Below, in pieces: positions 1 through 64,000 of a stretch of 64,000 nucleotides of DNA. Source of the DNA: a virus. The notes under the pieces were generated by a model. That model was given only the letters and a program-made list of their open reading frames with translations, made no database searches and was not told where the DNA came from. The translations under genes were made by a program, and so were the position numbers. Within the stretch, counting starts at the first letter, position 1; each line of letters starts with the position of its first letter. The stretch is taken from positions 36,643-100,642 of IMG/VR virus record IMGVR_UViG_3300037502_003888; one strand, 5' to 3'.

Positions 1-502
1 TGGAGAGATTGTGCGCCAGCGTGGGCTGCATGAGACGCCGCAGGTCCACCAATTTTGATGCATCAAGCCTGCTGAGTCGGTCAAGCTCTCGCACCACTGC
101 CTGCGTGCGCTGAGCCACAGTGGGCAATTGATCATAGCTCTCGTCCCACCAGGATCCAAAGGTCTGGAAACCCTGTTGCTGCAGCCAGGCCAAGGTACCC
201 TGCTGCCCTATCATCATGAATGGCACACCGCCCAACACAGCTTTCCAGGTTTTTTCCGTGACATAGATCCAGGGGTAATCGCCCATGGTTTCGGTCACGA
301 TGTACACGAATCCTTGCTGTATGTGCTGCACTGAGAATGTCCGGCACTCGTCTTGGGCCATGGCCATGAGTCGCTGGTCGCGATAACTGTTGCCCAAGAA
401 TCTCTGCTGGTGTTGCAGCATGATCCGCCACTGATCCGGGTCCAATTCTATGTCGTCATTGACACGCACCGGTGGATCAGTGACGCGCATGGTGATATTC
501 AT
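1..502 (-). CDS. GT10-like glycosyltransferase, C-terminal half (partial, second frame)
   Basis: The reading frame begins at an ATG whose last bases form the TGA stop of the upstream half (ATGA), and it runs off the window's left edge. The translation contains YVTEKTWKAVLGGVPFMM followed by a WWDESYDQ block. The same TEK(T)-x-K-A...G/T-x-P plus DESYD arrangement occurs in the two intact genes at 46741-47829 and 55789-56901. This is the C-terminal nucleotide-sugar-binding signature of GT10 (fucosyltransferase-like) enzymes. It most likely formed one protein with the gene at 499-1056, from which it is separated by a -1 frame change. It could also be translated as a separate coupled polypeptide. 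The sugar donor and acceptor are unknown. Confidence 0.7.
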   Translation of the reverse strand, partial: MNITMRVTDPPVRVNDDIELDPDQWRIMLQHQQRFLGNSYRDQRLMAMAQDECRTFSVQHIQQGFVYIVTETMGDYPWIYVTEKTWKAVLGGVPFMMIGQQGTLAWLQQQGFQTFGSWWDESYDQLPTVAQRTQAVVRELDRLSRLDASKLVDLRRLMQPTLAHNLS

Positions 503-1056
503 GCCCAGTGCCAGCTCACAGCACCGCGGTGCAATAGATCATGCTCGGCCAGGCAACACAGCGTGAACAAACGATGCTGTCTGCGCCGGTGATTCAAGCA
601 CACATACAACGGTCCGGGTTGCCAGGATTCAGGCAACATGGCCTGATCCAGCTGTGATCCCGCGGGAAAATCATACCACAGCGTGGTCTCGATCACTGTG
701 AGACAATGATCGCTGTTGCATATGGTGCGGGCCAAGTGCTGCAGATGATCCGTGATGCCGTGATGGTTGGTGAGGAAGATCAGCTTTTCCAGGGGTGTGT
801 TCCAGGCAGCACAACTGCGGAAGAAATTGTACACAGTGTTGCCGGTGATGCTGGTATGGTCGCAGTAGTCGGTTTCGTGGAACAAGATCACCGCACGCTC
901 ATCCTCAGCATATTGTTCGTCGGCTAGATCATTCATGGCGCGGCTGAGATCATGTGGTGCCAGATCTACTTCCATGAGATCCACCACATGCCGTATGCGA
1001 TAGCGCTGCCGTATCAAATCCAAGACTTCGGGCTGTATGCAACCATCCCACATCAT
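499..1056 (-). CDS. GT10-like glycosyltransferase, N-terminal half (frame broken)
   Basis: A 185-residue product that stops at TGA just where its relatives continue. It ends with a 'YVCLNHRRRQHR...L' stretch and a GAVSW motif. The relative at 55789-56901 has an equivalent 'IKRTRPHR...LLDRGWVS' segment followed directly by the TEKT/DESYD domain. Here that second domain lies in another frame at 1-502. The break could be a natural frameshift, a coupled two-gene arrangement through ATGA, or a base error in the assembly. I see no classic slippery heptamer at the junction. The start overlaps the stop of the gp47-like gene by four bases (ATGA), so the two are translationally coupled. The role is presumably transfer of a sugar in the glycan pathway encoded elsewhere in the window. 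Confidence 0.65.
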   Translation of the reverse strand: MMWDGCIQPEVLDLIRQRYRIRHVVDLMEVDLAPHDLSRAMNDLADEQYAEDERAVILFHETDYCDHTSITGNTVYNFFRSCAAWNTPLEKLIFLTNHHGITDHLQHLARTICNSDHCLTVIETTLWYDFPAGSQLDQAMLPESWQPGPLYVCLNHRRRQHRLFTLCCLAEHDLLHRGAVSWHWA

Positions 1057-2066
1057 AGCGTTTGATAGATGCTGAGCAGCAGTTTTGGATCGTAATGGTC
1101 GCTCTGTATCTTGGTGATCTGGTCAGTGACGATCTGGTCCACGCTTTCAAATTTCACATGCCCCGGCGCTAGATCCTCTTCCACACCCGCTCTGCGCCCC
1201 GGCACCAGGCTCATCTCTCTGAGATTGTGTTGTCCCACGAAAGTCTCTTTGATGAAGTTGGCTTCTTCGTAGGAGATTTCTATGTCGAGATTTACGCGTA
1301 CATGCATCTTGGGACGCAGGAGCTCGGCACCGTGGTCGATCAGCGTAGACAGATTCCAGACATTGTATAGTGGCTGATCGGGCCAGGCATGATACTGCGG
1401 TTCTTCGCCCCACTCCAGGATCACGCAGCCTCGTTCAGCATCGCCGGCATCGGCGAAGTTGTGCGGGAACGCATTGCCGATGTAGGTGATGTTTTTCTTG
1501 GTCTGGCGTTTGTGGAAGTGTCCAGTGAACACATGTTCAAACCCCTGGAAATCTTCGCGATGAACTTCGCCATGATCCGGCATCTCTACCATGGCGTTCA
1601 TGAGATAGCCGGGCAGCTCAAAATGTCCAAACATGTATCGACCCTCGAGTCGTGCAATGCGCCGGTGGTCATCAGCTACCAACCACGGTGCCACCACGGC
1701 ATCGCCTTCGATGAGCCAGTCGTTGCAGATGCGCACACGGGAGAGATGTCGCGCCCACTCCACGCTCTGGATGTCACGACGGTCACGATAGTAGAGATCG
1801 TGATTGCCGGGTATAAACAGCACCTGATCAAAGTTGTCATTGAGATGCTCCAGGGCTCGCAGGCTGTAGTTCAGGGTCACGATGTTGATGCTGCTGCGAT
1901 GATTGTGCCAGTCACCTAGGAACATGGCTGTTTCACAGCCTTGATCGCGTGCCAGGGCCGTGGCCCACTGCACAAAGGCCAGGCAGTCTTCGTTGTGGGC
2001 CTGGCTGTTGCTCTTGAGACCAAAGTGTATGTCCGTGAAAATCATGGCACGGCGAAACAGATTCAT
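1053..2066 (-). CDS. 47: gp47-like SbcD-type recombination nuclease subunit
   Basis: A calcineurin-like metallophosphoesterase of 337 residues, the usual size for T4-like gp47. The metal-binding motifs appear in order: TDIH at residues 11-14, GDWHN at 51-55, GNHD at 87-90 and GHFH at 182-185. In T4, gp47 pairs with the ATPase gp46 (SbcC/Rad50-like) to resect DNA ends for recombination-dependent replication and host DNA degradation. The gp46 partner is not in this window and may lie to the left. The gene follows the gp55-like gene by two bases and overlaps the next gene by ATGA, so it belongs to the same minus-strand operon. It is a cytoplasmic enzyme. The assignment rests on all four motifs being intact. 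Confidence 0.9.
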   Translation of the reverse strand: MNLFRRAMIFTDIHFGLKSNSQAHNEDCLAFVQWATALARDQGCETAMFLGDWHNHRSSINIVTLNYSLRALEHLNDNFDQVLFIPGNHDLYYRDRRDIQSVEWARHLSRVRICNDWLIEGDAVVAPWLVADDHRRIARLEGRYMFGHFELPGYLMNAMVEMPDHGEVHREDFQGFEHVFTGHFHKRQTKKNITYIGNAFPHNFADAGDAERGCVILEWGEEPQYHAWPDQPLYNVWNLSTLIDHGAELLRPKMHVRVNLDIEISYEEANFIKETFVGQHNLREMSLVPGRRAGVEEDLAPGHVKFESVDQIVTDQITKIQSDHYDPKLLLSIYQTL

Positions 2067-2068
2067 GG

Positions 2069-2950
2069 TTAATCCTCTAGGGGCATGATGGGGTTAAAGG
2101 CCTGGGGTGTCTTGGTCTGGCTGTATTGCCGAGTCCAGGAAGGATTGAGTCCGTTCATCTCCAAGATGTCATCACGGATGTTTTGATTCTTTTTCTCGAT
2201 GTTGAGGATGCGAGTGAAGCTGTTGGTGATGGCAGCAGTGTAGTAGGCAAAGGGATTCTGGGATTTTGATTCATCAAACTGCAGGCCGATCTGGCTGAGC
2301 TGCAGCAGGGCCTGACCGCGCATTTCCTCGTTGTAGGTATAGCCTCGCCAGTTTGATCTAGTGGCATAGCGTTCGCAGAGCTTGAGAAACATCTCTGCGA
2401 GTCTGCGTGTCATGTTGCCGTGATCCCGGCTATAGTGTCCGGTTTCTAGGTCGCCCTGCCAATGGCTTTTGCCCACGAGATATGGAATGCGATGCTCGTT
2501 CAAACGGTAGTGTTGGAACGGTGGAAAATTCACCCTGACATGCGTAGGATCCACGGCCACTTCCACAGCGATGTCTTCAGAGACTTCATCGAGGTCTTCT
2601 TCGATGTCCAGGAGATCTTCCAATCTCTGTTTTTTGGCCTGTGCTTTGGCGGGTTTTTTGGGCGCCATGGGTATGTGTTCCCAGGTCATGATCCTGAACA
2701 CCAGGTCTGTGTGTGCGATCTTTTTCTCGTTCTGTGGCTCACCGGTTTCCCGGGCTATGCGCGCTGCACGATTCCTGCGGGCCTCGGCTATGGTCCTTTG
2801 GTTGATCTTGCTCACAGAGGGCAGTATGATATCAAACTGATGATCTGTGCGTCGGTCTAGGAAACTGCAGTATGTGTTCTTGCTGAGATGTATTTCTTTG
2901 AGTATGTCTCGATTGTTGAGATAGTTCACGCGCGGTGGGGTAGTGGTCAA
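2069..2950 (-). CDS. 55: gp55-like late-transcription sigma factor with extra N-terminal module
   Basis: The C-terminal ~150 residues match the T4-like late sigma factor: 'YTYNEEMRGQAL', then 'QNPFAYYTAAITNSFTRIL' and a basic IEKKNQN tail, which is the sigma region 2-like core. Such factors direct host RNA polymerase to TATAAATA late promoters, several of which occur in this window. The first ~110 residues (NYLNNRDIL...) resemble a small separate protein of marine T4-like phages, so this looks like a fusion. The two parts are joined by a lysine/alanine linker (MAPKKPAKAQ) and an acidic stretch. I chose a TTG start at 2950: AGGAG lies seven bases upstream, and the in-frame ATG at 3010 lies upstream of the promoter's -35 box. 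The operon continues into gp47. Confidence 0.75.
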   Translation of the reverse strand: MTTTPPRVNYLNNRDILKEIHLSKNTYCSFLDRRTDHQFDIILPSVSKINQRTIAEARRNRAARIARETGEPQNEKKIAHTDLVFRIMTWEHIPMAPKKPAKAQAKKQRLEDLLDIEEDLDEVSEDIAVEVAVDPTHVRVNFPPFQHYRLNEHRIPYLVGKSHWQGDLETGHYSRDHGNMTRRLAEMFLKLCERYATRSNWRGYTYNEEMRGQALLQLSQIGLQFDESKSQNPFAYYTAAITNSFTRILNIEKKNQNIRDDILEMNGLNPSWTRQYSQTKTPQAFNPIMPLED

Positions 2951-2965
2951 AGCCTTTCTCCTGTT

Positions 2966-3000
2966 TTTTGTTATTGTACATGAATCTCGCGCGATGTCAA
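2966..3000 (-). promoter_or_regulatory. Host-type (sigma70-like) promoter for the gp55-like/gp47 operon
   Basis: On the minus strand, TTGACA (2995-3000) is followed after 16 bases by TACAAT (2973-2978). Transcription would begin near 2966, just before the AGGAG ribosome-binding site at 2958-2962. This supports the TTG start at 2950 and early or middle expression of the sigma factor. Confidence 0.7.
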
Positions 3001-3032
3001 GCCTCGCCAAAAAACCAGTGTTTTTTGATCTG

Positions 3033-3040
3033 GGTAAATA
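3033..3040 (+). promoter_or_regulatory. Late-promoter-like element (GGTAAATA) before the tail module
   Basis: GGTAAATA, close to the T4 late consensus TATAAATA, lies 18 bases before the first tail gene at 3058. A GGGGAAG-like ribosome-binding site sits in between. It has two mismatches to the consensus, so this is a candidate only. Its position in the divergent gap facing the tail genes supports the call. Confidence 0.45.
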
Positions 3041-3057
3041 CGTGATGGGGAAGATCT

Positions 3058-4596
3058 ATGGCATATGACGCGACGAGAGCCGCAGTATTTAATCGGCTCA
3101 TACAGTTAGGTTACAGCGAGCAAGAAGCACTGAACCAGGCCGGCATCTCTGATGCCGATGCCGGCAACTATTCCATAGGCAACAACGGGTCAATTGGCCC
3201 GCTGATCGATGGTTCTGGTGCTGCCAACAATCTAGCCGTTGATCCAGTGAGTCGCAGTGGTTACGCCCAGAATGCCAATCGCGGCGATGCGGCATTTGTG
3301 CCCACCGAGACACCGGGCATCAGCCCCTATGGCGAGCAGGACGATGTGTTTGAAGAGCCTCCCACCATACAACCCGGTGCACAGACCACATTTGACGAAT
3401 TTGGCAACATCACCTATCCCGTGGCCGACGATGGTGCTGCTTTTTCAGAGTTGCCCGACGATGATCTGGCTTTCCAACAGGGTGTGGATCCTGGACCGGG
3501 CTATGGCGAATCCGATGACAACTTGGCGTTTGAACCTGTCACAGAAAACCCTGGCGCGCAGACCACGTTTGATGAATTTGGCAACATAGTATATCCCACT
3601 GCTGATGATGGCGATGCCTTCAGCGATCTGCCCGACGATAACCTGGCCTATGGCCAAGGTGTGGATCCCGGACCGGGATATGGTGTCAGCGATGACAATC
3701 TAGCATTTGAACCCGTGCCTGTGGATCCCCAGGCCTTTGATCCTGCCACCCTGCAGGCTTCGGAGACCAAGGCTGCCTTGCAGCGTACCCAACAGCAAAG
3801 TGCCATACAACAGAGACAAAACGAGACCACACGTGGCGATTGGCGTGTGCGCCTGCGTCTGATGCCCGGTGCCACGTATCTTTACAAAGCCCCCGATGCT
3901 GATGTACTCAAGCCCTTGGTAGCCAGCGATGGTGTGATCTTTCCCTATATGCCGCAGATCCAGACCAATTATCAGGCCAAATACGACGCCTATGATCTGG
4001 TGCACAGCAACTATCGCGGGTATTTCTATCGTGGCAGCAGCGTGAATGAAGTGCAGATCACTGGCACATTCACGGCACAGGACACCAAGGAAGCAGAATA
4101 CGTGTTGGCAGTGATACACTTTTTCCGCTGCGTCACTAAGATGTTCTATGGCAAAGATCCCTTGCGTGGAGCACCGCCTCCGCTGGTACAACTCAGCGGT
4201 CTCGGTCAGTATCAGTTCAACAATCATCCCTGCGTGGTCAGCAACTTCAACTATAACTTGCCCAACAACGTCAACTATATCCGTACCACGCCCAACAACC
4301 AGGGACTCAACCTCACGCCGCGGCGCAATCTCTCGGGCACGCCCAGCAGCAACACTCTGGCCAGCATCGCCGCACGTCTCAGCAATGCCGGACTACCGAG
4401 AGGTGCCACACCCGAAAGACTGACCCTGGGCGAAGTGCAGGGAGTAGTGGCCGGCACCGAACAGAGCACCTATGTGCCCACCAAGATCGAACTACAGATC
4501 ACGCTGTTGCCCATACAGACTCGTCAGCAGGTCAGCCAACAGTTCAGCCTGGAGAATTTCGCCAATGGCAACCTCATCAAGGGAGGATTCTGGTAA
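3058..4596 (+). CDS. Baseplate tail-tube cap/junction protein, gp48-like
   Basis: 512 residues. The C-terminal half (from about residue 260) carries a conserved marine T4-like tail pattern: a VRLRLMPGATYLY opening, 'FPYMPQIQTNYQAKYD', 'HSNYRGYFYRGSSV', 'ITGTFTAQDTKEA', then 'NNHPCVVSNFNYNLPNNV'. I associate this with the protein that joins the tail tube to the baseplate (gp48/gp54 role). That assignment is less firm than those of gp25 or gp6. The N-terminal ~240 residues are acidic, low-complexity and contain a perfect-register tandem repeat of 59 residues. T4 gp48 is about 364 residues, so the N-terminus is an extension. It heads the plus-strand tail operon, and its TAA overlaps the next ATG (TAATG). 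Confidence 0.6.
   Translation: MAYDATRAAVFNRLIQLGYSEQEALNQAGISDADAGNYSIGNNGSIGPLIDGSGAANNLAVDPVSRSGYAQNANRGDAAFVPTETPGISPYGEQDDVFEEPPTIQPGAQTTFDEFGNITYPVADDGAAFSELPDDDLAFQQGVDPGPGYGESDDNLAFEPVTENPGAQTTFDEFGNIVYPTADDGDAFSDLPDDNLAYGQGVDPGPGYGVSDDNLAFEPVPVDPQAFDPATLQASETKAALQRTQQQSAIQQRQNETTRGDWRVRLRLMPGATYLYKAPDADVLKPLVASDGVIFPYMPQIQTNYQAKYDAYDLVHSNYRGYFYRGSSVNEVQITGTFTAQDTKEAEYVLAVIHFFRCVTKMFYGKDPLRGAPPPLVQLSGLGQYQFNNHPCVVSNFNYNLPNNVNYIRTTPNNQGLNLTPRRNLSGTPSSNTLASIAARLSNAGLPRGATPERLTLGEVQGVVAGTEQSTYVPTKIELQITLLPIQTRQQVSQQFSLENFANGNLIKGGFW
3376..3729 (+). repeat. Tandem 177-bp repeat (59 residues x 2) within the tube-cap-like gene
   Basis: Two adjacent copies of 177 bp begin at 3376 and 3553. 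Each encodes GAQTTFDEFGNI, then ADDG, PDD(D/N)LA, GVDPGPGYG and DDNLAFEPV. The copies differ at synonymous positions and a few residues, so the duplication is not brand new. The region is acidic and probably extended or disordered. Confidence 0.9.
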
Positions 4597-4895
4597 TGGC
4601 CGATTATGATGCTACCAGTCCCTATTATCTCACCCAGTACACGCAGTTCTTCCTGGACAGCATGGTCAATCGCCCCATACCCAAGGAAAGCGATGATATC
4701 CTGTTCACCATCAATCTCACATACCAATATCGTCCAGATCTCCTGGCCTATGACCTCTATGGCACACCTACGCTGTGGTGGGTATTCTACCAGCGCAATC
4801 CCAACACGCTGACAAAACCGCCACTGGACTTTGCTGTGAACACACAGATCTATCTGCCCAAAGAATCCACGCTGAAGTCGGCGCTGGGGTACTAA
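4596..4895 (+). CDS. 53: Baseplate wedge protein gp53-like
   Basis: A 99-residue protein with the pattern 'YRPDLLAYDLYGTPTLWWVF', then RNPN and a final 'TQIYLP'. This is the core of the gp53 baseplate wedge/LysM-like family of T4-type phages, where it helps join wedges into the six-fold baseplate. It is shorter than T4 gp53 (about 196 residues), as is common in marine relatives. It starts by TAATG overlap with the preceding gene and is followed three bases later by the hub-like gene. Confidence 0.75.
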   Translation: MADYDATSPYYLTQYTQFFLDSMVNRPIPKESDDILFTINLTYQYRPDLLAYDLYGTPTLWWVFYQRNPNTLTKPPLDFAVNTQIYLPKESTLKSALGY

Positions 4896-4898
4896 CCC

Positions 4899-7800
4899 AT
4901 GGCCGCGCCCGACATCCAACAACTACAGACACAGCGTACTCAACTCGAAAGTCGAGAAGCAGAATTACGGCAACAGCTCCGAGCTCTCGAAGAATCAGAA
5001 AATCCGTTGTACCGACAGCAGCGACAGCTCAATGCCCAGATCCGGGCACAGCGTACCATAGTACAAGATCCCGCGGCCACTGCGGCACAGAAAGATGAGG
5101 CCACGGCTCGGGCCACAGAACTAGAACAACAATACAATCAAATCAACAATCAGTTACGCATCACCAATGATCAGCGAGAGGCCTTGGCCCGCCAGATCTT
5201 GGACGTCACTGATCAGCTCATATCTATTGATCGACAGATCGAAGTAGCATCGCAAGGCAGATCCACCGAGCCTGCACCTGCTGCAACAGTAAGCCAACAG
5301 GTATCGCAAGATGCCGGCGATGGTCCCACACAGCCACCACCCCAGATCACACCCGGGCCCACCAATGCTGATTCTACACCCACACTGGCGGACGGTGGCG
5401 GTGACAGTGGTACCGACGCACCTACACGCACTTTCAATCAAACACAGACCGTGGGCAGTTCCAGCGCGCCCACACCGCTGCGCATTGAAATCACCACTAC
5501 CAATCGTGATGAAGAAAACGACGATGTCACTGGTGGTGAGATACCCAGCGAGACCGGGGCCCAGTTACCTCCGCCCAGAGTTTTGCCCGGCACTGCCAAC
5601 ACTTCGGGCACTGGGGCTTCGCGACCCGGTGCTGCCGCGGGCGAAGACACCGGTGCACAGTTGCCGCCCAGTTCGGCCACTAGACCACCGGCCGTGACCG
5701 GAGGTCTCAGCACCGACAGCAAGATCACACCACAGCCCAACATCTTGGATAAATTTGCCAACTATACCTATCAGGCCGCGGTGTATCTCATGAGTGACGA
5801 GCAGTATCGCACTTATCTGCGCACCGGCAAGCGCACTGTGACTGGGTACAATCTCCTGTTTCAGAGCGGTGGTGCCGCAGAAAACCAAGGAGGCGCACCA
5901 GGTGCTCAGCCCCAGAGCCCACAACAGGCCGGTGCACCTGCGCAGCCCAGCAACACCCAAGGTCGCAATCCTAATTTTCCCTTGGACTACTACATTGACA
6001 GCATCACCATAGAGAATCTCCTGCCAGGCAAGAGCACACAGAGTGCGCACTCGGTGCGCGAGCTCAAATTCACTGTGGTCGAACCTGCCAACATCAGCCT
6101 CATAGACAACATCTACAAAGCCGTGCAAGAGATCAAGCCCAAGGACGCTGCTGGCGCTGTGAACTATGCCGCGGCGCACTATCTCATGGTGATACGATTC
6201 TATGGATATGATCAAAATGGTGTGATACAAAAAGTAGGAGCTGCTGACCCTGTCACAGGACAGAGTGATCCCAATGCTGTGATCGAAAAGTTCATACCGT
6301 TCAAGATCAAAGACATCGCCTGGAGTGTCAGCAACAAACTCGTGACCTATGAATTCCAATGCGCGGTCACTGATCAGATGATCGCTCTGGGCACACGTCG
6401 CGGATCTGTGCCCGCTGATGTCGAACTCAGCGGTGGCACTGTGCGCGAGATCTTGGCAGGTGGTGTGATCTACAGCGGAACACCTGCCACCACTGAAGCA
6501 CCGGGATCGGCCACCACAGCTACTTCCAACCAAACCGATGCTGAAAGTGCCAGGCTCAATCGGCAGGCCGGCAATGCTCCGCCCACGGCCACTCGAGCGC
6601 CGCAGAAAGCCACTGCAGCGCCCAGTAAAACCGCCATCAAACAAGGGCTGATGCAGGCCATGAATGACATGCAGAAGCAACTGGTAAAAGATGGAGTGTA
6701 CGAAGTGGCCGACGAGTATGTGCTGGAGTTCGCTCCTGGGGCTGAAAGCATAGCCGATGCCACCATTACCAAACCCGGTGAAAAAACCGACAAGAGCCAG
6801 ACTCCCGTGGGGCCCGCGCCCAGCCAGCAAGCCAGTACCTTGAGTCCTGACAAACAGAGCATGGCCTCTACAGCGCGCAATCAGACCATAGTGGCTGGCA
6901 TGCAACTGATACAGGCCATTGACATCGTGGTTCGCAACAGCAACTACATCACCAATCAAGCGCAGGTACAGATACGTGATGACACCAGCGGGAGCCAGAC
7001 CAATCCCGCCAGTGGACGCAAAGGTGTGAATTGGTTCAATGTCACGTTCCGTGCAGAACCTCTCAAGTATGACAACAAGCGCAATGACTATGCCTATCGG
7101 GTCACTTACATCGTCAGCGTGTTTCCAGTGCAGGATTTTTTGAGTCTCTACTTCCCGCTGCCACTGTTCCGTGGCCTGCACAAGAGCTATCCCTACTGGT
7201 TTACTGGTATCAACACCGCGGTGCTGGACTACACCGCGACCTTCAACAAACTGTACAGTCTCACTGTGACCAGCAGCACTCCCAACTTTGATGCTTTGGC
7301 CAAAACACGTGAAAAATACACCTCCAACATGCGTGACATGGCTTTTTTCCAGTACCAGGCTCGCAGCACTGAAAGCCAACAGAACACACAGAGCAAGGCC
7401 AACGAGTTAGCAGCCAACGCCGCGGAATATCTCTACAACACCAGCGACAATGCCAACGCCAAGCTGCGCATCTTGGGAGATCCTGCCTGGATCGCACAGG
7501 GCAGTTTCACCGGTGCTGTCAGCGCAGAGACATTTACCTACAGTCCATTCCTGCCCGATGGTACCATAAATTTTGACAGCAATGATGTGTTGTTTGAGAT
7601 AGTGTGGCAGAGGCCCGAAGATTATGATATCAACACTGGTCTCGCGGATCCCTACAGCCGTACCAGCAAGCTCTATGGAGATCGACAGCCCCGGCAGAGC
7701 GTGGTATATCGAGCCACCACCGTGGAAAGCGAATTCCGTCAAGGGCGATTTGAACAGACAGTGAATGGCACCCTGTACCAATTTCCCTTGCCCGATGGTC

Positions 7801-8408
7801 GCAACGCAGCTCCGGCAGTGTATCGCGGTACTCAGACCGAGGGCGACGAAGGCGAAGCACAGGCACGACAGAACTTTGCACAACAGCAAGCCCAGGCCCA
7901 GGGAGTCAATCGAGCCAACGCGGCTTCGCCTAGCTCGTTGGCAGCAGCGTCGGCTGCTGTGGGTGCTGCCGGAGCAGCAGTGAATGCCTTGCCTGGTGCT
8001 GTGGCTCGTGGGGTCACGGACTTGGCGGGTGCCATACCTTCACCGGCCATCATTCCTGGATTCAGTGAAGCAGCCAGGATCGCTGGCTATGGCAATCCCG
8101 GAGCTATCAGCACACCGATCCCGGGTGCTGTGAATCTCTTGGGCGTGGCTGCCAGCACAGCTCGGACGCCGGGAGCGGGCTTGCCATCAGTGTTGCCCAG
8201 TTTGCCGCCTGCGGCACCCTCCAGCAACGGACAGAACGTGGGACTGGCTCCCCAGGACATCCAAGAAGCCGAGCGCATACAGGCCGAATCCGGCGATGCA
8301 CAGGCCATAACTCCGCAACAGGTAGCCAATAACCGGCTAATTAACGAGAGACTGAGCAGCGTGTTTGGACAGCCCAGTCGCCCGCAAACCATAGCGAGAG
8401 AAACCTAA
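4899..8408 (+). CDS. Probable baseplate hub protein (gp27 position), 1169 residues
   Basis: The N-terminal ~115 residues form a long Q/R/E-rich coiled coil. Residues ~120-280 are a proline/threonine/glycine-rich linker. From about residue 285 there is a folded part, 'LDKFANYTYQAAVYLMS', 'YYIDSITIENLLPGKSTQSA', 'FIPFKIKDIAWSVSNKLVTY', seen in hub-like proteins of marine T4-type phages. A second folded block lies around residues 680-860, and the C-terminus is alanine/proline rich. Its place directly before gp5 suggests that it forms the hub holding the spike. It is far larger than T4 gp27 (391 residues), because of the coiled coil and linkers. The exact T4 equivalent is not certain. Confidence 0.55.
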   Translation: MAAPDIQQLQTQRTQLESREAELRQQLRALEESENPLYRQQRQLNAQIRAQRTIVQDPAATAAQKDEATARATELEQQYNQINNQLRITNDQREALARQILDVTDQLISIDRQIEVASQGRSTEPAPAATVSQQVSQDAGDGPTQPPPQITPGPTNADSTPTLADGGGDSGTDAPTRTFNQTQTVGSSSAPTPLRIEITTTNRDEENDDVTGGEIPSETGAQLPPPRVLPGTANTSGTGASRPGAAAGEDTGAQLPPSSATRPPAVTGGLSTDSKITPQPNILDKFANYTYQAAVYLMSDEQYRTYLRTGKRTVTGYNLLFQSGGAAENQGGAPGAQPQSPQQAGAPAQPSNTQGRNPNFPLDYYIDSITIENLLPGKSTQSAHSVRELKFTVVEPANISLIDNIYKAVQEIKPKDAAGAVNYAAAHYLMVIRFYGYDQNGVIQKVGAADPVTGQSDPNAVIEKFIPFKIKDIAWSVSNKLVTYEFQCAVTDQMIALGTRRGSVPADVELSGGTVREILAGGVIYSGTPATTEAPGSATTATSNQTDAESARLNRQAGNAPPTATRAPQKATAAPSKTAIKQGLMQAMNDMQKQLVKDGVYEVADEYVLEFAPGAESIADATITKPGEKTDKSQTPVGPAPSQQASTLSPDKQSMASTARNQTIVAGMQLIQAIDIVVRNSNYITNQAQVQIRDDTSGSQTNPASGRKGVNWFNVTFRAEPLKYDNKRNDYAYRVTYIVSVFPVQDFLSLYFPLPLFRGLHKSYPYWFTGINTAVLDYTATFNKLYSLTVTSSTPNFDALAKTREKYTSNMRDMAFFQYQARSTESQQNTQSKANELAANAAEYLYNTSDNANAKLRILGDPAWIAQGSFTGAVSAETFTYSPFLPDGTINFDSNDVLFEIVWQRPEDYDINTGLADPYSRTSKLYGDRQPRQSVVYRATTVESEFRQGRFEQTVNGTLYQFPLPDGRNAAPAVYRGTQTEGDEGEAQARQNFAQQQAQAQGVNRANAASPSSLAAASAAVGAAGAAVNALPGAVARGVTDLAGAIPSPAIIPGFSEAARIAGYGNPGAISTPIPGAVNLLGVAASTARTPGAGLPSVLPSLPPAAPSSNGQNVGLAPQDIQEAERIQAESGDAQAITPQQVANNRLINERLSSVFGQPSRPQTIARET

Positions 8409-8411
8409 CAC

Positions 8412-9914
8412 ATGGCACAAGAAATACAACGCAGCCGGGGCCGGCCCAGTAACTATCGCCAAGATCGCGGTGGCATGTCCGCTGAGTATGGACCGTTTTT
8501 TGGCAAAGTCAAAAACAACGTAGACCCCACACGACAGGGCAGGCTGCAGGTCTATATCGAGACCTTTGCTGATGGCGATCCTGAAGATGACAGCAAGTGG
8601 GTCACGGTGAGCTACATGCCACCGTTTTATGGTGCGACTCCCCCAAATCTATCAGCCAACACTGGCGCAGGAACGTTTGCGCAGAACCAGTGCAGCTACG
8701 GCATGTGGTTTACTCCGCCTGACATTGGGCTGACTGTGGTATGCGTTTTCGTCAACGGTGACCGTAATCTCGGTTACTACATCGGCGTGGTACCCGAAAA
8801 CGGTATCACACACATGATACCAGCCATTGGTGCCGAAGCCAACTATATCAGCAGCAATCCAAACCAAGACACATATTTCGCCGACGCACCCTTGATGCCT
8901 GTGACCGAAATCAACAGCAGCAACGAACGGTTTGACAATGCGTCGCGGTTCTATGATCAAGAAAAACCCATACACTCGGTCGTGGCCAGTGCCATGTTCC
9001 AGCAAGGCATCTCCAAGGACACAGAACGTGGACCCATACAGAGCTCAAGCCAGCGCGAAAGTCCGTCTGCGGTGTTTGGTATTTCCACGCCTGGTGTGGC
9101 CATATATCAAGGCGGTCTCAAACCTTCAGACATCCGGGAACGGCTCAACAGCGGTGCCGTGAAACCACAGGACGTATCGGTGATAGGCCGCATGGGTGGG
9201 CATACCTTGGTCATGGACGATGGTGACATCGACGGGCGCAACCAGTTGTTTCGTTTGCGCACCGCCAAGGGCCATCAGATCATGATGAATGACAGCAACA
9301 ATTTCATCCACATCATACATGCCAACGGTCAGACCTGGATCGAGTTAGGTGTAGAAGGCACTGTGGATGTTTTCAGCACCAACAGCGTGAACGTACACAC
9401 CAATGGTGACATCAACATGCATGCTGATCGTGACATCAACATGTTCGCTGGTCGAGACATCAAGGTCAAAGCCAAGCGCCATATCATCACCGAAGCTGAC
9501 GTAGACTATCGACTCACTGCCAAGAATGACATGAGATTCTGGAGCAAAAACACCATTGGTGTCAAGGCCGATGGCACTCTGGCCATTCAGAGTGCAGATG
9601 GCAGCTGGAACGGTGGGTCTGCACTGAAGTTCACGGCTGGAGGCATTGACCTCAACGGGCCTGCAGCACCTGCGGTGCCCACACCACAGCCCATACAGAA
9701 AAAGCTCATGGACAACACCAAGTTTGACACCAGCAAGGGCTGGATCGTTGACAAGAACAAATTAGAAAGCATCGTGGATCGCGCGCCCACGCATGAACCA
9801 TGGCCCTATCACAATCTAGGCGTGGACACGCAGACCAGTCTAGAGACCGGACAACCCACGCCACCGCCCGGCGCGCCAGCAGTGCCAGCCGGGGTCAACA
9901 TCAGGCGAGACTGA
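8412..9914 (+). CDS. 5: Baseplate spike/needle protein gp5-like, no lysozyme domain
   Basis: 500 residues. The N-terminal OB-fold is recognisable (YGPFFGKVKNNVDPTRQGRLQVYI, here 'VDPTRQGRLQVYI', then 'MWFTPPDIGLTVVCVFVNGD'). The C-terminal part is a gp5/VgrG-type triple beta-helix signature: repeated octads such as DVFSTNSVNVHTNGDINM and DRDINMFAGRDIKVKAK. In the virion this trimer is the membrane-piercing tip under the tail tube. T4 gp5 carries a lysozyme domain between these parts. I see no such insertion here, so the cell-wall-degrading function must be elsewhere or absent. It follows the hub gene by three bases and precedes the next gene by one. Confidence 0.85.
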   Translation: MAQEIQRSRGRPSNYRQDRGGMSAEYGPFFGKVKNNVDPTRQGRLQVYIETFADGDPEDDSKWVTVSYMPPFYGATPPNLSANTGAGTFAQNQCSYGMWFTPPDIGLTVVCVFVNGDRNLGYYIGVVPENGITHMIPAIGAEANYISSNPNQDTYFADAPLMPVTEINSSNERFDNASRFYDQEKPIHSVVASAMFQQGISKDTERGPIQSSSQRESPSAVFGISTPGVAIYQGGLKPSDIRERLNSGAVKPQDVSVIGRMGGHTLVMDDGDIDGRNQLFRLRTAKGHQIMMNDSNNFIHIIHANGQTWIELGVEGTVDVFSTNSVNVHTNGDINMHADRDINMFAGRDIKVKAKRHIITEADVDYRLTAKNDMRFWSKNTIGVKADGTLAIQSADGSWNGGSALKFTAGGIDLNGPAAPAVPTPQPIQKKLMDNTKFDTSKGWIVDKNKLESIVDRAPTHEPWPYHNLGVDTQTSLETGQPTPPPGAPAVPAGVNIRRD

Positions 9915-9915
9915 C

Positions 9916-11550
9916 ATGAGCCAATACACGTTTAGTTTGCCTTCAACAGGTGGCACTGGTGGGTTTGATGCCATAGACAATCCCGCACCCACTGCAGCCA
10001 CGGCCACTGAACTGGTATACACTGGCAATGATGAACTGGTGTGGGACAGGGTCAACAGCACTAGGTTGCGCCGCGGTCTCCCGGGACTGGCGGCCATTGG
10101 ATACCCCAGGCCTGCGGTCAATCCCACGGTGGCTCCCGCAGGAGTAGAAACTTTTACAATACAAGGTCCTCCGGGATTGACCGAGGCGCAGGCACGGCAG
10201 ATTTTTGAACAGCAAAACCAAGCCGGTAGCCTGGTGGGATTACGGCCTGGCAACAACGTCAATGCCTTTACACAGGCCGCGGGCGGTCTGCCTGGAGCCA
10301 TAGGACAAGTCTCGCAGGCATCAGCCGGGGTGGGCGGATACAGCTACGGAAGCCTCGGTGGTGTGTTGAACAGCAACGGCACATCCGCATCAGCCCTGGC
10401 ACAAACCATTTCCAGTGGCCTCACGCCCACTGGGGCATCGGTGTTGACCGGGGTAACTGGTATCATCAGCAGCACGCCGGTGACCAATGGTATCAACACT
10501 GCTGACTTTGCGCTGCAGGCTCCGGCCGTGGCCAGCATCAGTGGTTTATCTGAGGTAGACGTGAGATCCACCATGGCACAGGCCAGCAAATTAGCGGGGC
10601 AAGGTGCGGATGCTGTGAGCAACACCCTGGGCGTAGGCAAATACGGCATGGACGCCACACAGCTAGAAGCCGCGGGATTGGTCAAAGCTGGAACCGCTGC
10701 ATCTTTCCTAGCACAAGGAGCCAATAGCCTGACTTCGGTACTGAGCAGTCCTGCTGTGTGGACGGGCAAAAACGGTGTCAACAGTTTGACTAATTTCTTG
10801 TCATCGCCCAGCAAGCAAGATCTCAGTTTTGAAAGCCTCATGAGCGCAGGGCTAGAAGCCCTCAAGGGACTGGGAGCGCCCCTGGCAGCACTGTCTCCGG
10901 GCAGTTTGGCCGGAGTGGCCATCAACGCAGCCAAGAGTGTGACTGATACCCTGTCCTGGGCCACAGGCGCCGCGCTGCCAGCCGGGGTCAAAAGCGCCTT
11001 TGATACCGCAGCACGCGACGGCAGCTACGCAGCCAACTTTGCACAGACCAAACTCAATTACAGCATGCTGCAGGAAGCTCCGGCCCTGCCGGCCATACAG
11101 ACCTGCGATCGACAGACCGTGGATGCTGCATCAGAACGCGTGGTGGGCAACGAAAAAGTACCCGAGGTCAGCTACACCGAACCGGTGCCTGAACTGGGAG
11201 TCAGCGAGCTTACTCGTAGATTCGGCAACGGTGTGTCTTTCCTGGAACGTGTCACTGACGAAGCCCTGGCAGCAGCACGCTCAGCCAATCAAGCCATCGC
11301 TGCGGGCAATCCTGCTGGTGCATTTGAGTACATCAACCGATTGACCCTGCTGCAGGCAGATTTGTCAGCGGCCAGTGGCAAGTTCCTGGAACGCCAGCGC
11401 AACGCTGAGGCGCTGGATCCGCCGGCCACAGATCTCGCCAATCAATACACCAAACTGCGCGAAGAAGCCGAAAACTTTACCAAGACCATAGAAAATGTCA
11501 TAGCCCAGTTGCGCGAGCGAGCCACAGCAGCAGCGGCTGCGACACCATAA
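9916..11550 (+). CDS. Ala/Gly/Ser-rich tail protein of unknown function
   Basis: 544 residues, not recognised as a named family. The N-terminal ~100 residues include a 'RLRRGLPGLAAIGYPRP' and 'TFTIQGPPGLTEAQARQIFEQQ' segment. The middle is low complexity, rich in Ala, Gly, Ser and Thr. The C-terminal ~140 residues are predicted helical, ending in a likely coiled coil (QYTKLREEAENFTKTIENVI) and an alanine tail. Its position between the gp5-like spike and gp25 makes a baseplate or hub-accessory role likely, for example a tape- or chaperone-like component. That is inference from neighbourhood only. Confidence 0.6.
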   Translation: MSQYTFSLPSTGGTGGFDAIDNPAPTAATATELVYTGNDELVWDRVNSTRLRRGLPGLAAIGYPRPAVNPTVAPAGVETFTIQGPPGLTEAQARQIFEQQNQAGSLVGLRPGNNVNAFTQAAGGLPGAIGQVSQASAGVGGYSYGSLGGVLNSNGTSASALAQTISSGLTPTGASVLTGVTGIISSTPVTNGINTADFALQAPAVASISGLSEVDVRSTMAQASKLAGQGADAVSNTLGVGKYGMDATQLEAAGLVKAGTAASFLAQGANSLTSVLSSPAVWTGKNGVNSLTNFLSSPSKQDLSFESLMSAGLEALKGLGAPLAALSPGSLAGVAINAAKSVTDTLSWATGAALPAGVKSAFDTAARDGSYAANFAQTKLNYSMLQEAPALPAIQTCDRQTVDAASERVVGNEKVPEVSYTEPVPELGVSELTRRFGNGVSFLERVTDEALAAARSANQAIAAGNPAGAFEYINRLTLLQADLSAASGKFLERQRNAEALDPPATDLANQYTKLREEAENFTKTIENVIAQLRERATAAAAATP

Positions 11551-11557
11551 GTACAGC

Positions 11558-11932
11558 ATGACCACCTTTATCGGTTTCAACACCATCAATCAGTTCAAGA
11601 AATTCACGCTGACTGATTTTGAGCTCATCAAGCGTGATCTCATCAATGCCTTTAACATACGCCAGGGTGAACTGCCCGGCAGGCCCAGTTACGGCACTGT
11701 GATGTGGGACTTCCTGTTTGAAAATCAGCTCAGCCAACTGCAGACTGACATCGAGCGCGAGATACAGCGTGTGGTGGGCGGCGATCCACGAGTGCAGGTC
11801 GATCAGCTGGTGGTTTATCCACAAGAAAACGGCATCCTGGTACAGCTGGAAGTCAGCACGGTCAATGGCGTAAATGCTGAAATACTCAGTGTATTTTTTG
11901 ATCTGCAGACGCGCCAAGCCAGTTACATCTAA
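11558..11932 (+). CDS. 25: Baseplate wedge protein gp25 (gpW/gp25 family)
   Basis: 124 residues, the normal size for gp25. The diagnostic GRPSYGT at residues 41-47 is followed by 'WDFLFENQLSQ', and a C-terminal beta-rich segment completes the gpW/gp25 fold. In contractile tails this protein sits in the wedge and initiates the sheath. It lies between the unknown tail protein and gp6, the same order (25 then 6) seen in many marine T4-like phages. Confidence 0.9.
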   Translation: MTTFIGFNTINQFKKFTLTDFELIKRDLINAFNIRQGELPGRPSYGTVMWDFLFENQLSQLQTDIEREIQRVVGGDPRVQVDQLVVYPQENGILVQLEVSTVNGVNAEILSVFFDLQTRQASYI

Positions 11933-11951
11933 ACTGCGCGGTTTTTAGCCA

Positions 11952-11960
11952 AAATAAATA
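11952..11960 (+). promoter_or_regulatory. Late-promoter-like element (AAATAAATA) before gp6
   Basis: AAATAAATA lies in the 51-base gap between gp25 and gp6, about 24 bases before the gp6 ATG. It matches seven of eight positions of the T4 late consensus TATAAATA. The gap is unusually large for this operon, which fits a promoter. Confidence 0.5.
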
Positions 11961-11983
11961 ATCCATACACAAGGCGATGACCC

Positions 11984-14900
11984 ATGGCAGAGACCACTAG
12001 ACAGACCGCGATATTTGGGGTAGAAGACTGGAAACAGATCTACCAGACCTATCGCGAAGCCGATTTCCAGAGCTATGATTTTGAAACTCTGCGCAAAAGT
12101 TTTGTTGATTATCTCCGCCTCTACTATCCCGAGACTTTCAATGACTACATCGAAAGTTCAGAATTCATTGCTCTCTTGGATGTCATAGCATTCATGGGCC
12201 AGAGCCTGGCCTTCAGGACTGATCTCAACACACGAGAAAACTACATCGACACCGCAGAACGTCGGGACAGCGTGGTGCGCTTGGCCAACCTAGTGAGTTA
12301 CACTGCCAAACGCAATACCTCAGCCGAAGGATTCCTCAAGGTATTCAATGTCAGCACCACAGAAAATGTAGTGGATTACAACGGGGTGAACCTCAGCAAT
12401 GTCACCGTGGATTGGAATGATCCCACGAACCCCGACTGGCAAGAGCAGTTCACTGCCATCATCAATGCAGCGATGGTCAACAGCCAGAAAGTGGGTCGCC
12501 CCGGCAATCGCCAGACCATACTGGGTGTGCGCACCGACGAATATGCCATTAACCTGGTACCAGGATTCCTGCCAGTGATACCCTACAGCTCTGTGGTGGA
12601 TGGTATCAACATGCCGTTTGAAGCCATGAGTTCCAGCACCGTGGGTGAGAACTATGTGTATGAAACCGCGCCCCGAGCAGGCAGCGCTTTCAACATGCTT
12701 TACCGTGATGATCAGTTGGGATTTGCCAGTGCTGACACCGGATACTTCTTTTTGTTCAAGCAAGGCACCCTGCAGAATCAAGATTTCAATCTAGCAGAGC
12801 GCATAGCCAATCGCACAGTTGACATCAACATCGAAGGTATCAACAATCAAGACCGTTGGTTGTTCCAACTGGACGACGTGGGCACAGTGAATCGCGAGTG
12901 GCAATTTGTAGAAAACATCTATGCCGCAGCAGCCGAACAGAACCAGCAGTTGCGTCCTATCTACAGCGTGACCAGCCGCAGCAATGATCAGATCACTTTG
13001 GTGTTTGGTGATGGTGTGTTCAGCGAGATCCCTGTGGGTACCTTCCGGGCCTATGTGCGAGCCAGCAATGGTCTGCAGTACATCATCAACCCCGAAGAGA
13101 TGCAGAACGTAGTGCTGCCCATCAGCTACATCAGCCGCAACGGCAATCTCGAGACCATCACGTTTACCTGTGGTATCACTCGCCCGGTCAGCAACAGCCA
13201 GTCCCGCGAAAGTCTCGATGCCATCAAGCAACGTGCTCCAGCCAGATACTACACACAAAATCGCATGGTCAATGGCGAGGACTACAATCTGTTTCCGTTC
13301 ACGGCCTACAACAGCATCATCAAGAGCAAGGCCCTGAATCGTGCCAGTATCGGGACCAGTCGATATCTAGATCTTGTAGACAACACCGGCAAGTACAGCA
13401 GCACCAATATCTTTGGCAGTGATGGTGGACTGTGGCGCAACGATATCACGCCCACTATACTGTTCAGTTGGACCAATCGCAACGAGATATCAGATCTCCT
13501 CAGCAACCAAGTGGTTCCGGGACTGGCCCAGGCCGTGGTGAATCAATTCTACTATGCCAATTTTCCACGCAAGCTGGTCAATCTCTTGGACTTCAGTTGT
13601 TCGGCCACATATTCTGGGGTCACCAGCGGCACAGTGGAAACCACCAGCACAGACTTCGCACGCTATGCACAAGTGGGAGACACAGTGGTATTCACCGGCA
13701 CTGTGGCCGGCGGACTCATAGCAGATCTCACCTACTTCATACGATCCATATCCACGGTCACTACACAGACACCGTCGGGACCCACATACACCACAAATTT
13801 TTCTGTGAGCACTGCAGTGAATGGTGACCCCATAGTTCTCACCAGTACCGTGGCCACTATGCCAGCCACGCTGACCCTCAGCACTGCCAACACCACATGG
13901 CAACAGAGCACCACGCTGGCCAACGAAACCACAGGTTACTTCGAAAACTCCGCAGGTGCGCCTATCAGCGTAGGTAGCACTGTGACCACAGTGTTTGAGT
14001 TCGTGGCTGTGGGTTCGTTGATACGTTTCATACCACCCACGGGTTACTTTTTTGATCGCAACAACAGACTGCAGGTAGGCACGCCCACGAGGCCCGACGA
14101 GCGCCTTGAGATCTGGGCTGCACCGCAGCGTGTGGTGGGCGATGGCAGCAACGATGGGCAAGGCAATCTCGATGATGGGTCGGGTCCAGTTACACTCAAC
14201 AACTTTGTGCCCACTGGAGCCATAGTAGACACCATCATACCTCTGTTCATCACAGATATTCCGCTGTCGGTGCAGTCACTGATGGCCGAACAGATTGAGT
14301 TGTTTCGCAACTTTGGCATAGGCTACGACAACGACGGCAGCATCACTGGCACACCTTACAGCTGGTATATCATCACCAGCACCAATCTAGCCCAAGATGC
14401 TCCCTGGAGCCAGGCCTTTGCTGGCAATACTTCAGGCACCAACAAAGATGCATCATGGATGGTACAGTTCATAGTCCAGAACCAAAACTACACTGTGAGC
14501 TTCCGTGGTCTGGCCTACTACTTCGGATCAGTGCTGCAGACGAGATTTTTCTACTATGATGGCGGACAGATCTACGACAGTCGCACTGGCACAGTGATCC
14601 GCGACTATATCAATGTGTTGGCCGTGAACACCCAGCCCGACAGCACTGAAAATTTGCGCAGCGATATCTTCATGACCATCACTGGACAACCGGTAGAGAG
14701 TGATGGCTATGTGGATGACTTCCAGGTGCTGGTGGGATTCCGCGACAGCGACAACGATGGTGTGCCGGACAATCCTGACTTTTTTGATGAGATCGTGGCG
14801 CCGGATGCCAATCCCACTGACAAGCTGGTGTTCTTCCAGCGCATCGTGGATTTTGACAATCTCCAGAGATATGTGTTGGTCGAACCCGACGTGGTCAACA

Positions 14901-15703
14901 CCGATTATGCCACACTGGACGATGTGGAGTTGGTGAAATCTGAATGGTCACCAGGACAAGTTTTCTATGTGTATGATGAGGGTCTGTTCTATAGACTGCA
15001 GCTCACAGTGACTGGCACCAGAGAATTGGTACCGCAGACTGATTACATAAGCCGCACTGGCCGACAGGCTCTGTATTTCCAATATCGGCACAACAGTCCG
15101 CTCACGAGCCGCATAGATCCTGGCACCACCAACATCATCGATCTCTACGTGGTCACACAAGAATACTACACCAGCTATCAGAATTGGTTGCGAGACACCA
15201 CTGGCACAGTGTTGGAACCAAACCAGCCCACTATCAATGATCTCAGCACTGCCTATCAGGGACTACAGGACTACAAGATGATTTCTGACAACATCGTTGT
15301 AAACTCCGTGACATTCAAACCTTTGTTTGGAGCCAAGGCCGAACCCACACTGAGAGCCACGATCAAAGTCATACGTGCCCAAAACAGCGTGGCCAGTGTC
15401 ACAGAGATCAAGAGTTCAGTGTTGGCAGAAATGAACAGTTATTTCAGCATAGACAAGTGGAACTTCGGTGATACGTTCTACTTCAGTGAACTCGCTGCAT
15501 ATCTGCACAGGACTCTAGGAACCATAATCAGTTCGGTGGTGCTGGTTCCCTTGGATCCAGCCAAGAGCTTTGGCGATCTATACGAGATACGCAGTCAGCC
15601 CAATGAGATATTTGCCAATGCTGCCACAGTGGACAACATTGACGTGATCGAAGCGCTGACCAGCACCAATCTGCGCACAGCACCTGGCAGCGGAGTAATC
15701 TAA
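11984..15703 (+). CDS. 6: Baseplate wedge protein gp6 (baseplate J-like), 1239 residues
   Basis: The N-terminus has the T4-like gp6 pattern 'FVDYLRLYYPETFNDYIESS', 'LLDVIAFMGQSLAFRTDLN' and 'ERRDSVVRLANLVSYT'. This is the wedge backbone that forms the iris-like inner baseplate ring. The central part follows the baseplate-J fold (QTILGVRTDEYAINLVPGF). The protein is about twice the length of T4 gp6 (660 residues). Extra inserted regions lie around residues 520-720 and 780-960, including a calcium-type motif DSDNDGVPDNPD near residue 920. The C-terminal ~130 residues (KPLFGAKAEPTLRATIKVI) return to conserved gp6 sequence. Its TAA overlaps the next ATG by one base. Confidence 0.9.
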   Translation: MAETTRQTAIFGVEDWKQIYQTYREADFQSYDFETLRKSFVDYLRLYYPETFNDYIESSEFIALLDVIAFMGQSLAFRTDLNTRENYIDTAERRDSVVRLANLVSYTAKRNTSAEGFLKVFNVSTTENVVDYNGVNLSNVTVDWNDPTNPDWQEQFTAIINAAMVNSQKVGRPGNRQTILGVRTDEYAINLVPGFLPVIPYSSVVDGINMPFEAMSSSTVGENYVYETAPRAGSAFNMLYRDDQLGFASADTGYFFLFKQGTLQNQDFNLAERIANRTVDINIEGINNQDRWLFQLDDVGTVNREWQFVENIYAAAAEQNQQLRPIYSVTSRSNDQITLVFGDGVFSEIPVGTFRAYVRASNGLQYIINPEEMQNVVLPISYISRNGNLETITFTCGITRPVSNSQSRESLDAIKQRAPARYYTQNRMVNGEDYNLFPFTAYNSIIKSKALNRASIGTSRYLDLVDNTGKYSSTNIFGSDGGLWRNDITPTILFSWTNRNEISDLLSNQVVPGLAQAVVNQFYYANFPRKLVNLLDFSCSATYSGVTSGTVETTSTDFARYAQVGDTVVFTGTVAGGLIADLTYFIRSISTVTTQTPSGPTYTTNFSVSTAVNGDPIVLTSTVATMPATLTLSTANTTWQQSTTLANETTGYFENSAGAPISVGSTVTTVFEFVAVGSLIRFIPPTGYFFDRNNRLQVGTPTRPDERLEIWAAPQRVVGDGSNDGQGNLDDGSGPVTLNNFVPTGAIVDTIIPLFITDIPLSVQSLMAEQIELFRNFGIGYDNDGSITGTPYSWYIITSTNLAQDAPWSQAFAGNTSGTNKDASWMVQFIVQNQNYTVSFRGLAYYFGSVLQTRFFYYDGGQIYDSRTGTVIRDYINVLAVNTQPDSTENLRSDIFMTITGQPVESDGYVDDFQVLVGFRDSDNDGVPDNPDFFDEIVAPDANPTDKLVFFQRIVDFDNLQRYVLVEPDVVNTDYATLDDVELVKSEWSPGQVFYVYDEGLFYRLQLTVTGTRELVPQTDYISRTGRQALYFQYRHNSPLTSRIDPGTTNIIDLYVVTQEYYTSYQNWLRDTTGTVLEPNQPTINDLSTAYQGLQDYKMISDNIVVNSVTFKPLFGAKAEPTLRATIKVIRAQNSVASVTEIKSSVLAEMNSYFSIDKWNFGDTFYFSELAAYLHRTLGTIISSVVLVPLDPAKSFGDLYEIRSQPNEIFANAATVDNIDVIEALTSTNLRTAPGSGVI

Positions 15704-18700
15704 TGGCACGCGTGAGATCAGTAGACTTCCTACCACAGATTTTCCAGACCGACACCAATCGACAGTTCCTGGCGGCCACGCTAGACACGCTGACACAGGA
15801 ACCTCAGTTCAAGAAAACCCAAGGCTACATCGGCCGGCGTGTGGGCCCGGGAGTAGACCCCAACGACGTCTATGTGATCGAACCCGACAAGACGCGCACT
15901 GATTACCAGCTGGAAGCCGGCATCGTTAGCCTGGTGCCTGACACCAATGAGATCAAAGATCTCATGACCTATCCCGGCCTAGCCGACGCGATATCGTATC
16001 AAGGCGGCGATGGATCACGATCAGATCGTCTCTATGAAAGTGATTATTACTGCTGGGACCCGTTTGTTGATTTTGACACTCTAGTGAACTTCAATCAGTA
16101 TTACTGGGTGCCCAACGGTCCTGATGTAGTAGATGTATCGGCCACGCCTATCCCAGCCACTGAACAATTCACTGTGAATCGTGCCAACGGCGTCTATACT
16201 GTGCCCGGGCAGAGTGGACCGAATCCCACGATCACATTGGTACGTGGTGGCAGCTATACCTTCAGCGTGGCACAGAATCGTGTGGAGACCATCAACTTCC
16301 GGGTGCAAAATCAAGGCGTATCGGCGTACCTCATCGATCGCCAGCCCAATCCTGCACTGACTCTGATACGCGGCAATACCTATGTGTTCCAGCTGAATCT
16401 GCGCGATAACTTCCCGTTCTGGATCAAGACCTTGCCCACACTGGGCGAAGCCGATGCCTATGATCAAGGAGTGCTGCGCAACGGTGCTGTGACTGGCAGT
16501 ATCACTTTCACAGTGCCACAGGATGCACCAGATCAACTGTATTATACCAGCCAAAACAACATCAGTTTGCAGGGCACCATCAATGTGGTGAATGGTCAGA
16601 GCGGCACAGGATCGGGATTCTGGATCCAGACAGCCCCGGGAGTGTCGGGCACATTGCCGGCCTATCCCAACATCAGCAGTCGCGATGTGCTGGGAGTACA
16701 GAACAACGGCATAGATCTCGGCCAGGTAGTGTTCAATGTTCCGCGCGTGACCGCACAGCAGTTCTACTACAATCTACCCAACTTTACCGTGGGCGTGGAT
16801 CTCCTGACAGATCTAAAGTTTGACGAGATCAACAATCAACCCTTGTTGGAGTTCATAGCTCGTACCGGCGGCATCGATGGCATCACCAATCTCATTGGTA
16901 GGACCTTGGTGTTTTCGACTCCCATCATCAGTCCCGAAGCCGGAGGGTGGTTCCGTGAAACGCTGTATGATCCCTTGGATCCCACACAGGCCAACAACGA
17001 TCTAGCAGGCAGCTATGACAGTTTGCCCTATGATCTCACCACGGTGATCCCGGCAGAAGATCGTCGCCAGCTCTGGCAGATCAGTACCATAACCAGCAAC
17101 GGCATCGCATACATCCAGCTAGAGAAAATTTCCAACATACCTGATCTGCACAAGTTTCCCATACGATTTGGTACAGTGTACAGCAACACAGTGTGGTACA
17201 AAACGCAGACACAGGATCTCGAGCGTGTGCCTCTGCTGTCGGCTGCCAGTGATACCTTGTACTATCAGGATGGCACTGATCCAGAAATTTATGGTGTGAT
17301 CAAACTGGTGGATGGCAACATCAACCAGGTGCTGTTTATCGACCAGATCGAAGGACAATCACAGTATACCAGCCCCAACGGTGTGGTGTTCACCAACGGT
17401 CTCAAGGTCAAGTTTACCGGCGATGTGGTGCCAGCCAATTATGCCAGCGGCACGGTCACGGTGGTGTGTACCAGCACACAGGCCGACATCAACGCCATCA
17501 CTACCTACAGCACTGATATACTGTATCCCAATCAACAAATAGTGTTCACTAGTCCCACAGTGGGTGGTCTCCAGCCTGGCATCACCTACTATGTAGGCAC
17601 CATAATCAATGAACTCCAGTTCACTGTGACTTTGGTACCCAACGGTGCCGACGTCGTCCTGCAGGATGGCAGTATCGCGCAGATGATCGGCACTGCTATC
17701 AATGATCGCCAATACTATGTGTCAGGTGTGGGCAGCAGCATCCGTCTGTTGCCTGTGACTGATTTCGTGACACCTGAAGAATACGTAGAGACCGAAGATC
17801 CCGATGGCAGCACAGTGACCACACAGCCCAATCTGCCTGATTATATTACCATAGATCGGGCCAGCATAGATCTCAACGCCTGGAGCCGCAGCAATCGCTG
17901 GTTCCACAAAGATGTCTTGGTGGCCACTGCCACCTACAACGACACCGAGATCAGTCTGCCCAATGAATATCGTGGCCGTAGGCCGATCCTGCAGTTCCGT
18001 CCAGGCATACGCTTGTGGAACATGGGCACACGCGGCAAGCAGCCAGTGAACATCATAGATTTCCAAGAGACTGATGCCTTCAGTGACATCGAAGGCAGTT
18101 TGTCTTACAGCACCGATGGCTATGCGCTTGAAAACGGCAGCCGAGTGATATTTGCCGCAGACATAGACCCCGAAGTGCGCAACAAGATCTATCAGGTAGA
18201 ATTCATCACCCCCGACAGCATACCTGATCTCATCGCACAACCCATCATACATCTGCGTTTGGCCGATGATGGTCTAGTGCTGGCCGATGACAGCACTGTG
18301 TGTCTCAATGGCGACACTCTCAAAGGCGTGACATTCTGGTACGACGGTGATCGATGGATACGCAGCCAGCAAAAGACAAGCATACAACAAGCCCCGTTGT
18401 ACAATGTCTATGACCTGCAGGGTCGCAGTTTCGGTGACAGCACTGTGTATCCCAGCACCAACTTTGCCGGCAGCAAACTGTTTAGCTATGCGCTGACATC
18501 ATCGAGCCAAGTGGATCCGGTGCTGCAGTTGCCGTTGCAATATCGCAACATAGCCAACATCGGCGACATCGTGTTTGACAACAATCTCTACAGTGATTCA
18601 TTTATCTATACATTGAATCGCGTGAGCCAGACCGTGCCCATCAGCACCGGTACTGTGCGTGAATACAGCAGCCGCACCCAGTATCGTAGACAGCTGGGCT

Positions 18701-21700
18701 GGCAGACCGCAGCCACTACCAGCAAGGTTTACCAGCAGTTCCGGTTCACCTACAACGGACAGGATCTGGTGCTGGACGTCCGGGCACAGGACGTGGTCAC
18801 GGTACCCAGCATCAAGATCTACGTGGAAAACGTGTTTGTTGATCCCAGTCAGTACAACTACACACGCACCAACAACAGCACCACTATTACTTTTGCCGAC
18901 GGCGTGGCCACGGGCAGCTTGGTAGAAGTACTGGTGTTGAGCGCACAGACCAGCAACGTGGCTTTCCGACAAGTACCGTTGAATCTCGAAAACAATCCTT
19001 TCAACGCCAACAGCGACAGCTTTACCCTGGGCACAGTGCGCCAGCACTATGATAACCTCTGTGAGAATCTCACGAATCTCCAGGGCGAGATCAACGGAGC
19101 CAACAACACCCGTGACCTAGGCAACATCGTGCCATTTGGCTTGACCATCCTGCAGCAGAGTTCGCCCCTGACCCTGGCTGGCTACTTCCTCAGGGATCCG
19201 GGTTATGACTTTTTCCAGGCCCTGATTTACAACAGCCGAGAGTATACCAAGTACAAGAATCTAATTCTGGACAATGTCACGCAGCAAGAACTGCAGTTCC
19301 AGACTGCGGCAGAGATCCTAGACACAGCCATAGAGAATCTCACCCAGGGACGCGTCAGCAATCAGCCGTTCTACTGGAGTGACATGTTGCCGTCGGGCGC
19401 AGTGTACACCGAGACAGTGTACACAGTGACCAATATCACCACCAATACTTTTGACACCACCCAGGTCTATGATTACGACACTGCCAACTATCTGGGTCTC
19501 AATGTCTACTTCCAGGATACCATACTGATTCGTGGACTTGACTACACAGTCAGTACCGATGCTCCGCAGATCACTGTGTTGTTTCCCCTGGCCGTAGGCG
19601 ATCAGATCGTGCTGCGTGAATACGCCACTACCTATGGCAGCTTCTGTCCCAACACCCCTACCAAGCTGGGACTGTATCCAGCCTGGCGCCCTGACATCAT
19701 CACAGTGCAGGGCAGTTTTGGACCCACACAGGTCATACGCGGACACGACGGCAGCCAGACGCCGCTGTTCAATGACCTACGTGACGATGTGTTGCTGGAA
19801 TTTGAGCGCAGGATCTACAACAATCTCAAGCTAGACAACAATCCTGTGCCCTTGACCATAACAGATGTGTTGCCAGGACAGTTCCGTGAAACTGGTTACA
19901 GTTTCTCTGAGATCAACACTTTGCTGAATCAGGATTTCCTGAGCTATCTGGCCTGGAACAAGCTGGATTATCGCACGCAGGATTATCGTGCTGACAACGA
20001 ATTTACCTGGAATTACAGCACTGCCAAGAGCAAACTAGATAACCGCAATCTCCTGGGTGCCTGGCGTGGTATCAATCGTTACTACTACGACACTGAACAA
20101 CCCGAAAGCACGCCCTGGGAGATGCTGGGATTCACCGTGGAACCGGACTGGTGGCAAGACAACTACGGTGCGGCTCCCTACACACAGAACAACTTGGTGT
20201 TGTGGGATGATCTAGCAGCCGGCGTGGTGCGCGATCCTGCAGGCGTGTATATCCGTCCGCAATACGCAAGGCCCGGATTGCAACAAGTTATCCCCACAGG
20301 CGATCAAGGTCAGTTGTTGAGCCCATTTGATTCAGTGGTGGGCACCTATGACAGCACACAATTCCGGCGCAGCTGGAGCCTGGGCGACGGCAGTCCTGTG
20401 GAAAGCAGCTGGTATAACAGCAGCAGCTATCCTTTTGCAGTGATGCGTGTGTTGGCCCTAACGAGACCCGCTAAATTTTTCGCGCTGTTTGCAGACCGCG
20501 ATCTCTACAAGTATGACAATGAATTCGGTCAGTACCTGTTGAACCAGCGCTATCGCTTGGATGCCAATGGAGTGCAGGTCTATGGCGATGGTGTCAGCAA
20601 GGCCAGCTACATCAACTGGATCGTGGATTACAATCGCCAGACCGGCATCAACAGCACTGACATCTTGGAAACCGATCTAGCCAACCTAGACGTGCGCCTG
20701 TGCTACCGCATGGCCAGCTTCAGTGACAAAAAACTCATCCAGGTCTACACCGACCGGGCCACACCTGCTGGGACCAACAACACCCTGTTGCTGCCGGATC
20801 AGAGCTACAATCTCCTGTTGTACAAAAACCAACCATTTTCCCGTGCCAGCTACAGCAGCGTGATCATACAAAATGTGCCGGGTGGTTACGCTGTGTTTGG
20901 TTATAGCACCACACAGCCTTTCTTCAATGTGCAGACATCTGTCACCAATGGACAACTAGACACCATTGGTGTGGGTTCGGTCCGGGTCCGAGTGCCCACG
21001 CTGTACCTCAACAAAGTGACCCAGGTACCCTATGGTTTCATATTCCGGGATCGCACCAGCGTGGTGGATTTCTTGTTGAGCTATGGAGAATTCCTCACAC
21101 GCCAGGGCCTAACATTTGACAGCATCGAAAATGGTTATGTGCTGGACTGGCGCCAGATGGCCGTGGAGTTCTTGTACTGGAGCCAGCAGGGTTGGGCAGA
21201 AAACACAGTGATCTCTATCAATCCCTTGGCCCTGCGCATGAGTGTCACACGGCCTGGAGCTGTGGTAGACAGCATCAATGTGCAGACCATAGAAAGCCTC
21301 TTGTTGGATCAGAATCGGCGCCAGTTCCCCACGCGCAATCTCGACATCGTGCGGCTGGAAAATACCTTTACTGTACGCCCCTTGACCGATCAAGTATTGA
21401 GTTACATTGATCTCAAATACACCAGCTTTGAACATGTCATCGTGTTGAACAATGCCAGTGAATTTGGAGATCTCATCTATGATCCCATCACCGGTGCTCG
21501 CCAAAGCCGATTGAATCTAGTGGCTGTGACCACCTCAGGCTGGAACGGCAGCATAGATACCCCAGGTTTCATACTCAACACTCCCACAGTGCAAGACTGG
21601 GATCGCACCAGGATCTATGCCAAGGGCGAGATTGTTCGCTACAAAGGTGCTTTCTGGAGCGCAGCCACCATAGTGCAACCCAGCGAGAGATTCAACTACA

Positions 21701-24700
21701 ACGACTGGCTGCAGAGCGACTACGCGGAGATTGAGCGCGGTTTGTTGCCCAACATCGCCAACAAGGCCGATCAGTTGATCAACAGCTACAACATCAATTC
21801 GGCCAACCTTGAAAGCGACAACGATCTCTTGAGTTATGGACTCATAGGATTCAGACCACGGCAATACATGAGCGCACTGAACCTCGATGACGTGAGCCAG
21901 GTCAATATCTATCGACAGTTCCTGGGCACCAAGGGAACTATCCGCAGCGCCGAGCTCATGAGCAATGCACGTCTGCGCAAAGAAAGTGCGCAGTATGACA
22001 TCTATGAAAACTGGGCAGTGCAACAAGGTGTGTACGGCGCCAATGCCAATCGCAGCTTCTTTGAGATACGTCTGAATCGCGCCTTGCTGGACAGCAATCC
22101 CAGCACCATACAGGTCACGGAACCGCAGCAGACCAGCACAGCAGACCAGTCAGTGCTGGTCAGCGATCTCTGGAGGGAAAGCTACTATATCACCAGCAGT
22201 GACATACTGCCAGTGACCACAGAGACCGTGACTGACACAGCATTGCCATCAGCGGGATATGTGAATCTCAACGACATCGACATCACTGTGTTTGATCTCG
22301 ATGATCCCAGCACCTTGGCCGCGGATCTCGACCGCATCGAAGATGGCACCAGCATCTGGGTGGCCAAGGTCAATGATTATGACTGGAACGTGTATGCCAG
22401 CCAGGCAGTGCCGGGTGTGATACAACATGTGTGCGACAATCTCGATGGCACCAGTATCGTGATATTCAGCAAGCAGCATGGCCTAACAGTCAATGATACC
22501 ATCATCATCAAACAATTTGACAGCGAGATTGATGGTGTGTATCGTGTGATCAGTGTGCCGACACTGACCAAAATCACCATTGAATTCAGTTTCACTGGAG
22601 ATCGCACAGTGGTCAACGGCACGGGTTTCGCTTTTGAGCTGGTCACACAACGAGTCTCTCAGTTCAGTGATGCTGTGGATCTCGCCTATGCCAATCTGCC
22701 AGTGCCGGGTGCCCGAGTCTGGATCGACAACGATGGTACAGGCCACTGGGCCGTGGTAGAAAAACGCCAGGTGTTCCTTGATCCTCTGGAACTGGCACCG
22801 CGTGACCTAGATGCGACCCAGGCCTATGGAACCAGTGTGGCACAGGCCACAAATGGTCTAGCATCATTTGTGGGCAGTTCAAGACTGGGATTCAACACCG
22901 GTGCTACCATAGGTGGTGTGTATGTGTATGTACGCGGCGCCAGTGAGATCTATCAACCCACCAGCCCCATACAAAATGCCGATGCTATCATGCAGCTCAT
23001 GGTGACAGGCGTGCGTGAACTGGGTTATAGTTTGGCCATGGGCGACAAAGACTGGGGCGCCAGCGGCGCGCCTGGCAGTCTCGGGCCCAGCAGCGAAGCC
23101 AACGTGGGCTATGTGGGTGCTTTTTATCGCGATCTAGAAACCTATCGCCCTGGCACCAATCCCTATGTGATGTGGCAATTGCTGACCAAACCGGGAAATC
23201 TCACAACGGCTGGCAGTCGCTTTGGCAACAGCATCGACATCAGCCGCGACGAACGCTGGATGTATGTGGGCAGTCCCGGAGAAAACAAAGTCTATGCCTA
23301 TGCTCGTGTGCCCGTGCCGGTGCAGCGCATCCAAGCCCAGGGCGACAGCAGTGAAAGCTATGACGTAGCCAGCGTGATCCAAGTTGAGTCAGGAGACCAA
23401 CTGACGGTCACCCTTGATGGTCAAGAATTGGTGTTTGGAACCCAATTCACTGTCACTACCTACAGCGTGCCTGGTGTTGGAACTCGCGTGGAATCTGTGG
23501 AATTTGCAGTGGCGCCGGGATCAGATCAACAAGTGGTGATCCAGCGTCGCACACAGCATCAGATCGATGGCGGCACCTACCGCACAGTACCAGCATCAGG
23601 CGGATCAGGCACTGGAGCTGAATTCATAGTGTACCGAGCCCGGCGAGATGTCACAGTGGTGGCTGAATCCGGTGGCATTGGTTACCAAGTGGGCGACAGC
23701 CTCACCATAGATGCTGCTGATTTTGATGGTGGAACTTCACCAGCCAACGACATCACCATGACAGTGACATCAGTCACAGCCGCGGGACAGGTCGTGGCTG
23801 TAGGCAGCGTGACTTACACAGCGCCGGCAGTGGTCAACACTTTTGACATCGGCCAATACCTGTTCACTGTGAGTTCAATCTACAGTTTCTCGGTGTTGGT
23901 GGATGATGTGCTGCAGCGTCCCAACATTGACTACACCTTTGACAGCAACACACAAGAAGTAACGTTCGTCAATAATCCAGCCGATGGATCAGTGATCATC
24001 GCTAGAGCCCAGAGCTATTGGCAGTTAGTAGACACACTCACAGTGGCTGGTCTAGACAGTGCAGCAGAATTCGGTGCCAGCGTGACCTGTACCACTGATG
24101 GTCGTCAGGTCATGGTGGGCACTCCCCAGCGCGAAGTCAACGGTGTGTTGCGGGCCGGTACTGTGTATGTGTTTGATCGTGACGTGCAGAGATTTGTGTA
24201 CGGCCAAGATCCCAGCAGCATCAGCTTCACGGTACTGGGCACAGTCACAGCACCAGTGTCAGTGCTGGTCAACAACACATTCTTGCAGGATCAAGCCATG
24301 GGAGTCATTGACGGGGTCAATACTTTTGTGGTCAGCGGCAACACCGTGACGTTGAACACTGACCTAGTGGTGGGCGATTTCCTAGATATCGAGACCAATC
24401 AGTTTGCTCTGTTGCAAGTGATCAATCAAGACACACCAGAAACCTTTGCCAATTTTGGACAGGCTGTGGATATTTGCAGCAATAACTGTAGCCTATATGT
24501 AGGCGCGCCCCAGAGCAGCCTACAGATCTACAAAGGCGGTGTGGTAGAACGCCTGGTCAATCAGGCCAGGATCTATGGCACCATCACCAGCACTGTGTCG
24601 GGTCCCACTCTCACAGCAGGCAATACCCTGAGAGTCAACAACCAGGACATCACAGTGCCCGCGGCCACGGCACAGGTCAGCAGTCTGCAAGGTCTGGCCA

Positions 24701-27700
24701 ATGCCATCAACAACGAAGTGCCCAATGTCACTGCAACAGTGAGTTCAGGGCGACTCACGGTGTCAGTGAGCAATCAATCCGCAGGTGTGCCTGGCAATCT
24801 AGTACAGGTATTGCCAGGCAGCGTAGGCACAGCATTTGATGATCTCGGATTTGATGTGTATGCATCAACACAGACCATGCTCAGCCCTTATGCCAGGGAA
24901 TTTGCTGGGTTTGGTTCTGCTATCAGTGTCAGCGACAATGCTACCCAGATAGTGGTAGGCGCACCCAACGGCAACATGTACATAGTACAGATTTTTGACG
25001 AAGATCCAGCACTGTTTGATGCTGGTGTCACTGATTTTTATTCAGAGATCGCCAACAGCGGTGCGGTGTATGTGTATGACTATGCTGAATCTGCCAACGG
25101 CAGCATCACCAACCCTGCCAAATTCATAGTCACACAACAGATCGAGATTCCCGATGTTGCCACACAGGATCAACTGGGCAGCGCAGTGAGTTATGTGCAG
25201 GGTCTGTTGTACATGGCAGCACCGGGCAGCGACAAGGACAGCGAAGGAGTAGACGACAGCCAAGCCAACTATGGCCGGGTCTATGTGGTAGACAATCCAG
25301 GTGCACAGAGCAGCTGGCGTGTGCTGCAGGCACAGCGTCCCGTGGTGGATATCAGGCTGTTGAACAGTGTGTTCTTGTACAATCTAGTGAGCTCCAGCAC
25401 CACAGAATTCTTGGATTTCTTTGATCCGTTGCAGGGCAAAATACTGGGAGCTGCCCGACAGAACATCGATTATATCGGTGCCGTGGATCCCGCAGGCTAC
25501 AACTCAGGTGGTGTGAATCTGCGCGGGACCACATGGACTGGCGATCATCAAGGCGAGATATGGTGGGATACCAGCACGGTGCGGTTCATTGATCCCAATC
25601 AGGACAGCCTCACCTATGCTGCACGGCGTTGGGGTCAGGTGTTTCCGGGCAGCAGCATAGATGTCTATGAGTGGATCACCAGCACTGTGCCTCCGGATCA
25701 GTATCCGGGTCCCGGGGTAGTTCGAGACATCGGCAGCTATTCGGTGCGAGCTGTGCTGCAGCGCGACGGTACCATAGTCACAGAATATTTCTACTGGGTT
25801 CGCAGCAGCACTGCAGTGGCCACACGCCGCGGCAAGACTCTCAGCACTGAGGCCATCTCTCGATACATCGAGAATCCCCGGGGCAGTGGCATCGCTTACC
25901 TCGCTGCCATCAATGCCAGCACCGTGGCCATCTACAACTGCGAACAGCTGATTGAAGCCCAGGACACAGTGCTGCACATTGAGTTTGACCAGCAGTTCAC
26001 CACAGACAATGTGCATGTGGAGTATCAGCTGGTTCCTGAAAACCGCGCTGATGGCTGGATCACCCCAGTGATCTATCGCAAATTGCAGGACAGCCTCTGC
26101 GGCGTGGATGAAGTCGGCAACAACGTGCCTGATATCTTCCTGAGCCCACCTGAGCGCTATGGCATACAATTCCGTCCGAGACAGAGCATGTTTGTGGACC
26201 GATACTCTGCTCTGGAAAATTTCGTGCAGCGAGTGAATTCTGTGCTGGTGCAGTTTCCCATATCAGAGACTCGTAGATTCGTGCTGCTGGACAGCGCAGA
26301 TCCTGAGCCCAGCGCGCAGAGTGGACTCTGGAACAAGCGTGTGGACAACATAGAACAACTGTCATTCCAGGACATCTATGCAGTGCCATTGGGCTACAGT
26401 TATCTAGTCAACAGCGACAGCACCCAGCAAGGTCTCTGGACCATCTACACAGTGATCTCGGGTCAGCTGTTGGGTCAGCGCCAACTGAGATTGGCACGAG
26501 TACAGAACTATCGTACCAGTGATTACTGGGATTACATCAACTGGGTGCGACCCGGCTACAATGACAGCGTGCGTCCCAAGATCGAAGTACAGAACTATGC
26601 TGATCTAGATACCTTGGTGGTTCCTGTGGGCACCAGCGTCAAGGTCTTGGCCAACAGCCAAGGCAAATTCGAGATCTGGTTGCTGGAAGACACCGGCTGG
26701 GAACGAGTGGTGCTGCAAGATGGTACCATAGCCCTGGATGATGTGCTGTATGATTACAGCCTGGGTCGATTTGGTTTTGATGCTGAAGTATTTGACGCAC
26801 AGTATTTTGATCAGGCACCCACCACCGAAACACGCAAGATCATACAGGCAGTGAATCAAGAATTGTTCATTGACGATCTCTTGATAGAACGCAATCGCTT
26901 GTTGGTGCTGATGTTTGAATACGTGCTGAGCGAAAATGTGGCTCCTGAGTGGTTGGTCAAGACCAGCCTGGTGGATGTGGATCACAGCGTGCGGGAACTG
27001 CTGCCATTCCAGAATTATCGCCGTGACAATCAGGAATTCGTGGAAGATTACGTCCAAGAAGTCAAGCCCTATCACGTGCAAGTGCGGGAATTCAATCTCA
27101 AATACTTTGGTATTGACACCTATCTCGGTGACCTCACAGACTTTGATTTACCTGCGTACTGGAACACTGCCCTCACAGTACCGCGTTTCACATCGCCGAT
27201 TCTCACACCTTATGCCATGAGCCTGCCCGAGCCCACCAATATATTGAGTGACGCTGCCAGCACCAATGGCATCTGGCAACAATGGCCCTATAGCCAATGG
27301 TACAGCAATTTCTTGCTGACTCTCACAGACATACGTGTGGTAGACAGTGGCACGGGTTACACCGGCATTCCTGAGATCATCATACAAGGTGACGCTGTGA
27401 TCCCGGCCACGGCCGTGGCGCGCATCAACATTGCCGGAGAAGTCATCGCTATCGATGTGTTGACCGCAGGTTCGGGGTATCGCAGCACACCTGTGATCGT
27501 GATCCAAGGTGGAAACGGCACCGGAGCCCGCGCCTACCCCACCATGCTCAATGCCACCACGCGTGAATTCCGTGTGAACATGAAGTTTGACCGGTATCAA
27601 TATCGCAGTGATATCGAAATGTGGAGTCCCGATGGCACCTACGAAAATGGTATCCTGGTCAGATATCAAGATCAAGTATGGCGTGCTGACAATCAGGACG

Positions 27701-30435
27701 GTAGCTCGGCCAACGTTGGTCCCACATTTGATCTCCAAAACTGGCAAGTGGTACCAGCTGGCCAGCTCAGTGGGCTGGATCGCACCAAGGGTTACTATGT
27801 GCCCGGGGTCAACATGCCGGGTCTCGACCTACCTTTGTTGATCGACGGGCTCGATTATCCTGGTGTACAGGTCAAAGGCAATGATTTCGTGGGCGGTTGG
27901 CCATTGGACGCGGAATACAGCAGCAGTTTCTTGGATATCTATCTGGGAACCCGGCCCACAGACATCAACGTAGATGGTGGCGAGTTCCTAGGTCCTTACG
28001 AAGGCCATGCACCGGAAGAACTTGTAAACGGTGCCATATATGACACCTTGGATCTGCGGGTGTACACACGTCCCGGTTCAGACTGGAGCGGCAACGGACA
28101 TGGTTTTGATCTGCGCACAGTGAATGTTCAGTGGACCACAGGATCCATCAGCTGGGCTGGACTATTGGATGCACCGGTAGAACTTTTGGTAAGCGATGCC
28201 ACACAGCGCCTGCAATTGGTGTTTGGCACGGACTATGACATCGACTGGGACGATCAAACCATAACCTTTACCAGCACCAGTCCTGTGCAGAGCGGCGACA
28301 TCATCAGCGTGGTTGTTTATGGCCTGGGCGGTGGTAGCCAATTGTTCACAGGCAACTACGTGGGTGCCAACATCGTGAATCAACAAGTGGTGGTGCCGGT
28401 GAACAGCAGCGAGATCAATCAAGTCGTGGTGTTCGTGGACGGGTCACAGGTCACCGCACCCACATTTGTACCCTACACAGCCCACGTGGCATGGACCATC
28501 CAACAGGGATATCAGCGCGGTACTGTGGTGTTGGAAAGCAACGTTTACTATCGGGCGATACAGACGGTGCCAGCCGGTGTGTTGTTGAGCAACCTCCAAT
28601 ACTGGCTGAGTTTCGTGCCCACGCTGGAGACTTTGGTGACATTGGCCTCGCAACCAGCGGCAACAGCCGGTGTCACTGTGGTGGTCATGGGTGATTTCTC
28701 AGTGCAGGCTGGGGCTTTCATACCAGGTCGCACCTATACCATAGCCACGCTGGGCACCACAGATTTCACTGCTGTGGGAGCTGCCAGCAACACAGTGGGA
28801 GTGAGCTTCGTGGCCACAGCACCGGGATCGGGATCCGGCACTGCCTACACCAACTACAGCTGGAGCACCCCACAGACACAGATAGTGACCGTGGATGCCG
28901 GCATCGCAGCTGATGGTATCATCACCTTGACCAACAGCATGACTGGTACTAATCCAGCCAATCTGGTGGTCACACGCAACGGGCTGCGTTTGACTGGTGC
29001 CAGCTGCCAGCGTTGGATCTCCAACGGCACGGAAACCAGTTTTGGTTTGCCGCAGCGAGTGGGCCCCAGTTTTGAACAGATCACTATCAATCCCAACACC
29101 GATATACAGGTATGGGTAGACAACATACTGCAGGTACAGAATTTTGGACCCATCGTTGGTGACTATTATGTCACTGCCTGGGGTGGCAGCAACGTTCCCG
29201 GCAGGCAAGTGGTGTTCAACAATCCACCGCTGGCAGGCAGCGTGGTATTGATCTCGCTCAACATCATTGACACACAGCTCACAGCCTATGAGGTCTACAA
29301 CAATCTCATAGAATTCTACGAGCCACTCAACATCGGTGATGTGATAGCAATCACCAGCTGGAATGACACCAGCCAGCAGGACATCACCACACAGGTTTTT
29401 GTGGGACCTGTGATATCCGGTGTCACTGCAGCCGAGCCCTATGACAGCACACCATACGATCAAGCCACGGTAGACAGCACACCGGGCAGTTTCAGCTATA
29501 CTCTGGGGCAGCCCTATGCGGTCAACGATTTCTTCTTGCAGGGTGATGTCACTGACGCTGGTAGATTGTGGGTCACCTTGGATGGTTATAGATTGTATGA
29601 GGGACAGGACTTCACAGTGGTCAACGGTGAATTGGTCTTGGCAGCTGGAGCCATAGGACAAGCACAGGTCTTGGTGGTCACATCTTTCACAGACAGCATC
29701 GTGCCCGAAGCCTGTGCTTTCCGTGTGTTCCAGGACATGCGCGGTGTGCAAGCTACCTATCGAATCACACCCCAGAGCACCACCACTGTGGCACAACCGG
29801 TTTATGAAAACAGCGATCGCATTTATGTCACAGATGTGTCGGTGCTGACTGAGCCCAACCTCCAGTCCAATGTCTTGGGTGTGATTACCATAGACGGCGA
29901 GCGCATCACTTATCGCAACCGTGATCTCAGCAACAACAGCATTTCGGGCCTGCGCCGCGGCACAGCAGGCACTGGTGCAGCTGATCATGCTGTTGGCGCA
30001 GATGTGTATGTCATGGGGCGCGACAATCTCTTGGCTGAACAATATCAAGACTACGTGGTGGGCGACACCACGCTGGGTGATGGCAGCACCACAGAGTTCT
30101 ATGCTCCCAGCATACCAATACCCCAGATAGGCGACAGCAGCCTTTTCGAGATTGAAAGCCTAGAAGTTTACGTAGGTGGTGTGCGACAACTTAGATTGGG
30201 GCAGCCCGGCAATAGCCAATATCGCTGGATATTCACCAATTGGGAACCCATCGGCATACAATTTGTGGTGAACGATGATCCCGTGGATCCACAATTAGCC
30301 CCGCCCCAAGGCGTAGAAGTCACCATAGCCCAGCGCAGAGGTACTTGGTGGTATGATGTCAGTACTGCAGCAGCTCGTGAACTCAGCCTGCAAGAAACAG
30401 ACACATTGCAGGCCAAGTTCTTGACCAATAGATAG
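15703..30435 (+). CDS. Giant 4910-residue tail/baseplate structural protein
   Basis: A single uninterrupted frame of 14.7 kb, 23% of the window. The N-terminus ('VDFLPQIFQTDTNRQFLA', 'YYCWDPFVDFDTLVNFNQYYW') belongs to a family of very large virion proteins in marine T4-like phages, positioned where T4 has gp7. The middle (~2507-3180) holds FG-GAP-type repeats (FGNSIDIS, FGASVTCT, FGQAVDIC, FGSAISVS, LGSAVSYV, with nearby VGSPG, VGTPQ, VGAPQ, VGAPN, AAPGS). Later modules include paired GxGY...P repeats (~3884-3950), a TDFTAVGA adhesion-type module (~4350) and an ITIDGERITYRN/SGLRRGTAG module (~4740-4765). No enzymatic motif was seen. Probable roles are wedge assembly, tail decoration or receptor contact. 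Confidence 0.85.
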   Translation: MARVRSVDFLPQIFQTDTNRQFLAATLDTLTQEPQFKKTQGYIGRRVGPGVDPNDVYVIEPDKTRTDYQLEAGIVSLVPDTNEIKDLMTYPGLADAISYQGGDGSRSDRLYESDYYCWDPFVDFDTLVNFNQYYWVPNGPDVVDVSATPIPATEQFTVNRANGVYTVPGQSGPNPTITLVRGGSYTFSVAQNRVETINFRVQNQGVSAYLIDRQPNPALTLIRGNTYVFQLNLRDNFPFWIKTLPTLGEADAYDQGVLRNGAVTGSITFTVPQDAPDQLYYTSQNNISLQGTINVVNGQSGTGSGFWIQTAPGVSGTLPAYPNISSRDVLGVQNNGIDLGQVVFNVPRVTAQQFYYNLPNFTVGVDLLTDLKFDEINNQPLLEFIARTGGIDGITNLIGRTLVFSTPIISPEAGGWFRETLYDPLDPTQANNDLAGSYDSLPYDLTTVIPAEDRRQLWQISTITSNGIAYIQLEKISNIPDLHKFPIRFGTVYSNTVWYKTQTQDLERVPLLSAASDTLYYQDGTDPEIYGVIKLVDGNINQVLFIDQIEGQSQYTSPNGVVFTNGLKVKFTGDVVPANYASGTVTVVCTSTQADINAITTYSTDILYPNQQIVFTSPTVGGLQPGITYYVGTIINELQFTVTLVPNGADVVLQDGSIAQMIGTAINDRQYYVSGVGSSIRLLPVTDFVTPEEYVETEDPDGSTVTTQPNLPDYITIDRASIDLNAWSRSNRWFHKDVLVATATYNDTEISLPNEYRGRRPILQFRPGIRLWNMGTRGKQPVNIIDFQETDAFSDIEGSLSYSTDGYALENGSRVIFAADIDPEVRNKIYQVEFITPDSIPDLIAQPIIHLRLADDGLVLADDSTVCLNGDTLKGVTFWYDGDRWIRSQQKTSIQQAPLYNVYDLQGRSFGDSTVYPSTNFAGSKLFSYALTSSSQVDPVLQLPLQYRNIANIGDIVFDNNLYSDSFIYTLNRVSQTVPISTGTVREYSSRTQYRRQLGWQTAATTSKVYQQFRFTYNGQDLVLDVRAQDVVTVPSIKIYVENVFVDPSQYNYTRTNNSTTITFADGVATGSLVEVLVLSAQTSNVAFRQVPLNLENNPFNANSDSFTLGTVRQHYDNLCENLTNLQGEINGANNTRDLGNIVPFGLTILQQSSPLTLAGYFLRDPGYDFFQALIYNSREYTKYKNLILDNVTQQELQFQTAAEILDTAIENLTQGRVSNQPFYWSDMLPSGAVYTETVYTVTNITTNTFDTTQVYDYDTANYLGLNVYFQDTILIRGLDYTVSTDAPQITVLFPLAVGDQIVLREYATTYGSFCPNTPTKLGLYPAWRPDIITVQGSFGPTQVIRGHDGSQTPLFNDLRDDVLLEFERRIYNNLKLDNNPVPLTITDVLPGQFRETGYSFSEINTLLNQDFLSYLAWNKLDYRTQDYRADNEFTWNYSTAKSKLDNRNLLGAWRGINRYYYDTEQPESTPWEMLGFTVEPDWWQDNYGAAPYTQNNLVLWDDLAAGVVRDPAGVYIRPQYARPGLQQVIPTGDQGQLLSPFDSVVGTYDSTQFRRSWSLGDGSPVESSWYNSSSYPFAVMRVLALTRPAKFFALFADRDLYKYDNEFGQYLLNQRYRLDANGVQVYGDGVSKASYINWIVDYNRQTGINSTDILETDLANLDVRLCYRMASFSDKKLIQVYTDRATPAGTNNTLLLPDQSYNLLLYKNQPFSRASYSSVIIQNVPGGYAVFGYSTTQPFFNVQTSVTNGQLDTIGVGSVRVRVPTLYLNKVTQVPYGFIFRDRTSVVDFLLSYGEFLTRQGLTFDSIENGYVLDWRQMAVEFLYWSQQGWAENTVISINPLALRMSVTRPGAVVDSINVQTIESLLLDQNRRQFPTRNLDIVRLENTFTVRPLTDQVLSYIDLKYTSFEHVIVLNNASEFGDLIYDPITGARQSRLNLVAVTTSGWNGSIDTPGFILNTPTVQDWDRTRIYAKGEIVRYKGAFWSAATIVQPSERFNYNDWLQSDYAEIERGLLPNIANKADQLINSYNINSANLESDNDLLSYGLIGFRPRQYMSALNLDDVSQVNIYRQFLGTKGTIRSAELMSNARLRKESAQYDIYENWAVQQGVYGANANRSFFEIRLNRALLDSNPSTIQVTEPQQTSTADQSVLVSDLWRESYYITSSDILPVTTETVTDTALPSAGYVNLNDIDITVFDLDDPSTLAADLDRIEDGTSIWVAKVNDYDWNVYASQAVPGVIQHVCDNLDGTSIVIFSKQHGLTVNDTIIIKQFDSEIDGVYRVISVPTLTKITIEFSFTGDRTVVNGTGFAFELVTQRVSQFSDAVDLAYANLPVPGARVWIDNDGTGHWAVVEKRQVFLDPLELAPRDLDATQAYGTSVAQATNGLASFVGSSRLGFNTGATIGGVYVYVRGASEIYQPTSPIQNADAIMQLMVTGVRELGYSLAMGDKDWGASGAPGSLGPSSEANVGYVGAFYRDLETYRPGTNPYVMWQLLTKPGNLTTAGSRFGNSIDISRDERWMYVGSPGENKVYAYARVPVPVQRIQAQGDSSESYDVASVIQVESGDQLTVTLDGQELVFGTQFTVTTYSVPGVGTRVESVEFAVAPGSDQQVVIQRRTQHQIDGGTYRTVPASGGSGTGAEFIVYRARRDVTVVAESGGIGYQVGDSLTIDAADFDGGTSPANDITMTVTSVTAAGQVVAVGSVTYTAPAVVNTFDIGQYLFTVSSIYSFSVLVDDVLQRPNIDYTFDSNTQEVTFVNNPADGSVIIARAQSYWQLVDTLTVAGLDSAAEFGASVTCTTDGRQVMVGTPQREVNGVLRAGTVYVFDRDVQRFVYGQDPSSISFTVLGTVTAPVSVLVNNTFLQDQAMGVIDGVNTFVVSGNTVTLNTDLVVGDFLDIETNQFALLQVINQDTPETFANFGQAVDICSNNCSLYVGAPQSSLQIYKGGVVERLVNQARIYGTITSTVSGPTLTAGNTLRVNNQDITVPAATAQVSSLQGLANAINNEVPNVTATVSSGRLTVSVSNQSAGVPGNLVQVLPGSVGTAFDDLGFDVYASTQTMLSPYAREFAGFGSAISVSDNATQIVVGAPNGNMYIVQIFDEDPALFDAGVTDFYSEIANSGAVYVYDYAESANGSITNPAKFIVTQQIEIPDVATQDQLGSAVSYVQGLLYMAAPGSDKDSEGVDDSQANYGRVYVVDNPGAQSSWRVLQAQRPVVDIRLLNSVFLYNLVSSSTTEFLDFFDPLQGKILGAARQNIDYIGAVDPAGYNSGGVNLRGTTWTGDHQGEIWWDTSTVRFIDPNQDSLTYAARRWGQVFPGSSIDVYEWITSTVPPDQYPGPGVVRDIGSYSVRAVLQRDGTIVTEYFYWVRSSTAVATRRGKTLSTEAISRYIENPRGSGIAYLAAINASTVAIYNCEQLIEAQDTVLHIEFDQQFTTDNVHVEYQLVPENRADGWITPVIYRKLQDSLCGVDEVGNNVPDIFLSPPERYGIQFRPRQSMFVDRYSALENFVQRVNSVLVQFPISETRRFVLLDSADPEPSAQSGLWNKRVDNIEQLSFQDIYAVPLGYSYLVNSDSTQQGLWTIYTVISGQLLGQRQLRLARVQNYRTSDYWDYINWVRPGYNDSVRPKIEVQNYADLDTLVVPVGTSVKVLANSQGKFEIWLLEDTGWERVVLQDGTIALDDVLYDYSLGRFGFDAEVFDAQYFDQAPTTETRKIIQAVNQELFIDDLLIERNRLLVLMFEYVLSENVAPEWLVKTSLVDVDHSVRELLPFQNYRRDNQEFVEDYVQEVKPYHVQVREFNLKYFGIDTYLGDLTDFDLPAYWNTALTVPRFTSPILTPYAMSLPEPTNILSDAASTNGIWQQWPYSQWYSNFLLTLTDIRVVDSGTGYTGIPEIIIQGDAVIPATAVARINIAGEVIAIDVLTAGSGYRSTPVIVIQGGNGTGARAYPTMLNATTREFRVNMKFDRYQYRSDIEMWSPDGTYENGILVRYQDQVWRADNQDGSSANVGPTFDLQNWQVVPAGQLSGLDRTKGYYVPGVNMPGLDLPLLIDGLDYPGVQVKGNDFVGGWPLDAEYSSSFLDIYLGTRPTDINVDGGEFLGPYEGHAPEELVNGAIYDTLDLRVYTRPGSDWSGNGHGFDLRTVNVQWTTGSISWAGLLDAPVELLVSDATQRLQLVFGTDYDIDWDDQTITFTSTSPVQSGDIISVVVYGLGGGSQLFTGNYVGANIVNQQVVVPVNSSEINQVVVFVDGSQVTAPTFVPYTAHVAWTIQQGYQRGTVVLESNVYYRAIQTVPAGVLLSNLQYWLSFVPTLETLVTLASQPAATAGVTVVVMGDFSVQAGAFIPGRTYTIATLGTTDFTAVGAASNTVGVSFVATAPGSGSGTAYTNYSWSTPQTQIVTVDAGIAADGIITLTNSMTGTNPANLVVTRNGLRLTGASCQRWISNGTETSFGLPQRVGPSFEQITINPNTDIQVWVDNILQVQNFGPIVGDYYVTAWGGSNVPGRQVVFNNPPLAGSVVLISLNIIDTQLTAYEVYNNLIEFYEPLNIGDVIAITSWNDTSQQDITTQVFVGPVISGVTAAEPYDSTPYDQATVDSTPGSFSYTLGQPYAVNDFFLQGDVTDAGRLWVTLDGYRLYEGQDFTVVNGELVLAAGAIGQAQVLVVTSFTDSIVPEACAFRVFQDMRGVQATYRITPQSTTTVAQPVYENSDRIYVTDVSVLTEPNLQSNVLGVITIDGERITYRNRDLSNNSISGLRRGTAGTGAADHAVGADVYVMGRDNLLAEQYQDYVVGDTTLGDGSTTEFYAPSIPIPQIGDSSLFEIESLEVYVGGVRQLRLGQPGNSQYRWIFTNWEPIGIQFVVNDDPVDPQLAPPQGVEVTIAQRRGTWWYDVSTAAARELSLQETDTLQAKFLTNR
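23221..25230 (+). other. FG-GAP-type beta-propeller region in the giant tail protein
   Basis: Five repeats begin near residues 2507, 2790, 2918, 3070 and 3158. Each has an F/L-G-x-(S/A)-(I/V) opening, and about 12-15 residues later a (V/A)(G/A)(S/T/A)P block, usually followed by a Y-V-(Y/F/V) strand. This is the integrin-alpha-like propeller pattern. The interval between the first and second copies is long and contains an inserted beta-rich domain. The propeller implies binding to a protein or glycan partner. Confidence 0.65.
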
Positions 30436-30440
30436 GAGCG

Positions 30441-30450
30441 CTAAATAAAT
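30441..30450 (+). promoter_or_regulatory. Late-promoter-like element (CTAAATAAAT), overlapping a start codon
   Basis: CTAAATAAAT matches TATAAATA at most positions and stands right after the giant gene. It overlaps the ATG at 30449, so a transcript made from it could serve only the gene starting at 30595. An AGGAG at 30434-30438 serves the ATG in the read-through transcript. Confidence 0.35.
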
Positions 30451-30598
30451 GATCATGCAATCTCCTGCCAATAACACACAGCCCCGACCTGCTGACCCCG
30501 CCAAGCGGCCCAACGAACAAGGCAAAATCCTTGTGCAAGATTATTTCGTGATCAAGGATCGCGCCAACAATCAAGTGCTAGTAAAGGGACGAGGATGA
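30449..30598 (+). CDS. Small 49-residue structural-type protein
   Basis: A short gene between the giant protein and the 200-residue protein. It starts at ATG 30449 with AGGAG ten bases upstream, or alternatively at ATG 30455. The first half is proline-rich and polar. The second half, GKILVQDYFVIKDRANNQVL followed by VKGRG, resembles the opening of the next gene (GFVKIYDPLSGEVFVDKKNA), as if both carry the same short beta-hairpin module. It overlaps the next gene by ATGA. Small proteins of this type sit at the same place in other marine T4-like phages. The function is unknown, probably virion-associated. Confidence 0.65.
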   Translation: MIMQSPANNTQPRPADPAKRPNEQGKILVQDYFVIKDRANNQVLVKGRG

Positions 30599-31197
30599 TT
30601 ACCATACCCTGCATGATACAAGGTTTCGTCAAGATTTACGATCCGCTCAGCGGAGAAGTATTCGTTGACAAGAAAAACGCTATACATTATGAAAACATGA
30701 GCATCGCGCTGGCCCAGAGCCTCGCTGATCGCAATCTCGGATACATCTACGAGATGGTTTTTGGCAACGGTGGCAGCAGCGTAGATCCCACTGGTGTGAT
30801 CACTTATCTACCGCCCAATACCACAGGTCAAAACGCCGAACTCTATAACCAGACCTATGCCAAGGTAGTGGATGACAACAGCGCAGCAGATCTCGACCCT
30901 TTGAACAACAAACTCACGGTGTTGCACACCAGCAACGAAGTCTACACGGATGTGCTGGTGACCTGCCTCTTGGACTACGGTGAACCACCCGAACAGCAGG
31001 CCTTTGACAACAGCACACAATACAACGGTGAATTTGTGTTTGATGAATTGGGGCTCAAAGCCTGGAATGGCGCTGTAGATGATCTCAGGCTCATCACTCA
31101 TGTGATCTTTCACCCTGTGCAAAAGAGTTTGAACCGGCAGATACAGATAGATTATACCATCCGGATCCAGACTCTGAGCAATATCAATGCAGTATAA
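30595..31197 (+). CDS. Virion structural protein, conserved in marine T4-like phages
   Basis: 200 residues: an N-terminal 'GFVKIYDPLSGEVFVDKKNA' hairpin module, then a conserved core 'YIYEMVFGNGGSSVDPTGVI', TYLPPNTTG and 'LYNQTYAKVV', and a beta-rich C-terminus. I recall this family from the baseplate/tail-fibre region of cyanophage-type genomes, but I cannot name a T4 counterpart. It starts by ATGA overlap with the 49-residue gene. A strong TATAAATA late promoter begins within its last codons, so the following fibre gene can be transcribed separately. Confidence 0.65.
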   Translation: MITIPCMIQGFVKIYDPLSGEVFVDKKNAIHYENMSIALAQSLADRNLGYIYEMVFGNGGSSVDPTGVITYLPPNTTGQNAELYNQTYAKVVDDNSAADLDPLNNKLTVLHTSNEVYTDVLVTCLLDYGEPPEQQAFDNSTQYNGEFVFDELGLKAWNGAVDDLRLITHVIFHPVQKSLNRQIQIDYTIRIQTLSNINAV

Positions 31198-31200
31198 ATA
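31193..31200 (+). promoter_or_regulatory. T4-type late promoter TATAAATA
   Basis: An exact match to the T4 late consensus TATAAATA. It overlaps the stop codon of the preceding gene and lies 25 bases before the tail-fibre ATG at 31226. The expected start is near 31206, which leaves room for the AGGTAA ribosome-binding site. It is the best late promoter in the window and the likely target of the gp55-like factor. Confidence 0.75.
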
Positions 31201-31225
31201 CGCGACTATTAACAGGTAACGCCAA

Positions 31226-33028
31226 ATGTCATATACCATTACACTAACAGATGGAACAGTTTTTGCCACAGTAGCGGACGGCACAGTCAACACCAGCAGC
31301 AGCATGGTGTTGGTGGGCAAAAACTATGCTGGTTATGGCCAGTTCTTGGATGAAAACTTCATTCATTTGCTGGAAAACAGCTCCAACACCACAGCACCCA
31401 CAGCACCGCTGACCGGGCAGCTCTGGTGGGACAAAGGCAACGGCCTGCTCAAAGTCTACAACGGTACAGTGTTCAAAACCATATCTGCAGCCACAGCGTC
31501 GGCCACAGCGCCCACGGGGTCTGTGGTGGGCGATCTATGGTGGGACACAGTAAACCTGCAACTCAAAGCCTGGACCGGCAGCAACTGGTTGGTCATAGGA
31601 CCGGGATATACCAGCAGCCAAGGACTCAGTGGAGCCATCACAGAGACCATCAACGACAACGGCGGTAACCCCAAGACCGTGGTGAGCCTCTATGTCAGCA
31701 ATCAACGCGTGGGCATGGTATATGATGGTACCAGTTTCATCCCCCAGGCCAGTCTTCTCAGCACGTTTCCCACGGTGTATCCTGGCATCACGCTCAGCAC
31801 GGCCAACACAGCGATATTCGCAGGCACAGCCAATAATTCTACATACCTAAACAGCCTAACCAGTACTCAGTTCATGCGCAGCGACACCAATACCAGTACC
31901 ACCGGTGTGTTGCGGGTGCTCAACAACACCGGCCTATTTGCCGGTGCTGGCAACGCTTTCAGCGCCAGCCAGAGCAGCAATGATGCTGTGGTGGCCAGCA
32001 CGATCTCTGGACAGAATCTCATTATCCGGGCCAACGTAGGCGGCACCCTTACTACCATAGCCACAGCCCAGGGCAGCAACGGTGCATTTGTAGTGGCCAG
32101 CGCGCTGAGTGTCAATGGTACGGCATCGGTGTCGGGCACGGTCACTGCTGGCAACGTAGCCACAGGCGGCACGGTCAGTGCCACTGGCACCATCACTGGT
32201 GGCAACGTCACCACTGCAGGCACTGTCACTGGCGCTACTATCAACGGCACCACAGTCAGCATTTCGGGCAACGTCACCGGTGGCAACATAATCACTGGCG
32301 GTATAGTATCAGCCACTGGCAACATCACAGCACCTTTTTACTTTGGAAACGGCTCGCAGCTCACAGGCATCGCTGCAGCAGGATCTGCGCAGAAGATAGC
32401 CAATGGTACCAGTGAAGCCAACGTAGGCACTCCCAATGGTAACATCAATATCAACATTGGCGGCACCAGCAACGTCGCAGTTTTTGCCACCAGCGGACAG
32501 GTACTCAAAGGCACCATCACTGTCAACACCGACGGCGGTGCCACTGCCATAGTCAATGGTGCTGCCAACGCCGTGGGCAACATTGGCAGCACTGCCAGGT
32601 ATTTCAACCGCGTGTTTGCCACCAGCACCACTGCTCTCTATGCTGACGTGGCCGAGCGTTTTGAAGCCGACGAAGTCCTGGAAGCCGGTACTGTGGTAGA
32701 GCTAGGCGGTGTCAAAGAAATCACTCGCAGCCGGGAACCGCTCAGCGAGCGGGTGTTTGGTGTGATCAGTTCCCGGGCTGCGTTCTTGATGAACGGCGGT
32801 GCTGGCGAAGATGACACACATCCTCCCGTGGCCATGACTGGCAGGGTGCCAGTCAAAGTCGTTGGTGCAGTGCGCAAAGGCGATCGACTGGTCGCCGCAG
32901 GTGATGGCCTGGCTCGGGCAGCCGCGCCAGGCGAAGCCACACCATTCAATGTGATAGGACGTGCTCTAGAGGATCGCACGGACAGCCATGGTGCAGGTGA
33001 GATTGAAGCCATAGTGACTATCAAATAA
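31226..33028 (+). CDS. Tail fibre protein with autocleavage-like C-terminal domain
   Basis: 600 residues. The N-terminus has two copies of a short module, GQLWWDKGNGLLKVYNGT and GDLWWDTVNLQLKAWTGS, typical of marine phage fibres. Residues ~290-370 are a fibrous shaft built of repeats such as VSATGTITGGNVTTAGTVTG. The C-terminal ~130 residues run 'YADVAERFEADEVLEAGTVV', 'SERVFGVISSRAAFLMN' and 'VAMTGRVPVKVVGAVRKGD'. This resembles the peptidase-G2/intramolecular chaperone domains that trimerise fibres and then cut themselves off. I could not pick out the catalytic residue. It is driven by the late promoter at 31193 and followed one base later by the adhesin gene. Confidence 0.75.
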   Translation: MSYTITLTDGTVFATVADGTVNTSSSMVLVGKNYAGYGQFLDENFIHLLENSSNTTAPTAPLTGQLWWDKGNGLLKVYNGTVFKTISAATASATAPTGSVVGDLWWDTVNLQLKAWTGSNWLVIGPGYTSSQGLSGAITETINDNGGNPKTVVSLYVSNQRVGMVYDGTSFIPQASLLSTFPTVYPGITLSTANTAIFAGTANNSTYLNSLTSTQFMRSDTNTSTTGVLRVLNNTGLFAGAGNAFSASQSSNDAVVASTISGQNLIIRANVGGTLTTIATAQGSNGAFVVASALSVNGTASVSGTVTAGNVATGGTVSATGTITGGNVTTAGTVTGATINGTTVSISGNVTGGNIITGGIVSATGNITAPFYFGNGSQLTGIAAAGSAQKIANGTSEANVGTPNGNININIGGTSNVAVFATSGQVLKGTITVNTDGGATAIVNGAANAVGNIGSTARYFNRVFATSTTALYADVAERFEADEVLEAGTVVELGGVKEITRSREPLSERVFGVISSRAAFLMNGGAGEDDTHPPVAMTGRVPVKVVGAVRKGDRLVAAGDGLARAAAPGEATPFNVIGRALEDRTDSHGAGEIEAIVTIK

Positions 33029-33029
33029 C

Positions 33030-34520
33030 ATGAGCATCGGTTCCGGTCAACTCATTGACACAGGTGATTACAATAGCTTTTTAAGTTGGGCTATGATTTA
33101 CATCGCCGGCAATGGCAGCAACACGCAGTACATGGGTTATGGCCAACCCGAAAGTTTTTGGGGAGCTACTTATGTGCAGACCGGAGAATTGATCACTGCA
33201 CAACAGTGGCAGAGACTCATTGGTATCTGTGCTAGTTTGGCTGCATATCAGCAAAACACTTTTGTCACTAATTTTCCACCTTCACCTTCCTCGGGTGAAC
33301 TTATTCCAGGTACCCTCAATTCTCTGACAAACATATTGATTGCCCTCATGCAACAATCCGGTTGGTCTGGATGGAGTGGTCCACAGTACACTGGATGGAC
33401 CGGACAATGTGCCAAGACCGCTGCTACACCAGCTGGAGTCTCTACCATAGAATTCAACAGCCAGGTAATTTTTGGTAGCTATGACGAAGCTCGATATTTC
33501 TGGAATGCTGGCGGCAGGGTCAAGATAGAGTTTAGCAAAAGCAGCACTGGACAACAAGGCGACGCGGATTGGAACAACTTAGCCAACAATGTCATGGCTG
33601 ATCTCTACGTGGTCAGTGGTGGCATACTGCGCCAGCAGACTCAGACCGGTTATCTACGACTCCAGGGGCAAACTTACTATGGTTTTGATGCGTTTGGTGG
33701 CACAGGAAATCCTGCGGTCTACAATAGGCTCAGTGGTTGGTACGATCTTCCGCCCGGCGGAGAATTCACCAAAGTCTATCAACAAAACAGTCCCAACACC
33801 CCTTACAACAACAACAGCATCGAAGTCTACATCAGCAAAAATGCCGCGCAGACACAGTTGAATATCCGCGCAGTCTGGACCAACAACGAAGGTGATCCAT
33901 TCAGTGGTGGTACGGCACCAAACGGTGCCACACCGGGCAGCGCACCTTGCATGATCACAACATATTTTCCGCCCGGTGGTGTGTCTCAAGGATTCTGGCC
34001 TGTGCAGAGCTGGGGCACTCCCTTGGTCAACTGCACTATTTCAGGGCAAGATCCAATCCCGCCGGTCCCGGTGTACACCACAACAAGCATATCTGTGTGT
34101 GATGAATCGAGCCTTCAGCCTAGTAGTTCTAACCCATTATGGGCTGCGTACAAATCCCAAGCTCCTAACACACCATTCTATCTCTTGCAACCAGATACCT
34201 ATGCACCCATGTTGGTGCCCACCTCTCCTCCCTTTAATAATGCCAATCTGGGCTTTGGACCCATATATGTCAACGAGGACTACGGAAATCCGGCCTTGGC
34301 ATCGGACTGGTTTACAATTTGTAATCTCAATTCTATGCCCAGCGGAGGTACGGTGTTTTATTGGATAGATACATCAGCAAGCATGAGCAGTGGAAGAGCA
34401 GTGGAGGCATCATTGAATTTGTTCCTCAGTAAATGTTCAGCAGCAAATTTGACTGCTATCCGTGCACCTACTAGAGGACGGGAGAACTGGTTAGCGCCGT
34501 TTGTACCGTTGCCTACCTAA
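33030..34520 (+). CDS. Tail adhesin with collagen-like patch and truncated VWA-like end
   Basis: 496 residues. A short GWSGWSGPQYTGWTGQ patch near residue 112 resembles the Gly-aromatic repeats of phage fibres. The middle contains a conserved 'RYFWNAGGRVKIEFSKSS' segment and tryptophan-rich beta sequence. The last ~60 residues begin VFYWIDTSASMSSGRAVEAS. The DTSAS has the D-x-S-x-S pattern of the metal-ion-dependent adhesion site that opens a VWA domain, followed by its first helix. The remainder of a VWA fold (about 130 further residues) is missing, so the domain is either minimal or truncated. The DNA looks more AT-rich than the flanking genes. It is the last tail gene before the accessory cluster. 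Confidence 0.7.
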   Translation: MSIGSGQLIDTGDYNSFLSWAMIYIAGNGSNTQYMGYGQPESFWGATYVQTGELITAQQWQRLIGICASLAAYQQNTFVTNFPPSPSSGELIPGTLNSLTNILIALMQQSGWSGWSGPQYTGWTGQCAKTAATPAGVSTIEFNSQVIFGSYDEARYFWNAGGRVKIEFSKSSTGQQGDADWNNLANNVMADLYVVSGGILRQQTQTGYLRLQGQTYYGFDAFGGTGNPAVYNRLSGWYDLPPGGEFTKVYQQNSPNTPYNNNSIEVYISKNAAQTQLNIRAVWTNNEGDPFSGGTAPNGATPGSAPCMITTYFPPGGVSQGFWPVQSWGTPLVNCTISGQDPIPPVPVYTTTSISVCDESSLQPSSSNPLWAAYKSQAPNTPFYLLQPDTYAPMLVPTSPPFNNANLGFGPIYVNEDYGNPALASDWFTICNLNSMPSGGTVFYWIDTSASMSSGRAVEASLNLFLSKCSAANLTAIRAPTRGRENWLAPFVPLPT

Positions 34521-34580
34521 CACCTACGAGATCTAACCAATCTAAGTTGCTCAAAGCTGTATCTCCTGCTACAATGCGGC

Positions 34581-34886
34581 ATGGACCCACAAGATTTCTA
34601 TCAACAGGCGCGACAGAGATTTGATCACGAAACAGCGCGTCGTGTATTGCGCGAAAAATATCAGGCCAAGCTAAATTTTGGCTTTGCTGGTGGCATGTTC
34701 AAGGCCACTCCCGAACTCATGGTATTCCTGGCCACATGGCCTCACGACACCATGGTGCTGCTGGATCTCTACGAAAATCCCATAGAAGTCAACCGGCCGG
34801 AACTGTTGGAGATCATGCAGCAGCGCTGGCAAGAACAAATGAACGCCTGGCACGCAGAATTACAAAAACTCACAGCCCAAAGATGA
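34581..34886 (+). CDS. Conserved small phage protein, 101 residues
   Basis: Contains 'RRVLREKYQAKLNFGFAGGM', 'LLDLYENPIEVNRPELLEIM' and a basic-aromatic C-terminal helix 'QQRWQEQMNAWHAELQKL'. This pattern recurs in marine T4-like phages beside glycosyltransferase-like and radical SAM genes, but I know no function. It is mostly helical, with no signal peptide. It overlaps the next gene by ATGA and heads the accessory cluster. The 60 bases before it hold no good T4-late element; a TACAAT-like box there is too close to the ATG to serve it. Confidence 0.65.
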   Translation: MDPQDFYQQARQRFDHETARRVLREKYQAKLNFGFAGGMFKATPELMVFLATWPHDTMVLLDLYENPIEVNRPELLEIMQQRWQEQMNAWHAELQKLTAQR

Positions 34887-35686
34887 CCACGGGCGCAGTG
34901 ATTTTGGCCTATGACACCGCTGGCACGGCGTATGTCGACATGGCGGGATGGTGTGCTGCCCGAGTGCAACAATGGTTGGACGTACCTGTGAGCCTCATCA
35001 CAGACCGTGACGTGGATGACAGTAGATTTGATCAAGTGATCACGCACACCACTGATGGTCTCAATCTCCGATATGATCCATCAGCGCGCCGACAATTGCC
35101 TTGGCATAACCACACACGCTGCGATGTGTTTGATCTCTCGCCATATGATCGTACCTTGGTGCTGGACGCGGATTTCGTGATCAACAGCACGGACCTCCGT
35201 GACATCCTGCACCGCGGGCCATCGTTTCTGGCGCATCGCAAGGCCTATAATCTCGCCACAGGACTTGAACTGTGTGAGCTCAATGAATTTGGGCGATATC
35301 GCATGCCCATGTGGTGGGCCACGGTGATTATTTTTGATCGCAATCGTGAAAATCATATCATGTTTGAAGCCTGGCGCATGATACGGGATCATTGGCATCA
35401 CTACTGCAATGTCTACAGCATCGATCAAAAACTTTTCCGCAATGACTATGCCATGAGCATGGCCTTGGCTCTGATGTCAGGACACACCCTGCAGGTGCCG
35501 GCCATCCCCTGGAATTTGGCCACAGCCATGCCTGGAACCGAACTCTCACTATCCCAAGATCAACGGGAGTTCCGTCTGTCGTATCGCGACAGCCAAGACA
35601 GGATTCGTTACATCACACTGTGTGATCAAGATTTCCATGCCATGGACAAAAAACATCTAGGAGATATCGTTGCCGGATCTTCGTGA
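34883..35686 (+). CDS. Nucleotide-sugar transferase-like protein (DxD-type), 267 residues
   Basis: I start it at the ATG that overlaps the previous stop (ATGA), rather than the earlier in-frame ATG at 34736 inside that gene. The N-terminal Rossmann-like half opens with GAVILAYDTAGTAYVDMAGW, and LVLDADFVI at residues 92-100 supplies a DxD (D95, D97). This is the nucleotide-sugar/metal site expected of GT-A glycosyltransferases. A 'GRYRMPMWWATVIIFDRN' block and a conserved Asp-Gln (SIDQKLFRNDYA) follow, consistent with a GT8-like layout. Neighbouring genes at 35670 and 36702 are the same general type. The substrate is unknown. Confidence 0.6.
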   Translation: MTTGAVILAYDTAGTAYVDMAGWCAARVQQWLDVPVSLITDRDVDDSRFDQVITHTTDGLNLRYDPSARRQLPWHNHTRCDVFDLSPYDRTLVLDADFVINSTDLRDILHRGPSFLAHRKAYNLATGLELCELNEFGRYRMPMWWATVIIFDRNRENHIMFEAWRMIRDHWHHYCNVYSIDQKLFRNDYAMSMALALMSGHTLQVPAIPWNLATAMPGTELSLSQDQREFRLSYRDSQDRIRYITLCDQDFHAMDKKHLGDIVAGSS

Positions 35687-36404
35687 ACGCGGTTACTTGA
35701 TACCGGCCTTTGACACTGAGCACATAGATTATCAGCGCTGTGCCCAGCAGTTGCGAGACAGCATCTTGGCCTGGCATCCCACGGCAGACGTAACCATAGT
35801 GACTCTGGAACAATTACCCTACGGCGATCAAGGTGGACAGGCCAATGATTGGCAGCTATGGCATGTGAGCCCTTATCATGAAACCATCAAGCTCGAGGCC
35901 GACATGTTGGTCAGCAGTCCCATGGATCACTGGTGGAATCTTTTCCAGCTTCGCGACATGGTGATCAGTGTGGGAGCGCGAGATTTTTATAGCCAGCCTG
36001 CGCAGTCTAGATATTACCGTGAAACGTTTGATCGCAACGATCTACCTGATGTATACAACGCCATAACTTATTGGCGCTACAGTCGAACCGCCAAGGAATT
36101 TTTCCAGTGGTGTCAGCGCATCTGGCAGCAATGGGCTGTCTACAGGTCTCTGCTGCGCTTCAGCGATGATATTCCCACCACCGACGTGGTGTATGCCATG
36201 GCGGCCGTGATCATGGGCGTGGATCGCGTGACCTTGCCTGCGCTAGGTCCCACCATCGTACACATGAAACAACACATCATTGGCACGCAAGGTCCAGATT
36301 GGACGCAAGAACTGATATCAGAATATCACCACGGCAATCTCAGGATCAACACTGTGGCACAATGGGGCTGTGTGCATTATGTCAAGAAAGATTGGAAACC
36401 ATGA
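35670..36404 (+). CDS. Glycosyltransferase-like protein, 244 residues
   Basis: Starts at TTG 35670, preceded by AGGAG six bases upstream, and overlaps the previous gene by 17 bases. It shares the layout of the preceding gene: 'GYLIPAFDTEHIDYQRCAQQ' at the N-terminus, then KLEADMLV at residues 74-81, where the neighbour has LDADFVI. The E-A-D arrangement is a plausible DxD variant. 'FSDDIPTTDVVYAMAAVI' follows, with the late acidic residues. It is probably a paralogue that acts on the same pathway, or a scaffold if the DxD variant is inactive. It ends with ATGA overlap into the 104-residue gene. Confidence 0.6.
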   Translation: MPDLRERGYLIPAFDTEHIDYQRCAQQLRDSILAWHPTADVTIVTLEQLPYGDQGGQANDWQLWHVSPYHETIKLEADMLVSSPMDHWWNLFQLRDMVISVGARDFYSQPAQSRYYRETFDRNDLPDVYNAITYWRYSRTAKEFFQWCQRIWQQWAVYRSLLRFSDDIPTTDVVYAMAAVIMGVDRVTLPALGPTIVHMKQHIIGTQGPDWTQELISEYHHGNLRINTVAQWGCVHYVKKDWKP

Positions 36405-36715
36405 CTCTGGGCCTAGCTGATGTGTATCCCGTGCCACCACAGTTGTTTAGACTGTATCATGATGCCCAAGGGCGTCCGCTTTTTTACAGCATGCAGGATC
36501 TACCAGGGTTGTACATCGACATATCAGTGGAAGAATTCCACCAAGCCAAATTCCGCGTGCGCGTGGTCAACGGACGCATAGAACCCATGCCGTTACCGCT
36601 GTATCCTCGGCTAGTTCCCAGTGATCATGGCCAGCTGTGTCATAAACAAGACGTGTGCATCATAAGCCAAGATGCCGACGCACAACATTGGAGCCTCAGC
36701 GATGAAACGAATTGA
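36401..36715 (+). CDS. Conserved small phage protein, 104 residues
   Basis: Starts at ATG 36401 by overlap with the preceding TGA. The core 'QLFRLYHDAQGRPLFYSMQD', LPGLYIDI and 'FRVRVVNGRIEPM' recurs in marine T4-like phages, usually close to radical SAM or glycosyltransferase-like genes. It is all-beta in appearance and lacks membrane segments. The function is unknown; the constant neighbourhood suggests an accessory protein of that pathway. It overlaps the next gene by 14 bases. Confidence 0.65.
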   Translation: MTLGLADVYPVPPQLFRLYHDAQGRPLFYSMQDLPGLYIDISVEEFHQAKFRVRVVNGRIEPMPLPLYPRLVPSDHGQLCHKQDVCIISQDADAQHWSLSDETN

Positions 36716-37628
36716 TGTAGCAGATCTAGATTGTATATTCCTCACCTATGATGAGCCACAGCGTGAAGAATTTTGGGCCAAGCTGCGCAACATAGTGCCC
36801 TGGGCCAAGCGAGTTGATGGTGTCAAGGGCAGCGATGCTGCGCACAAGGCTGCTGCTGAAACCAGCAGCACAGAAAGATTCATACTGGTGGACGGAGACA
36901 ATCTCCCCGATGCTGGATTTTTTAATCTTGTGTTGGAATTCGCCTCGCCGGAATGGGAACGGGCAGTGTTTCGTTGGAGGGCTCGTAACCACGTCAACGG
37001 TTTGATGTACGGCAATGGTGGCATCTCCAGCTGGACGCGGGAATTTGTTCGCAGCATGCGCACTCATGAAAACACCGACGGGCGGGCAGAAACCCAGGTT
37101 GAATTCTGTTTTGATCCCTTGTATTGGCCCATGCACGATTGTTACAGCACCACTTATCCCAATGGTTCACCGTTCCAGGCCTGGCGTGCAGGATTCCGCG
37201 AGGGAGTAAAGATGTGCCTCAACAAAGGAGTCAAGCCCAGCCTGGCTGAATTCCAGGCCCAGGTGCATCAGCGCAATCTCGATAATCTCACTGTGTGGCA
37301 CAACATTGGCATGGATGCAGAAAATGGTATCTGGGCCATGGCCGGTGCGCGACAAGGCACATACATGACCATGCTGACACAGTGGAACTATCGTGAAGTA
37401 CAGGATTTCCAAGCCCTGGAGAGATTGTGGCGCACTGTGGAACACACAGATCCCAGAGTCATGGCCGGCAACGTGGGCATAGAGCTGCATGCGCAGTTGG
37501 CCCTGCCAGTGTCGATGTTGGAAGCCGAACAGAGCGCTTTTTTCAAACACCACTATCGCAGTGACTGGCACAATCTCGGTGTCATGACACGAGAGATGGA
37601 TGTGATCCGCCGCAGGGAAGGTTGGTAA
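36702..37628 (+). CDS. Glycosyltransferase-like protein with VDGDN motif, 308 residues
   Basis: I start at ATG 36702 (MKRIDVADLD); an earlier in-frame ATG lies deeper in the preceding gene. The order is 'CIFLTYDEPQREEFWAKL', 'VPWAKRVDGVKGSDAAHKAA', then RFILVDGDNLPD at residues 59-70 with D64 and D66 as the DxD pair. Next come a 'VFRWRARNHVNGLMYGNGG' acceptor-side block and 'SPFQAWRAGFREGVKM'. This is a known marine-phage family of GT-A-like proteins. Degenerate copies of its central block form the repeats of the 1143-residue protein at 47828. It sits directly before the radical SAM run. Confidence 0.65.
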   Translation: MKRIDVADLDCIFLTYDEPQREEFWAKLRNIVPWAKRVDGVKGSDAAHKAAAETSSTERFILVDGDNLPDAGFFNLVLEFASPEWERAVFRWRARNHVNGLMYGNGGISSWTREFVRSMRTHENTDGRAETQVEFCFDPLYWPMHDCYSTTYPNGSPFQAWRAGFREGVKMCLNKGVKPSLAEFQAQVHQRNLDNLTVWHNIGMDAENGIWAMAGARQGTYMTMLTQWNYREVQDFQALERLWRTVEHTDPRVMAGNVGIELHAQLALPVSMLEAEQSAFFKHHYRSDWHNLGVMTREMDVIRRREGW

Positions 37629-37632
37629 CGCC

Positions 37633-39030
37633 GTGACCTCCAAGGGAGATCAGAGTGATTTCATGGGGCGCGCACAGACCATGCATGACCAGTTGGGTCC
37701 TGCCATGTGCCTGGCCAAATGGAAACAGGTGAGCCTGCATCTCACCACCGGACAGAACAACAGTTGCTATCATCCGCCCCTGCATGCTATATCACCCGAG
37801 GACATCGCCCGTGATCCCGGTGCCTTGCACAATACCCAGCACAAAAAACAACAGCGGGTCATGATGTTGCAAGGTCAGCGTCCCGCAGAATGCCAGTACT
37901 GTTGGAACATGGAGGATCTCGGCAAGCTGTCAGATCGGCATTATCGCAGCGGCGAACCCTGGGCCGCCATTGATTTTGATCGCATCCAAGCCAGCACAGG
38001 GCTGGAAGATGACGTGATCCCCAGTTATGTAGAAGTAAACTTCAACCATGCCTGCAACCTCAAGTGTAGTTACTGCAGCCCACAGTTCAGCAGCAGCTGG
38101 GCCGACGAGATCGCACGTCATGGTGCCTATCCCACCAGCCAGCCACACAATGATCCTGCCCATTTCCAAGGCAGTCGCAGGCCCATACCCGTGCGTGAGC
38201 ACAACCCCTATGTAGAAGCGTTCTGGCAGTGGTGGCCCACGCTGTATCCACAGTTGGTGCATTTCCGCATGACCGGCGGTGAGCCGCTCATGGACCGCAA
38301 CACGCATCGCGTGCTGGACTATGTGATCGAAAATCCCAGCGCGAAACTGCATCTCAATGTCACCAGCAATTTTTCCGTGGATGAGCGACTATGGCAAAAT
38401 TATCTCGCCAAGGTCAAGACCATCTGTGATGGACGCATTGAACATTTCATGCAGTACGTCAGCGTGGATGGCTGGGGCGCACAGGCCCAGTACATGCGGC
38501 ATGGCCTGGATTTCGATCTGCTCTGGGATCGCGTGAATCAGTTCCTCACTGAAATACCCAGTTACAGCAGCATCACTTTCATAGTGACCATGAACAATCT
38601 GTCAGTGACCACACTGGAAAGTCTGTTTGCGGGCATCCTGGGCCTGAGGAAAACTCACAGCGAAACATATCAGAGGGTGTGGTTTGACACACCGGTGTTG
38701 CGAGAACCGGCCTGGCAGAGCCTGCAGATCCTGCCCGAAAGTTATGCTGACCATCTCGAACATCTCTGGGCCTGGATGATACGACAACGTGAACTGCCCA
38801 CGGATCCCTATCATGGTTTCAAGGACTTCGAAATACAACGGCTGGATCGTGACATAGCATGGATGCGCGAGGGTCACAACATGGAGCCAGCGCGCCTCAC
38901 ACAGCTCCGCGCAGATTTCTGGCGTTTTTTCTCCGAGCATGATCGCCGCCGCGGCACTGATTTCCTGGCCACTTTTCCCGAAATGCGCCAGTGGTGGGCG
39001 GAATGCCAACGCTGCGCTAACCTCGGTTAA
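37633..39030 (+). CDS. Radical SAM protein 1 (twitch type)
   Basis: 465 residues, GTG start four bases after the preceding gene. The [4Fe-4S]/SAM-binding cysteines are C141, C145 and C148 (CNLKCSYC), followed by the FRMTGGEPLMD motif that holds the SAM amino group. An N-terminal region with further cysteines (NNSCYHP, AECQYCW) probably binds an auxiliary cluster; such twitch/SPASM-like additions are typical of enzymes that modify peptides or sugars. It is closest in layout to the next gene: both have 'HNTxxKKQ', 'CxYCW' and 'NPYVxAF'. Substrate unknown. First of five consecutive radical SAM genes. Confidence 0.85.
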   Translation: MTSKGDQSDFMGRAQTMHDQLGPAMCLAKWKQVSLHLTTGQNNSCYHPPLHAISPEDIARDPGALHNTQHKKQQRVMMLQGQRPAECQYCWNMEDLGKLSDRHYRSGEPWAAIDFDRIQASTGLEDDVIPSYVEVNFNHACNLKCSYCSPQFSSSWADEIARHGAYPTSQPHNDPAHFQGSRRPIPVREHNPYVEAFWQWWPTLYPQLVHFRMTGGEPLMDRNTHRVLDYVIENPSAKLHLNVTSNFSVDERLWQNYLAKVKTICDGRIEHFMQYVSVDGWGAQAQYMRHGLDFDLLWDRVNQFLTEIPSYSSITFIVTMNNLSVTTLESLFAGILGLRKTHSETYQRVWFDTPVLREPAWQSLQILPESYADHLEHLWAWMIRQRELPTDPYHGFKDFEIQRLDRDIAWMREGHNMEPARLTQLRADFWRFFSEHDRRRGTDFLATFPEMRQWWAECQRCANLG

Positions 39031-39038
39031 ATATCACC

Positions 39039-40379
39039 ATGCAAGATCTCGAATTCCGCCAGCAGGTGCTGGATCCAATCAGTGACAGTTTCTGTGGTGC
39101 CAAGTGGTACAATGCCACGATATGGTTGGGGTCGGGACAGACCACCAGCTGCCATCATCCTCCCGCGCATCACGTAAATATCGAGGATGTCAAGGCCAAT
39201 CCCCGTGCCCTACACAATACCCCGCAGAAAAAACAGGACCGGGAGGCCATGCAGCAGGGACGGAGGCCCGCGGGTTGTGAATATTGTTGGAAAATCGAAG
39301 ACATGGGCCGCGACGCTGTCAGTGACCGCGTGTATAAGAGCCGCATATATCCCATTGAGGCTCTCCATGCTGCGGCTGCGACTGCACCAGATCAAGACAT
39401 CAATCTACGCACTCTCGAGATCTCCTTTGATCGCACTTGTCAGTTCGCTTGCTCTTACTGCAATCCTGCTTTCTCTAGCACCTGGGTCAAAGACATCCGT
39501 GCTAATGGAGCATACACCCATCTTGTTTCCGACGGTCGTAACCACTTCACTCACACTCATGATAGCGCTCAACTTTTTCGCTTTGGAGAACGCAATCCAT
39601 ACGTGGACGCTTTCTTTGAGTGGTGGGAATCTGATCTACATCACACCCTGGAGGAGCTGAGGATCACCGGAGGTGAACCCTTGATGTCGGGTTACACCTG
39701 GCAGCTCATTGACTGGTTCCGTGACAACCCCGGCCGCAGCCGCACACGTCTGGCCATAAACTCAAATCTCGGCATGTCTTGGGATGTGATACAGCGCTTG
39801 TTAGACAGTTGTGCTGGCATAGAGCTTGATGTCTACACCAGCATGGAAAGCATAGGTCCACATGCAGAATATATCCGCGACGGCTTGGATTACACTGAGT
39901 GGTGCATGAACATGGAGCGTGTCATGCACAGCGGTAAATTACGGGCACTGCATGTGATGTGCACCATCAATGCCCTGTGCTTGGAAAGCCTGCCGGAATT
40001 CCTGACATATCTCATGCTGTGGAAACAGCAACATGGTGCTGACTTTCCCAATTTTACCTTGAACATCTTGCGTTTTCCCAGTTTCCAATCGCCCTTGGTG
40101 CTGCCCGACACAGTGCGCACGCATCACAGAGATAGATTGCAGTCATGGTTGGATCGTTGGGGCAACAACATGGCCTTGCAGCAACACGAACGTAATCATG
40201 TGCAGAGGCTCATAGATTATCTCGACGTGGTCAAGACACCACACAGTGATGCCTTTGATATGCCGGCACTGCACAATGACTTTGCACAGTTCTATCGGCA
40301 GTATGATCAACGCCGCGGCAAAGATTTCCGCGCTGCGTTTCCAAATCTACGGGAATGGTATGACTCAATATCAATATGA
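39039..40379 (+). CDS. Radical SAM protein 2 (twitch type)
   Basis: 446 residues. The cluster cysteines are C134, C138 and C141 (CQFACSYC), with ITGGEPLMSG further on. It is a clear paralogue of radical SAM protein 1, sharing 'YNATIWLGSGQTTSCHHPPA', 'LHNTPQKKQDREAM', GCEYCWK and 'GERNPYVDAFFEWW'. The substitution of CQFAC for CNLKC keeps the iron-binding spacing. The N-terminal CxxCW pair and SCHHP probably ligate a second cluster. Eight bases separate it from gene 1, and its end overlaps gene 3 by 20 bases. The two paralogues may act on related positions of one substrate or as a heteromer. Confidence 0.85.
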   Translation: MQDLEFRQQVLDPISDSFCGAKWYNATIWLGSGQTTSCHHPPAHHVNIEDVKANPRALHNTPQKKQDREAMQQGRRPAGCEYCWKIEDMGRDAVSDRVYKSRIYPIEALHAAAATAPDQDINLRTLEISFDRTCQFACSYCNPAFSSTWVKDIRANGAYTHLVSDGRNHFTHTHDSAQLFRFGERNPYVDAFFEWWESDLHHTLEELRITGGEPLMSGYTWQLIDWFRDNPGRSRTRLAINSNLGMSWDVIQRLLDSCAGIELDVYTSMESIGPHAEYIRDGLDYTEWCMNMERVMHSGKLRALHVMCTINALCLESLPEFLTYLMLWKQQHGADFPNFTLNILRFPSFQSPLVLPDTVRTHHRDRLQSWLDRWGNNMALQQHERNHVQRLIDYLDVVKTPHSDAFDMPALHNDFAQFYRQYDQRRGKDFRAAFPNLREWYDSISI

Positions 40380-41619
40380 CAGCAGTGACCTAGCTCGACC
40401 CGTGGAGCTCAACACACGCGAAGAGTTCTTGCTGAAAAAAAGCCGCGTGTTCTGCATCTATCCATGGATACATTTGCATGCCTATCCCACCGGCGAGGCC
40501 TATCCTTGTTGTCATGCTGAGATGACGCATCCTGTGGGCAATTGCAAATCACAGACTCTCAGAGAGATCTGGCAAGGACCTGAGATGACTGGACTGCGAG
40601 ACAACATGTTGAACGAACGTGAAAGTCCTGCGTGTGCTAGATGTTATGAACAGGAAGCCTCGGGCTTCTTTTCAGGACGTCGCAGTGCCAACAAACATCA
40701 CGGGCATCACATCAAAAAATTACAAGACAATCCTTTTGAGATGACCTACTGGGATATCCGCTTCAGTAATCTCTGCAATCTCCGATGCCGCAGTTGTGGT
40801 CATATCTTCTCAAGCCAGTGGTATCAAGACCAAGCTGCCTTGGCCGGACCTGAGTGGCGCAAAACGCATCAGGTCCTGAACTATGCTGGCCGCACTGACA
40901 TCGACATGTGGGAACAGTTGCTGCCACACATTGATTACGTGGAGCAGATTTATTTTGCTGGCGGCGAACCTTTGCTCATGGAAGAACACTATCGCATCCT
41001 AGATGAGCTGGAACGCCGCGGTAGGTTTGACGTGCGATTGATCTACAACACCAATTTCACACACACGGATCTGAAAGGTCGTTCGGTGTTTGATTACTGG
41101 CGGCGATTTGAATCCGTGGCCGTGGGAGCCAGTCTTGATGCCATGGGCCCCAGGGCCGAATACATCCGCAAAGGCACTGACTGGGCACAGGTGGAAGCCA
41201 ACCGTCGTGCCATGCAAGAGATCTGCCCCCAAGTAGACTTCTACATTTCGCCCACGCTCAGTGTCATGAATGCCTGGCATCTACCTGACTTCCATCGGGC
41301 CTGGGTAGAACAGGGATTCATACAGGCACAGGATCTCAATGTCAACATCCTGCAAGATCCACGATATTATCGCATTGACATCGCTCCCCGGGGTTTCAAA
41401 CAGCAACTCCAGGATCGCTACCAGCAGCACTTGGAATGGTTGGCACCGCAAGATCCGCTGCAGAGAGCCACTGTGGGATTCCAGAGTGCTGTCACATTCA
41501 TGATGGCCACAGACAACAGCCATCTCTTGCCAGAATTCTGGCAGCGCACCCAGAAGCTGGATCATCTGCGACGGGAAGACGTGCTGGCCACATTGCCAGA
41601 ACTAAAGGAACTACAGTGA
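40360..41619 (+). CDS. Radical SAM protein 3 (N-terminal SPASM/twitch-like)
   Basis: 419 residues from ATG 40360. The N-terminus has the iron-sulfur pattern FCIYPWIHLHAYPTGEAYPC plus a second cysteine, then ACARCYEQE. This pattern is known from SPASM/twitch proteins but here precedes the radical core. The core cysteines are C139, C143 and C146 (CNLRCRSC), followed by FAGGEPLLM and 'RLIYNTNFTHTDL'. The later GASLDAMGPRAEYIRKG block is shared with genes 4 and 5 in altered form. The gene overlaps its upstream neighbour by 20 bases and its downstream one by GTGA. It belongs to the phage/aquatic bacterial radical SAM group whose substrates are not known. Confidence 0.85.
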   Translation: MTQYQYDSSDLARPVELNTREEFLLKKSRVFCIYPWIHLHAYPTGEAYPCCHAEMTHPVGNCKSQTLREIWQGPEMTGLRDNMLNERESPACARCYEQEASGFFSGRRSANKHHGHHIKKLQDNPFEMTYWDIRFSNLCNLRCRSCGHIFSSQWYQDQAALAGPEWRKTHQVLNYAGRTDIDMWEQLLPHIDYVEQIYFAGGEPLLMEEHYRILDELERRGRFDVRLIYNTNFTHTDLKGRSVFDYWRRFESVAVGASLDAMGPRAEYIRKGTDWAQVEANRRAMQEICPQVDFYISPTLSVMNAWHLPDFHRAWVEQGFIQAQDLNVNILQDPRYYRIDIAPRGFKQQLQDRYQQHLEWLAPQDPLQRATVGFQSAVTFMMATDNSHLLPEFWQRTQKLDHLRREDVLATLPELKELQ

Positions 41620-42836
41620 AAATCCCGCACGATCAATTCTGTGTGCTGCCCTGGATCAGCCTAGAAGCCAGCCCCATAGGCACAGTGCGACCCTGCTGCC
41701 TGGCCCTGGACGAGATACCCGACGATCATGGCAACAAATTCAATCTCTCCACGGCTGATCTGTCAGAGATACAGAGCAGCGCTCACATGACCATGTTGCG
41801 ACAGCAATTCTTGGCCCAAGAACGACCCGCCACTTGCCAGCGCTGCTGGAACGAGGAAGATGCTGGTCGCACCAGCAAACGCATGCACACGCTGAATCGA
41901 CTGCAACACATGATCCAGGACGAGTCATGGGACTCGCAGGCCAAACCCCTGCAGTTCTTGGATCTCAAACTGGGCAACATCTGCAATCTAAAGTGCAGGA
42001 TCTGCGGATCGTGGAGCAGCAGCACCTTTGCGGCCGAGGAGCTGGCAGAGATCCCTGATCGAGATCAGCGACGCAGCAGTTTCCACTACACCATGTTGCG
42101 TGCCGGGGCATGGCCCAGGAACAGCCCTGATTTCTGGAGCCAACTGCAGCGCATACTCACACACATACGATACATTGAGTTCACCGGTGGCGAACCATTC
42201 ATGATCGCCGAACATTTTGAACTGCTGCAAACTCTGGTATCACAGGGCGTGGCCGCAAACATAGAGATACACTACAACACCAATGGCACGCATTTCCCCG
42301 AACACGCGCCGGAAATATGGCGACATTTCCAGCACGTGGAAATAGCATTCAGCATTGATGATGTAGATCAGAGATTTGAATATCAGCGCAGCGGTGCCAG
42401 CTGGACCGAAGTCAACGCCAACATCCAGCGCTTCCGTGAACTGCGACACAGCATGTCGAATATCACTCTGCAGGTATGCTGTACAGTGAATATTTTCAAT
42501 GTGTTGTATCTGTCAGAAGTGGCACAGTGGATACACCAGCAAGATTTTGATTTTGTGTACTGGAACATGCTGCATGATGCGCCAGAGTGGAGCATACGGA
42601 ATCTGCAGTGGGCGGCCAAACGTTTCGTAGAAAATCATCTGCGCTGGCAACAGTTCACTGACAGTGATCGCCAGGAGATCAATCGCATCGTGGAATTCAT
42701 GATGTCGGGTGGACTGACCTGGGATCGCAACATCGTTCCGCGCATATTGGAATTGGATCGGCGACGAGGTGAGAGGCTAGACCAAGTGGCACCTTTGTTG
42801 GCCTATGTGATAAAATATGACCCTCCCGCCAAATAA
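41616..42836 (+). CDS. Radical SAM protein 4 (N-terminal SPASM/twitch-like)
   Basis: 406 residues. I start at GTG 41616, which forms GTGA with the preceding stop; the longer in-frame ATG at 41436 lies inside gene 3. The N-terminal cluster motif is FCVLPWISLEASPIGTVRPC followed by C, with a further TCQRCWNEED. The core cysteines are C123, C127 and C130 (CNLKCRIC), then EFTGGEPFMI and 'IEIHYNTNGTHF'. The AFSIDDVDQRFEYQRSG block corresponds to the SAM/substrate strand of genes 3 and 5. All essential motifs are intact, so it should be active. It ends with a 20-base overlap into gene 5. Confidence 0.85.
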   Translation: MKIPHDQFCVLPWISLEASPIGTVRPCCLALDEIPDDHGNKFNLSTADLSEIQSSAHMTMLRQQFLAQERPATCQRCWNEEDAGRTSKRMHTLNRLQHMIQDESWDSQAKPLQFLDLKLGNICNLKCRICGSWSSSTFAAEELAEIPDRDQRRSSFHYTMLRAGAWPRNSPDFWSQLQRILTHIRYIEFTGGEPFMIAEHFELLQTLVSQGVAANIEIHYNTNGTHFPEHAPEIWRHFQHVEIAFSIDDVDQRFEYQRSGASWTEVNANIQRFRELRHSMSNITLQVCCTVNIFNVLYLSEVAQWIHQQDFDFVYWNMLHDAPEWSIRNLQWAAKRFVENHLRWQQFTDSDRQEINRIVEFMMSGGLTWDRNIVPRILELDRRRGERLDQVAPLLAYVIKYDPPAK

Positions 42837-44115
42837 TCTCTGTCTGGCTCCATGGACGCACACCTATCTCAGTCCACAGACCGAAAGGCGGATGTGCTGT
42901 GCTAGCCGCGAACCAGCACAAAATTTCCAGCAGTACATAGACACAGCCGCTGGAACTGGGCGATACATCCCCATAACCCTAGAGCAACACTGGAACAGTG
43001 AACACATGCGAAGCGTGCGACGCCGGATGCTGGCCGGCGAGACCTTGCCTGAATGTGAAGTGTGCAATGACCGCCTGCTCAACACCGATGTGTATCGCGA
43101 TTATTTCTGGCATCTATTCCAGCACCTGTGGCCCGAGGTGCAGCGATCCACAGATGACACCGGTGCCACCACCATGCAGCCCGTGAGCTGGGATTACCGT
43201 TTCAGCAATCTCTGCAATTTCAAATGCCGCATGTGTGGTGACATGCTGAGCTCGAGCTGGGAGAGCGAACAGCGCCAGCACAACATGATAGACTGGGACA
43301 ATCCCAAAAATATCTGGATGCGTCCCACGGTGCGTGAAGAGATCTCGAGATTCCAAGACCAACAGATCGAACAGGAATTCAGTGCAGCAGTGGAACAGCA
43401 TCGCATACAGGAGATATACTGGGTGGGCGGTGAGCCTTTGATGTACGAGCAGCATTGGCGATACATGTCGCGTATCATTGAGTTGGGCGATGGCCCTGGA
43501 CTGTACGCACGTTACAACACCAATCTCAGCCGTTGTGAATATCGCGGACAGGATCTCTGGCGCGACATCTTGGCACATGTGCGCGATTGGCAGATATGTG
43601 CCAGTCTCGACGGTACCGGCCACATCGGAGAATATATCCGCACAGGATTGGATTACCAGGCATGGTTGGAAAATTTCCAGCGTGGAGTCACACACCAACG
43701 CCATCGGCGCCAGATGCGCATAGATTTTACCTTGACCTTGCCTGGACTGTGGGAAGTCATGAACATACGTGATCTCGCGCGTGGACTTGGCGTTGATGTC
43801 TTGGCCAAAGTCGTGTTTGCTTTTTCTCCGGAGATCATATGGAGTCCCTTGGCCTTGCCACGACATCTCTTGGAACCGCATCTAGCACGGCTGGAACGAC
43901 AGCTTGATGCTGGTGCCCTGCGAGATGTCATCACTAATCTGCGCCAACGTGCCACGTTCCAAGAGCAGTGGCCCGATCAGTACTGGGATGGACTGCGCCG
44001 TGGCAAGGCCCGTGTGCTAAAACTGGAATCGATCCGCCGGGCACCAGTGACCTTGGAATACATACTGAGTTATGATCCAAAAATCCTTGACTGGTGGAGA
44101 TCTATCCCCGATTAG
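42817..44115 (+). CDS. Radical SAM protein 5 (N-terminal SPASM/twitch-like)
   Basis: 432 residues. The N-terminal motif is LCLAPWTHTYLSPQTERRMC followed by C, then ECEVCND. The radical SAM cysteines are C133, C137 and C140 (CNFKCRMC), followed by YWVGGEPLMYE and 'ARYNTNLS'. CASLDGTGHIGEYIRTGLDY matches the equivalent block in gene 3. It is more divergent than gene 4 but retains every catalytic motif. It ends the run of five radical SAM genes, and its last 44 bases overlap the start chosen for the next gene. Confidence 0.85.
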   Translation: MTLPPNNLCLAPWTHTYLSPQTERRMCCASREPAQNFQQYIDTAAGTGRYIPITLEQHWNSEHMRSVRRRMLAGETLPECEVCNDRLLNTDVYRDYFWHLFQHLWPEVQRSTDDTGATTMQPVSWDYRFSNLCNFKCRMCGDMLSSSWESEQRQHNMIDWDNPKNIWMRPTVREEISRFQDQQIEQEFSAAVEQHRIQEIYWVGGEPLMYEQHWRYMSRIIELGDGPGLYARYNTNLSRCEYRGQDLWRDILAHVRDWQICASLDGTGHIGEYIRTGLDYQAWLENFQRGVTHQRHRRQMRIDFTLTLPGLWEVMNIRDLARGLGVDVLAKVVFAFSPEIIWSPLALPRHLLEPHLARLERQLDAGALRDVITNLRQRATFQEQWPDQYWDGLRRGKARVLKLESIRRAPVTLEYILSYDPKILDWWRSIPD

Positions 44116-45229
44116 AGTGGTGTTGCGAGATCCGCAACACCACAGCGATACCCTAGACTACGTGATAAGAGTCTATGATTCACCACTGGCCCGTGACTGG
44201 CACCAACAGTTACAACAGTTGCTCCGGGGCGGGTATGAATTAGAAAAAAATTTCTGTTTCTTGGGATTCCCTGACAATCCACGCACCACCCAATATCTCT
44301 GCAGTGAACTCAATCACCACATACAACGGATCAATCACAGTGACCTGGGATATCGCATAGATCTCTGGTTTGATGACCAGGCCATCTTTGCTCCAGACCC
44401 CACGTATGAGTTTGATCACATACATCCCGGACCCAATCATGATCTGTTTAATGCCTTGCACAATCATTTCGAGATACTGCAAGGCACTGTGGATTCTCTC
44501 AGTGTGTGGTATCTGCGTGCTGACCCCCAGACCAAATACAGCATACGCCAGCTCAACAACATCTGTCATGAGCTTGAAAGTCTCATACTGAGCCTGCGTC
44601 GTCGTGCCACGGCACCGCTGTGGATACGCCCCAGCCAGATCACCACATGGCTCACGGCACCGCGGTGTGATCTGTTGCCACATCATCGACAGGGGTTTGC
44701 GGAAAATGGATATGATCGGAGACTGGGCGGTGTATACATGCACTGGGCACAGATCGGCAAGACCTTGTTTGAAGTATGGCGCGACGAGGGCGCACCAGAA
44801 CTCACAAGCACGGTGTGTGAGGCCATAACACATCTCCGGTATTACAGTGGAGAATTTGACATAGAGTGGGCCCGTGACATCGTTTACGGTGAACAGGACT
44901 GGCACACCCGAGAACAAGATCAGTTCCGGCAGTGGTTGCAACACAACGACCTAGATCCCAGTGATCCTGAGCTGAGCCTGGGATACCTGCCCCTGGGGCA
45001 AGTAGATCTACAGGGCAGTTTTGGCACCACGGTGCCCGAAGAGATATGGCACATGCTCAGCAGCCATCTCGACATCTGGCGCATAGAAACCGCAGGCGTG
45101 GCAGCACAGTACGATCAGTGTTGGAGCGATGCTGATCACGAACAACAACAAATCCGCAGACTCATGGCGGGATATCAATATCATGGAGACAGTTATGAAT
45201 TGGCTACACAGGATCTGGGCACGCATTAA
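44072..45229 (+). CDS. Conserved protein of unknown function beside the radical SAM run, 385 residues
   Basis: No catalytic motif was recognised. Conserved-looking blocks include 'FCFLGFPDNPRTTQYLCSEL', 'DLWFDDQAIF', 'FNALHNHFEILQGTVDSLSV', 'RRLGGVYMHWAQIGKTLFEV', YYSGEFDIEW and a C-terminal 'LSLGYLPLGQVDLQGSFGT'. I recall such proteins from marine phages next to radical SAM genes, which suggests partnership in the same pathway, perhaps as the substrate or a scaffold. There is no signal peptide or membrane segment. The ATG at 44072 lacks a ribosome-binding site and overlaps gene 5 by 44 bases; a GTG at 44117 is the alternative start. Confidence 0.7.
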   Translation: MIQKSLTGGDLSPIRVVLRDPQHHSDTLDYVIRVYDSPLARDWHQQLQQLLRGGYELEKNFCFLGFPDNPRTTQYLCSELNHHIQRINHSDLGYRIDLWFDDQAIFAPDPTYEFDHIHPGPNHDLFNALHNHFEILQGTVDSLSVWYLRADPQTKYSIRQLNNICHELESLILSLRRRATAPLWIRPSQITTWLTAPRCDLLPHHRQGFAENGYDRRLGGVYMHWAQIGKTLFEVWRDEGAPELTSTVCEAITHLRYYSGEFDIEWARDIVYGEQDWHTREQDQFRQWLQHNDLDPSDPELSLGYLPLGQVDLQGSFGTTVPEEIWHMLSSHLDIWRIETAGVAAQYDQCWSDADHEQQQIRRLMAGYQYHGDSYELATQDLGTH

Positions 45230-45296
45230 ACTAGAGATACGTTATCGACGCAAGCTGCGTGAACTACGCAAACGCGATCCTTTTATCTACAAATGA
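45195..45296 (+). CDS. 33-residue basic, aromatic peptide gene
   Basis: ATG 45195 with GGAG at 45185-45188 (six-base spacing). The product begins MNWLHRIWARIKLEIRY, continues with an Arg/Lys-rich helix and ends KRDPFIYK. The DPFIYK ending and RYRxKL helix recur in tiny proteins of marine T4-like phages, so it is a real gene rather than chance. It overlaps the end of the 385-residue gene and the start of the carbamoyltransferase gene (ATGA). It could be an amphipathic helix that binds RNA, DNA or membrane. Given the five radical SAM enzymes upstream and its Trp, Tyr and Lys content, it is also a conceivable peptide substrate, which is speculation. Confidence 0.65.
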   Translation: MNWLHRIWARIKLEIRYRRKLRELRKRDPFIYK

Positions 45297-46765
45297 AACA
45301 CATCTTGGGTGTGTCTGCGGGATTCCACGACGCTGCTGTCAGTGTGATCGATCACGACGGCAACATCGTGTTTGCCGGGCACAGCGAGCGCTACAGCAAA
45401 CTCAAAAATGATGCCGGCATCAGTCCGGATCTGTTGGAGGATTTGCCTGATGTAGAGTTCAGTGCCATGGCTTTTTACGAACGTCCTTGGGCACACAATT
45501 TACAGCAGTGGATATCCGGTCAGCGCCGCTACAGCCACTGGACCACCTGTGGTGCTCTGCGCCATCATCTCTCGCGCACACCTGTGAACAGCCGGAGTTT
45601 TCCGCACCACCTCAGCCATGCCGCTGCAGGATTCCAGACCTCTCCGTTCAAGAGCGCTGCAGTGGTGGTGATCGATGCCATAGGTGAACTTGACACCATA
45701 TCCATTTATCGTGCGGACTATGACACACAGGGTCAGGCACGATATCGGCGCGTGTGGCGCCAGGGATATCCTCACAGTGTGGGACTGTTTTACAGTGCTG
45801 TGACACAGCGCGTGGGTCTGCGCGCCGGTGATGAGGAATACATCACCATGGGCATGGCCGCCTACGGCACGCCGTTGCACCAGCACTACCTCGCAGACAA
45901 ATTCCTAGACGATGTGGGCACGGTCCGCTTCCGTGAAAATCTCCATCTAGGCATAGCATCAAATGAGCTGGGCTGGATGACGGATCAAGACATAGCGGCC
46001 TGCGCGCAGGCCATCACGGAAAAAATCATTGATGCCGTGATGCAGCGTGCCCGCCAACTCACAGGCGAAAGCAATTTAGTGTATGGTGGTGGAGTGGCCC
46101 TGAATTGTGTGGCCAATCGGCTGCTGGGACGGCATTTTGATCGCATATGGATCATGCCCAATCCCGGTGATGCTGGCAGCAGCCTTGGGGCTGCAGCCTT
46201 GGTGCTGGGACGCAAACTGCAGTGGCACGATGCTTTCTTGGGTCATCTCATACCCGGTGACTATCCCGTGCAGGCCATATTGGCCGAACTGCATCATTCC
46301 AAGATCGCAGGTGTGGCATCGGGTCGCGCAGAGTTCGGTCCCAGGGCTCTGGGCAATCGCAGCCTGCTGGCCGACCCCAGGCTGCCTGACATACGTGACA
46401 GGGTCAATGACATCAAACGCCGGCAGAAGTTCAGACCTTTCGCTCCAGTGATATTGCAAGAACACGCGGATCAATATTTTATCATGCCCCGGGGCTGGCA
46501 ACACAGTCCATACATGCAGACCGTGGCCAGCGTGCGCAGGCCTGATTTGTTCCCTGGCATCACTCACGTGGATTACAGCGCTAGGGTGCAGACCGTGGCG
46601 CCAGGCACTGGGGGTATACGCCAGCTGCTGGAGCAGTGGTATCGAGACACAGGTTGTCCCATGCTGCTCAACACCAGTCTCAATGTGCGCGGTGAACCCA
46701 TGGTCAATGATCGCAGCGACGCTGATAGATTCCAGGATCTCTACAAAGTAAAAGTCTTGAGTTGA
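45293..46765 (+). CDS. NodU/CmcH-family carbamoyltransferase
   Basis: 490 residues. The N-terminal domain has ILGVSAGFHDAAVSVI and the metal-binding HHLSHAAAG (from residue 105). The nucleotide-binding part has 'YGGGVALNCVANR' and 'PGDAGSSLGAAALV'. The C-terminal YrdC-like domain has 'GRAEFGPRALGNRSLLADPR', 'KFRPFAPVI' and 'LLNTSLNVRGEPMV'. Enzymes of this family make carbamoyl-adenylate from carbamoyl phosphate and ATP and transfer the carbamoyl group to a hydroxyl, commonly on a sugar or natural product. All signature motifs are present; the protein is somewhat short for the family (about 560-600). It starts by ATGA overlap, and its end overlaps the convergent GT10-like gene by 25 bases. 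Confidence 0.9.
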   Translation: MKHILGVSAGFHDAAVSVIDHDGNIVFAGHSERYSKLKNDAGISPDLLEDLPDVEFSAMAFYERPWAHNLQQWISGQRRYSHWTTCGALRHHLSRTPVNSRSFPHHLSHAAAGFQTSPFKSAAVVVIDAIGELDTISIYRADYDTQGQARYRRVWRQGYPHSVGLFYSAVTQRVGLRAGDEEYITMGMAAYGTPLHQHYLADKFLDDVGTVRFRENLHLGIASNELGWMTDQDIAACAQAITEKIIDAVMQRARQLTGESNLVYGGGVALNCVANRLLGRHFDRIWIMPNPGDAGSSLGAAALVLGRKLQWHDAFLGHLIPGDYPVQAILAELHHSKIAGVASGRAEFGPRALGNRSLLADPRLPDIRDRVNDIKRRQKFRPFAPVILQEHADQYFIMPRGWQHSPYMQTVASVRRPDLFPGITHVDYSARVQTVAPGTGGIRQLLEQWYRDTGCPMLLNTSLNVRGEPMVNDRSDADRFQDLYKVKVLS

Positions 46766-47829
46766 TTCAACATGCTGTTGAATTCTCGATCCAGCACTGA
46801 CAGCAGTCCACCGCGGTAAAAATGATCCCAGTTATGTTGCACGATTGATCGGCTGTGGCGCCATATCTGTGCGCGATCTTGATGGCTGGCGCCGTCGATG
46901 TCGGCCAACAAGGCTGTGACGCGTTCCAGCCTACGTAGGTCGTTGGTTTCTTGATCATAGCTTTCGTCCCATAGATCATGGAAAGTGCGGAATCCATATT
47001 CCTTGAGATATTCTAGTGTGCCCGCTGGTGCCACCGGTATCAACAGCATGCCCAGGGCCATGGCTTTCATGGTCTTTTCAGTGAGATGCGTGCGATCTCC
47101 CCAGTACACGGTTTCCGTGGGCACATAAATCATGCTGTCATGCACTTCGGCATAATTGCCCAGGGTACTGCTGCTCATGAGCTGTTCGTGTTCGTTTTGG
47201 AAAAATCTCGGCAGTTCCAGTGATGCCAGCACATCCACGATGTCAGGATAAGCATGCCGGAACTTGTCGGCCACCACAAGGATGTCTGTGTGTTCGTAGG
47301 GACAGATGCGCGGCACACTGATATGATTGTGCATGAGTCCGTGGCGAGCCAACAGGTACACAAACAACACCCTGTGATCGCGCTCACCACCAATGATCCG
47401 ATTTGGGCTCATAAACGTGCGCCGGGGCATCACACGATGTGCAGGATGTTGCAGCAGGAGATTGCGATCGTAGCCACGATACCAATCCAACGCTGCCCAT
47501 CCATGGAAAAAATAATAGTGTGGTTGCCAGCCGTAAATATCTCGCAATCTACGCAGCTGGCCTCCGCGTTCACTCACTATCACAGCACCAGCACCGCTGC
47601 CCTGGGCGCGATCCATGATCTCGCTCCACAAGAATTGGTGATGTTGAAACTGCAGTGGTTCTTGATCATGCATGACCACATAGGCATGTGGATCAGCGGT
47701 CCGGAAACTCCGGAGATAAGGGATGTCTGCCGATCCGGGTGGATCACAGTAATACATGTCGCAATCAGGGAGATGACGTTGTATCCAAGGCCAGAACACA
47801 GTGTCGTAGATTTCATCGATACGTATCAT
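46741..47829 (-). CDS. GT10-like glycosyltransferase, 362 residues
   Basis: The one minus-strand gene inside the plus-strand accessory cluster. The N-terminal half contains 'YVVMHDQEPLQFQHHQFLW' and 'GWQPHYYFFHGWAALDWYRG'. The C-terminal half carries 'YWGDRTHLTEKTMKAMALGM' and 'YGFRTFHDLWDESYDQET', the GT10 (fucosyltransferase-like) nucleotide-sugar signature plus the DESYD block seen in this window's other two copies. Its start codon overlaps the divergent gene at 47828 by two bases, leaving no intergenic promoter space. It probably transfers a sugar in the glycan pathway of this cluster; acceptor unknown. Confidence 0.75.
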   Translation of the reverse strand: MIRIDEIYDTVFWPWIQRHLPDCDMYYCDPPGSADIPYLRSFRTADPHAYVVMHDQEPLQFQHHQFLWSEIMDRAQGSGAGAVIVSERGGQLRRLRDIYGWQPHYYFFHGWAALDWYRGYDRNLLLQHPAHRVMPRRTFMSPNRIIGGERDHRVLFVYLLARHGLMHNHISVPRICPYEHTDILVVADKFRHAYPDIVDVLASLELPRFFQNEHEQLMSSSTLGNYAEVHDSMIYVPTETVYWGDRTHLTEKTMKAMALGMLLIPVAPAGTLEYLKEYGFRTFHDLWDESYDQETNDLRRLERVTALLADIDGASHQDRAQIWRHSRSIVQHNWDHFYRGGLLSVLDREFNSMLNQLKTFTL

Positions 47830-50800
47830 GTTTGATATTTTTTATTTGGATCAGCGACCAACGGAGTTGCCTTGGGCTAGGCCTGCCAACAGCATCCAGC
47901 ATGCCCAGAGTCTGTCGAACACGCGGTATTTTTGGATCGCCACATACTTAGCGGACTACAGTGATTGGGACTGGCTTTGGGAGCCACCGCCTTGGCAAAG
48001 CCATCAGAGGCATGCCTGGGCCAGCCAATGGCAACCCGACAGCGGCACATACTTGGTGCCCAGGACCGGCTATCAAGACACCAACTATCACACTTGGCCG
48101 CAGATCCTGCGGTTACCCGACCCCTCGGCATGGCACATTCCACGTGCCGTGGATCCCAACAGCTTTGATTGGAGCTGGCATCCCAATCCCTTGGAACCAG
48201 ATTTTGAATATCACTTTGGCACTCAGTGGCAATGCTCGGGTGGTCCGATATATCCTGGCACAGCAGGCATCAAACTCTGCACGGATCAACGGGCCTTGGT
48301 CTTGCCAGATCGCAACCACTGGTGGATCCCCGATCACATCGACGATCACAGCATAGATTTCAGTTGGCATCCTAGTTTGCTTGAGCCACCGGCTGTGTAT
48401 CATTTTGATGCGGGCCGTGGTTGGCACAACATAGGTGGACCTGAATATCGTGTGCCTGGAGCGATTGGCGTCAAGTACATCCAGGATCTCGCCATCACCA
48501 CTCGTGGTGATCCTCAGTGCTGGTACATTCCCGACTGGATAGATCCTGCCAGCATAGATACCACATGGTGTCCCAATCCCAGTGATCCCGCCTACATCTA
48601 CGAATTTCCCGTGGAGTGGGGCTGGGATCATGTGGGCGGACCCGAGTATCGCGTGCCAGGTGCCCGTGAACGCAAATACGTCACAGATTTCGTGGCACGC
48701 ACACGTCCTGATCCCAGTAACTTTGAAGTGCTGGATCATTTGGATCCACACGACGATGTGTTCCGCTGGCGTCCCAATCCCAGAGACCCCGCGTATGTGT
48801 ATGTGTTTGGTAATCAGTGGTGGTCCGCGGAACAGAGGGCCAGCGCGGTGTATCGTGTGCCTGGAGCCACTGAGATCAAATACATGTCAGAGCCACGGGC
48901 ACGGCGCCTGGCCGTGCCCGAACACTATCGTATTTTGGCACAGGACGCTGAATTTGATCAGTCTTGGGAGCCCGATCCCGGTGACCCCGCCTACATCTAT
49001 GTGTTTGGTAATCAATGGCACCCACCCGAGATCATGCCTACGGTAGAATATCATGTGCCTGGTGCTGAAGAACGCAAGTTCATGGACCATCCACGGGCCC
49101 AGCTCACAGCCACCCACGACGATCTATGGAAAGCACTGGTGCCATGTTCCTGGGATCGCACATGGACGCCGGATCCTGGCGATCCACCTTATATCTATGT
49201 GTTTGGTAACCAGTGGCATCCCGGTGAGATCATGCCCACGCTAGAATATCATGTGCCAGGTGCCACCCAACGTAAATTTGTTGCCGACGTCGCAGCTACG
49301 TTGCCGCCTAGCCGAGAATTCTGGCACATACCCGAAGACGTCGACGCCGAGGCCATAGACTACAGCTGGTGCCCGGATCCTGGTGATCCTCCCTATGTTT
49401 ATCACTTTGGTTCAGAACATCAGACGTCAGTGGGCGTGACCTACACAGTGCCCGGAGCACAGGAAATCAAATTTGCTGGTGACATACCTTTGATTGACCG
49501 CCACCACAAAGCCATGATAGAGTCAGCAGCGTTTTTCATTGACTTTGGCAATCCACTGTCGGCCCAGAGATTCCAAGAGCTGCAGGCTAGATTGCCTGAC
49601 CTCGAGCGTGTGAGATATGTCAACAGCATGTTGGATACCCTGAGACGTTGTGCCCGGCGCAGCGACACGCCGCGTTTTTGGGCCGTGAGCAGCCACAATG
49701 ATTATCGTGATTTTGATTTTTCATGGCATCCCGAGACCTGGCAGCGGGGTATGATACATGTGTTTGGCACGCAATGGAACAAATGGAGTGATACTCTGCT
49801 GGTGAATCGCTGGGAGTTCGAGCGACAGAGCCCCTGGCAGACACAGATCGGAGATTTCTACAATCTCAATTTCGTATCCAATCAACGTGTCACGGCAGCC
49901 ACCGACGCTGCTGATATCATAGTGGTAGATCATGGTAACGCAGAAAGAGATCGTGTGATCGCGGACCTGGGCACTAGGCCCGGCAGAGTGGTACGCACTG
50001 CGAGATATTTTGACAACTATCTAGACACTCTACGTCGCGTGATCGATGACTCCACCCAGTCTCAGCACGTATGGATCTGCAGCACCCTGTGTGATTACAG
50101 AGAGTTTGACTTCTCTTGGCAGCCCGAAGTCTGGCAACGAGACATGATACATGTGTTCGCTTCGGGAAACAACAAGTTTGGGGATACTTTTTTGGTTCCT
50201 GTTGATGCCTGGCGACAGCAACAAAATAAGTTAGAGTTACTGGATTGGTTTGATACAGTGCATTATGTGGCCGACATCTCAGTGCCGCGATGGCCCATGC
50301 CCGTGATACGCCACAGCGAGGACACTCATGTGCAGCAGATACAACATACAGAATTCACAGCACCCTTGATGTTGTTTACAGTCAGTGATCAGCGATTCGA
50401 TCACATACCCACTGTCAGTATCTGGCGAGAGCGCACGGAAACCATCGTGCCTTTGGATTCCGGTGCCGAATCAGTGATAGTGCCACGGCGCGCTGTGGCC
50501 AGTATCCGTACCCAGCTCTATGATTATGCACACATAGACCGCACCCATAGATCCACATACAGTTGTAGCCCGTTGGACATTGTGTTCATCAGCCACGGCG
50601 AGGCCAATGCTGAACGCAATTGGGTTATGCTCCAGGAATCTGTATCCTCATGCCCCAACCAAATCCATCGCATTGACGGTGTCACAGGACGAGTGGCTGC
50701 ATATCAGGCCGCAGCCCAGGTCAGTGCCACGCCATGGTTCTTTGCTGTGTTTGCCAAGCTAGAGATCAACGCAGATTTTGACTGGGCATGGCAACCCGAT

Positions 50801-51259
50801 CGCATGCAGCAGCCCAAGCATTATATCTTCCATGCGCGCAATCCTGTCACGGGATTGGTGTACGGTCACCAGGCCATGATAGCTTACAATCGTGATCTAG
50901 TGATGAGCAACACTGGATCTGGTCTGGACTTCACACTAGATCAGCCACATGAAGTAGTGCCTGTGATATCAGGCACGGCTTGGTATGCTGATAGTGCTTG
51001 GATGGCCTGGCGCACAGCGTTCCGTGAAGCCTTGAAACTACGACACAGCTTGCCGGATGTGGAGAATCAATATCGCCTGCAGCAGTGGCTGGCACCAGGT
51101 CAAGGCGTCAACAGTGAGTGGAGCCAGCGCGGCGCAGAAGATGCTGTGGAATATTACGATAGTGTTGGGGGAGATTTCACAGCTCTGCGGAAGAGCTATG
51201 AGTGGGCATGGCTGTCTAGCTATGCTCTCTTGCGTAGAAATCTAACACCTGATCAATGA
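47828..51259 (+). CDS. 1143-residue protein of repeated glycosyltransferase-like modules
   Basis: About eight modules of 63-68 residues span residues ~45-545. Each has the pattern (F/I)D-x-(S/T)W-x-P(N/D)P-x-(D/E)P-x-Y-x-Y-x-F-G-x-x-W...Y-x-VPGA-x-x-x-K. Two longer copies follow ('FDFSWHPETWQRGMIHVFGT', 'FDFSWQPEVWQRDMIHVFAS'). A C-terminal domain (from residue ~915) runs DIVFISHGEANAERNWVMLQ, then 'FDWAWQPDRMQQPKHYIFHA' and 'SAWMAWRTAFREALKL'. That last domain aligns by eye with the GT-like protein at 36702, but its VDGDN is replaced by FAKLE, so it lacks a DxD. I infer a non-catalytic, multivalent binding or scaffold protein. It is the last plus-strand gene of the cluster. Confidence 0.75.
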   Translation: MFDIFYLDQRPTELPWARPANSIQHAQSLSNTRYFWIATYLADYSDWDWLWEPPPWQSHQRHAWASQWQPDSGTYLVPRTGYQDTNYHTWPQILRLPDPSAWHIPRAVDPNSFDWSWHPNPLEPDFEYHFGTQWQCSGGPIYPGTAGIKLCTDQRALVLPDRNHWWIPDHIDDHSIDFSWHPSLLEPPAVYHFDAGRGWHNIGGPEYRVPGAIGVKYIQDLAITTRGDPQCWYIPDWIDPASIDTTWCPNPSDPAYIYEFPVEWGWDHVGGPEYRVPGARERKYVTDFVARTRPDPSNFEVLDHLDPHDDVFRWRPNPRDPAYVYVFGNQWWSAEQRASAVYRVPGATEIKYMSEPRARRLAVPEHYRILAQDAEFDQSWEPDPGDPAYIYVFGNQWHPPEIMPTVEYHVPGAEERKFMDHPRAQLTATHDDLWKALVPCSWDRTWTPDPGDPPYIYVFGNQWHPGEIMPTLEYHVPGATQRKFVADVAATLPPSREFWHIPEDVDAEAIDYSWCPDPGDPPYVYHFGSEHQTSVGVTYTVPGAQEIKFAGDIPLIDRHHKAMIESAAFFIDFGNPLSAQRFQELQARLPDLERVRYVNSMLDTLRRCARRSDTPRFWAVSSHNDYRDFDFSWHPETWQRGMIHVFGTQWNKWSDTLLVNRWEFERQSPWQTQIGDFYNLNFVSNQRVTAATDAADIIVVDHGNAERDRVIADLGTRPGRVVRTARYFDNYLDTLRRVIDDSTQSQHVWICSTLCDYREFDFSWQPEVWQRDMIHVFASGNNKFGDTFLVPVDAWRQQQNKLELLDWFDTVHYVADISVPRWPMPVIRHSEDTHVQQIQHTEFTAPLMLFTVSDQRFDHIPTVSIWRERTETIVPLDSGAESVIVPRRAVASIRTQLYDYAHIDRTHRSTYSCSPLDIVFISHGEANAERNWVMLQESVSSCPNQIHRIDGVTGRVAAYQAAAQVSATPWFFAVFAKLEINADFDWAWQPDRMQQPKHYIFHARNPVTGLVYGHQAMIAYNRDLVMSNTGSGLDFTLDQPHEVVPVISGTAWYADSAWMAWRTAFREALKLRHSLPDVENQYRLQQWLAPGQGVNSEWSQRGAEDAVEYYDSVGGDFTALRKSYEWAWLSSYALLRRNLTPDQ
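47955..49480 (+). repeat. Coding repeat array, eight modules of about 200 bp
   Basis: The D-x-(S/T)W-x-P landmarks fall near 47966, 48163, 48353, 48556, 48758, 48952, 49155 and 49357, a spacing of 190-204 bp. Further diverged copies follow near 49713, 50107 and 50777. Modules near 48952 and 49155 are the most alike (both YIYVFGNQWHP...EIMPT and EYHVPGA), indicating the most recent duplication. Confidence 0.85.
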
Positions 51260-52325
51260 TGTATTCTACTTCGAGATCCGTGAGCTCAGGATACATGGGA
51301 AGGCTCAAGATCCTGCGGCTCAAGGCACTGGCCGAGCTCAGGATGTCGGGACCTGGCCACTGCCGGAACACGCCCTGTTCATGCAGCGGTTGGCTGTAGT
51401 GTACACGGGCTTCGATGTGCCGATCCGCCAGCCACTGCTGTAGCTGATCCCGGTGATCCGTGTCGATCACGAACTTATGCACGGCGTGTGTGTCAAAATT
51501 GTGTATGTCAATGAGGCAACGCGCCGGACTTCCCTTGAGACGTGTGATCCAGTAGTTGGCGATGTCACGCCGGCGTCGTTGCCAGGCATCTATGTAACGG
51601 CTTTTGACCGTGAGCTGTGCGCAGTCAACCTCGCTCATGCGACTGTTGGTACCCATGGCGCGATGATTGGGTTTGCCGTTGTCTCGGCACTCCCGCGCGA
51701 AATGCAATAGGTCGCTATGGTCAGTGACAATGGCACCACCGTTGCCATAGCAGTTGAGATTCTTGGTGGGATCAAAACTTATAGCTGCGCTGTGTCCTAG
51801 ACGCTGGCAGTTATTGGCCAACCAATGTTGGGCAGCATCTTCTACGATGGCGATGTTGCGCAATTGTACTCGATCAGCCAAACCTCGATTGTGCCATAGA
51901 TCGTTGATGTCCGCCCCATAGAGGCCTATCATGACCATGGCCTGGCAGGAGTTGATGGCATCCATGGATGTGATGCGAGCTACGCCGTATTCGTCGGTGT
52001 CCATGAACACCACATCCCAGCCCGCACGCATCCATGCATTGGCCGTGGCAGCGTAGGTCAGAGTTGGGATGGCCACCTGCGGTTGCATGGTATGCTGTTC
52101 ACGGAAATACGCTGCCATGATTTCTAGGGCCTGCGTGCCACTGTGACAGGTCACTGCGTATTTGACATGATTACGTCGCGCCAACCAATGCTCGAACTCA
52201 GCGGTGTAGTTGCCGTTCATGACCTGGCCTGATCTCAAGACCTCGTCAGTGATGTCCAGTATTTCCTTGCGCAGGGTGTTGTACTGCCGTTTGACGCCAA
52301 AAAAAGGTACGGTCAGCGTGCTCAA
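51216..52325 (-). CDS. DegT/DnrJ/EryC1-type sugar aminotransferase
   Basis: 369 residues from a TTG start (TTGA overlap with the preceding stop). The PLP-binding lysine is K188 in SFDPTKNLNCYGNGGAIVT. The cofactor-contacting aspartate is in VEDAAQ (D163), and HSGTQAL (61-67) is the phosphate-binding turn. The C-terminal 'IEARVHYSQPLHEQ' and 'LSRRILSLPMYPELTDLEVE' are standard for this family. These enzymes convert a keto-sugar nucleotide to an amino-sugar nucleotide, or act as dehydratase relatives. It implies that the phage makes an aminodeoxy sugar. Its 3' end overlaps the convergent repeat-protein gene by 44 bases. Confidence 0.9.
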   Translation of the reverse strand: MSTLTVPFFGVKRQYNTLRKEILDITDEVLRSGQVMNGNYTAEFEHWLARRNHVKYAVTCHSGTQALEIMAAYFREQHTMQPQVAIPTLTYAATANAWMRAGWDVVFMDTDEYGVARITSMDAINSCQAMVMIGLYGADINDLWHNRGLADRVQLRNIAIVEDAAQHWLANNCQRLGHSAAISFDPTKNLNCYGNGGAIVTDHSDLLHFARECRDNGKPNHRAMGTNSRMSEVDCAQLTVKSRYIDAWQRRRRDIANYWITRLKGSPARCLIDIHNFDTHAVHKFVIDTDHRDQLQQWLADRHIEARVHYSQPLHEQGVFRQWPGPDILSSASALSRRILSLPMYPELTDLEVEYIIDQVLDFYAREHS

Positions 52326-52567
52326 TCTTGACGGGGCCAGCGCAGATAATATTCCGTTACGAGCCTAGGGTCCGTGATCTCGCCGCGTATGGCCACATCG
52401 TAACCCCAGTACCTTGCGTCAGGTTGCGTGTAGTATCGCAGATCATGAGCATGCGCCATGACCCACTGGCCCTTGGCAGTTTCTTGCCATTCCAGCAAGG
52501 GTGCAGCGATCATGATATCAGGATCTTCCACATCGCCTATGTTGAATCTGTGGAACGTGATTTTCAC
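52322..52567 (-). CDS. Conserved small phage protein, 81 residues
   Basis: Starts at GTG 52567 (GTGA overlap with thyX); an upstream in-frame extension to 52840 only reads thyX in another frame. The sequence runs VKITFHRFNIGDVEDPDIMI, then 'PLLEWQETAKGQWVMAHA', WGYDVAIRGEITDP and YYLRWP. It looks like a compact beta-rich protein known from marine T4-like phages, with no assigned function. It is translationally coupled to both neighbours (thyX and the aminotransferase). Confidence 0.7.
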   Translation of the reverse strand: MKITFHRFNIGDVEDPDIMIAAPLLEWQETAKGQWVMAHAHDLRYYTQPDARYWGYDVAIRGEITDPRLVTEYYLRWPRQD

Positions 52568-53235
52568 GGTGCGATGAGACTGTCGGCCATGGGAAAAATC
52601 TTGGCTATGACCTGGGCACAGGCTCGCGCGATCTCCTGGTGTTCCAGTTGTGTGCCATTGGCCGCTCGCAGCTCGATATAGTGTATCCAACTGCGCAGGG
52701 TGCCGTTCATGTAGAGACGGCTCTCTGTGAGTCCTTCGGGCAGCACAGCACGCGCTTGTTCTTTGGCGATGCCATTGGTCACGGCCCATGTATAGGCCGT
52801 GCGTGCTGCCTGGATCACATGTTCTTGGTGTCTCCGCCACTCCTCCTGCAACTGGAAATCGTCTGTGGCTATGCTGTTCTGTCTATTTTTGGGATCTTGC
52901 AGTCTTGCATCTCGTACCACAAAATCAAGCTCTTGAGTTGGGTCGGCATACCGTTGGCTAAACTCTTGAAATGAGAATGAGCGGTGGCGTAGGATCTGTC
53001 GGGCGATGTCTCGGGTAGTGGTGATCTCGATGCAGGCTGACACCATTTCGAGTGGGCTCCAGTGCTGGTGCTGGATGAGGTATCTGATGAGCCGTTCTGA
53101 TGTCTCTGTGTTGTATTGATTGGCGGGGTTTGACACACGGGCGCAAAAGGCCACGAGGTCCTGCGCATCCTCGATGCCCTCTGCGGCAAATTCCTCTGTG
53201 GGTCTTGAATCGGATACCAAGCGAACATGCATCAC
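52564..53235 (-). CDS. thyX: Flavin-dependent thymidylate synthase ThyX
   Basis: 223 residues, a normal length. The ThyX signature RHRx7S is intact at residues 83-93 (RHRSFSFQEFS), followed by QRYADP. 'RAVLPEGLTESRLYMNGTLR' and 'LRAANGTQLEHQEIA' supply the later FAD/dUMP-binding region. The enzyme makes dTMP from dUMP using methylene-tetrahydrofolate and reduced flavin, feeding phage DNA synthesis. It lies in the minus-strand probable early operon and overlaps both neighbours by four bases (ATGA and GTGA). Confidence 0.95.
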   Translation of the reverse strand: MMHVRLVSDSRPTEEFAAEGIEDAQDLVAFCARVSNPANQYNTETSERLIRYLIQHQHWSPLEMVSACIEITTTRDIARQILRHRSFSFQEFSQRYADPTQELDFVVRDARLQDPKNRQNSIATDDFQLQEEWRRHQEHVIQAARTAYTWAVTNGIAKEQARAVLPEGLTESRLYMNGTLRSWIHYIELRAANGTQLEHQEIARACAQVIAKIFPMADSLIAP

Positions 53236-53534
53236 ATACCTTTCAGCAGTTTATCGGTTTCGGGCTGCACCAGTTCAGCCACGGCTTCAACATCTAGCAT
53301 GAAGTCTACATCTCGTATTATATCACTGAGTTCCGACAGTTGTCTAGTGATCAGCATCTCGATATCTTCGGTATCTACTCCCTGCCGGCGCAGCATCTGT
53401 ACATTGATGGTTTTTTGCCGGCGACCTTGGAGCTTGATGATGACCTTCTTGATGCATTCTACTGGTACGTCAGTGATGCAGACCTCATCGATGATGTGTT
53501 CCCAGCGACGTATGAATTCCTCACTGAACCGCAT
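53232..53534 (-). CDS. Conserved T4-like phage protein, 100 residues
   Basis: I start at the internal methionine of MRFSEEFIRRWEHIIDEV (53534), because relatives begin there. An in-frame ATG ten codons earlier is possible. The core 'VECIKKVIIKLQGRRQKTIN', then MLRRQGVDTEDIEM and VAELVQPETDKLLKGM, is typical of a helical protein conserved in cyanophage-type genomes, without known function. The start overlaps the 242-residue gene by 14 bases and the stop overlaps thyX. Confidence 0.7.
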   Translation of the reverse strand: MRFSEEFIRRWEHIIDEVCITDVPVECIKKVIIKLQGRRQKTINVQMLRRQGVDTEDIEMLITRQLSELSDIIRDVDFMLDVEAVAELVQPETDKLLKGM

Positions 53535-54249
53535 CAGCCGCCACCGTCTTTTTGGGACGACCACGGCTTTTTGCAGGAGCCGGGGTTTCTGGCACTACGG
53601 CGTCACTGGCCCGTACGTTGGGAAACATTTTTTCAGCTTCTTTCTTGAGCCTGGCAGCCTCGGCCACTAGACCCTTGGCTTCGGTTTCCATGAGTTTGGC
53701 CTGGCTCAGCATGTTAGCAGCCAAGGCTTTGTCATCCAATGCACCAGTGGGCGATGCCTGCAAGGGCGCTGATCGTTGGCGCTGGCGCTGTTCTTCTTCT
53801 AGTTTCTGGCGCTTGAATTCCGCTTCGGCCTGGCGTTTTTTCTCGGGTGCCACGATACCTTTGTTGGCATCGATCTCGGCCATGCGTTTGGCAGCTTCAC
53901 TGCCGGTGTCGATCTCACGGATCAAACGATTGAGTTCGTCGAGTTTCACTGAACTCGTGGGTGTGGGCGTCACGATGATGTGTTCGGATGCTACTTTTTT
54001 CAGCATGCCTTCGCGGTGCAAGGCTTCTAAGATCGGCCGACCATCGGGCAATAGGTTGCGATGCAGGGCATCAGCCAGGCTGTTTGCAGACTGTCCCGTG
54101 GGGCTTTCGATGACCTTCATGATGGTGTCGTGTATGTGCGATGGTAGCACATCTGGATAGATCACCAAGCACATGTGATCGTTTCCGGGTATCTCCCGGA
54201 ACACAATGGCCACTTTGCGGTCGCCGTGTCTACCTATGTGTTTAAGCAT
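53521..54249 (-). CDS. Conserved phage protein with C-terminal AT-hook-like motif, 242 residues
   Basis: The N-terminal ~120 residues are a conserved domain of marine T4-like phages ('HGDRKVAIVFREIPGND', 'DALHRNLLPDGRPILEALHR', 'EHIIVTP'). The middle is a long charged helix rich in E, K, R and Q, likely coiled coil, with several AAR/EAE repeats. The C-terminus reads TPAPAKSRGRPKKT: RGRP is the core of an AT-hook, which binds the minor groove of AT-rich DNA. An AAGGAG ribosome-binding site precedes the ATG. I infer a DNA- or nucleoid-associated role; the N-terminal domain has no known activity. Confidence 0.7.
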   Translation of the reverse strand: MLKHIGRHGDRKVAIVFREIPGNDHMCLVIYPDVLPSHIHDTIMKVIESPTGQSANSLADALHRNLLPDGRPILEALHREGMLKKVASEHIIVTPTPTSSVKLDELNRLIREIDTGSEAAKRMAEIDANKGIVAPEKKRQAEAEFKRQKLEEEQRQRQRSAPLQASPTGALDDKALAANMLSQAKLMETEAKGLVAEAARLKKEAEKMFPNVRASDAVVPETPAPAKSRGRPKKTVAADAVQ

Positions 54250-54466
54250 TGGATTCTCCTTGATTGGCAGTGCCAGAATCGGGGTCGGTCTCAGACATGG
54301 CGTTGCTGTGATCTACAAAAGTCTTGAGCCTATCAAAAATAGGTCCAATAGAGCTCATCTCGTTGGCACGGAAAGCACCACGACTGCAGGCCACATCAAT
54401 GATGGTGACCAATGACGCCATGTCGGTCACGGTCAGAGTTGGTGGGATTGGGGTTTGATTTTCCAT
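54242..54466 (-). CDS. Conserved small phage protein, 74 residues
   Basis: The core 'LTVTDMASLVTIIDVACSRG', AFRANEMSSIGPIFDRL is a compact helical motif present in many T4-like marine phages, function unknown. The C-terminus is acidic and polar. The ATG at 54466 has no ribosome-binding site and lies inside one arm of a perfect 13-bp hairpin (54460-54496), which should affect its translation. The stop overlaps the next gene by eight bases. Confidence 0.65.
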   Translation of the reverse strand: MENQTPIPPTLTVTDMASLVTIIDVACSRGAFRANEMSSIGPIFDRLKTFVDHSNAMSETDPDSGTANQGESNA

Positions 54467-54496
54467 GCAGATATTTACGTCAGATCTGCATGGAAA
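54460..54496 (-). promoter_or_regulatory. Perfect 13-bp inverted repeat over a start codon, with GTAAATA in the loop
   Basis: The arms are 54460-54472 (TTTCCATGCAGAT) and 54484-54496 (ATCTGCATGGAAA), with an 11-base loop. On the minus strand the distal arm contains the ATG of the 74-residue gene, and the loop plus arm reads GTAAATAT, a late-promoter-like element. It lies just after the stop of the VWA gene (54506). There is no T-run, so a simple terminator is unlikely. Confidence 0.7.
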
Positions 54497-54505
54497 CTAG
54501 ATTTT

Positions 54506-55792
54506 TCAATGCCGGCCAGTGCGATGATCGTCGTACACGGCCCAGGTGCCAAACGGGGGATGTGGATCTCGGTCGCCGTGTATGATCCATACAGTGTCGC
54601 AGTAATTGTCATCGCCCCAGGATCCGCAGGGGTAACCATCTGTGAACACCACCAACTTGTTGGGCACTATGTCTTCGTTTCTGAGATGTGCAAAGATACA
54701 GTCAAAGTCCGTGCCGCCACCGCCGCGCAGTTCGTACTGATCTATGTCTTTGAGATTCTCTGAAGTGAACACTTCCACACCATACACATCAGTGTCAAAG
54801 CAGAACAAGTGTATGCGATACTGACCAAACTCGCTCATGATGCCGGCTACTTCAGACACAAAGTCACGGCCCTGTTGCTCGCCGATACTGCCCGACATGT
54901 CAATGGCCACTGCGATATCGATCATGAAGTCATTGTCCATGCCTGGCATCACAGCGTCATGATGCCAGTTACGCCGGCTGGGACGCATCCAAGTGTAGTC
55001 ATCTTTGATGGTGCTCTTGAGCTCGGTCTGGATCAGTTCACGCCAGTTCATGCGTGGCTCAGTCATGGCCGATATCATGCGTTTGACGCCGGCTGGGATC
55101 TGCCCAGCATTGTCACAGCTCTGCGCGGCATTGAGCACGGCCTCTTTGACTTCGTCACGCAGGCGCTCGCGCTCTTCTTTGCTCATGCGCACAGGACCTT
55201 TGCCGTCCTGGCCATCACCGTCGCCGGCACTGTCTTGATCATCGCCGTCCATGTGCTCGTCCAAGAGCTTGTCGATGAGATCATCGAGACTGATCTTTTC
55301 GGCATTTTCATAGAGATCGTCGTAGACCTCTTCACTGCTCATGCCATCGTACTTGTTGTCATAGAGGCACGGCACTGTGGTGATGAACTCACCCACGCGA
55401 TGTTTTTTGAGATCCGCGTTGACGCAGAAGTCATTGGCAATGTTCCAAAGTTTGGGATCACGATCTCCGCGACGCCCAAAGTGATCATACACCACGTGCA
55501 GGACTTCGTGTCCAAACAGGAACTCCAGTTCACGTGGCTTCAGCATGTTGACGAAGCGGCTGTTGTAGTAGAAGTGACGTCCGTCTGTGGCTGCAGTGGC
55601 CAACCACTCGTCGGCATTGACCAGACGCAGCCGCGTGGCCAAGTTACCAAAGAAACTGGCACGCAACAGCATGCCCACGCGAGCAGTGATCATCTTTTCA
55701 CGCGCTTCACGATCCACGCGCGAGTCCATGGGTCCAATGAGATTGGCAAATTTTTTGGCGTCGTCTTTGTTGACTGTGCTTTGCTGGGTCAT
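54506..55792 (-). CDS. Metallopeptidase-like/VWA protein (partner of MoxR ATPase)
   Basis: 428 residues. The N-terminal domain has a zinc-protease-like HEVLH (HExxH, residues 95-99) in FLFGHEVLHVVYDH. An acidic linker (about 180-200, DGDDQDSAGDGDGQDG) follows. The C-terminal VWA-like domain opens with AIDMSGSIG, the MIDAS D-x-S-x-S at 298-302, then 'ELRGGGGTDFDCIF' (the MIDAS Thr/Asp loop) and VFTDG. This matches the DUF2201-type pairing of a peptidase-like domain with VWA, which works with MoxR AAA+ ATPases to remodel metal or protein complexes. The MoxR gene lies two genes upstream (57161-58261). It has its own promoter and a GAGGAG ribosome-binding site, and overlaps the upstream gene by ATGA. 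Confidence 0.85.
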   Translation of the reverse strand: MTQQSTVNKDDAKKFANLIGPMDSRVDREAREKMITARVGMLLRASFFGNLATRLRLVNADEWLATAATDGRHFYYNSRFVNMLKPRELEFLFGHEVLHVVYDHFGRRGDRDPKLWNIANDFCVNADLKKHRVGEFITTVPCLYDNKYDGMSSEEVYDDLYENAEKISLDDLIDKLLDEHMDGDDQDSAGDGDGQDGKGPVRMSKEERERLRDEVKEAVLNAAQSCDNAGQIPAGVKRMISAMTEPRMNWRELIQTELKSTIKDDYTWMRPSRRNWHHDAVMPGMDNDFMIDIAVAIDMSGSIGEQQGRDFVSEVAGIMSEFGQYRIHLFCFDTDVYGVEVFTSENLKDIDQYELRGGGGTDFDCIFAHLRNEDIVPNKLVVFTDGYPCGSWGDDNYCDTVWIIHGDRDPHPPFGTWAVYDDHRTGRH

Positions 55793-56901
55793 GTCTGCTC
55801 CTCGATTATATCCATATTATACAATGAATTGAATTTCTGGTCAACCTGGCTGATCACGGCGCCAAACATGTGATCTACACGGTGCTGCCATCCACCTTCG
55901 ATGATCTGCATGTGGCGATAATTGTGCTCCAGCACTGGCAGCGCCTGCTGGTAGAATCGCTGGGCGCCCTGGGCCACTATGCTTTCCAGCTGATCCACCA
56001 TGGCTCGCACGCGATCCTGTAGATGGAAATAGTCATCGTAGCTCTCGTCGATGATGTCACCAAACGTCTTGAAGCCCAGGCTGTGCAGGAATTTTAGATA
56101 GTGTTGATTGGCCACCATGAGGAATGGTGTTTTGGTGACCATGGGTTTGATGGTCTTTTCGGTGAGGAAATATCCGTGACGATAAAATGTCTCGGGCACC
56201 ACTTCCAACCAGCTGTGGCGATAGAGATCCATGCTGGGATACCATTCGCGGCCATCGTCCCAGTGGGGCTGTAGGCCCAGCCAAGTGCTACGACGATGTT
56301 TGGCACTGACCCAACCACGGTCCAGCAGGCCGGGTCTGCTCTGGAGCTCGGTCCACAATGCCGCACGATGTGGTCGCGTGCGTTTGATGATCATAGTCAG
56401 CATAAAGTCTCGGCTCTGGGCATGCTTGTCCAGCCTCGTGCCTTCGATCCTCAGCATGCGGCACCAACGATTTAGTTCCCAAGGCAGGATCGAGATGTGC
56501 TGTAATCTCTGCATCCAATTGTGTTGGGTGGGTCGGGCATCCACCCAGATCCAGCACTGTTGCGGTGGGATCGAGGCATCTAATTTTTGCAACCAGCCCT
56601 GGCATCGGTTGATGATGTCAAAGCTGTCGTAGTTGGCCCAGACCAGCATGCGATTGTGCTGCAGATACTGCCTGATACGATCCCAGCATCTAGGCCATTG
56701 CAACATCAGTTCAAAAATCCCGCTGCTCAAGATCAGCACAGTGTCCTGGCACTCCAGGAGATCGTCGGGCACATCATATCTACGATCGGCCTGGGCAGTG
56801 CATTGCCATAGATCTCGTTTTTCGTAGCTCATGCGGTTGAAATCGAGATACTCAGTCAACAGGCTGAGATTTTCACTGTTGCAGTCAGCGATCCAGCGCA
56901 T
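55789..56901 (-). CDS. GT10-like glycosyltransferase, 370 residues
   Basis: I start at ATG 56901 (MRWIADCNSENL), which has GAGG eight bases upstream and follows the preceding stop; a longer frame to 56958 reads through that gene. The N-terminal half includes 'DTVLILSSGIFELMLQWPRC' and 'RMLVWANYDSFDIINR'. The middle has 'DFMLTMIIKRTRPHRAAL'. The C-terminal half has HGYFLTEKTIKPMVTKTPFL and 'LGFKTFGDIIDESYDDYF', the same GT10-like signature and DESYD block as the genes at 1-1056 and 46741-47829. It lies between the VWA and MoxR genes, an unusual location for a sugar enzyme. Its last codons contain a promoter. Confidence 0.75.
   Translation of the reverse strand: MRWIADCNSENLSLLTEYLDFNRMSYEKRDLWQCTAQADRRYDVPDDLLECQDTVLILSSGIFELMLQWPRCWDRIRQYLQHNRMLVWANYDSFDIINRCQGWLQKLDASIPPQQCWIWVDARPTQHNWMQRLQHISILPWELNRWCRMLRIEGTRLDKHAQSRDFMLTMIIKRTRPHRAALWTELQSRPGLLDRGWVSAKHRRSTWLGLQPHWDDGREWYPSMDLYRHSWLEVVPETFYRHGYFLTEKTIKPMVTKTPFLMVANQHYLKFLHSLGFKTFGDIIDESYDDYFHLQDRVRAMVDQLESIVAQGAQRFYQQALPVLEHNYRHMQIIEGGWQHRVDHMFGAVISQVDQKFNSLYNMDIIEEQT
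55816..55844 (-). promoter_or_regulatory. Early-type promoter for the VWA gene, inside the upstream gene
   Basis: TTGACC (55839-55844), 17 bases, then TATAAT (55816-55821) on the minus strand. It lies within the last codons of the GT10-like gene. It shares TTGACCAGAAATTC with the promoter at 58594. Transcription would start near 55809, before the GAGGAG site and the ATG at 55792. Confidence 0.8.
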
Positions 56902-56903
56902 GT

Positions 56904-57161
56904 CTAGTTCCTCTGATACTTCAGCGCGAACAGCGTGGCCATGCGTGGATCTCGCCAATAAAAATTAACGTGCCAGGCATTGCCGGGAACATCCCCGTCC
57001 AAGGAAAAGGTTGGTGCCCACTGCCAAGGCCGTCTAGGGCCGCTGGCACCAAATTCACGATGCACTGCACGCAGGAACTTCTGGAAGTCACTGTGGCTGT
57101 AGGGATCAAACTGCACCTGCACCACAGTGAACTCCGACAGTGGATCCTCTGAGTCAGGCAC
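56904..57161 (-). CDS. Hypothetical protein, 85 residues, between MoxR and GT10-like genes
   Basis: Starts at GTG 57161, sharing one base with the MoxR stop (TAGTG). The sequence has 'FTVVQVQFDPYSHSDFQKFL', then GPRRPWQW and a C-terminal NAWHVNFYWRDPRMATLFAL. It is an alpha/beta mix with many aromatic residues and no recognised motif. Coupled translation with MoxR suggests a shared function, but I cannot name it. Confidence 0.55.
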   Translation of the reverse strand: MPDSEDPLSEFTVVQVQFDPYSHSDFQKFLRAVHREFGASGPRRPWQWAPTFSLDGDVPGNAWHVNFYWRDPRMATLFALKYQRN

Positions 57162-58261
57162 TAGTCTGCTTTACTGCCCAAAATGTACTTGCCAAAGCGC
57201 TGATGGAACTCATCAAAGTGCTTGAGCTTGGTGGGCAAAAACGGGAGATTGTAAGTGGTCAGGGCCAAACGTGCGCCCATGACAGTGATCTCAGTCTCAA
57301 AATTGTCCATCATGAACCGGAAGAAGTAGTCAGCCATGGTGTTGAAATCTTTGTCTGCCACTCGGCGAACTTCCACAGCATCGCGCAGTTCATAGCACAG
57401 ACTTGTGACAAGACTGTACATGGCACTGACGTCTTTGACCTCTAGCTCTTTGACTTTGCCCGCCAAGATGTCCTGTGGATCCGGCATGCGGCTCGACACT
57501 TTGCGATGCGCCATGAACTTCACAGCCAAGCCCTCGCCCACAGCACCAGAGATTAGATCTGTGGCAGTGCTTTCGTCCATGTCATCATCTTCCAGGAGCT
57601 CGCTGACGAAAGTCCAGCTACGTGGCGTAGCGAACGCACGGCTGGCACTTTTTGAATCAAAGTCATAGAGATCCTGTTTTGCAAAAGTGAGATAGCCCAC
57701 TACATCTTTGTGGATGCCGCGACGCACGGCCCAGTCCTGCCATGCGCCAAAGTCTGCACGCATTTCGATGTGCAGGAAGCGATTGGCCAGCGGAGTAGGC
57801 ATGCGATATGTCACGCCTTTGTCCGATTCGCGATTGCCTGCAGCCGCGATCACTACATTGTCCGGCAAGACATAGCGACCGATGCGCCGATTCAAGATCA
57901 ACTGATAGGCTGCCGCCTGCACCGCAGGAGCCGCGGAGTTCATCTCGTCCAAGAACAACACCACAACAGGATACTGGCTGGCGAACTCCGCGTCAGGCAA
58001 GTCAATGGGCGGAGCCCAATCCATCTTGCCAGCGTCGCGATTGTAAAACGGAATGCCGCGCACGTCAGTGGGATCCATCTGTCCCAAGCGCAGATCGATC
58101 ATGAAACCGCCCAGCTCGTCAGCGATGCCAGCCACTACTTCACTTTTGCCAATGCCCGGAGGACCCCACAGAAAGATAGGCCGGCGTTTTTGGAATGCTT
58201 TGAGCAGGGCCTTGCGTGCGCCCACAGAAGTAACTGTGCGATGATCGCTGACAGCAGTCAT
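57161..58261 (-). CDS. MoxR-type AAA+ ATPase
   Basis: 366 residues. Walker A is GPPGIGKS (residues 33-40) and Walker B is VVLFLDE (100-106), followed by 'MNSAAPAVQAAAYQLILNRR'. The sensor region reads VVIAAAGNRESD, then 'MPTPLANRFLHIEMR' with the arginine finger. This sensor/arginine arrangement is typical of MoxR/RavA ATPases, which act with VWA-domain proteins as chaperones. The VWA partner is encoded at 54506. It is expressed from a clear promoter at 58296-58324 with AGGAG six bases before the ATG. In the phage its target could be a host complex, a virion protein or a defence system. Confidence 0.85.
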   Translation of the reverse strand: MTAVSDHRTVTSVGARKALLKAFQKRRPIFLWGPPGIGKSEVVAGIADELGGFMIDLRLGQMDPTDVRGIPFYNRDAGKMDWAPPIDLPDAEFASQYPVVVLFLDEMNSAAPAVQAAAYQLILNRRIGRYVLPDNVVIAAAGNRESDKGVTYRMPTPLANRFLHIEMRADFGAWQDWAVRRGIHKDVVGYLTFAKQDLYDFDSKSASRAFATPRSWTFVSELLEDDDMDESTATDLISGAVGEGLAVKFMAHRKVSSRMPDPQDILAGKVKELEVKDVSAMYSLVTSLCYELRDAVEVRRVADKDFNTMADYFFRFMMDNFETEITVMGARLALTTYNLPFLPTKLKHFDEFHQRFGKYILGSKAD

Positions 58262-58295
58262 GTAGATCTCCTTGTTGAAAAATTAGTATAAAGCG

Positions 58296-58324
58296 ATTTT
58301 ACGCTGAAATGAATTTGTGGTCAA
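58296..58324 (-). promoter_or_regulatory. Early-type promoter for the MoxR operon
   Basis: TTGACC (58319-58324), 17 bases, then TAAAAT (58296-58301) on the minus strand, with transcription starting near 58289. It shares TTGACCACAAATTC with the promoters at 55816 and 58594, apart from one G/C difference. AGGAG and the ATG at 58261 follow. Confidence 0.8.
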
Positions 58325-58342
58325 CCGTGAGGTTAGTACCCG

Positions 58343-58570
58343 CTAACATCCGCGCTCGGCGTCGCGATGCGTGCCCGCGATGAGATCCACGATGTCTTGC
58401 TTGAGGTCAGCGATCTCTTGATGCGGAACATAGAAGTCCGTGCGTGGATCCCAGTATTCTCCGGCCCGTGGATCGTAATATAGCACGCGGCCGTTGGGGT
58501 AGTGGAACGGACCTTCTAGGCCCTGGCGTGGTCCAAAATTTGGATCGCGTTGGAAAACCGTGTAACCCAT
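58343..58570 (-). CDS. Conserved small phage protein, 75 residues
   Basis: 'YTVFQRDPNFGPRQGLEGPF', then 'YPNGRVLYYDPRAGEYWDPR' and TDFYVPHQE form a well-conserved small protein of cyanophage-type genomes; the function is not known. It is rich in Tyr, Pro and Asp, with a short C-terminal helix (ADLKQDIVDLIAG). AGGAG lies five bases before the ATG, and a strong promoter sits just upstream, so it is probably expressed early and at a high level. No partner is evident. Confidence 0.75.
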   Translation of the reverse strand: MGYTVFQRDPNFGPRQGLEGPFHYPNGRVLYYDPRAGEYWDPRTDFYVPHQEIADLKQDIVDLIAGTHRDAERGC

Positions 58571-58593
58571 GCTGTCTCCTCACTGTAACCCAT

Positions 58594-58622
58594 ATTATAG
58601 CAGGCAGCGAATTTCTGGTCAA
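58594..58622 (-). promoter_or_regulatory. Early-type promoter for the 75-residue gene; -35 overlaps a stop codon
   Basis: TTGACC (58617-58622), 17 bases, then TATAAT (58594-58599) on the minus strand. The TGA stop of the cupin gene lies within the -35 hexamer. TTGACCAGAAATTC is identical to the promoter at 55816. Transcription should start near 58587. Confidence 0.8.
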
Positions 58623-58984
58623 CTGGGTGTCTTCTGGCTGTCCCCGGGCAAGACCCTGTGGTTATCTTCCACGCTGTCGGCGGTTGACACTTCCATGACA
58701 CTGCCAGCCTTGTAGCACACCAGCTGATGTGGCATCAAGGGAGGGTTGTGCCAGGTGTCGCCGGCACGCAGGATCTGTTCGTGCAGTTCGGCGGTCTTGG
58801 TGTCGATCCAGCGCACTACAAACTCACCGCTCTGTACCAGCCATGATTCGTCTTTGTGGGCATGGAAGTGCATGCTGAATCGTCGTCCCGCTTCAAAAGT
58901 CATGATCTTACCGCAGTATTGATCCGTGGTGGCCCAGATCATTTCATGTCCCCAGCCTTTGTCCACGCGTCCTTGTAGTCTCAT
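58619..58984 (-). CDS. Cupin, sugar-isomerase-like, 121 residues
   Basis: A single-domain cupin. Motif 1 is SMHFHAHKDESWLVQSGEF, with H39, H41 or H43 and E46 as metal ligands; motif 2 is AGDTWHNPPLMPHQL, with H86. The N-terminal KGWGHEMIW resembles the small mannose-6-phosphate-isomerase/glucose-6-phosphate-type cupins found beside heptose or nucleotide-sugar genes. It starts by ATGA overlap with the kinase gene, with GAGGAG upstream, so it forms one operon with the two HldE-like genes. It may isomerise or bind the sugar phosphate used by the kinase. The substrate is inferred from context. Confidence 0.75.
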   Translation of the reverse strand: MRLQGRVDKGWGHEMIWATTDQYCGKIMTFEAGRRFSMHFHAHKDESWLVQSGEFVVRWIDTKTAELHEQILRAGDTWHNPPLMPHQLVCYKAGSVMEVSTADSVEDNHRVLPGDSQKTPS

Positions 58985-59751
58985 TGGATCTCCTCGAGTC
59001 GGGGTGCATAGACCCCCAGATGCTGCACTGTCACGGCCGCGGCTCTCACAGCAAAGGCCGTGGCCCTGGCCAGGTCCCCCGCCATGAGATACTCGCGTGT
59101 GAGCGCAGCCAAGAAAGTGTCACCGGCGCCGCACACGTCACTGACTTCTACCTGTGGTGCGGGAAATGTGCGTTCGGGCTGCCTTGCTTCCAGCAGCATG
59201 GCACCTCGGGCGCCCAGGGTCACGATCATGACTTCTGCGGTGCTGCTGCGAGCACGGTGTTCAGCTTCGTTGATCTTGACTATGAAGCCAGTCAATCGGC
59301 CCAGATCAGGCTGTTTGGTATCAATGAATATGGGTCCTTGATATACACGCCTGAGATCCCGCAACAACCTTCCATCAATGAATCCCTTGGCATAGTCTGA
59401 TATCACTATGGCCTGGGCCCAGGTCAGGTCCGAAACAGCGATGCTGTCAAAATCCAGGGCTTGATTGGCGAGGTCGTCGTCGATCCTCAGGATGTGTTGC
59501 CGGCTGCGTATGTCTATGATGCGTGTTTTGGTACTGGGCTCGCTGAGATATTCGCGCACCTCGCAGCCCAACGACAAGAGATTTTCTCGCACATTGCCGG
59601 CCATGCCGGGTTTGGTGTCCTGATGTGCGAATTTGAACACCGGCACTGGTGCTTCGGGACTGATGCGGTCTACCGTGCCATAACGGTAAACATCAATGCA
59701 GTTATCGCCCAGCAGCAATACGCGCAATGGTGGATGTGGTTGAGTGACCAT
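58981..59751 (-). CDS. rfaE1: D-glycero-D-manno-heptose-7-phosphate kinase-like (HldE N-terminal half, PfkB family)
   Basis: 256 residues. The opening VLLLGDNCIDVYRYG, DRISPEAPVPVFK and 'KPGMAGNVRENLLSLG' match the kinase half of HldE/RfaE very well. The PfkB signature DVCGAGDTFLA includes the catalytic base D211 in GAGD. The enzyme would phosphorylate heptose-7-phosphate at C1 on the way to ADP-heptose. It is shorter than E. coli HldE1 (about 318 residues), with apparent losses in the middle. The ATG lies inside the nucleotidyltransferase gene (50-base overlap) with no clear ribosome-binding site, so it is probably coupled. In E. coli the two activities are fused; here they are separate genes in reverse order. 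Confidence 0.85.
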   Translation of the reverse strand: MVTQPHPPLRVLLLGDNCIDVYRYGTVDRISPEAPVPVFKFAHQDTKPGMAGNVRENLLSLGCEVREYLSEPSTKTRIIDIRSRQHILRIDDDLANQALDFDSIAVSDLTWAQAIVISDYAKGFIDGRLLRDLRRVYQGPIFIDTKQPDLGRLTGFIVKINEAEHRARSSTAEVMIVTLGARGAMLLEARQPERTFPAPQVEVSDVCGAGDTFLAALTREYLMAGDLARATAFAVRAAAVTVQHLGVYAPRLEEIQ

Positions 59752-60103
59752 CTAGTGTGTTTACGAATCTTATGCTACCACAGAGATCTCCACCGATGAT
59801 GGCGCGATCCCGGTAATCACTGCCTTTGACCATGATGTCGGGTGCGTACTCGGCGATGACATCTCGCAATCCTTGATCGCTGTCGAACACCGTGACTTGG
59901 TCCACACATCGCAAGGCTTCCAACAAGGCCTGTCGCTCGGCCTGGTTGCGTATGGGACGATCCGGACCCTTGAGCTCGCGCACACGCCGATCTGAATCTA
60001 TGGCCACGTGCAGGTGATCGCCCCAGCTCCGGGCCTGTTGCAGCAAGGTCAGATGGCCCCAGTGCAATAGGTCAAAAACTCCGTTAACGAAAATCTTGGT
60101 CAT
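59702..60103 (-). CDS. rfaE2: Heptose-1-phosphate nucleotidyltransferase-like (HldE C-terminal half)
   Basis: 133 residues. FVNGVFDLLHWGHLTLL has the HxGH of the cytidylyltransferase-like superfamily (H14, H17). 'ARSWGDHLHVAIDSDRRVRE', KGPDRPI and 'DIMVKGSDY' follow the HldE/RfaE2 pattern closely, ending in DGHSTTSTI. The enzyme would transfer AMP from ATP to heptose-1-phosphate to give ADP-heptose, or CMP/other NMP to a related sugar. It begins one base after the predicted transcription start of a perfect-consensus promoter, so its mRNA may be leaderless. First gene of the kinase-cupin operon. Confidence 0.85.
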   Translation of the reverse strand: MTKIFVNGVFDLLHWGHLTLLQQARSWGDHLHVAIDSDRRVRELKGPDRPIRNQAERQALLEALRCVDQVTVFDSDQGLRDVIAEYAPDIMVKGSDYRDRAIIGGDLCGSIRFVNTLDGHSTTSTIARIAAGR

Positions 60104-60110
60104 GTGTGTA

Positions 60111-60139
60111 ATTATAGCTGAGCCACATCATGTTGTCAA
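60111..60139 (-). promoter_or_regulatory. Consensus sigma70 promoter for the heptose operon
   Basis: TTGACA (60134-60139), exactly 17 bases, then TATAAT (60111-60116) on the minus strand: both hexamers are perfect. The predicted start is near 60104, directly at the ATG of the nucleotidyltransferase gene (60103). Confidence 0.85.
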
Positions 60140-60152
60140 TATAAGTATCTTG

Positions 60153-60668
60153 ATGTATTGGACAGGTTTGATCCTCATGGATTGCTGGGGCGGCGGATGG
60201 CATCAACGCTGCGGTAAAAGCGCGGCGTTTTATCAGCGCATCATAGATTTCATCCAGGCACGCTGTATCACGGTGCACACCATCATAGATGCCTGTTATC
60301 CCATCGACGGCGCGTTTGAGCCTGATCCTGCGTTGTATGCTATCCCTAGCCATCAACGACGCAGGGATGTGTTGGACTGGGATCGTTTCTCTGATCAGGG
60401 CTTCAACCAAGGCGCATGGATCTTGGCCGGACAGAGCTGGAATCAATGCATACACCAGCGTCGATTGGGCGTGATACGCTACAGCACGCACAATCACTTA
60501 AGGTGTGAGCTCTACAGCCATCCTGATCTCATAGATCGGGTGCCACGCCAGGACGGACCCGTGACCGATCAGGATCTCGCCGCAGATACTCTTGTGCGCT
60601 GGGAACCCCGGCCCCAGGGATTCTGGCGTGTGGCACATGCCCGTTATAATCCACCACCCTGGTTGTGA
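60153..60668 (+). CDS. Isochorismatase/cysteine-hydrolase-like protein (tentative), 171 residues
   Basis: I prefer the plus strand here. The protein has coherent hydrophobic strands: GLILMDCWGGGWHQ, then 'QRIIDFIQARCITVHTIIDA'. A DC/DxW start followed by a second strand ending in Asp or Thr is reminiscent of isochorismatase-like hydrolases. 'DWDRFSDQGFNQGAWILAGQ' and 'GVIRY' could be the third strand with its substrate loop. No catalytic cysteine was confirmed. The start is uncertain (ATG 60153 or 60180) and no strong ribosome-binding site was seen. It shares a divergent 49-base gap with the heptose operon. A minus-strand frame over the same bases (60084-60497) is the alternative. Confidence 0.5.
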   Translation: MYWTGLILMDCWGGGWHQRCGKSAAFYQRIIDFIQARCITVHTIIDACYPIDGAFEPDPALYAIPSHQRRRDVLDWDRFSDQGFNQGAWILAGQSWNQCIHQRRLGVIRYSTHNHLRCELYSHPDLIDRVPRQDGPVTDQDLAADTLVRWEPRPQGFWRVAHARYNPPPWL

Positions 60669-60720
60669 TTTGTGTTGGTGCCGCATGCCTGGCACTACAT
60701 AGCAGTAGGAGGACACAATC

Positions 60721-60846
60721 ATGGCAGACCCACGCAGCAAACCCAAGCAACCTCGAGCCAAGACCGCGGCCCCACCGCCTGCAGCACCCAAAAACATGCC
60801 GCCCCCGCAGCAGCCCGTGCGCCGGCAGTCGGGGCGCGGACGCTAG
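60721..60846 (+). CDS. 41-residue proline-rich basic protein
   Basis: ATG 60721 has a near-perfect AGGAGG (60707-60712) eight bases upstream, and a strong terminator follows seven bases after the stop, so this is a real and well-translated gene. The product starts MADPRSKPKQPRAK, continues through an Ala/Pro linker and ends VRRQSGRGR. With about ten basic and almost no acidic residues it is probably disordered and nucleic-acid binding or virion-associated. Similar tiny proteins occur in marine T4-like phages. No function is known. Confidence 0.75.
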   Translation: MADPRSKPKQPRAKTAAPPPAAPKNMPPPQQPVRRQSGRGR

Positions 60847-60852
60847 AAACAG

Positions 60853-60878
60853 AAAAGCCCGCTTGCGCGGGCTTTTTT
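60853..60878. terminator. Bidirectional rho-independent terminator between convergent genes
   Basis: The arms AAAAGCCCGC (60853-60862) and GCGGGCTTTT (60867-60876) pair perfectly around a TTGC loop, with a T-run in each direction. It serves the 41-residue gene on the plus strand and the RNase H-like gene (stop at 60877) on the minus strand. Confidence 0.95.
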
Positions 60879-61350
60879 ATATGGAACCGTAACGGGCGAT
60901 GCGATCAGCCGCGTAACTGGCAGCGAACGCCTCGGGTTTGACCATGGGTATGACATTGCAGGTGCCGCGTATGTAACCTATGGCCTGTTGTATCACACAG
61001 TTTGATCCGGCCATTTCACTGGGATTGATGTCTAGATGCACTTGCACGTCACGGTCCGACAGTACCGGTGCCAGTCGTTGGAACATCTCGCTCACACGGT
61101 ATACCTCATTCATGAGACGCATGCTGGGCCTGTCGGCGCGCTGGTCAAAATCCCTCTCACGCGTGATCTCCCCAAATATCTTGCAGCCATGGCGCCCATC
61201 CCTATGTACCACCACAGCCACTGTGTACTCCGCCCACCACACCCGTTGTATCTTGAATCGGATGCTGTCGGCACCGAGATAGATCCTGGTGTTGGGTCCT
61301 TGATTGCGGATAAATTCTGATACTTGATGTACGTCTATGGTCTGACTCAT
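60877..61350 (-). CDS. RNase H-like protein (YkuK/DUF458 type), 157 residues
   Basis: 'IYLGADSIRFKIQRVWWAEY' provides the first RNase H-fold strand with its aspartate (D28). 'VVVHRDGRHGCKIFGEITRE', 'RPSMRLMNEVYRVSEMF', 'VQVHLDINPSEMAGSNCVIQ', QAIGYIRG and 'KPEAFAASYAADRIARYG' complete the pattern of the YkuK/DUF458 family found in bacteria and in cyanophage-type phages. The fold suggests a nuclease or nucleic-acid binding role, but the biochemical activity is not established. It ends at the bidirectional terminator. An AGGAG lies before the ATG, and no promoter is visible between it and tRNA-Arg, so it probably shares a transcript with the tRNA. Confidence 0.75.
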   Translation of the reverse strand: MSQTIDVHQVSEFIRNQGPNTRIYLGADSIRFKIQRVWWAEYTVAVVVHRDGRHGCKIFGEITRERDFDQRADRPSMRLMNEVYRVSEMFQRLAPVLSDRDVQVHLDINPSEMAGSNCVIQQAIGYIRGTCNVIPMVKPEAFAASYAADRIARYGSI

Positions 61351-61366
61351 GATAGCTCCTAGATGT

Positions 61367-61441
61367 TGGCAGGTCCTGAGGGAATCGAACCCCCGTCCGG
61401 AGTTTCGAAGACTCCTATTCTATCCATTGAACTAAGGACCT
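61367..61441 (-). tRNA. tRNA-Arg (anticodon UCG), CCA encoded
   Basis: The minus strand folds into a full cloverleaf: acceptor AGGTCCT/AGGACCT, D-stem GTTC/GAAT, anticodon stem GGAGT/ACTCC with loop CTTCGAA (anticodon TCG), and T-loop TTCGATT. The discriminator G and the encoded CCA are at 61370-61367. The 5' end overlaps the FkbM stop codon by two bases. It would help decode CGA and other CGN codons. Confidence 0.95.
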
Positions 61442-62126
61442 AAAAATTCATGGCAAATTCTGTGTCTTTGGCATTGTTGGGCATGTCCAGCTGATGTGGC
61501 AGTGTCAGTGAAGAATCATATCGCATGTTGTGTGCGCTGCTGAGGGTTATCTCGAGAAATCTCGGAACCACGTTGCCGTCGATGTTCCAGTAACCCCAGT
61601 TGTTGACATGCAGATGCACCAACTGCAACCCACACTTGCTGATAAAATTTGTGATAGTGTTGTAATTGTCCCATTGATCTATGTCATGCACTTCCATGAC
61701 CATGCCCGTCCATGCCTGTCGGGTATCCAGCAGGTCCTGGAAGATGTCATATTCGCCGCCCTCGATGTCGCATTTGAGAAAAACATTGCTGCGACCGGCC
61801 AAGATCTCGGCCACGGTCACCGTGGTATCACTGCTGACGTTAGAGACCTTGAGTAAATCCAGTCGATTGGGATCAGTGAAAAATTCTCGTCGCTCGGCAC
61901 AGTCAGTGTTGACGTCAGGGTCATAGGCCTGTACCGGACAGCCCACCTGCTGACAAAATTGTTGTTCAAAGCGCCAATCGTTGCCAACACCCATGCTGAC
62001 CAGTAATTGGGTCCTGCTGAGATCGGCCTGATTCACTAGATATCCGCCGTCATTGTCGTTGCCTAGGCGCACTAGATCATCGCACCTCATGGGTTGAAAT
62101 ATTTTGGGTAAACGTATGTTGAACAT
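61440..62126 (-). CDS. FkbM-type SAM-dependent methyltransferase
   Basis: 228 residues from ATG 62126, which has AGGAAAG seven bases upstream; a longer frame to 62216 enters the preceding gene. 'CDDLVRLGNDNDGGYLV' is followed by LLVSMGVGNDWRFEQQF (SAM motif I) and the family hallmark FLKCDIEGGEYDIFQ (residues 116-130). 'GMVMEVHDIDQW' and a C-terminal 'LHVNNWGYWNIDGNVVPRFL' follow. FkbM enzymes O-methylate sugars or polyketides and are common in surface-glycan clusters; this one probably methylates a hydroxyl on the glycan made by the neighbouring enzymes. Confidence 0.85.
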   Translation of the reverse strand: MFNIRLPKIFQPMRCDDLVRLGNDNDGGYLVNQADLSRTQLLVSMGVGNDWRFEQQFCQQVGCPVQAYDPDVNTDCAERREFFTDPNRLDLLKVSNVSSDTTVTVAEILAGRSNVFLKCDIEGGEYDIFQDLLDTRQAWTGMVMEVHDIDQWDNYNTITNFISKCGLQLVHLHVNNWGYWNIDGNVVPRFLEITLSSAHNMRYDSSLTLPHQLDMPNNAKDTEFAMNF

Positions 62127-62145
62127 GTATGTCTTTCCTATGGGA

Positions 62146-62964
62146 TCACTGATCTCGCAATGATTGTAGACAATCGATCCAGGCTCGATGATAACACACC
62201 ACGCTGTCGGGGTCAAAGTCGTCTAGACCCAACGATTCATACAGTTGGGCGATATTGTGCGCTGTGGCATCACTGTCACGGAACCAACTGCAATTCCAAG
62301 TCAGACGCTGCTGTTGAAGATACTGCATCACATGTTCCTGGCTCTGCACTGTTCTATGTATCCAGCTTTGGTGCACGTCGCGATCTTCGCGCAGCAGCCA
62401 GTCTGGCAAGGCGAGATACTGTTGCATGTTTTGCGGTGGTGATTCGGGCCAGTCTGCGCCGCGCAGCCTGTTCCATGCTCGTTGCAAAGGTGTGTGTTCT
62501 CGCACTGTGTCCTGCGGTTGGCCTGGTCTGATCCATGCCACAAAATCTTCGGTGTCTTGGAATTGTATCACCCTGGCCTGGCGCCAGATATCAATCAATC
62601 CCTGCAACACTGCCAGGCTGTGTGCCACGCTGAAGAACAACAGAACACCGTGGCTGAGTTCATACATCACTGGGTGGAATCTCGCAGGTTCACTGAAATA
62701 CTGTGTGGTACGATAGAGTTGCACATCACCTAGATCGAGATCAGTCCAGCGCCGGGTTTGATGTTGGCATCGATCCAGGCGACGCAGCAACAATCGTAGT
62801 TTGAACTCGGGATCGATGCGCCCGGCCAGTTGCTGTTGGGCCAGCCAGCTGTGTTGCATCACTGCACCACGGCTCAGGGCCAAGCAATTGATCAGGAATT
62901 TTCCACCGGCTCCGGGTGGATAATAGGCGATCACAGCACTGCGGGTGTCGTGATTGATGGTCAC
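62146..62964 (-). CDS. Unknown marine-phage protein with GGKF-type loop, 272 residues
   Basis: I start at GTG 62964, which shares a base with the preceding TAG; the longer frame to 63066 runs inside the GT2 gene. The N-terminus 'AVIAYYPPGAGGKFLINCLA' (an (I/V)x4 strand followed by PPGAGGKF) looks like a P-loop-type or nucleotide-binding turn. It is followed by LSRGAVMQHSWLAQQQ. 'GVLLFFSVAHSLAVLQGLID' is a second hydrophobic strand-helix. The C-terminus 'SLGLDDFDPDSVVCYHRAWI' is typical of small P-loop/sulfotransferase-like proteins. I recall similar proteins in phage glycan neighbourhoods but cannot assign a reaction. Confidence 0.65.
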   Translation of the reverse strand: MTINHDTRSAVIAYYPPGAGGKFLINCLALSRGAVMQHSWLAQQQLAGRIDPEFKLRLLLRRLDRCQHQTRRWTDLDLGDVQLYRTTQYFSEPARFHPVMYELSHGVLLFFSVAHSLAVLQGLIDIWRQARVIQFQDTEDFVAWIRPGQPQDTVREHTPLQRAWNRLRGADWPESPPQNMQQYLALPDWLLREDRDVHQSWIHRTVQSQEHVMQYLQQQRLTWNCSWFRDSDATAHNIAQLYESLGLDDFDPDSVVCYHRAWIDCLQSLRDQ

Positions 62965-63749
62965 TAAAAGCCCAGGTACTTCCTTCGCACAAAATCCAAC
63001 CGCCAGCGCCAATGGCCGGGGTCTGAGTTTGTTTGATTCCAGGGATTGGTCCATGGATTGACCCATCGCCAGTCATTGCCCCACTTGTTGGTCATGTACT
63101 CGTATTCATTGATAACACGTCCGGCATCGATGCGCTCTTTAAGCCCAGGCTCAGTGCGCCAGGTCTGGCTGCCGTTTGATCCATAGTCGTCGTTGGCTCC
63201 AGGCCCGTGTTGGTATGCGCGATCCATGATCACGCGGTTGATGGGACGATGCGCTAGACGCATCACATAGTCTAGATCTTCGGCATAGGCTGGGTAGAAG
63301 TTTTCATCAAACAATCCATAATCTCGGATGATCCAGTCGCGTATAGAAAACAGGCTCCAGCTGCCTATGCCGTGATCACCACCGCTGCCATGCACCATGC
63401 CCACAGCTGGATCCTCCGCGTGTGTGGCCATGTCCTGTAGGAATCCTGGGTAGAACGCTATGTCATGTCCGCAGATGATCCAATACGGTGACATCATGCT
63501 GCTCTTGATTATGAGGTTCCATGCACCAGCACATCCTATGTTGGCCGGCATGTGTACCACATGGAACTGCTGTATGTGTTCATGTCCAGCGCGTTGCAGT
63601 GCATCAAGTTCGGCAGTGATCTCGCCGCGACCGTTGTTGTTGATCAAGATGTATCGTTCAACGGGATAGTCTATGCTGGCTATCTGGCGTTGTATCCAAT
63701 GCACGCCGTTGACGATGGCAGATCCCATGACAGGTATTGCAGTGCTCAT
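62964..63749 (-). CDS. GT2-family glycosyltransferase, 261 residues
   Basis: A Rossmann-like GT-A fold. 'YILINNNGRGEITAELDALQ' is the first strand/loop. 'ANIGCAGAWNLIIKSS' is the classic NxGxxxAxN element of GT2 enzymes, and YWIICGHDIAFYPGFL supplies the DxD-like acidic position (D96). 'FDENFYPAYAEDLDYVMRLA' holds the catalytic ED-D-RL motif. The enzyme should transfer a sugar from a nucleotide sugar by inversion. ATG 63749 is preferred; a TTG two codons earlier is possible. It lies downstream of the tRNA cluster and is followed without a gap by the GGKF protein and then FkbM, as an operon. Confidence 0.85.
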   Translation of the reverse strand: MSTAIPVMGSAIVNGVHWIQRQIASIDYPVERYILINNNGRGEITAELDALQRAGHEHIQQFHVVHMPANIGCAGAWNLIIKSSMMSPYWIICGHDIAFYPGFLQDMATHAEDPAVGMVHGSGGDHGIGSWSLFSIRDWIIRDYGLFDENFYPAYAEDLDYVMRLAHRPINRVIMDRAYQHGPGANDDYGSNGSQTWRTEPGLKERIDAGRVINEYEYMTNKWGNDWRWVNPWTNPWNQTNSDPGHWRWRLDFVRRKYLGF

Positions 63750-63763
63750 AGGCAATACTTAGT

Positions 63764-63856
63764 TGGCGGAAGAGGTGAGACTCGAACTCACACACCCATC
63801 TCTGGGCCTTCGGTTTTCAAGACCGCTGCCGCTATGCCGATTCGGCTAACTCTTCC
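63764..63856 (-). tRNA. tRNA-Ser (anticodon UGA), CCA encoded
   Basis: Acceptor GGAAGAG/CTCTTCC, anticodon loop CTTGAAA (TGA), a long class-II variable arm, T-stem GTGAG/CTCAC with loop TTCGAGT, and encoded GCCA at 63767-63764. The long arm and anticodon agree on serine. Confidence 0.93.
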
Positions 63857-63860
63857 TGAT

Positions 63861-63938
63861 TGGTACCCCTGGTGAGATTCGAACTCACAGTGCTTCTCCT
63901 TTTGAGAGAGACGGCTTTGCCAATTTGCCCACAGGGGT
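63861..63938 (-). tRNA. tRNA with Leu-type anticodon CAA, short variable arm
   Basis: Acceptor ACCCCTG/CAGGGGT, D-region with GG, anticodon stem TCTCT/GGAGA with loop CTCAAAA (anticodon CAA, reading UUG), variable loop AGCACT, T-stem GTGAG/CTCAC, and encoded ACCA. Leucine tRNAs of bacteria normally have a long variable arm; this one does not. Leucine identity is inferred from the anticodon and A73 only. Confidence 0.8.
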
Positions 63939-63944
63939 GAGAGG

Positions 63945-64000
63945 TGGTGCGGCAGGTGGGACTCGAACCCACAGGTCTCGGGATTTTAAGTCCGGGGCGT
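63945..64000 (-). tRNA. tRNA with Leu-type anticodon UAA (cut by window end)
   Basis: Only the 3' part is in the window: anticodon loop CTTAAAA (TAA), variable loop AGACCT, T-stem GTGGG/CCCAC with loop TTCGAGT, acceptor strand CTGCCGC, discriminator A and encoded CCA. The anticodon stem as read has one C-C mismatch. As in the neighbour, the variable arm is short for leucine. Confidence 0.75.

Follow-up and report, generated by a model that had tools for sequence, protein, structure and literature searches.

Genomic context of the giant frame

The DNA analysed here, referred to below as the window, is a stretch of 64,000 nucleotides at the right-hand end of an IMG/VR contig of 100,642 bases. 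A series of genes on the plus strand encodes a gp53-like wedge subunit orthologous to PA5oct gp348 (4596..4895), a gp5-like hub protein orthologous to PA5oct gp350 (8412..9914), a gp25-like wedge subunit (11558..11932) and a gp6-like wedge subunit of 1,239 aa (11984..15703; phrog_10646, E 4.3e-274), the last of which is 42% identical to PA5oct gp354 over 495 aa. These are followed on the same strand by a gene (15703..30435) that frame, profile and codon analysis identified as encoding a giant baseplate-region protein of 4,910 aa from the phrog_10938 family, and then by genes for an orthologue of PA5oct gp357 and SCTP-2 139 (30595..31197) and for a relative of PA5oct gp358/gp359 (31226..33028). 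The PA5oct gp358 record carries a note describing that protein as T4 gp10-like.

It is apparent that the gene order in the window, gp53-gp5-gp25-gp6-giant-gp357-gp358/359, is that of PA5oct. The gp6-giant order is kept in Atu_ph07, CBB and RaK2, and the arrangement is similar in SCTP-2 and Vibrio 2.275. Judged from their sequences, the genes preceding the giant gene are the baseplate set of a T4-related jumbo myovirus.

Some other features of this region were also recorded. The first 80 residues of the 31226-33028 protein match PA5oct gp358 and gp359 alike, which suggests an N-terminal baseplate anchor common to different fibre-like proteins. Between the gp53 and gp5 genes lies a gene (4899-8408) for a protein of 1,169 aa, weakly similar to PA5oct gp349 and phrog_11190, which occupies the place expected for a hub protein. 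Between gp5 and gp25 an Ala/Gly-rich protein of 544 aa is encoded (9916-11550), for which neither a PHROG match nor a counterpart in the PA5oct comparison was found.

Coding status and size

The giant frame begins with an ATG at 15703, overlapping the gp6 stop codon (TAATG), and runs for 4,910 codons, with no internal stops, to a single terminal stop ending at 30435. The other five reading frames contain 74 to 270 stops each over the same span. When the gene was compared with those of four relatives (47-69% amino-acid identity), third codon positions were enriched for differences in each 490-codon block; in block 1, for example, differences from relative L009 at codon positions 1, 2 and 3 numbered 152, 111 and 302, respectively. 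Since this position-3 bias is present in every block, the entire 4,910-codon length is considered to be coding and under purifying selection. The uninterrupted 14.7-kb frame described in the initial annotation is, therefore, genuine. It had also been called exceptional for a phage, a description that the data do not sustain: the nearest relatives include 41 complete copies of 4,199-5,337 aa (open-ended copies reach 5,711 aa), and the protein annotated as gp7 in Prochlorococcus phage P-SSM2 has 5,195 aa, so that a size of 4,910 codons is ordinary for this slot.

Family membership

In a profile search, the window protein matched phrog_10938 ('virion structural protein') in four stretches, with an E value of 1.8e-298, and its scaffold (see below) was aligned by BLAST with six cultured phage members. 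Homologues adjoining gp6 are PA5oct gp355 (3,857 aa), Atu_ph07 gp180 (4,449 aa) and the shorter CBB_236 (3,340 aa) and RaK2 ORF070 (3,326 aa); those of SCTP-2 (140; 3,807 aa) and Vibrio 2.275 (3,771 aa) lie beside a large protein in the corresponding place. On the strength of these matches the window protein belongs with giant proteins of the baseplate region that are already known, as a family, from large phages with contractile tails. Relatives are encoded in at least 592 IMG/VR stretches, and the giant protein is a building block common to a widespread group of large phages.

The cultured giants (PA5oct gp355, Atu_ph07 gp180, CBB_236, RaK2 ORF070 and SCTP-2 140) share with the window protein the scaffold blocks, the order of those blocks and the place next to gp6. 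The window protein is longer, and it contains a seven-bladed propeller and a cupredoxin-like domain that are missing at those sites in the cultured proteins. Giant frames of more than 6,100 codons from stop to stop were observed in three relatives, L130, L134 and L146 (6,194, 6,228 and 6,104, respectively), in which long stretches precede the scaffold.

Domain organization

The anatomy of the protein was derived from an alignment with 56 environmental relatives. In that alignment the chain is a scaffold of conserved length (residues 1-150, 701-2240 and 3201-3820) that bears variable modules. The N-terminal segment (residues 1-150; 15703..16152) has a length SD of 1 residue. In the main scaffold (residues 701-2240; 17803..22422) the SD is 49 residues for 701-1300, where the median is unchanged, and 7 for 1301-2240; for 3201-3820, which takes in the second scaffold segment (residues 3209-3820; 25327..27162), it is 21. 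The corresponding values for the variable parts are 54 for the cupredoxin-like region, 83 for the propeller, 116 for residues 3821-4170 and 234 for the C-terminus, the last being due in part to truncated contigs. The propeller and the C-terminus are also less conserved (identity 0.39-0.41) than the scaffold (0.53-0.62), and it is the scaffold that can be aligned with the cultured phages. This division between fixed and exchangeable parts shows where host binding probably sits.

Domain parsing by structure prediction, which the initial annotation had proposed, yielded a confident propeller model and an N-terminal model that contains a cupredoxin fold but is of low confidence for residues 1-120. 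The cupredoxin-like domain (residues 192-299; 16276..16599) has a predicted model that matches nitrite reductase 2dv6_A with Z 11.4 and 1.8 Å over 90 residues. The domain lacks copper ligands: a sequence scan did not find the Cys-His-Met ligand motif of type 1 copper sites. It was the sole match found with the N-terminal model, and T4-type wedge proteins were absent among the matches listed. Neither the core alignment nor the N-terminal one, used as a profile against solved structures, found a match, and no solved structure of the giant protein itself was found. Neither Pfam nor the structural comparisons recognised the baseplate-family N-terminus of the initial annotation; the N-terminus is shared only within the protein's own family.

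Among the smaller modules, a CBM5/12-like motif at residues 1966-1990 (21598..21672) scored 19.7 bits, below the Pfam gathering score of 26.2, and a second such motif lies at about residues 3974-4000 (27622..27702). Weak CBM5/12-like motifs are also present, at a different place, in the PA5oct and SCTP-2 proteins. A Gly-Tyr β module (residues 3873-3951; 27319..27555), matching phrog_1922 and phrog_460, recurs in other tail and head proteins of phages. Within the variable C-terminal region (residues 4171-4910; 28213..30435), residues 4669-4757 are similar to the C-terminus of the PA5oct protein. Pfam matches of the whole protein to PNK3P and Flagellin_IN fell below the cut-off and were rejected. 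The adhesion-like modules postulated from the sequence are thus represented by an FG-GAP propeller, a cupredoxin fold and weak CBM5/12-like motifs.

Structure of the propeller

The region between the two scaffold halves (residues about 2356-3208; 22768..25326) is predicted to form a seven-bladed, integrin-α-like FG-GAP β-propeller with modules between its blades. The model, built on residues 2230-3215 aligned with 26 relatives, has a pLDDT of 86.7 and a pTM of 0.85. Its best structural match is integrin αM (Z 34.4, 2.7 Å over 364 residues, 18% identity), and the top matches are mostly integrin α chains (Z 31-34). Pfam FG-GAP_2 matched 27 of 27 sequences, with 26.8 bits for PF14312 in the window protein against a cut-off of 23, and five canonical blade motifs, together with two weaker ones that were read by eye, are consistent with seven blades. 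The inserts between blades matched PF03906 and DUF2460 in some relatives and are Flagellin_IN-like in the window protein.

Seven blades, FG-GAP motifs and a high Z score are therefore shared with the integrin α propeller. The window propeller differs in its low sequence identity, in the inserted modules that interrupt its blades and in having no known β-subunit partner; moreover, the DxDxDG calcium loops of the integrin type were not found in the window protein or in the relatives scanned. Propellers of the WD40 family match almost equally well (Z 31-33), so that adhesion cannot be deduced from the fold by itself.

Distribution of the propeller

FG-GAP blades were identified in 136 of 165 family members, including several relatives with short inserts in which the blade profile still detected blades. 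A clade of 27 members lacks the propeller; it includes PA5oct, RaK2, CBB, Atu_ph07, SCTP-2 and Vibrio 2.275, and every cultured relative examined falls within it. Two further members, L070, with a linker of 153 residues at the site, and L078, which is uncertain, lie inside the propeller clade. Three label changes account for presence and absence among the 165 members on a tree made by a quick method with midpoint rooting, on which the changes may be gains or losses. The propeller is the mark of a large, mainly environmental clade and represents a probable attachment module unlike that of every cultured relative examined.

Searched by tblastn against cultured phages, the propeller sequence matched nothing beyond a stretch of 68 residues in marine cyanophages. 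Atu_ph07, from the same family of phages as the window, does encode an FG-GAP propeller fold: gp320 (L253:2519-3700), annotated as 'hemagglutinin' and situated beside genes annotated as tail sheath. This is a stand-alone protein of 393 aa, approximately 100 kb from the baseplate genes and separate from the propeller-less giant chain of that phage. Predicted structures from uncultured phages and from giant viruses contain FG-GAP-type matches too, so that viral propellers as such are not new; among the papers searched, none on an FG-GAP propeller built into a phage baseplate protein was found.

Presence of orthologues in virions

The record for PA5oct gp355 is marked ESI-MS/MS. In mass spectrometry of CBB virions, CBB_236 was detected through 21 unique peptides, which cover 7.72% of its sequence (PMC5259590). 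For phAPEC6, 17 unique peptides and 7.6% coverage were reported for gp245 (381.88 kDa), listed beside the baseplate wedge protein gp244 (PMC7247149); from its size and order, we infer that gp245 is the orthologue of the window giant. On these data, orthologues of the giant protein in PA5oct, CBB and phAPEC6 are virion proteins by mass spectrometry. It is unlikely that the chain is a precursor cut during assembly into separate virion proteins: its great length, its composition of independent modules and the peptide coverage of only 7-8% for the orthologues (PMC7247149, PMC5259590) are compatible with cleavage, but the consulted parts of the literature report the orthologues as single virion proteins and mention no cleavage of them, and no protease site was identified in the window protein.

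Comparison with gp7 proteins

In T4 the gene for gp7, a protein that binds gp10, gp8 and gp6 in the wedge, comes after that for gp6, and the giant gene of the window lies in the same slot, directly after gp25-gp6, in agreement with the initial annotation. T4 gp7 is present in the wedge as six monomers per tail (PMC3004832). The slot and a presumed wedge role are shared by the two proteins, but T4 gp7 has 1,032 aa as against 4,910, and sequence or profile similarity was not detectable: BLAST of T4 gp7 against the window protein gave no match, and hhalign comparison of seven segments with an alignment of seven gp7 sequences yielded nothing either, the probabilities being 0.1-0.7%. P-SSM2 gp7, like the window protein, is a giant encoded directly after gp25-gp6; it belongs to a different family, PHROG 2885, and neither its N-terminus nor its full length showed significant similarity to the window protein. 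The term positional analogue of gp7 is used here because of these results, and a gp7 role for the window protein rests on position.

It is quite possible, though less likely than not, that the window protein is a true homologue of T4 gp7, extremely diverged and enlarged by insertions. The identical slot is in keeping with this, as are gp53, gp25, gp6 and gp5, which are still recognisable homologues. Against it are the hhalign values, no higher than 0.7% for any segment, while the gp6 control was aligned over 307 columns with an E value of 0.0012.

Proposed role of the giant protein

The data are probably best explained by a giant protein that serves as wedge scaffold in a T4-related jumbo myovirus, occupies the gp7 slot and carries a host- or fibre-binding propeller. 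The protein would be made straight after gp6, by way of the overlapping start and stop codons, and we infer that it is located in the wedge, presumably in six copies per virion. Residues 1-150, 701-2240 and 3201-3820 would bind gp6, gp25 and gp53, together with the downstream pin proteins, and the scaffold would stand in structurally for gp7 and perhaps for some peripheral wedge proteins as well. Its exchangeable modules would be the cupredoxin-like domain, the CBM5/12-like motifs, the variable C-terminus and the integrin-α-type FG-GAP propeller, which separates the two scaffold halves. Being less conserved than the scaffold and able to be absent, the propeller is the likeliest host- or fibre-binding element. 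It most likely juts out at the rim of the baseplate, where it would bind either a ligand on the host surface or a fibre, and such contact could thereby be relayed directly to the wedge.

β-Propellers are common platforms for protein-protein interaction. The propeller and the other modules could then be purely structural, stiffening or spacing a large baseplate or clamping wedges and fibres with no host contact. The missing calcium loops and copper ligands favour such a role, as does the retention of the propeller, which is not often swapped, across most of its clade. We regard this as rather unlikely. The propeller is lower in identity and more variable in length than the scaffold, and the site tolerates its absence, both in the 27-member clade and in L070, which would not easily be allowed for a load-bearing part.

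Integrins grip their ligands with a propeller of this kind, and its presence in the giant chain could enable the baseplate to take hold of the host directly. The further proposal, that in this uncultured-rich jumbo lineage a baseplate with an integrin-α-type propeller inside its wedge protein binds the host and triggers without a separate receptor-binding fibre, is doubtful. The propeller-bearing giant allows one to test whether a wedge protein can be a receptor-binding protein in cis.

Other genes in the window

Downstream of the baseplate genes, five successive genes (37633-44115) match radical SAM families (phrog_14086/phrog_1802) weakly to moderately. They are followed by genes for a Nol-like carbamoyltransferase (45293-46765; E 1.8e-91) and, beyond it and on the opposite strand, an aminotransferase (51216-52325). 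An ORF of 1,143 aa (47828-51259) has no PHROG matches. The radical SAM, carbamoyltransferase and aminotransferase genes are possibly involved in modification of DNA or of surface glycans. Radical SAM genes are also situated near the giant gene of Atu_ph07.

Follow-up and report, generated by a model that had tools for sequence, protein, structure and literature searches.

Five radical SAM genes as the conserved core of a putative glycan cassette behind the tail-fibre genes of uncultured T4-like phages

Introduction

What could a phage do with five twitch-type radical SAM enzymes encoded one after another? The question is raised by the 64,000-nucleotide window analysed here (positions 36643-100642 of the 100,642-base virus record IMGVR_UViG_3300037502_003888), in which an earlier note, made from the sequence alone, had pointed to five complete genes of this kind at 37633-44115, separated by an 8-base gap and then by overlaps of 20, 4 and 20 bases. 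These boundaries were found as claimed. The placement in a phage was also borne out, since the same record contains genes for a T4-type major head protein, a portal protein and baseplate wedge and hub proteins; the source of the module is large uncultured T4-like phages. The run is real and, beyond what had been noticed, constitutes the core of a longer module that follows tail-fibre genes (Table 1). The literature search turned up no description of a five-paralogue module, nor any account of radical SAM together with carbamoyltransferase genes in freshwater phages. The findings agree with the earlier statement that no substrate is known. The explanation favoured here is that these genes form the unvarying centre of a phage cassette for glycan synthesis, with transcription continuing into it from the tail-fibre genes.

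Results

Table 1. Features of the module and its surroundings (positions within the window).
Feature	Position	Strand	Description
TATAAATA	31193..31200	+	Resembles T4-type late promoter box, 26 bases ahead of F16; sole copy in window
F16	31226..33028	+	Tail-fibre/virion structural, module head; phrog_14394, phrog_972; 63% identity to relatives' F16
F12	33030..34520	+	Tail-fibre-like virion structural; phrog_29022; homologous to relatives' F12
F14	34581..34886	+	Small conserved protein at tail fibre/glycosyltransferase junction; 53% identity to relatives' F14
gtA	34883..35686	+	Probable nucleotide-sugar transferase; LDAD motif; position conserved in relatives
gtB	35670..36404	+	Probable glycosyltransferase; position conserved in relatives; no Pfam match
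orfC	36401..36715	+	Small protein, start inferred; position conserved, sequence weakly so
gtD	36702..37628	+	Probable GT-A-fold glycosyltransferase; ~72% identity across relatives
r1	37633..39030	+	465 aa, GTG start; N-terminal-twitch radical SAM; NF033640 E=5.8e-93, 312 bits
r2	39039..40379	+	446 aa; N-terminal-twitch radical SAM; NF033640 E=1.6e-88, 298 bits
r3	40360..41619	+	419 aa; N-terminal-twitch radical SAM; NF033640 E=2.4e-117, 392 bits; SPASM E=6e-12
r4	41616..42836	+	406 aa; N-terminal-twitch radical SAM; NF033640 E=7.7e-99, 332 bits
r5	42817..44115	+	432 aa; N-terminal-twitch radical SAM; NF033640 E=3.7e-81, 273 bits
x6	44072..45229	+	Conserved protein, start uncertain; model pLDDT 84
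cmt	45293..46765	+	NodU/TobZ-type O-carbamoyltransferase; phrog_1601
gtE	46741..47829	-	Probable GT10-like glycosyltransferase; motif and context only
big	47828..51259	+	1143-aa repeat protein beside module; 66-residue internal repeats; homologues in relatives; no Pfam match
DegT	51216..52325	-	DegT/DnrJ/EryC1/StrS sugar aminotransferase; PF01041 E=1e-59

Family membership and catalytic residues

All five proteins match the NCBIfam model NF033640 (N_Twi_rSAM) over their full length with 273-392 bits, far above the curated cut-off of 170 bits. With Pfam PF04055, r4 alone exceeded the cut-off, and r3 and r5 fell slightly below it. The motifs CxxxCxxC and GGEP were found in each protein, much as the earlier note had described them, and four twitch cysteines precede CxxxCxxC in every case. 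A majority of copies lacking essential residues would have spoken against a coordinated system, but no more than one of the 913 distinct copies has lost any of the seven cluster cysteines (four twitch and three core; all seven kept in r1 181/181, r2 195/196, r3 193/193, r4 174/174, r5 169/169). Additional conserved cysteines outside the clusters, present in r1, r2, r4 and r5 (among them r2 C314, r4 C288 and r5 C261), could serve as hydrogen-atom donors; for HygY, a change from epimerase to dehydrogenase activity on cysteine mutation has been reported. The proposed division into two sets stood in part: r1 and r2, which share 32% identity, form one clade with support of 100, and r3-r5 have a common motif but are not a single clade in the tree. 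One further radical SAM gene, the sixth and less closely related, is located outside the window.

The module around the radical SAM genes

The module comprises, in order, two tail-fibre genes, a small ORF, gtA, gtB, orfC, gtD, r1-r5, x6 and the carbamoyltransferase gene, and the series F16-F12-F14-gtA-gtB-orfC-gtD-r1..r5-cmt is conserved across two phage lineages. The start given for gtA is presumptive, set by an overlap of 4 bases with F14; its product had no Pfam or NCBIfam match, and a role as nucleotide-sugar transferase is suggested by its motif and context. The predicted structure of gtD (pLDDT 69) had PDB 2p6w as its best fold match, with a probability of 0.97 and a low TM-score. The products of x6, gtA, gtB and gtE matched no known family; the x6 model was confident, yet gave no PDB fold match at E<=0.001, and gtE had no Pfam, NCBIfam or PDB profile match. 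Both the N and C Carbam_trans domains were matched in cmt (E=5.7e-37 and 1.4e-48).

In relatives, fixed slots of the module hold variable sugar genes (NDP-sugar epimerase, FkbM methyltransferase, AMP-ligase and GT10-like families), including several variants of gtE. A DegT gene also occurs in the module of the L084 type. An amidinotransferase of relatives, F13, is present in 44 of 80 loci, with whole-length profile matches that include the C-terminal Cys motif (AGAT E=2e-19, StrB1 8e-14, SxtG 1e-13); no such gene lies beside the cassette in the window. Almost all cassette products are predicted to be soluble, at least two membrane segments being predicted in only 2 of 1726 cassette ORFs versus 143 of 1171 ORFs at control loci.

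The module may be expressed late, although the late-promoter evidence is thin. The box TATAAATA occurred at least once in 25 of 100 shuffles, and in relatives the box lies within 90 bases upstream of 10 of 108 F16 genes and of none of the r1-r5 genes.

Conservation and ancestry

Conservation of gene order was assessed in the 161 viral loci possessing both gtD and the carbamoyltransferase gene. All five r genes lie between these two in 158 of them, and two orders cover nearly all loci, so the loss of order in relatives that would have weakened the earlier proposal was not observed. A chance origin of the run is excluded by the conservation of order, sequence and cysteines across hundreds of contigs. 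The phylogenetic analysis revealed five ancient orthologous groups, each represented in two phage lineages and on one Bacteriovoracaceae chromosome. Recent tandem duplication was rejected, the five groups being ancient and separate in the tree. Because the groups span both phage lineages and a bacterium, the set appears to be coordinated and, judging from the phylogeny, to predate the phage lineages. The idea of a coordinated system thus gains support from the retained order, the intact copies and the joint travel of five groups across phage lineages and into a bacterium. Chemistry on one substrate, as the earlier note proposed, is only one possibility, since the enzymes may instead target separate residues within a single glycan.

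No cultured phage with the module was found in a search of 50,697 phage records, which matched nothing beyond distantly related genes of Vibrio phages and a short fragment from a marine single cell. When bacterial genomes were scanned, the r3 alignment gave no confirmed match, and a broader alignment recovered matches. In the Bacteriovoracaceae locus all five types stand together, adjoining the L21 and obg genes, with no glycosyltransferases. Three contigs listed as bacterial MAG contigs (L084, L085 and L107) nevertheless hold the module in its phage form, which in L084 and L107 includes the tail-fibre and glycosyltransferase genes as well; all three were for these reasons treated as binned phage. 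In a Bacteroidota genome an r3 orthologue adjoins genes for a carbamoyltransferase, a GDSL protein, UbiA and a GT4 enzyme.

Discussion

A virion glycan as the preferred reading

Sugars are suggested as the common theme by the neighbours: glycosyltransferases, the carbamoyltransferase, the DegT aminotransferase and, in relatives, the NDP-sugar epimerase and amidinotransferase. We tentatively favour, at somewhat below even odds, a pathway in which an amino-sugar glycan is made in the cytoplasm and edited there by radical chemistry; its acceptor would be the virion, probably its tail fibres, rather than the host surface. Glycosyltransferases would build the glycan from activated amino sugars made by phage and host. 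Each twitch enzyme would then introduce a different edit, an oxidation or epimerisation at a ring carbon comparable to those of BtrN and HygY, into the glycan residues or their sugar precursors. The carbamoyltransferase would finally cap the glycan, with amidino-, methyl- or acyl-type enzymes also acting in relatives. A finished glycan need not be the substrate, since the Bacteriovoracaceae set lacks glycosyltransferases.

Several observations argue for this reading. The only PDB profile match of r3, in the twitch domain, is BtrN (4m7t), a twitch radical SAM aminocyclitol dehydrogenase of butirosin biosynthesis. The fold match of gtD is a virus-encoded glycosyltransferase of the chlorovirus PBCV-1 that acts on the major capsid protein in the cytoplasm. 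The Bacteroidota r3 orthologue has sugar-cluster company, distant twitch radical SAM genes of Vibrio phage K566 are interleaved with those of glycosyltransferase-like proteins, and predicted membrane segments are nearly absent from the cassette. Counted against it were the weakness of the BtrN match (E=0.0066), the low confidence of the gtD model, the absence of family matches for gtA, gtB, gtE and x6, and the thin late-promoter evidence. A bolder version, in which all five enzymes work in turn on the same aminocyclitol-like amino-sugar unit displayed on the tail fibres and are shared as a ready-made set with predatory bacteria, seems unlikely.

The acceptor is the point at which the strongest rival departs. 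The cassette might instead remodel a host surface polysaccharide such as the O-antigen during infection and so block superinfection by competing phages; lipid-linked precursor sugars would be edited in the cytoplasm and exported by host machinery. The same role has been proposed for glycosyltransferases of the pelagimyophage tail-fibre region (PMC7029224), and the Bacteroidota cluster, with its carbamoyltransferase and GT4 genes, fits it. It is nonetheless a minority possibility, perhaps one chance in four, for the cassette lacks GtrA/GtrB-like, flippase, polymerase and acyltransferase membrane proteins, and its genes follow tail-fibre rather than early genes. Serotype conversion of the Gtr type, with a membrane flippase and a lipid-carrier glycosyltransferase, finds no counterpart among the cassette ORFs, given the membrane-segment counts above. 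A tail-fibre acceptor is likelier than the host envelope because the products are predicted to be soluble and are encoded behind tail-fibre genes.

The product of the set could also be a small molecule that stays free, or else an unusual donor sugar, in either case aminocyclitol-like and comparable to those of the butirosin or streptomycin pathways; the phage would use or release it, and the glycosyltransferases would do no more than attach it. Amidinotransferases, carbamoyltransferases and DegT enzymes, all among the neighbours here, are familiar from aminoglycoside pathways, and the Bacteriovoracaceae set does without glycosyltransferases. We consider this improbable: phage sets are always linked to glycosyltransferases, and a non-exhaustive search identified no gene of the inositol-phosphate or 2-deoxy-scyllo-inosose synthase type.

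Direct modification of peptide chains, in virion proteins or a ribosomal peptide, is about as doubtful, if not slightly more so. Most SPASM-type enzymes act on peptides, weak matches to SPASM/twitch maturases of peptide natural products were found, and tail-fibre genes adjoin; but r1-r5 reach no equivalog cut-off and match no recognition domain, sugar genes surround the set, and no conserved precursor-like short peptide gene was found (orfC and F14 encode 100-140 aa and are weakly conserved). Hypermodification of phage DNA bases is very improbable and was rejected: carbamoyltransferases and glycosyltransferases acting on 5-hydroxymethylcytosine are known (for the former, PMC8670742), but the thymidylate synthase/dCMP hydroxymethylase family occurs in only 1 of 39 records; a Tet/JBP dioxygenase search matched 0 of 19 records, although the accompanying control search gave no match anywhere either.

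To our knowledge, radical-edited virion glycans are known in no phage. That the set matters to these phages is indicated by its near-constancy in hundreds of viral contigs while slot genes vary. If sugars on the virion are indeed edited, the surface chemistry of phages would gain a new level tied to host recognition, and the cassette would be a place to look for new carbohydrate-active radical enzymes. Because its orthologous groups are cleanly separated, the system can be tested gene by gene.

Comparison with known systems

The NF033640 family, to which r1-r5 belong, has no assigned reaction, and its available description includes no fixed five-paralogue phage module. Radical SAM cassettes were noted, with no function given, in the host-recognition region of pelagimyophages (Zaragoza-Solas et al. 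2020, PMC7029224); that region was called hypervariable, and no conserved five-gene core, carbamoyltransferase, amidinotransferase or radical SAM function was described there. The PBCV-1 enzyme resembles gtD in predicted fold but not in sequence, and comes from a eukaryotic virus without radical SAM genes. Vibrio phages K566 and K567 likewise have several twitch radical SAM genes beside GT8-like and GT4-like genes, but at about 24% identity these are not r1-r5 orthologues, and their order is not conserved. In BtrN the twitch domain is C-terminal, whereas in r1-r5 it is N-terminal, and the similarity is weak; BtrN and the phage enzymes agree, however, in having a single auxiliary cluster to which four cysteines belong (PMC9012708 for BtrN).

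The five radical SAM genes and their phage

The earlier note had described five consecutive genes of twitch-type radical SAM proteins (r1–r5); their positions, as well as the gap of 8 bases and the overlaps of 20, 4 and 20 bases between them, were confirmed. All five products match the NCBIfam family NF033640, "twitch domain-containing radical SAM protein", with 273–392 bits (cut-off 170 bits). Their pairwise identity is 22–32%, so they do not stem from a recent duplication. The parent virus record of 100,642 bases, of which the window covers positions 36643–100642, encodes T4-type baseplate, portal and major head proteins, and the baseplate wedge protein is 32–37% identical to those of jumbo myoviruses, e.g., Agrobacterium phage Atu_ph07 and Pseudomonas phage PA5oct. 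The structural region also contains one 4910-aa ORF whose Pfam matches are all borderline; its product is probably a virion protein such as a giant fibre. Outside the window, the phage record has a sixth radical SAM gene.

Coordinates of the features discussed (window positions unless another record is named)
Feature	Position	Strand	Remark
4910-aa ORF	15703–30435		
F16 to cmt	31226–46765		same arrangement as in relatives
r1–r5	37633–44115	+	
x6	44072–45229		
1143-aa repeat protein	47828–51259		
Sugar aminotransferase	51216–52325		DegT/StrS type
Sixth radical SAM gene	13790–14818 (L002, the phage record)	-	SPASM-like domain C-terminal (usual order)
Radical SAM row	4824–16820 (L132, Bacteriovoracaceae)		seven genes

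Gene order and ancestry of the module

The scan with r3 retrieved 212 related viral contigs (the best 80 of the 212 are 71–77% identical in r3), r5 gave 569 matches and r2 of a second lineage at least 600. Gene mapping revealed a constant order behind the tail fibres, F16-F12-F14-gtA-gtB-orfC-gtD-r1-r2-r3-r4-r5-x6-cmt, where F16 and F12 are tail-fibre genes, F14 and orfC encode small proteins, and gtA, gtB and gtD encode probable glycosyltransferases. The five genes belong to this larger module and are not a mere run. All of r1–r5 are kept in 158 of the 161 loci possessing both gtD and cmt; the exact order gtD-r1-r2-r3-r4-r5-cmt was found in 125 of the 161, and gtD-r1-r2-r3-r5-r4-cmt in 25. 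The number of distinct contigs behind these loci is somewhat smaller, since several scans share part of their contigs. In the second lineage, labelled marine from MAG titles and represented among others by contigs from the bins of a Pelagibacter MAG (L084) and a TMED MAG (L107), r5 is mostly upstream of r4, an SGNH-type gene replaces x6, and genes of a DegT aminotransferase and an NDP-sugar epimerase often follow downstream. The fold of the x6 product was predicted confidently and had no PDB match. Differing sugar genes are inserted in relatives after gtD, r1, r4 and cmt. In large relatives (G008–G025), a single record can hold as many as 15 genes of the NF033640 type, versus the five of the core. 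Beside the cassette, both lineages conserve a 1143-aa protein with at least five repeats of 66 residues around WxPDPGDPxYIYVFGNQW and a C-terminal part resembling gtD.

Of 913 distinct r1–r5 sequences, 912 retain the three cysteines of the core as well as the four of the twitch domain. The maximum-likelihood tree of 138 proteins, built by a quick method and containing some long branches, recovered groups (support in brackets) for r1 (99), r2 (100), r3 (99), r5 (98) and r4 (86). Each group includes both phage lineages and a member from a Bacteriovoracaceae MAG chromosome (L132); the five genes therefore predate these lineages and are transferred together. On that chromosome, seven consecutive radical SAM genes (r2, r5, another, r3, r4, r1, r2) adjoin L21 and obg, without glycosyltransferases; an r5-like gene at E ≤ 1e-80 occurs in 7 of the 129 genomes searched in this bacterial class. 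Two Elusimicrobia contigs (L144, L152) consist of very long ORFs (560–1130 aa) in tandem, with matches of the r3 type; these may be a radical SAM array, either multi-domain or encoded by repeats. A "Rickettsiales" MED657 contig (L141), which may be a phage, has a row of at least eight radical SAM genes that belong to different types.

Candidate substrate

Several lines of evidence point to sugars as the substrate of r1–r5. The cmt product is a NodU/TobZ-type carbamoyltransferase, and a sugar aminotransferase is encoded in the window; relatives also carry an amidinotransferase (AGAT 2e-19, StrB1 8e-14), an NDP-sugar epimerase and an FkbM methyltransferase. The low-confidence model of gtD matched best the PBCV-1 capsid glycosyltransferase, followed by other GT-A enzymes. 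The sole PDB match of the r3 profile, via the twitch domain (E = 0.0066), was BtrN, which oxidises an aminocyclitol and has one auxiliary cluster with four cysteine ligands (PMC9012708). Twitch domains are C-terminal extensions according to this review; in r1–r5 the domain is N-terminal. In a Bacteroidota genome, an r3 orthologue adjoins genes of a carbamoyltransferase, a GDSL protein, UbiA and a GT4 glycosyltransferase, and distant NF033640 genes of Vibrio phages adjoin those of glycosyltransferase-like proteins. Besides the cluster ligands, r1 C458, r2 C314, r4 C288 and r5 C261 are nearly invariant, also in bacterial members; by analogy with HygY, such a cysteine could serve as the H-atom donor in epimerisation. 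DNA modification is disfavoured by the presence of the thymidylate synthase family, including dCMP/dUMP hydroxymethylases, in only one of 39 records; Tet/JBP matches numbered 0 in 19 records, in a search run without a positive control.

Site of action

At least two membrane segments were predicted in 2 of 1726 cassette ORFs versus 143 of 1171 ORFs in bacterial control loci. This argues against Gtr-type serotype conversion and in favour of a cytoplasmic site of action. The cassette shares its strand with the tail-fibre genes and lies downstream of them. The TATAAATA box has its sole copy in the window 26 bases upstream of F16; among relatives it precedes 10 of 108 F16 genes and none of the r1–r5 genes. 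One late transcript for tail fibres and cassette is weakly supported. In pelagimyophages, the host envelope was proposed as the target of neighbouring glycosyltransferases (PMC7029224); here the scarcity of membrane segments, the position behind the tail-fibre genes and the tentative late transcript favour, though not strongly, the virion as the acceptor.

Comparison with known systems

A 2020 paper on T4-like pelagimyophages mentions radical SAM cassettes in the region of their tail-fibre genes but gives no detail (PMC7029224). The literature search found no paper describing the five-gene core, and no reaction assigned to NF033640 was found. We interpret the module as a phage glycan cassette whose conserved set of radical SAM enzymes is unprecedented.
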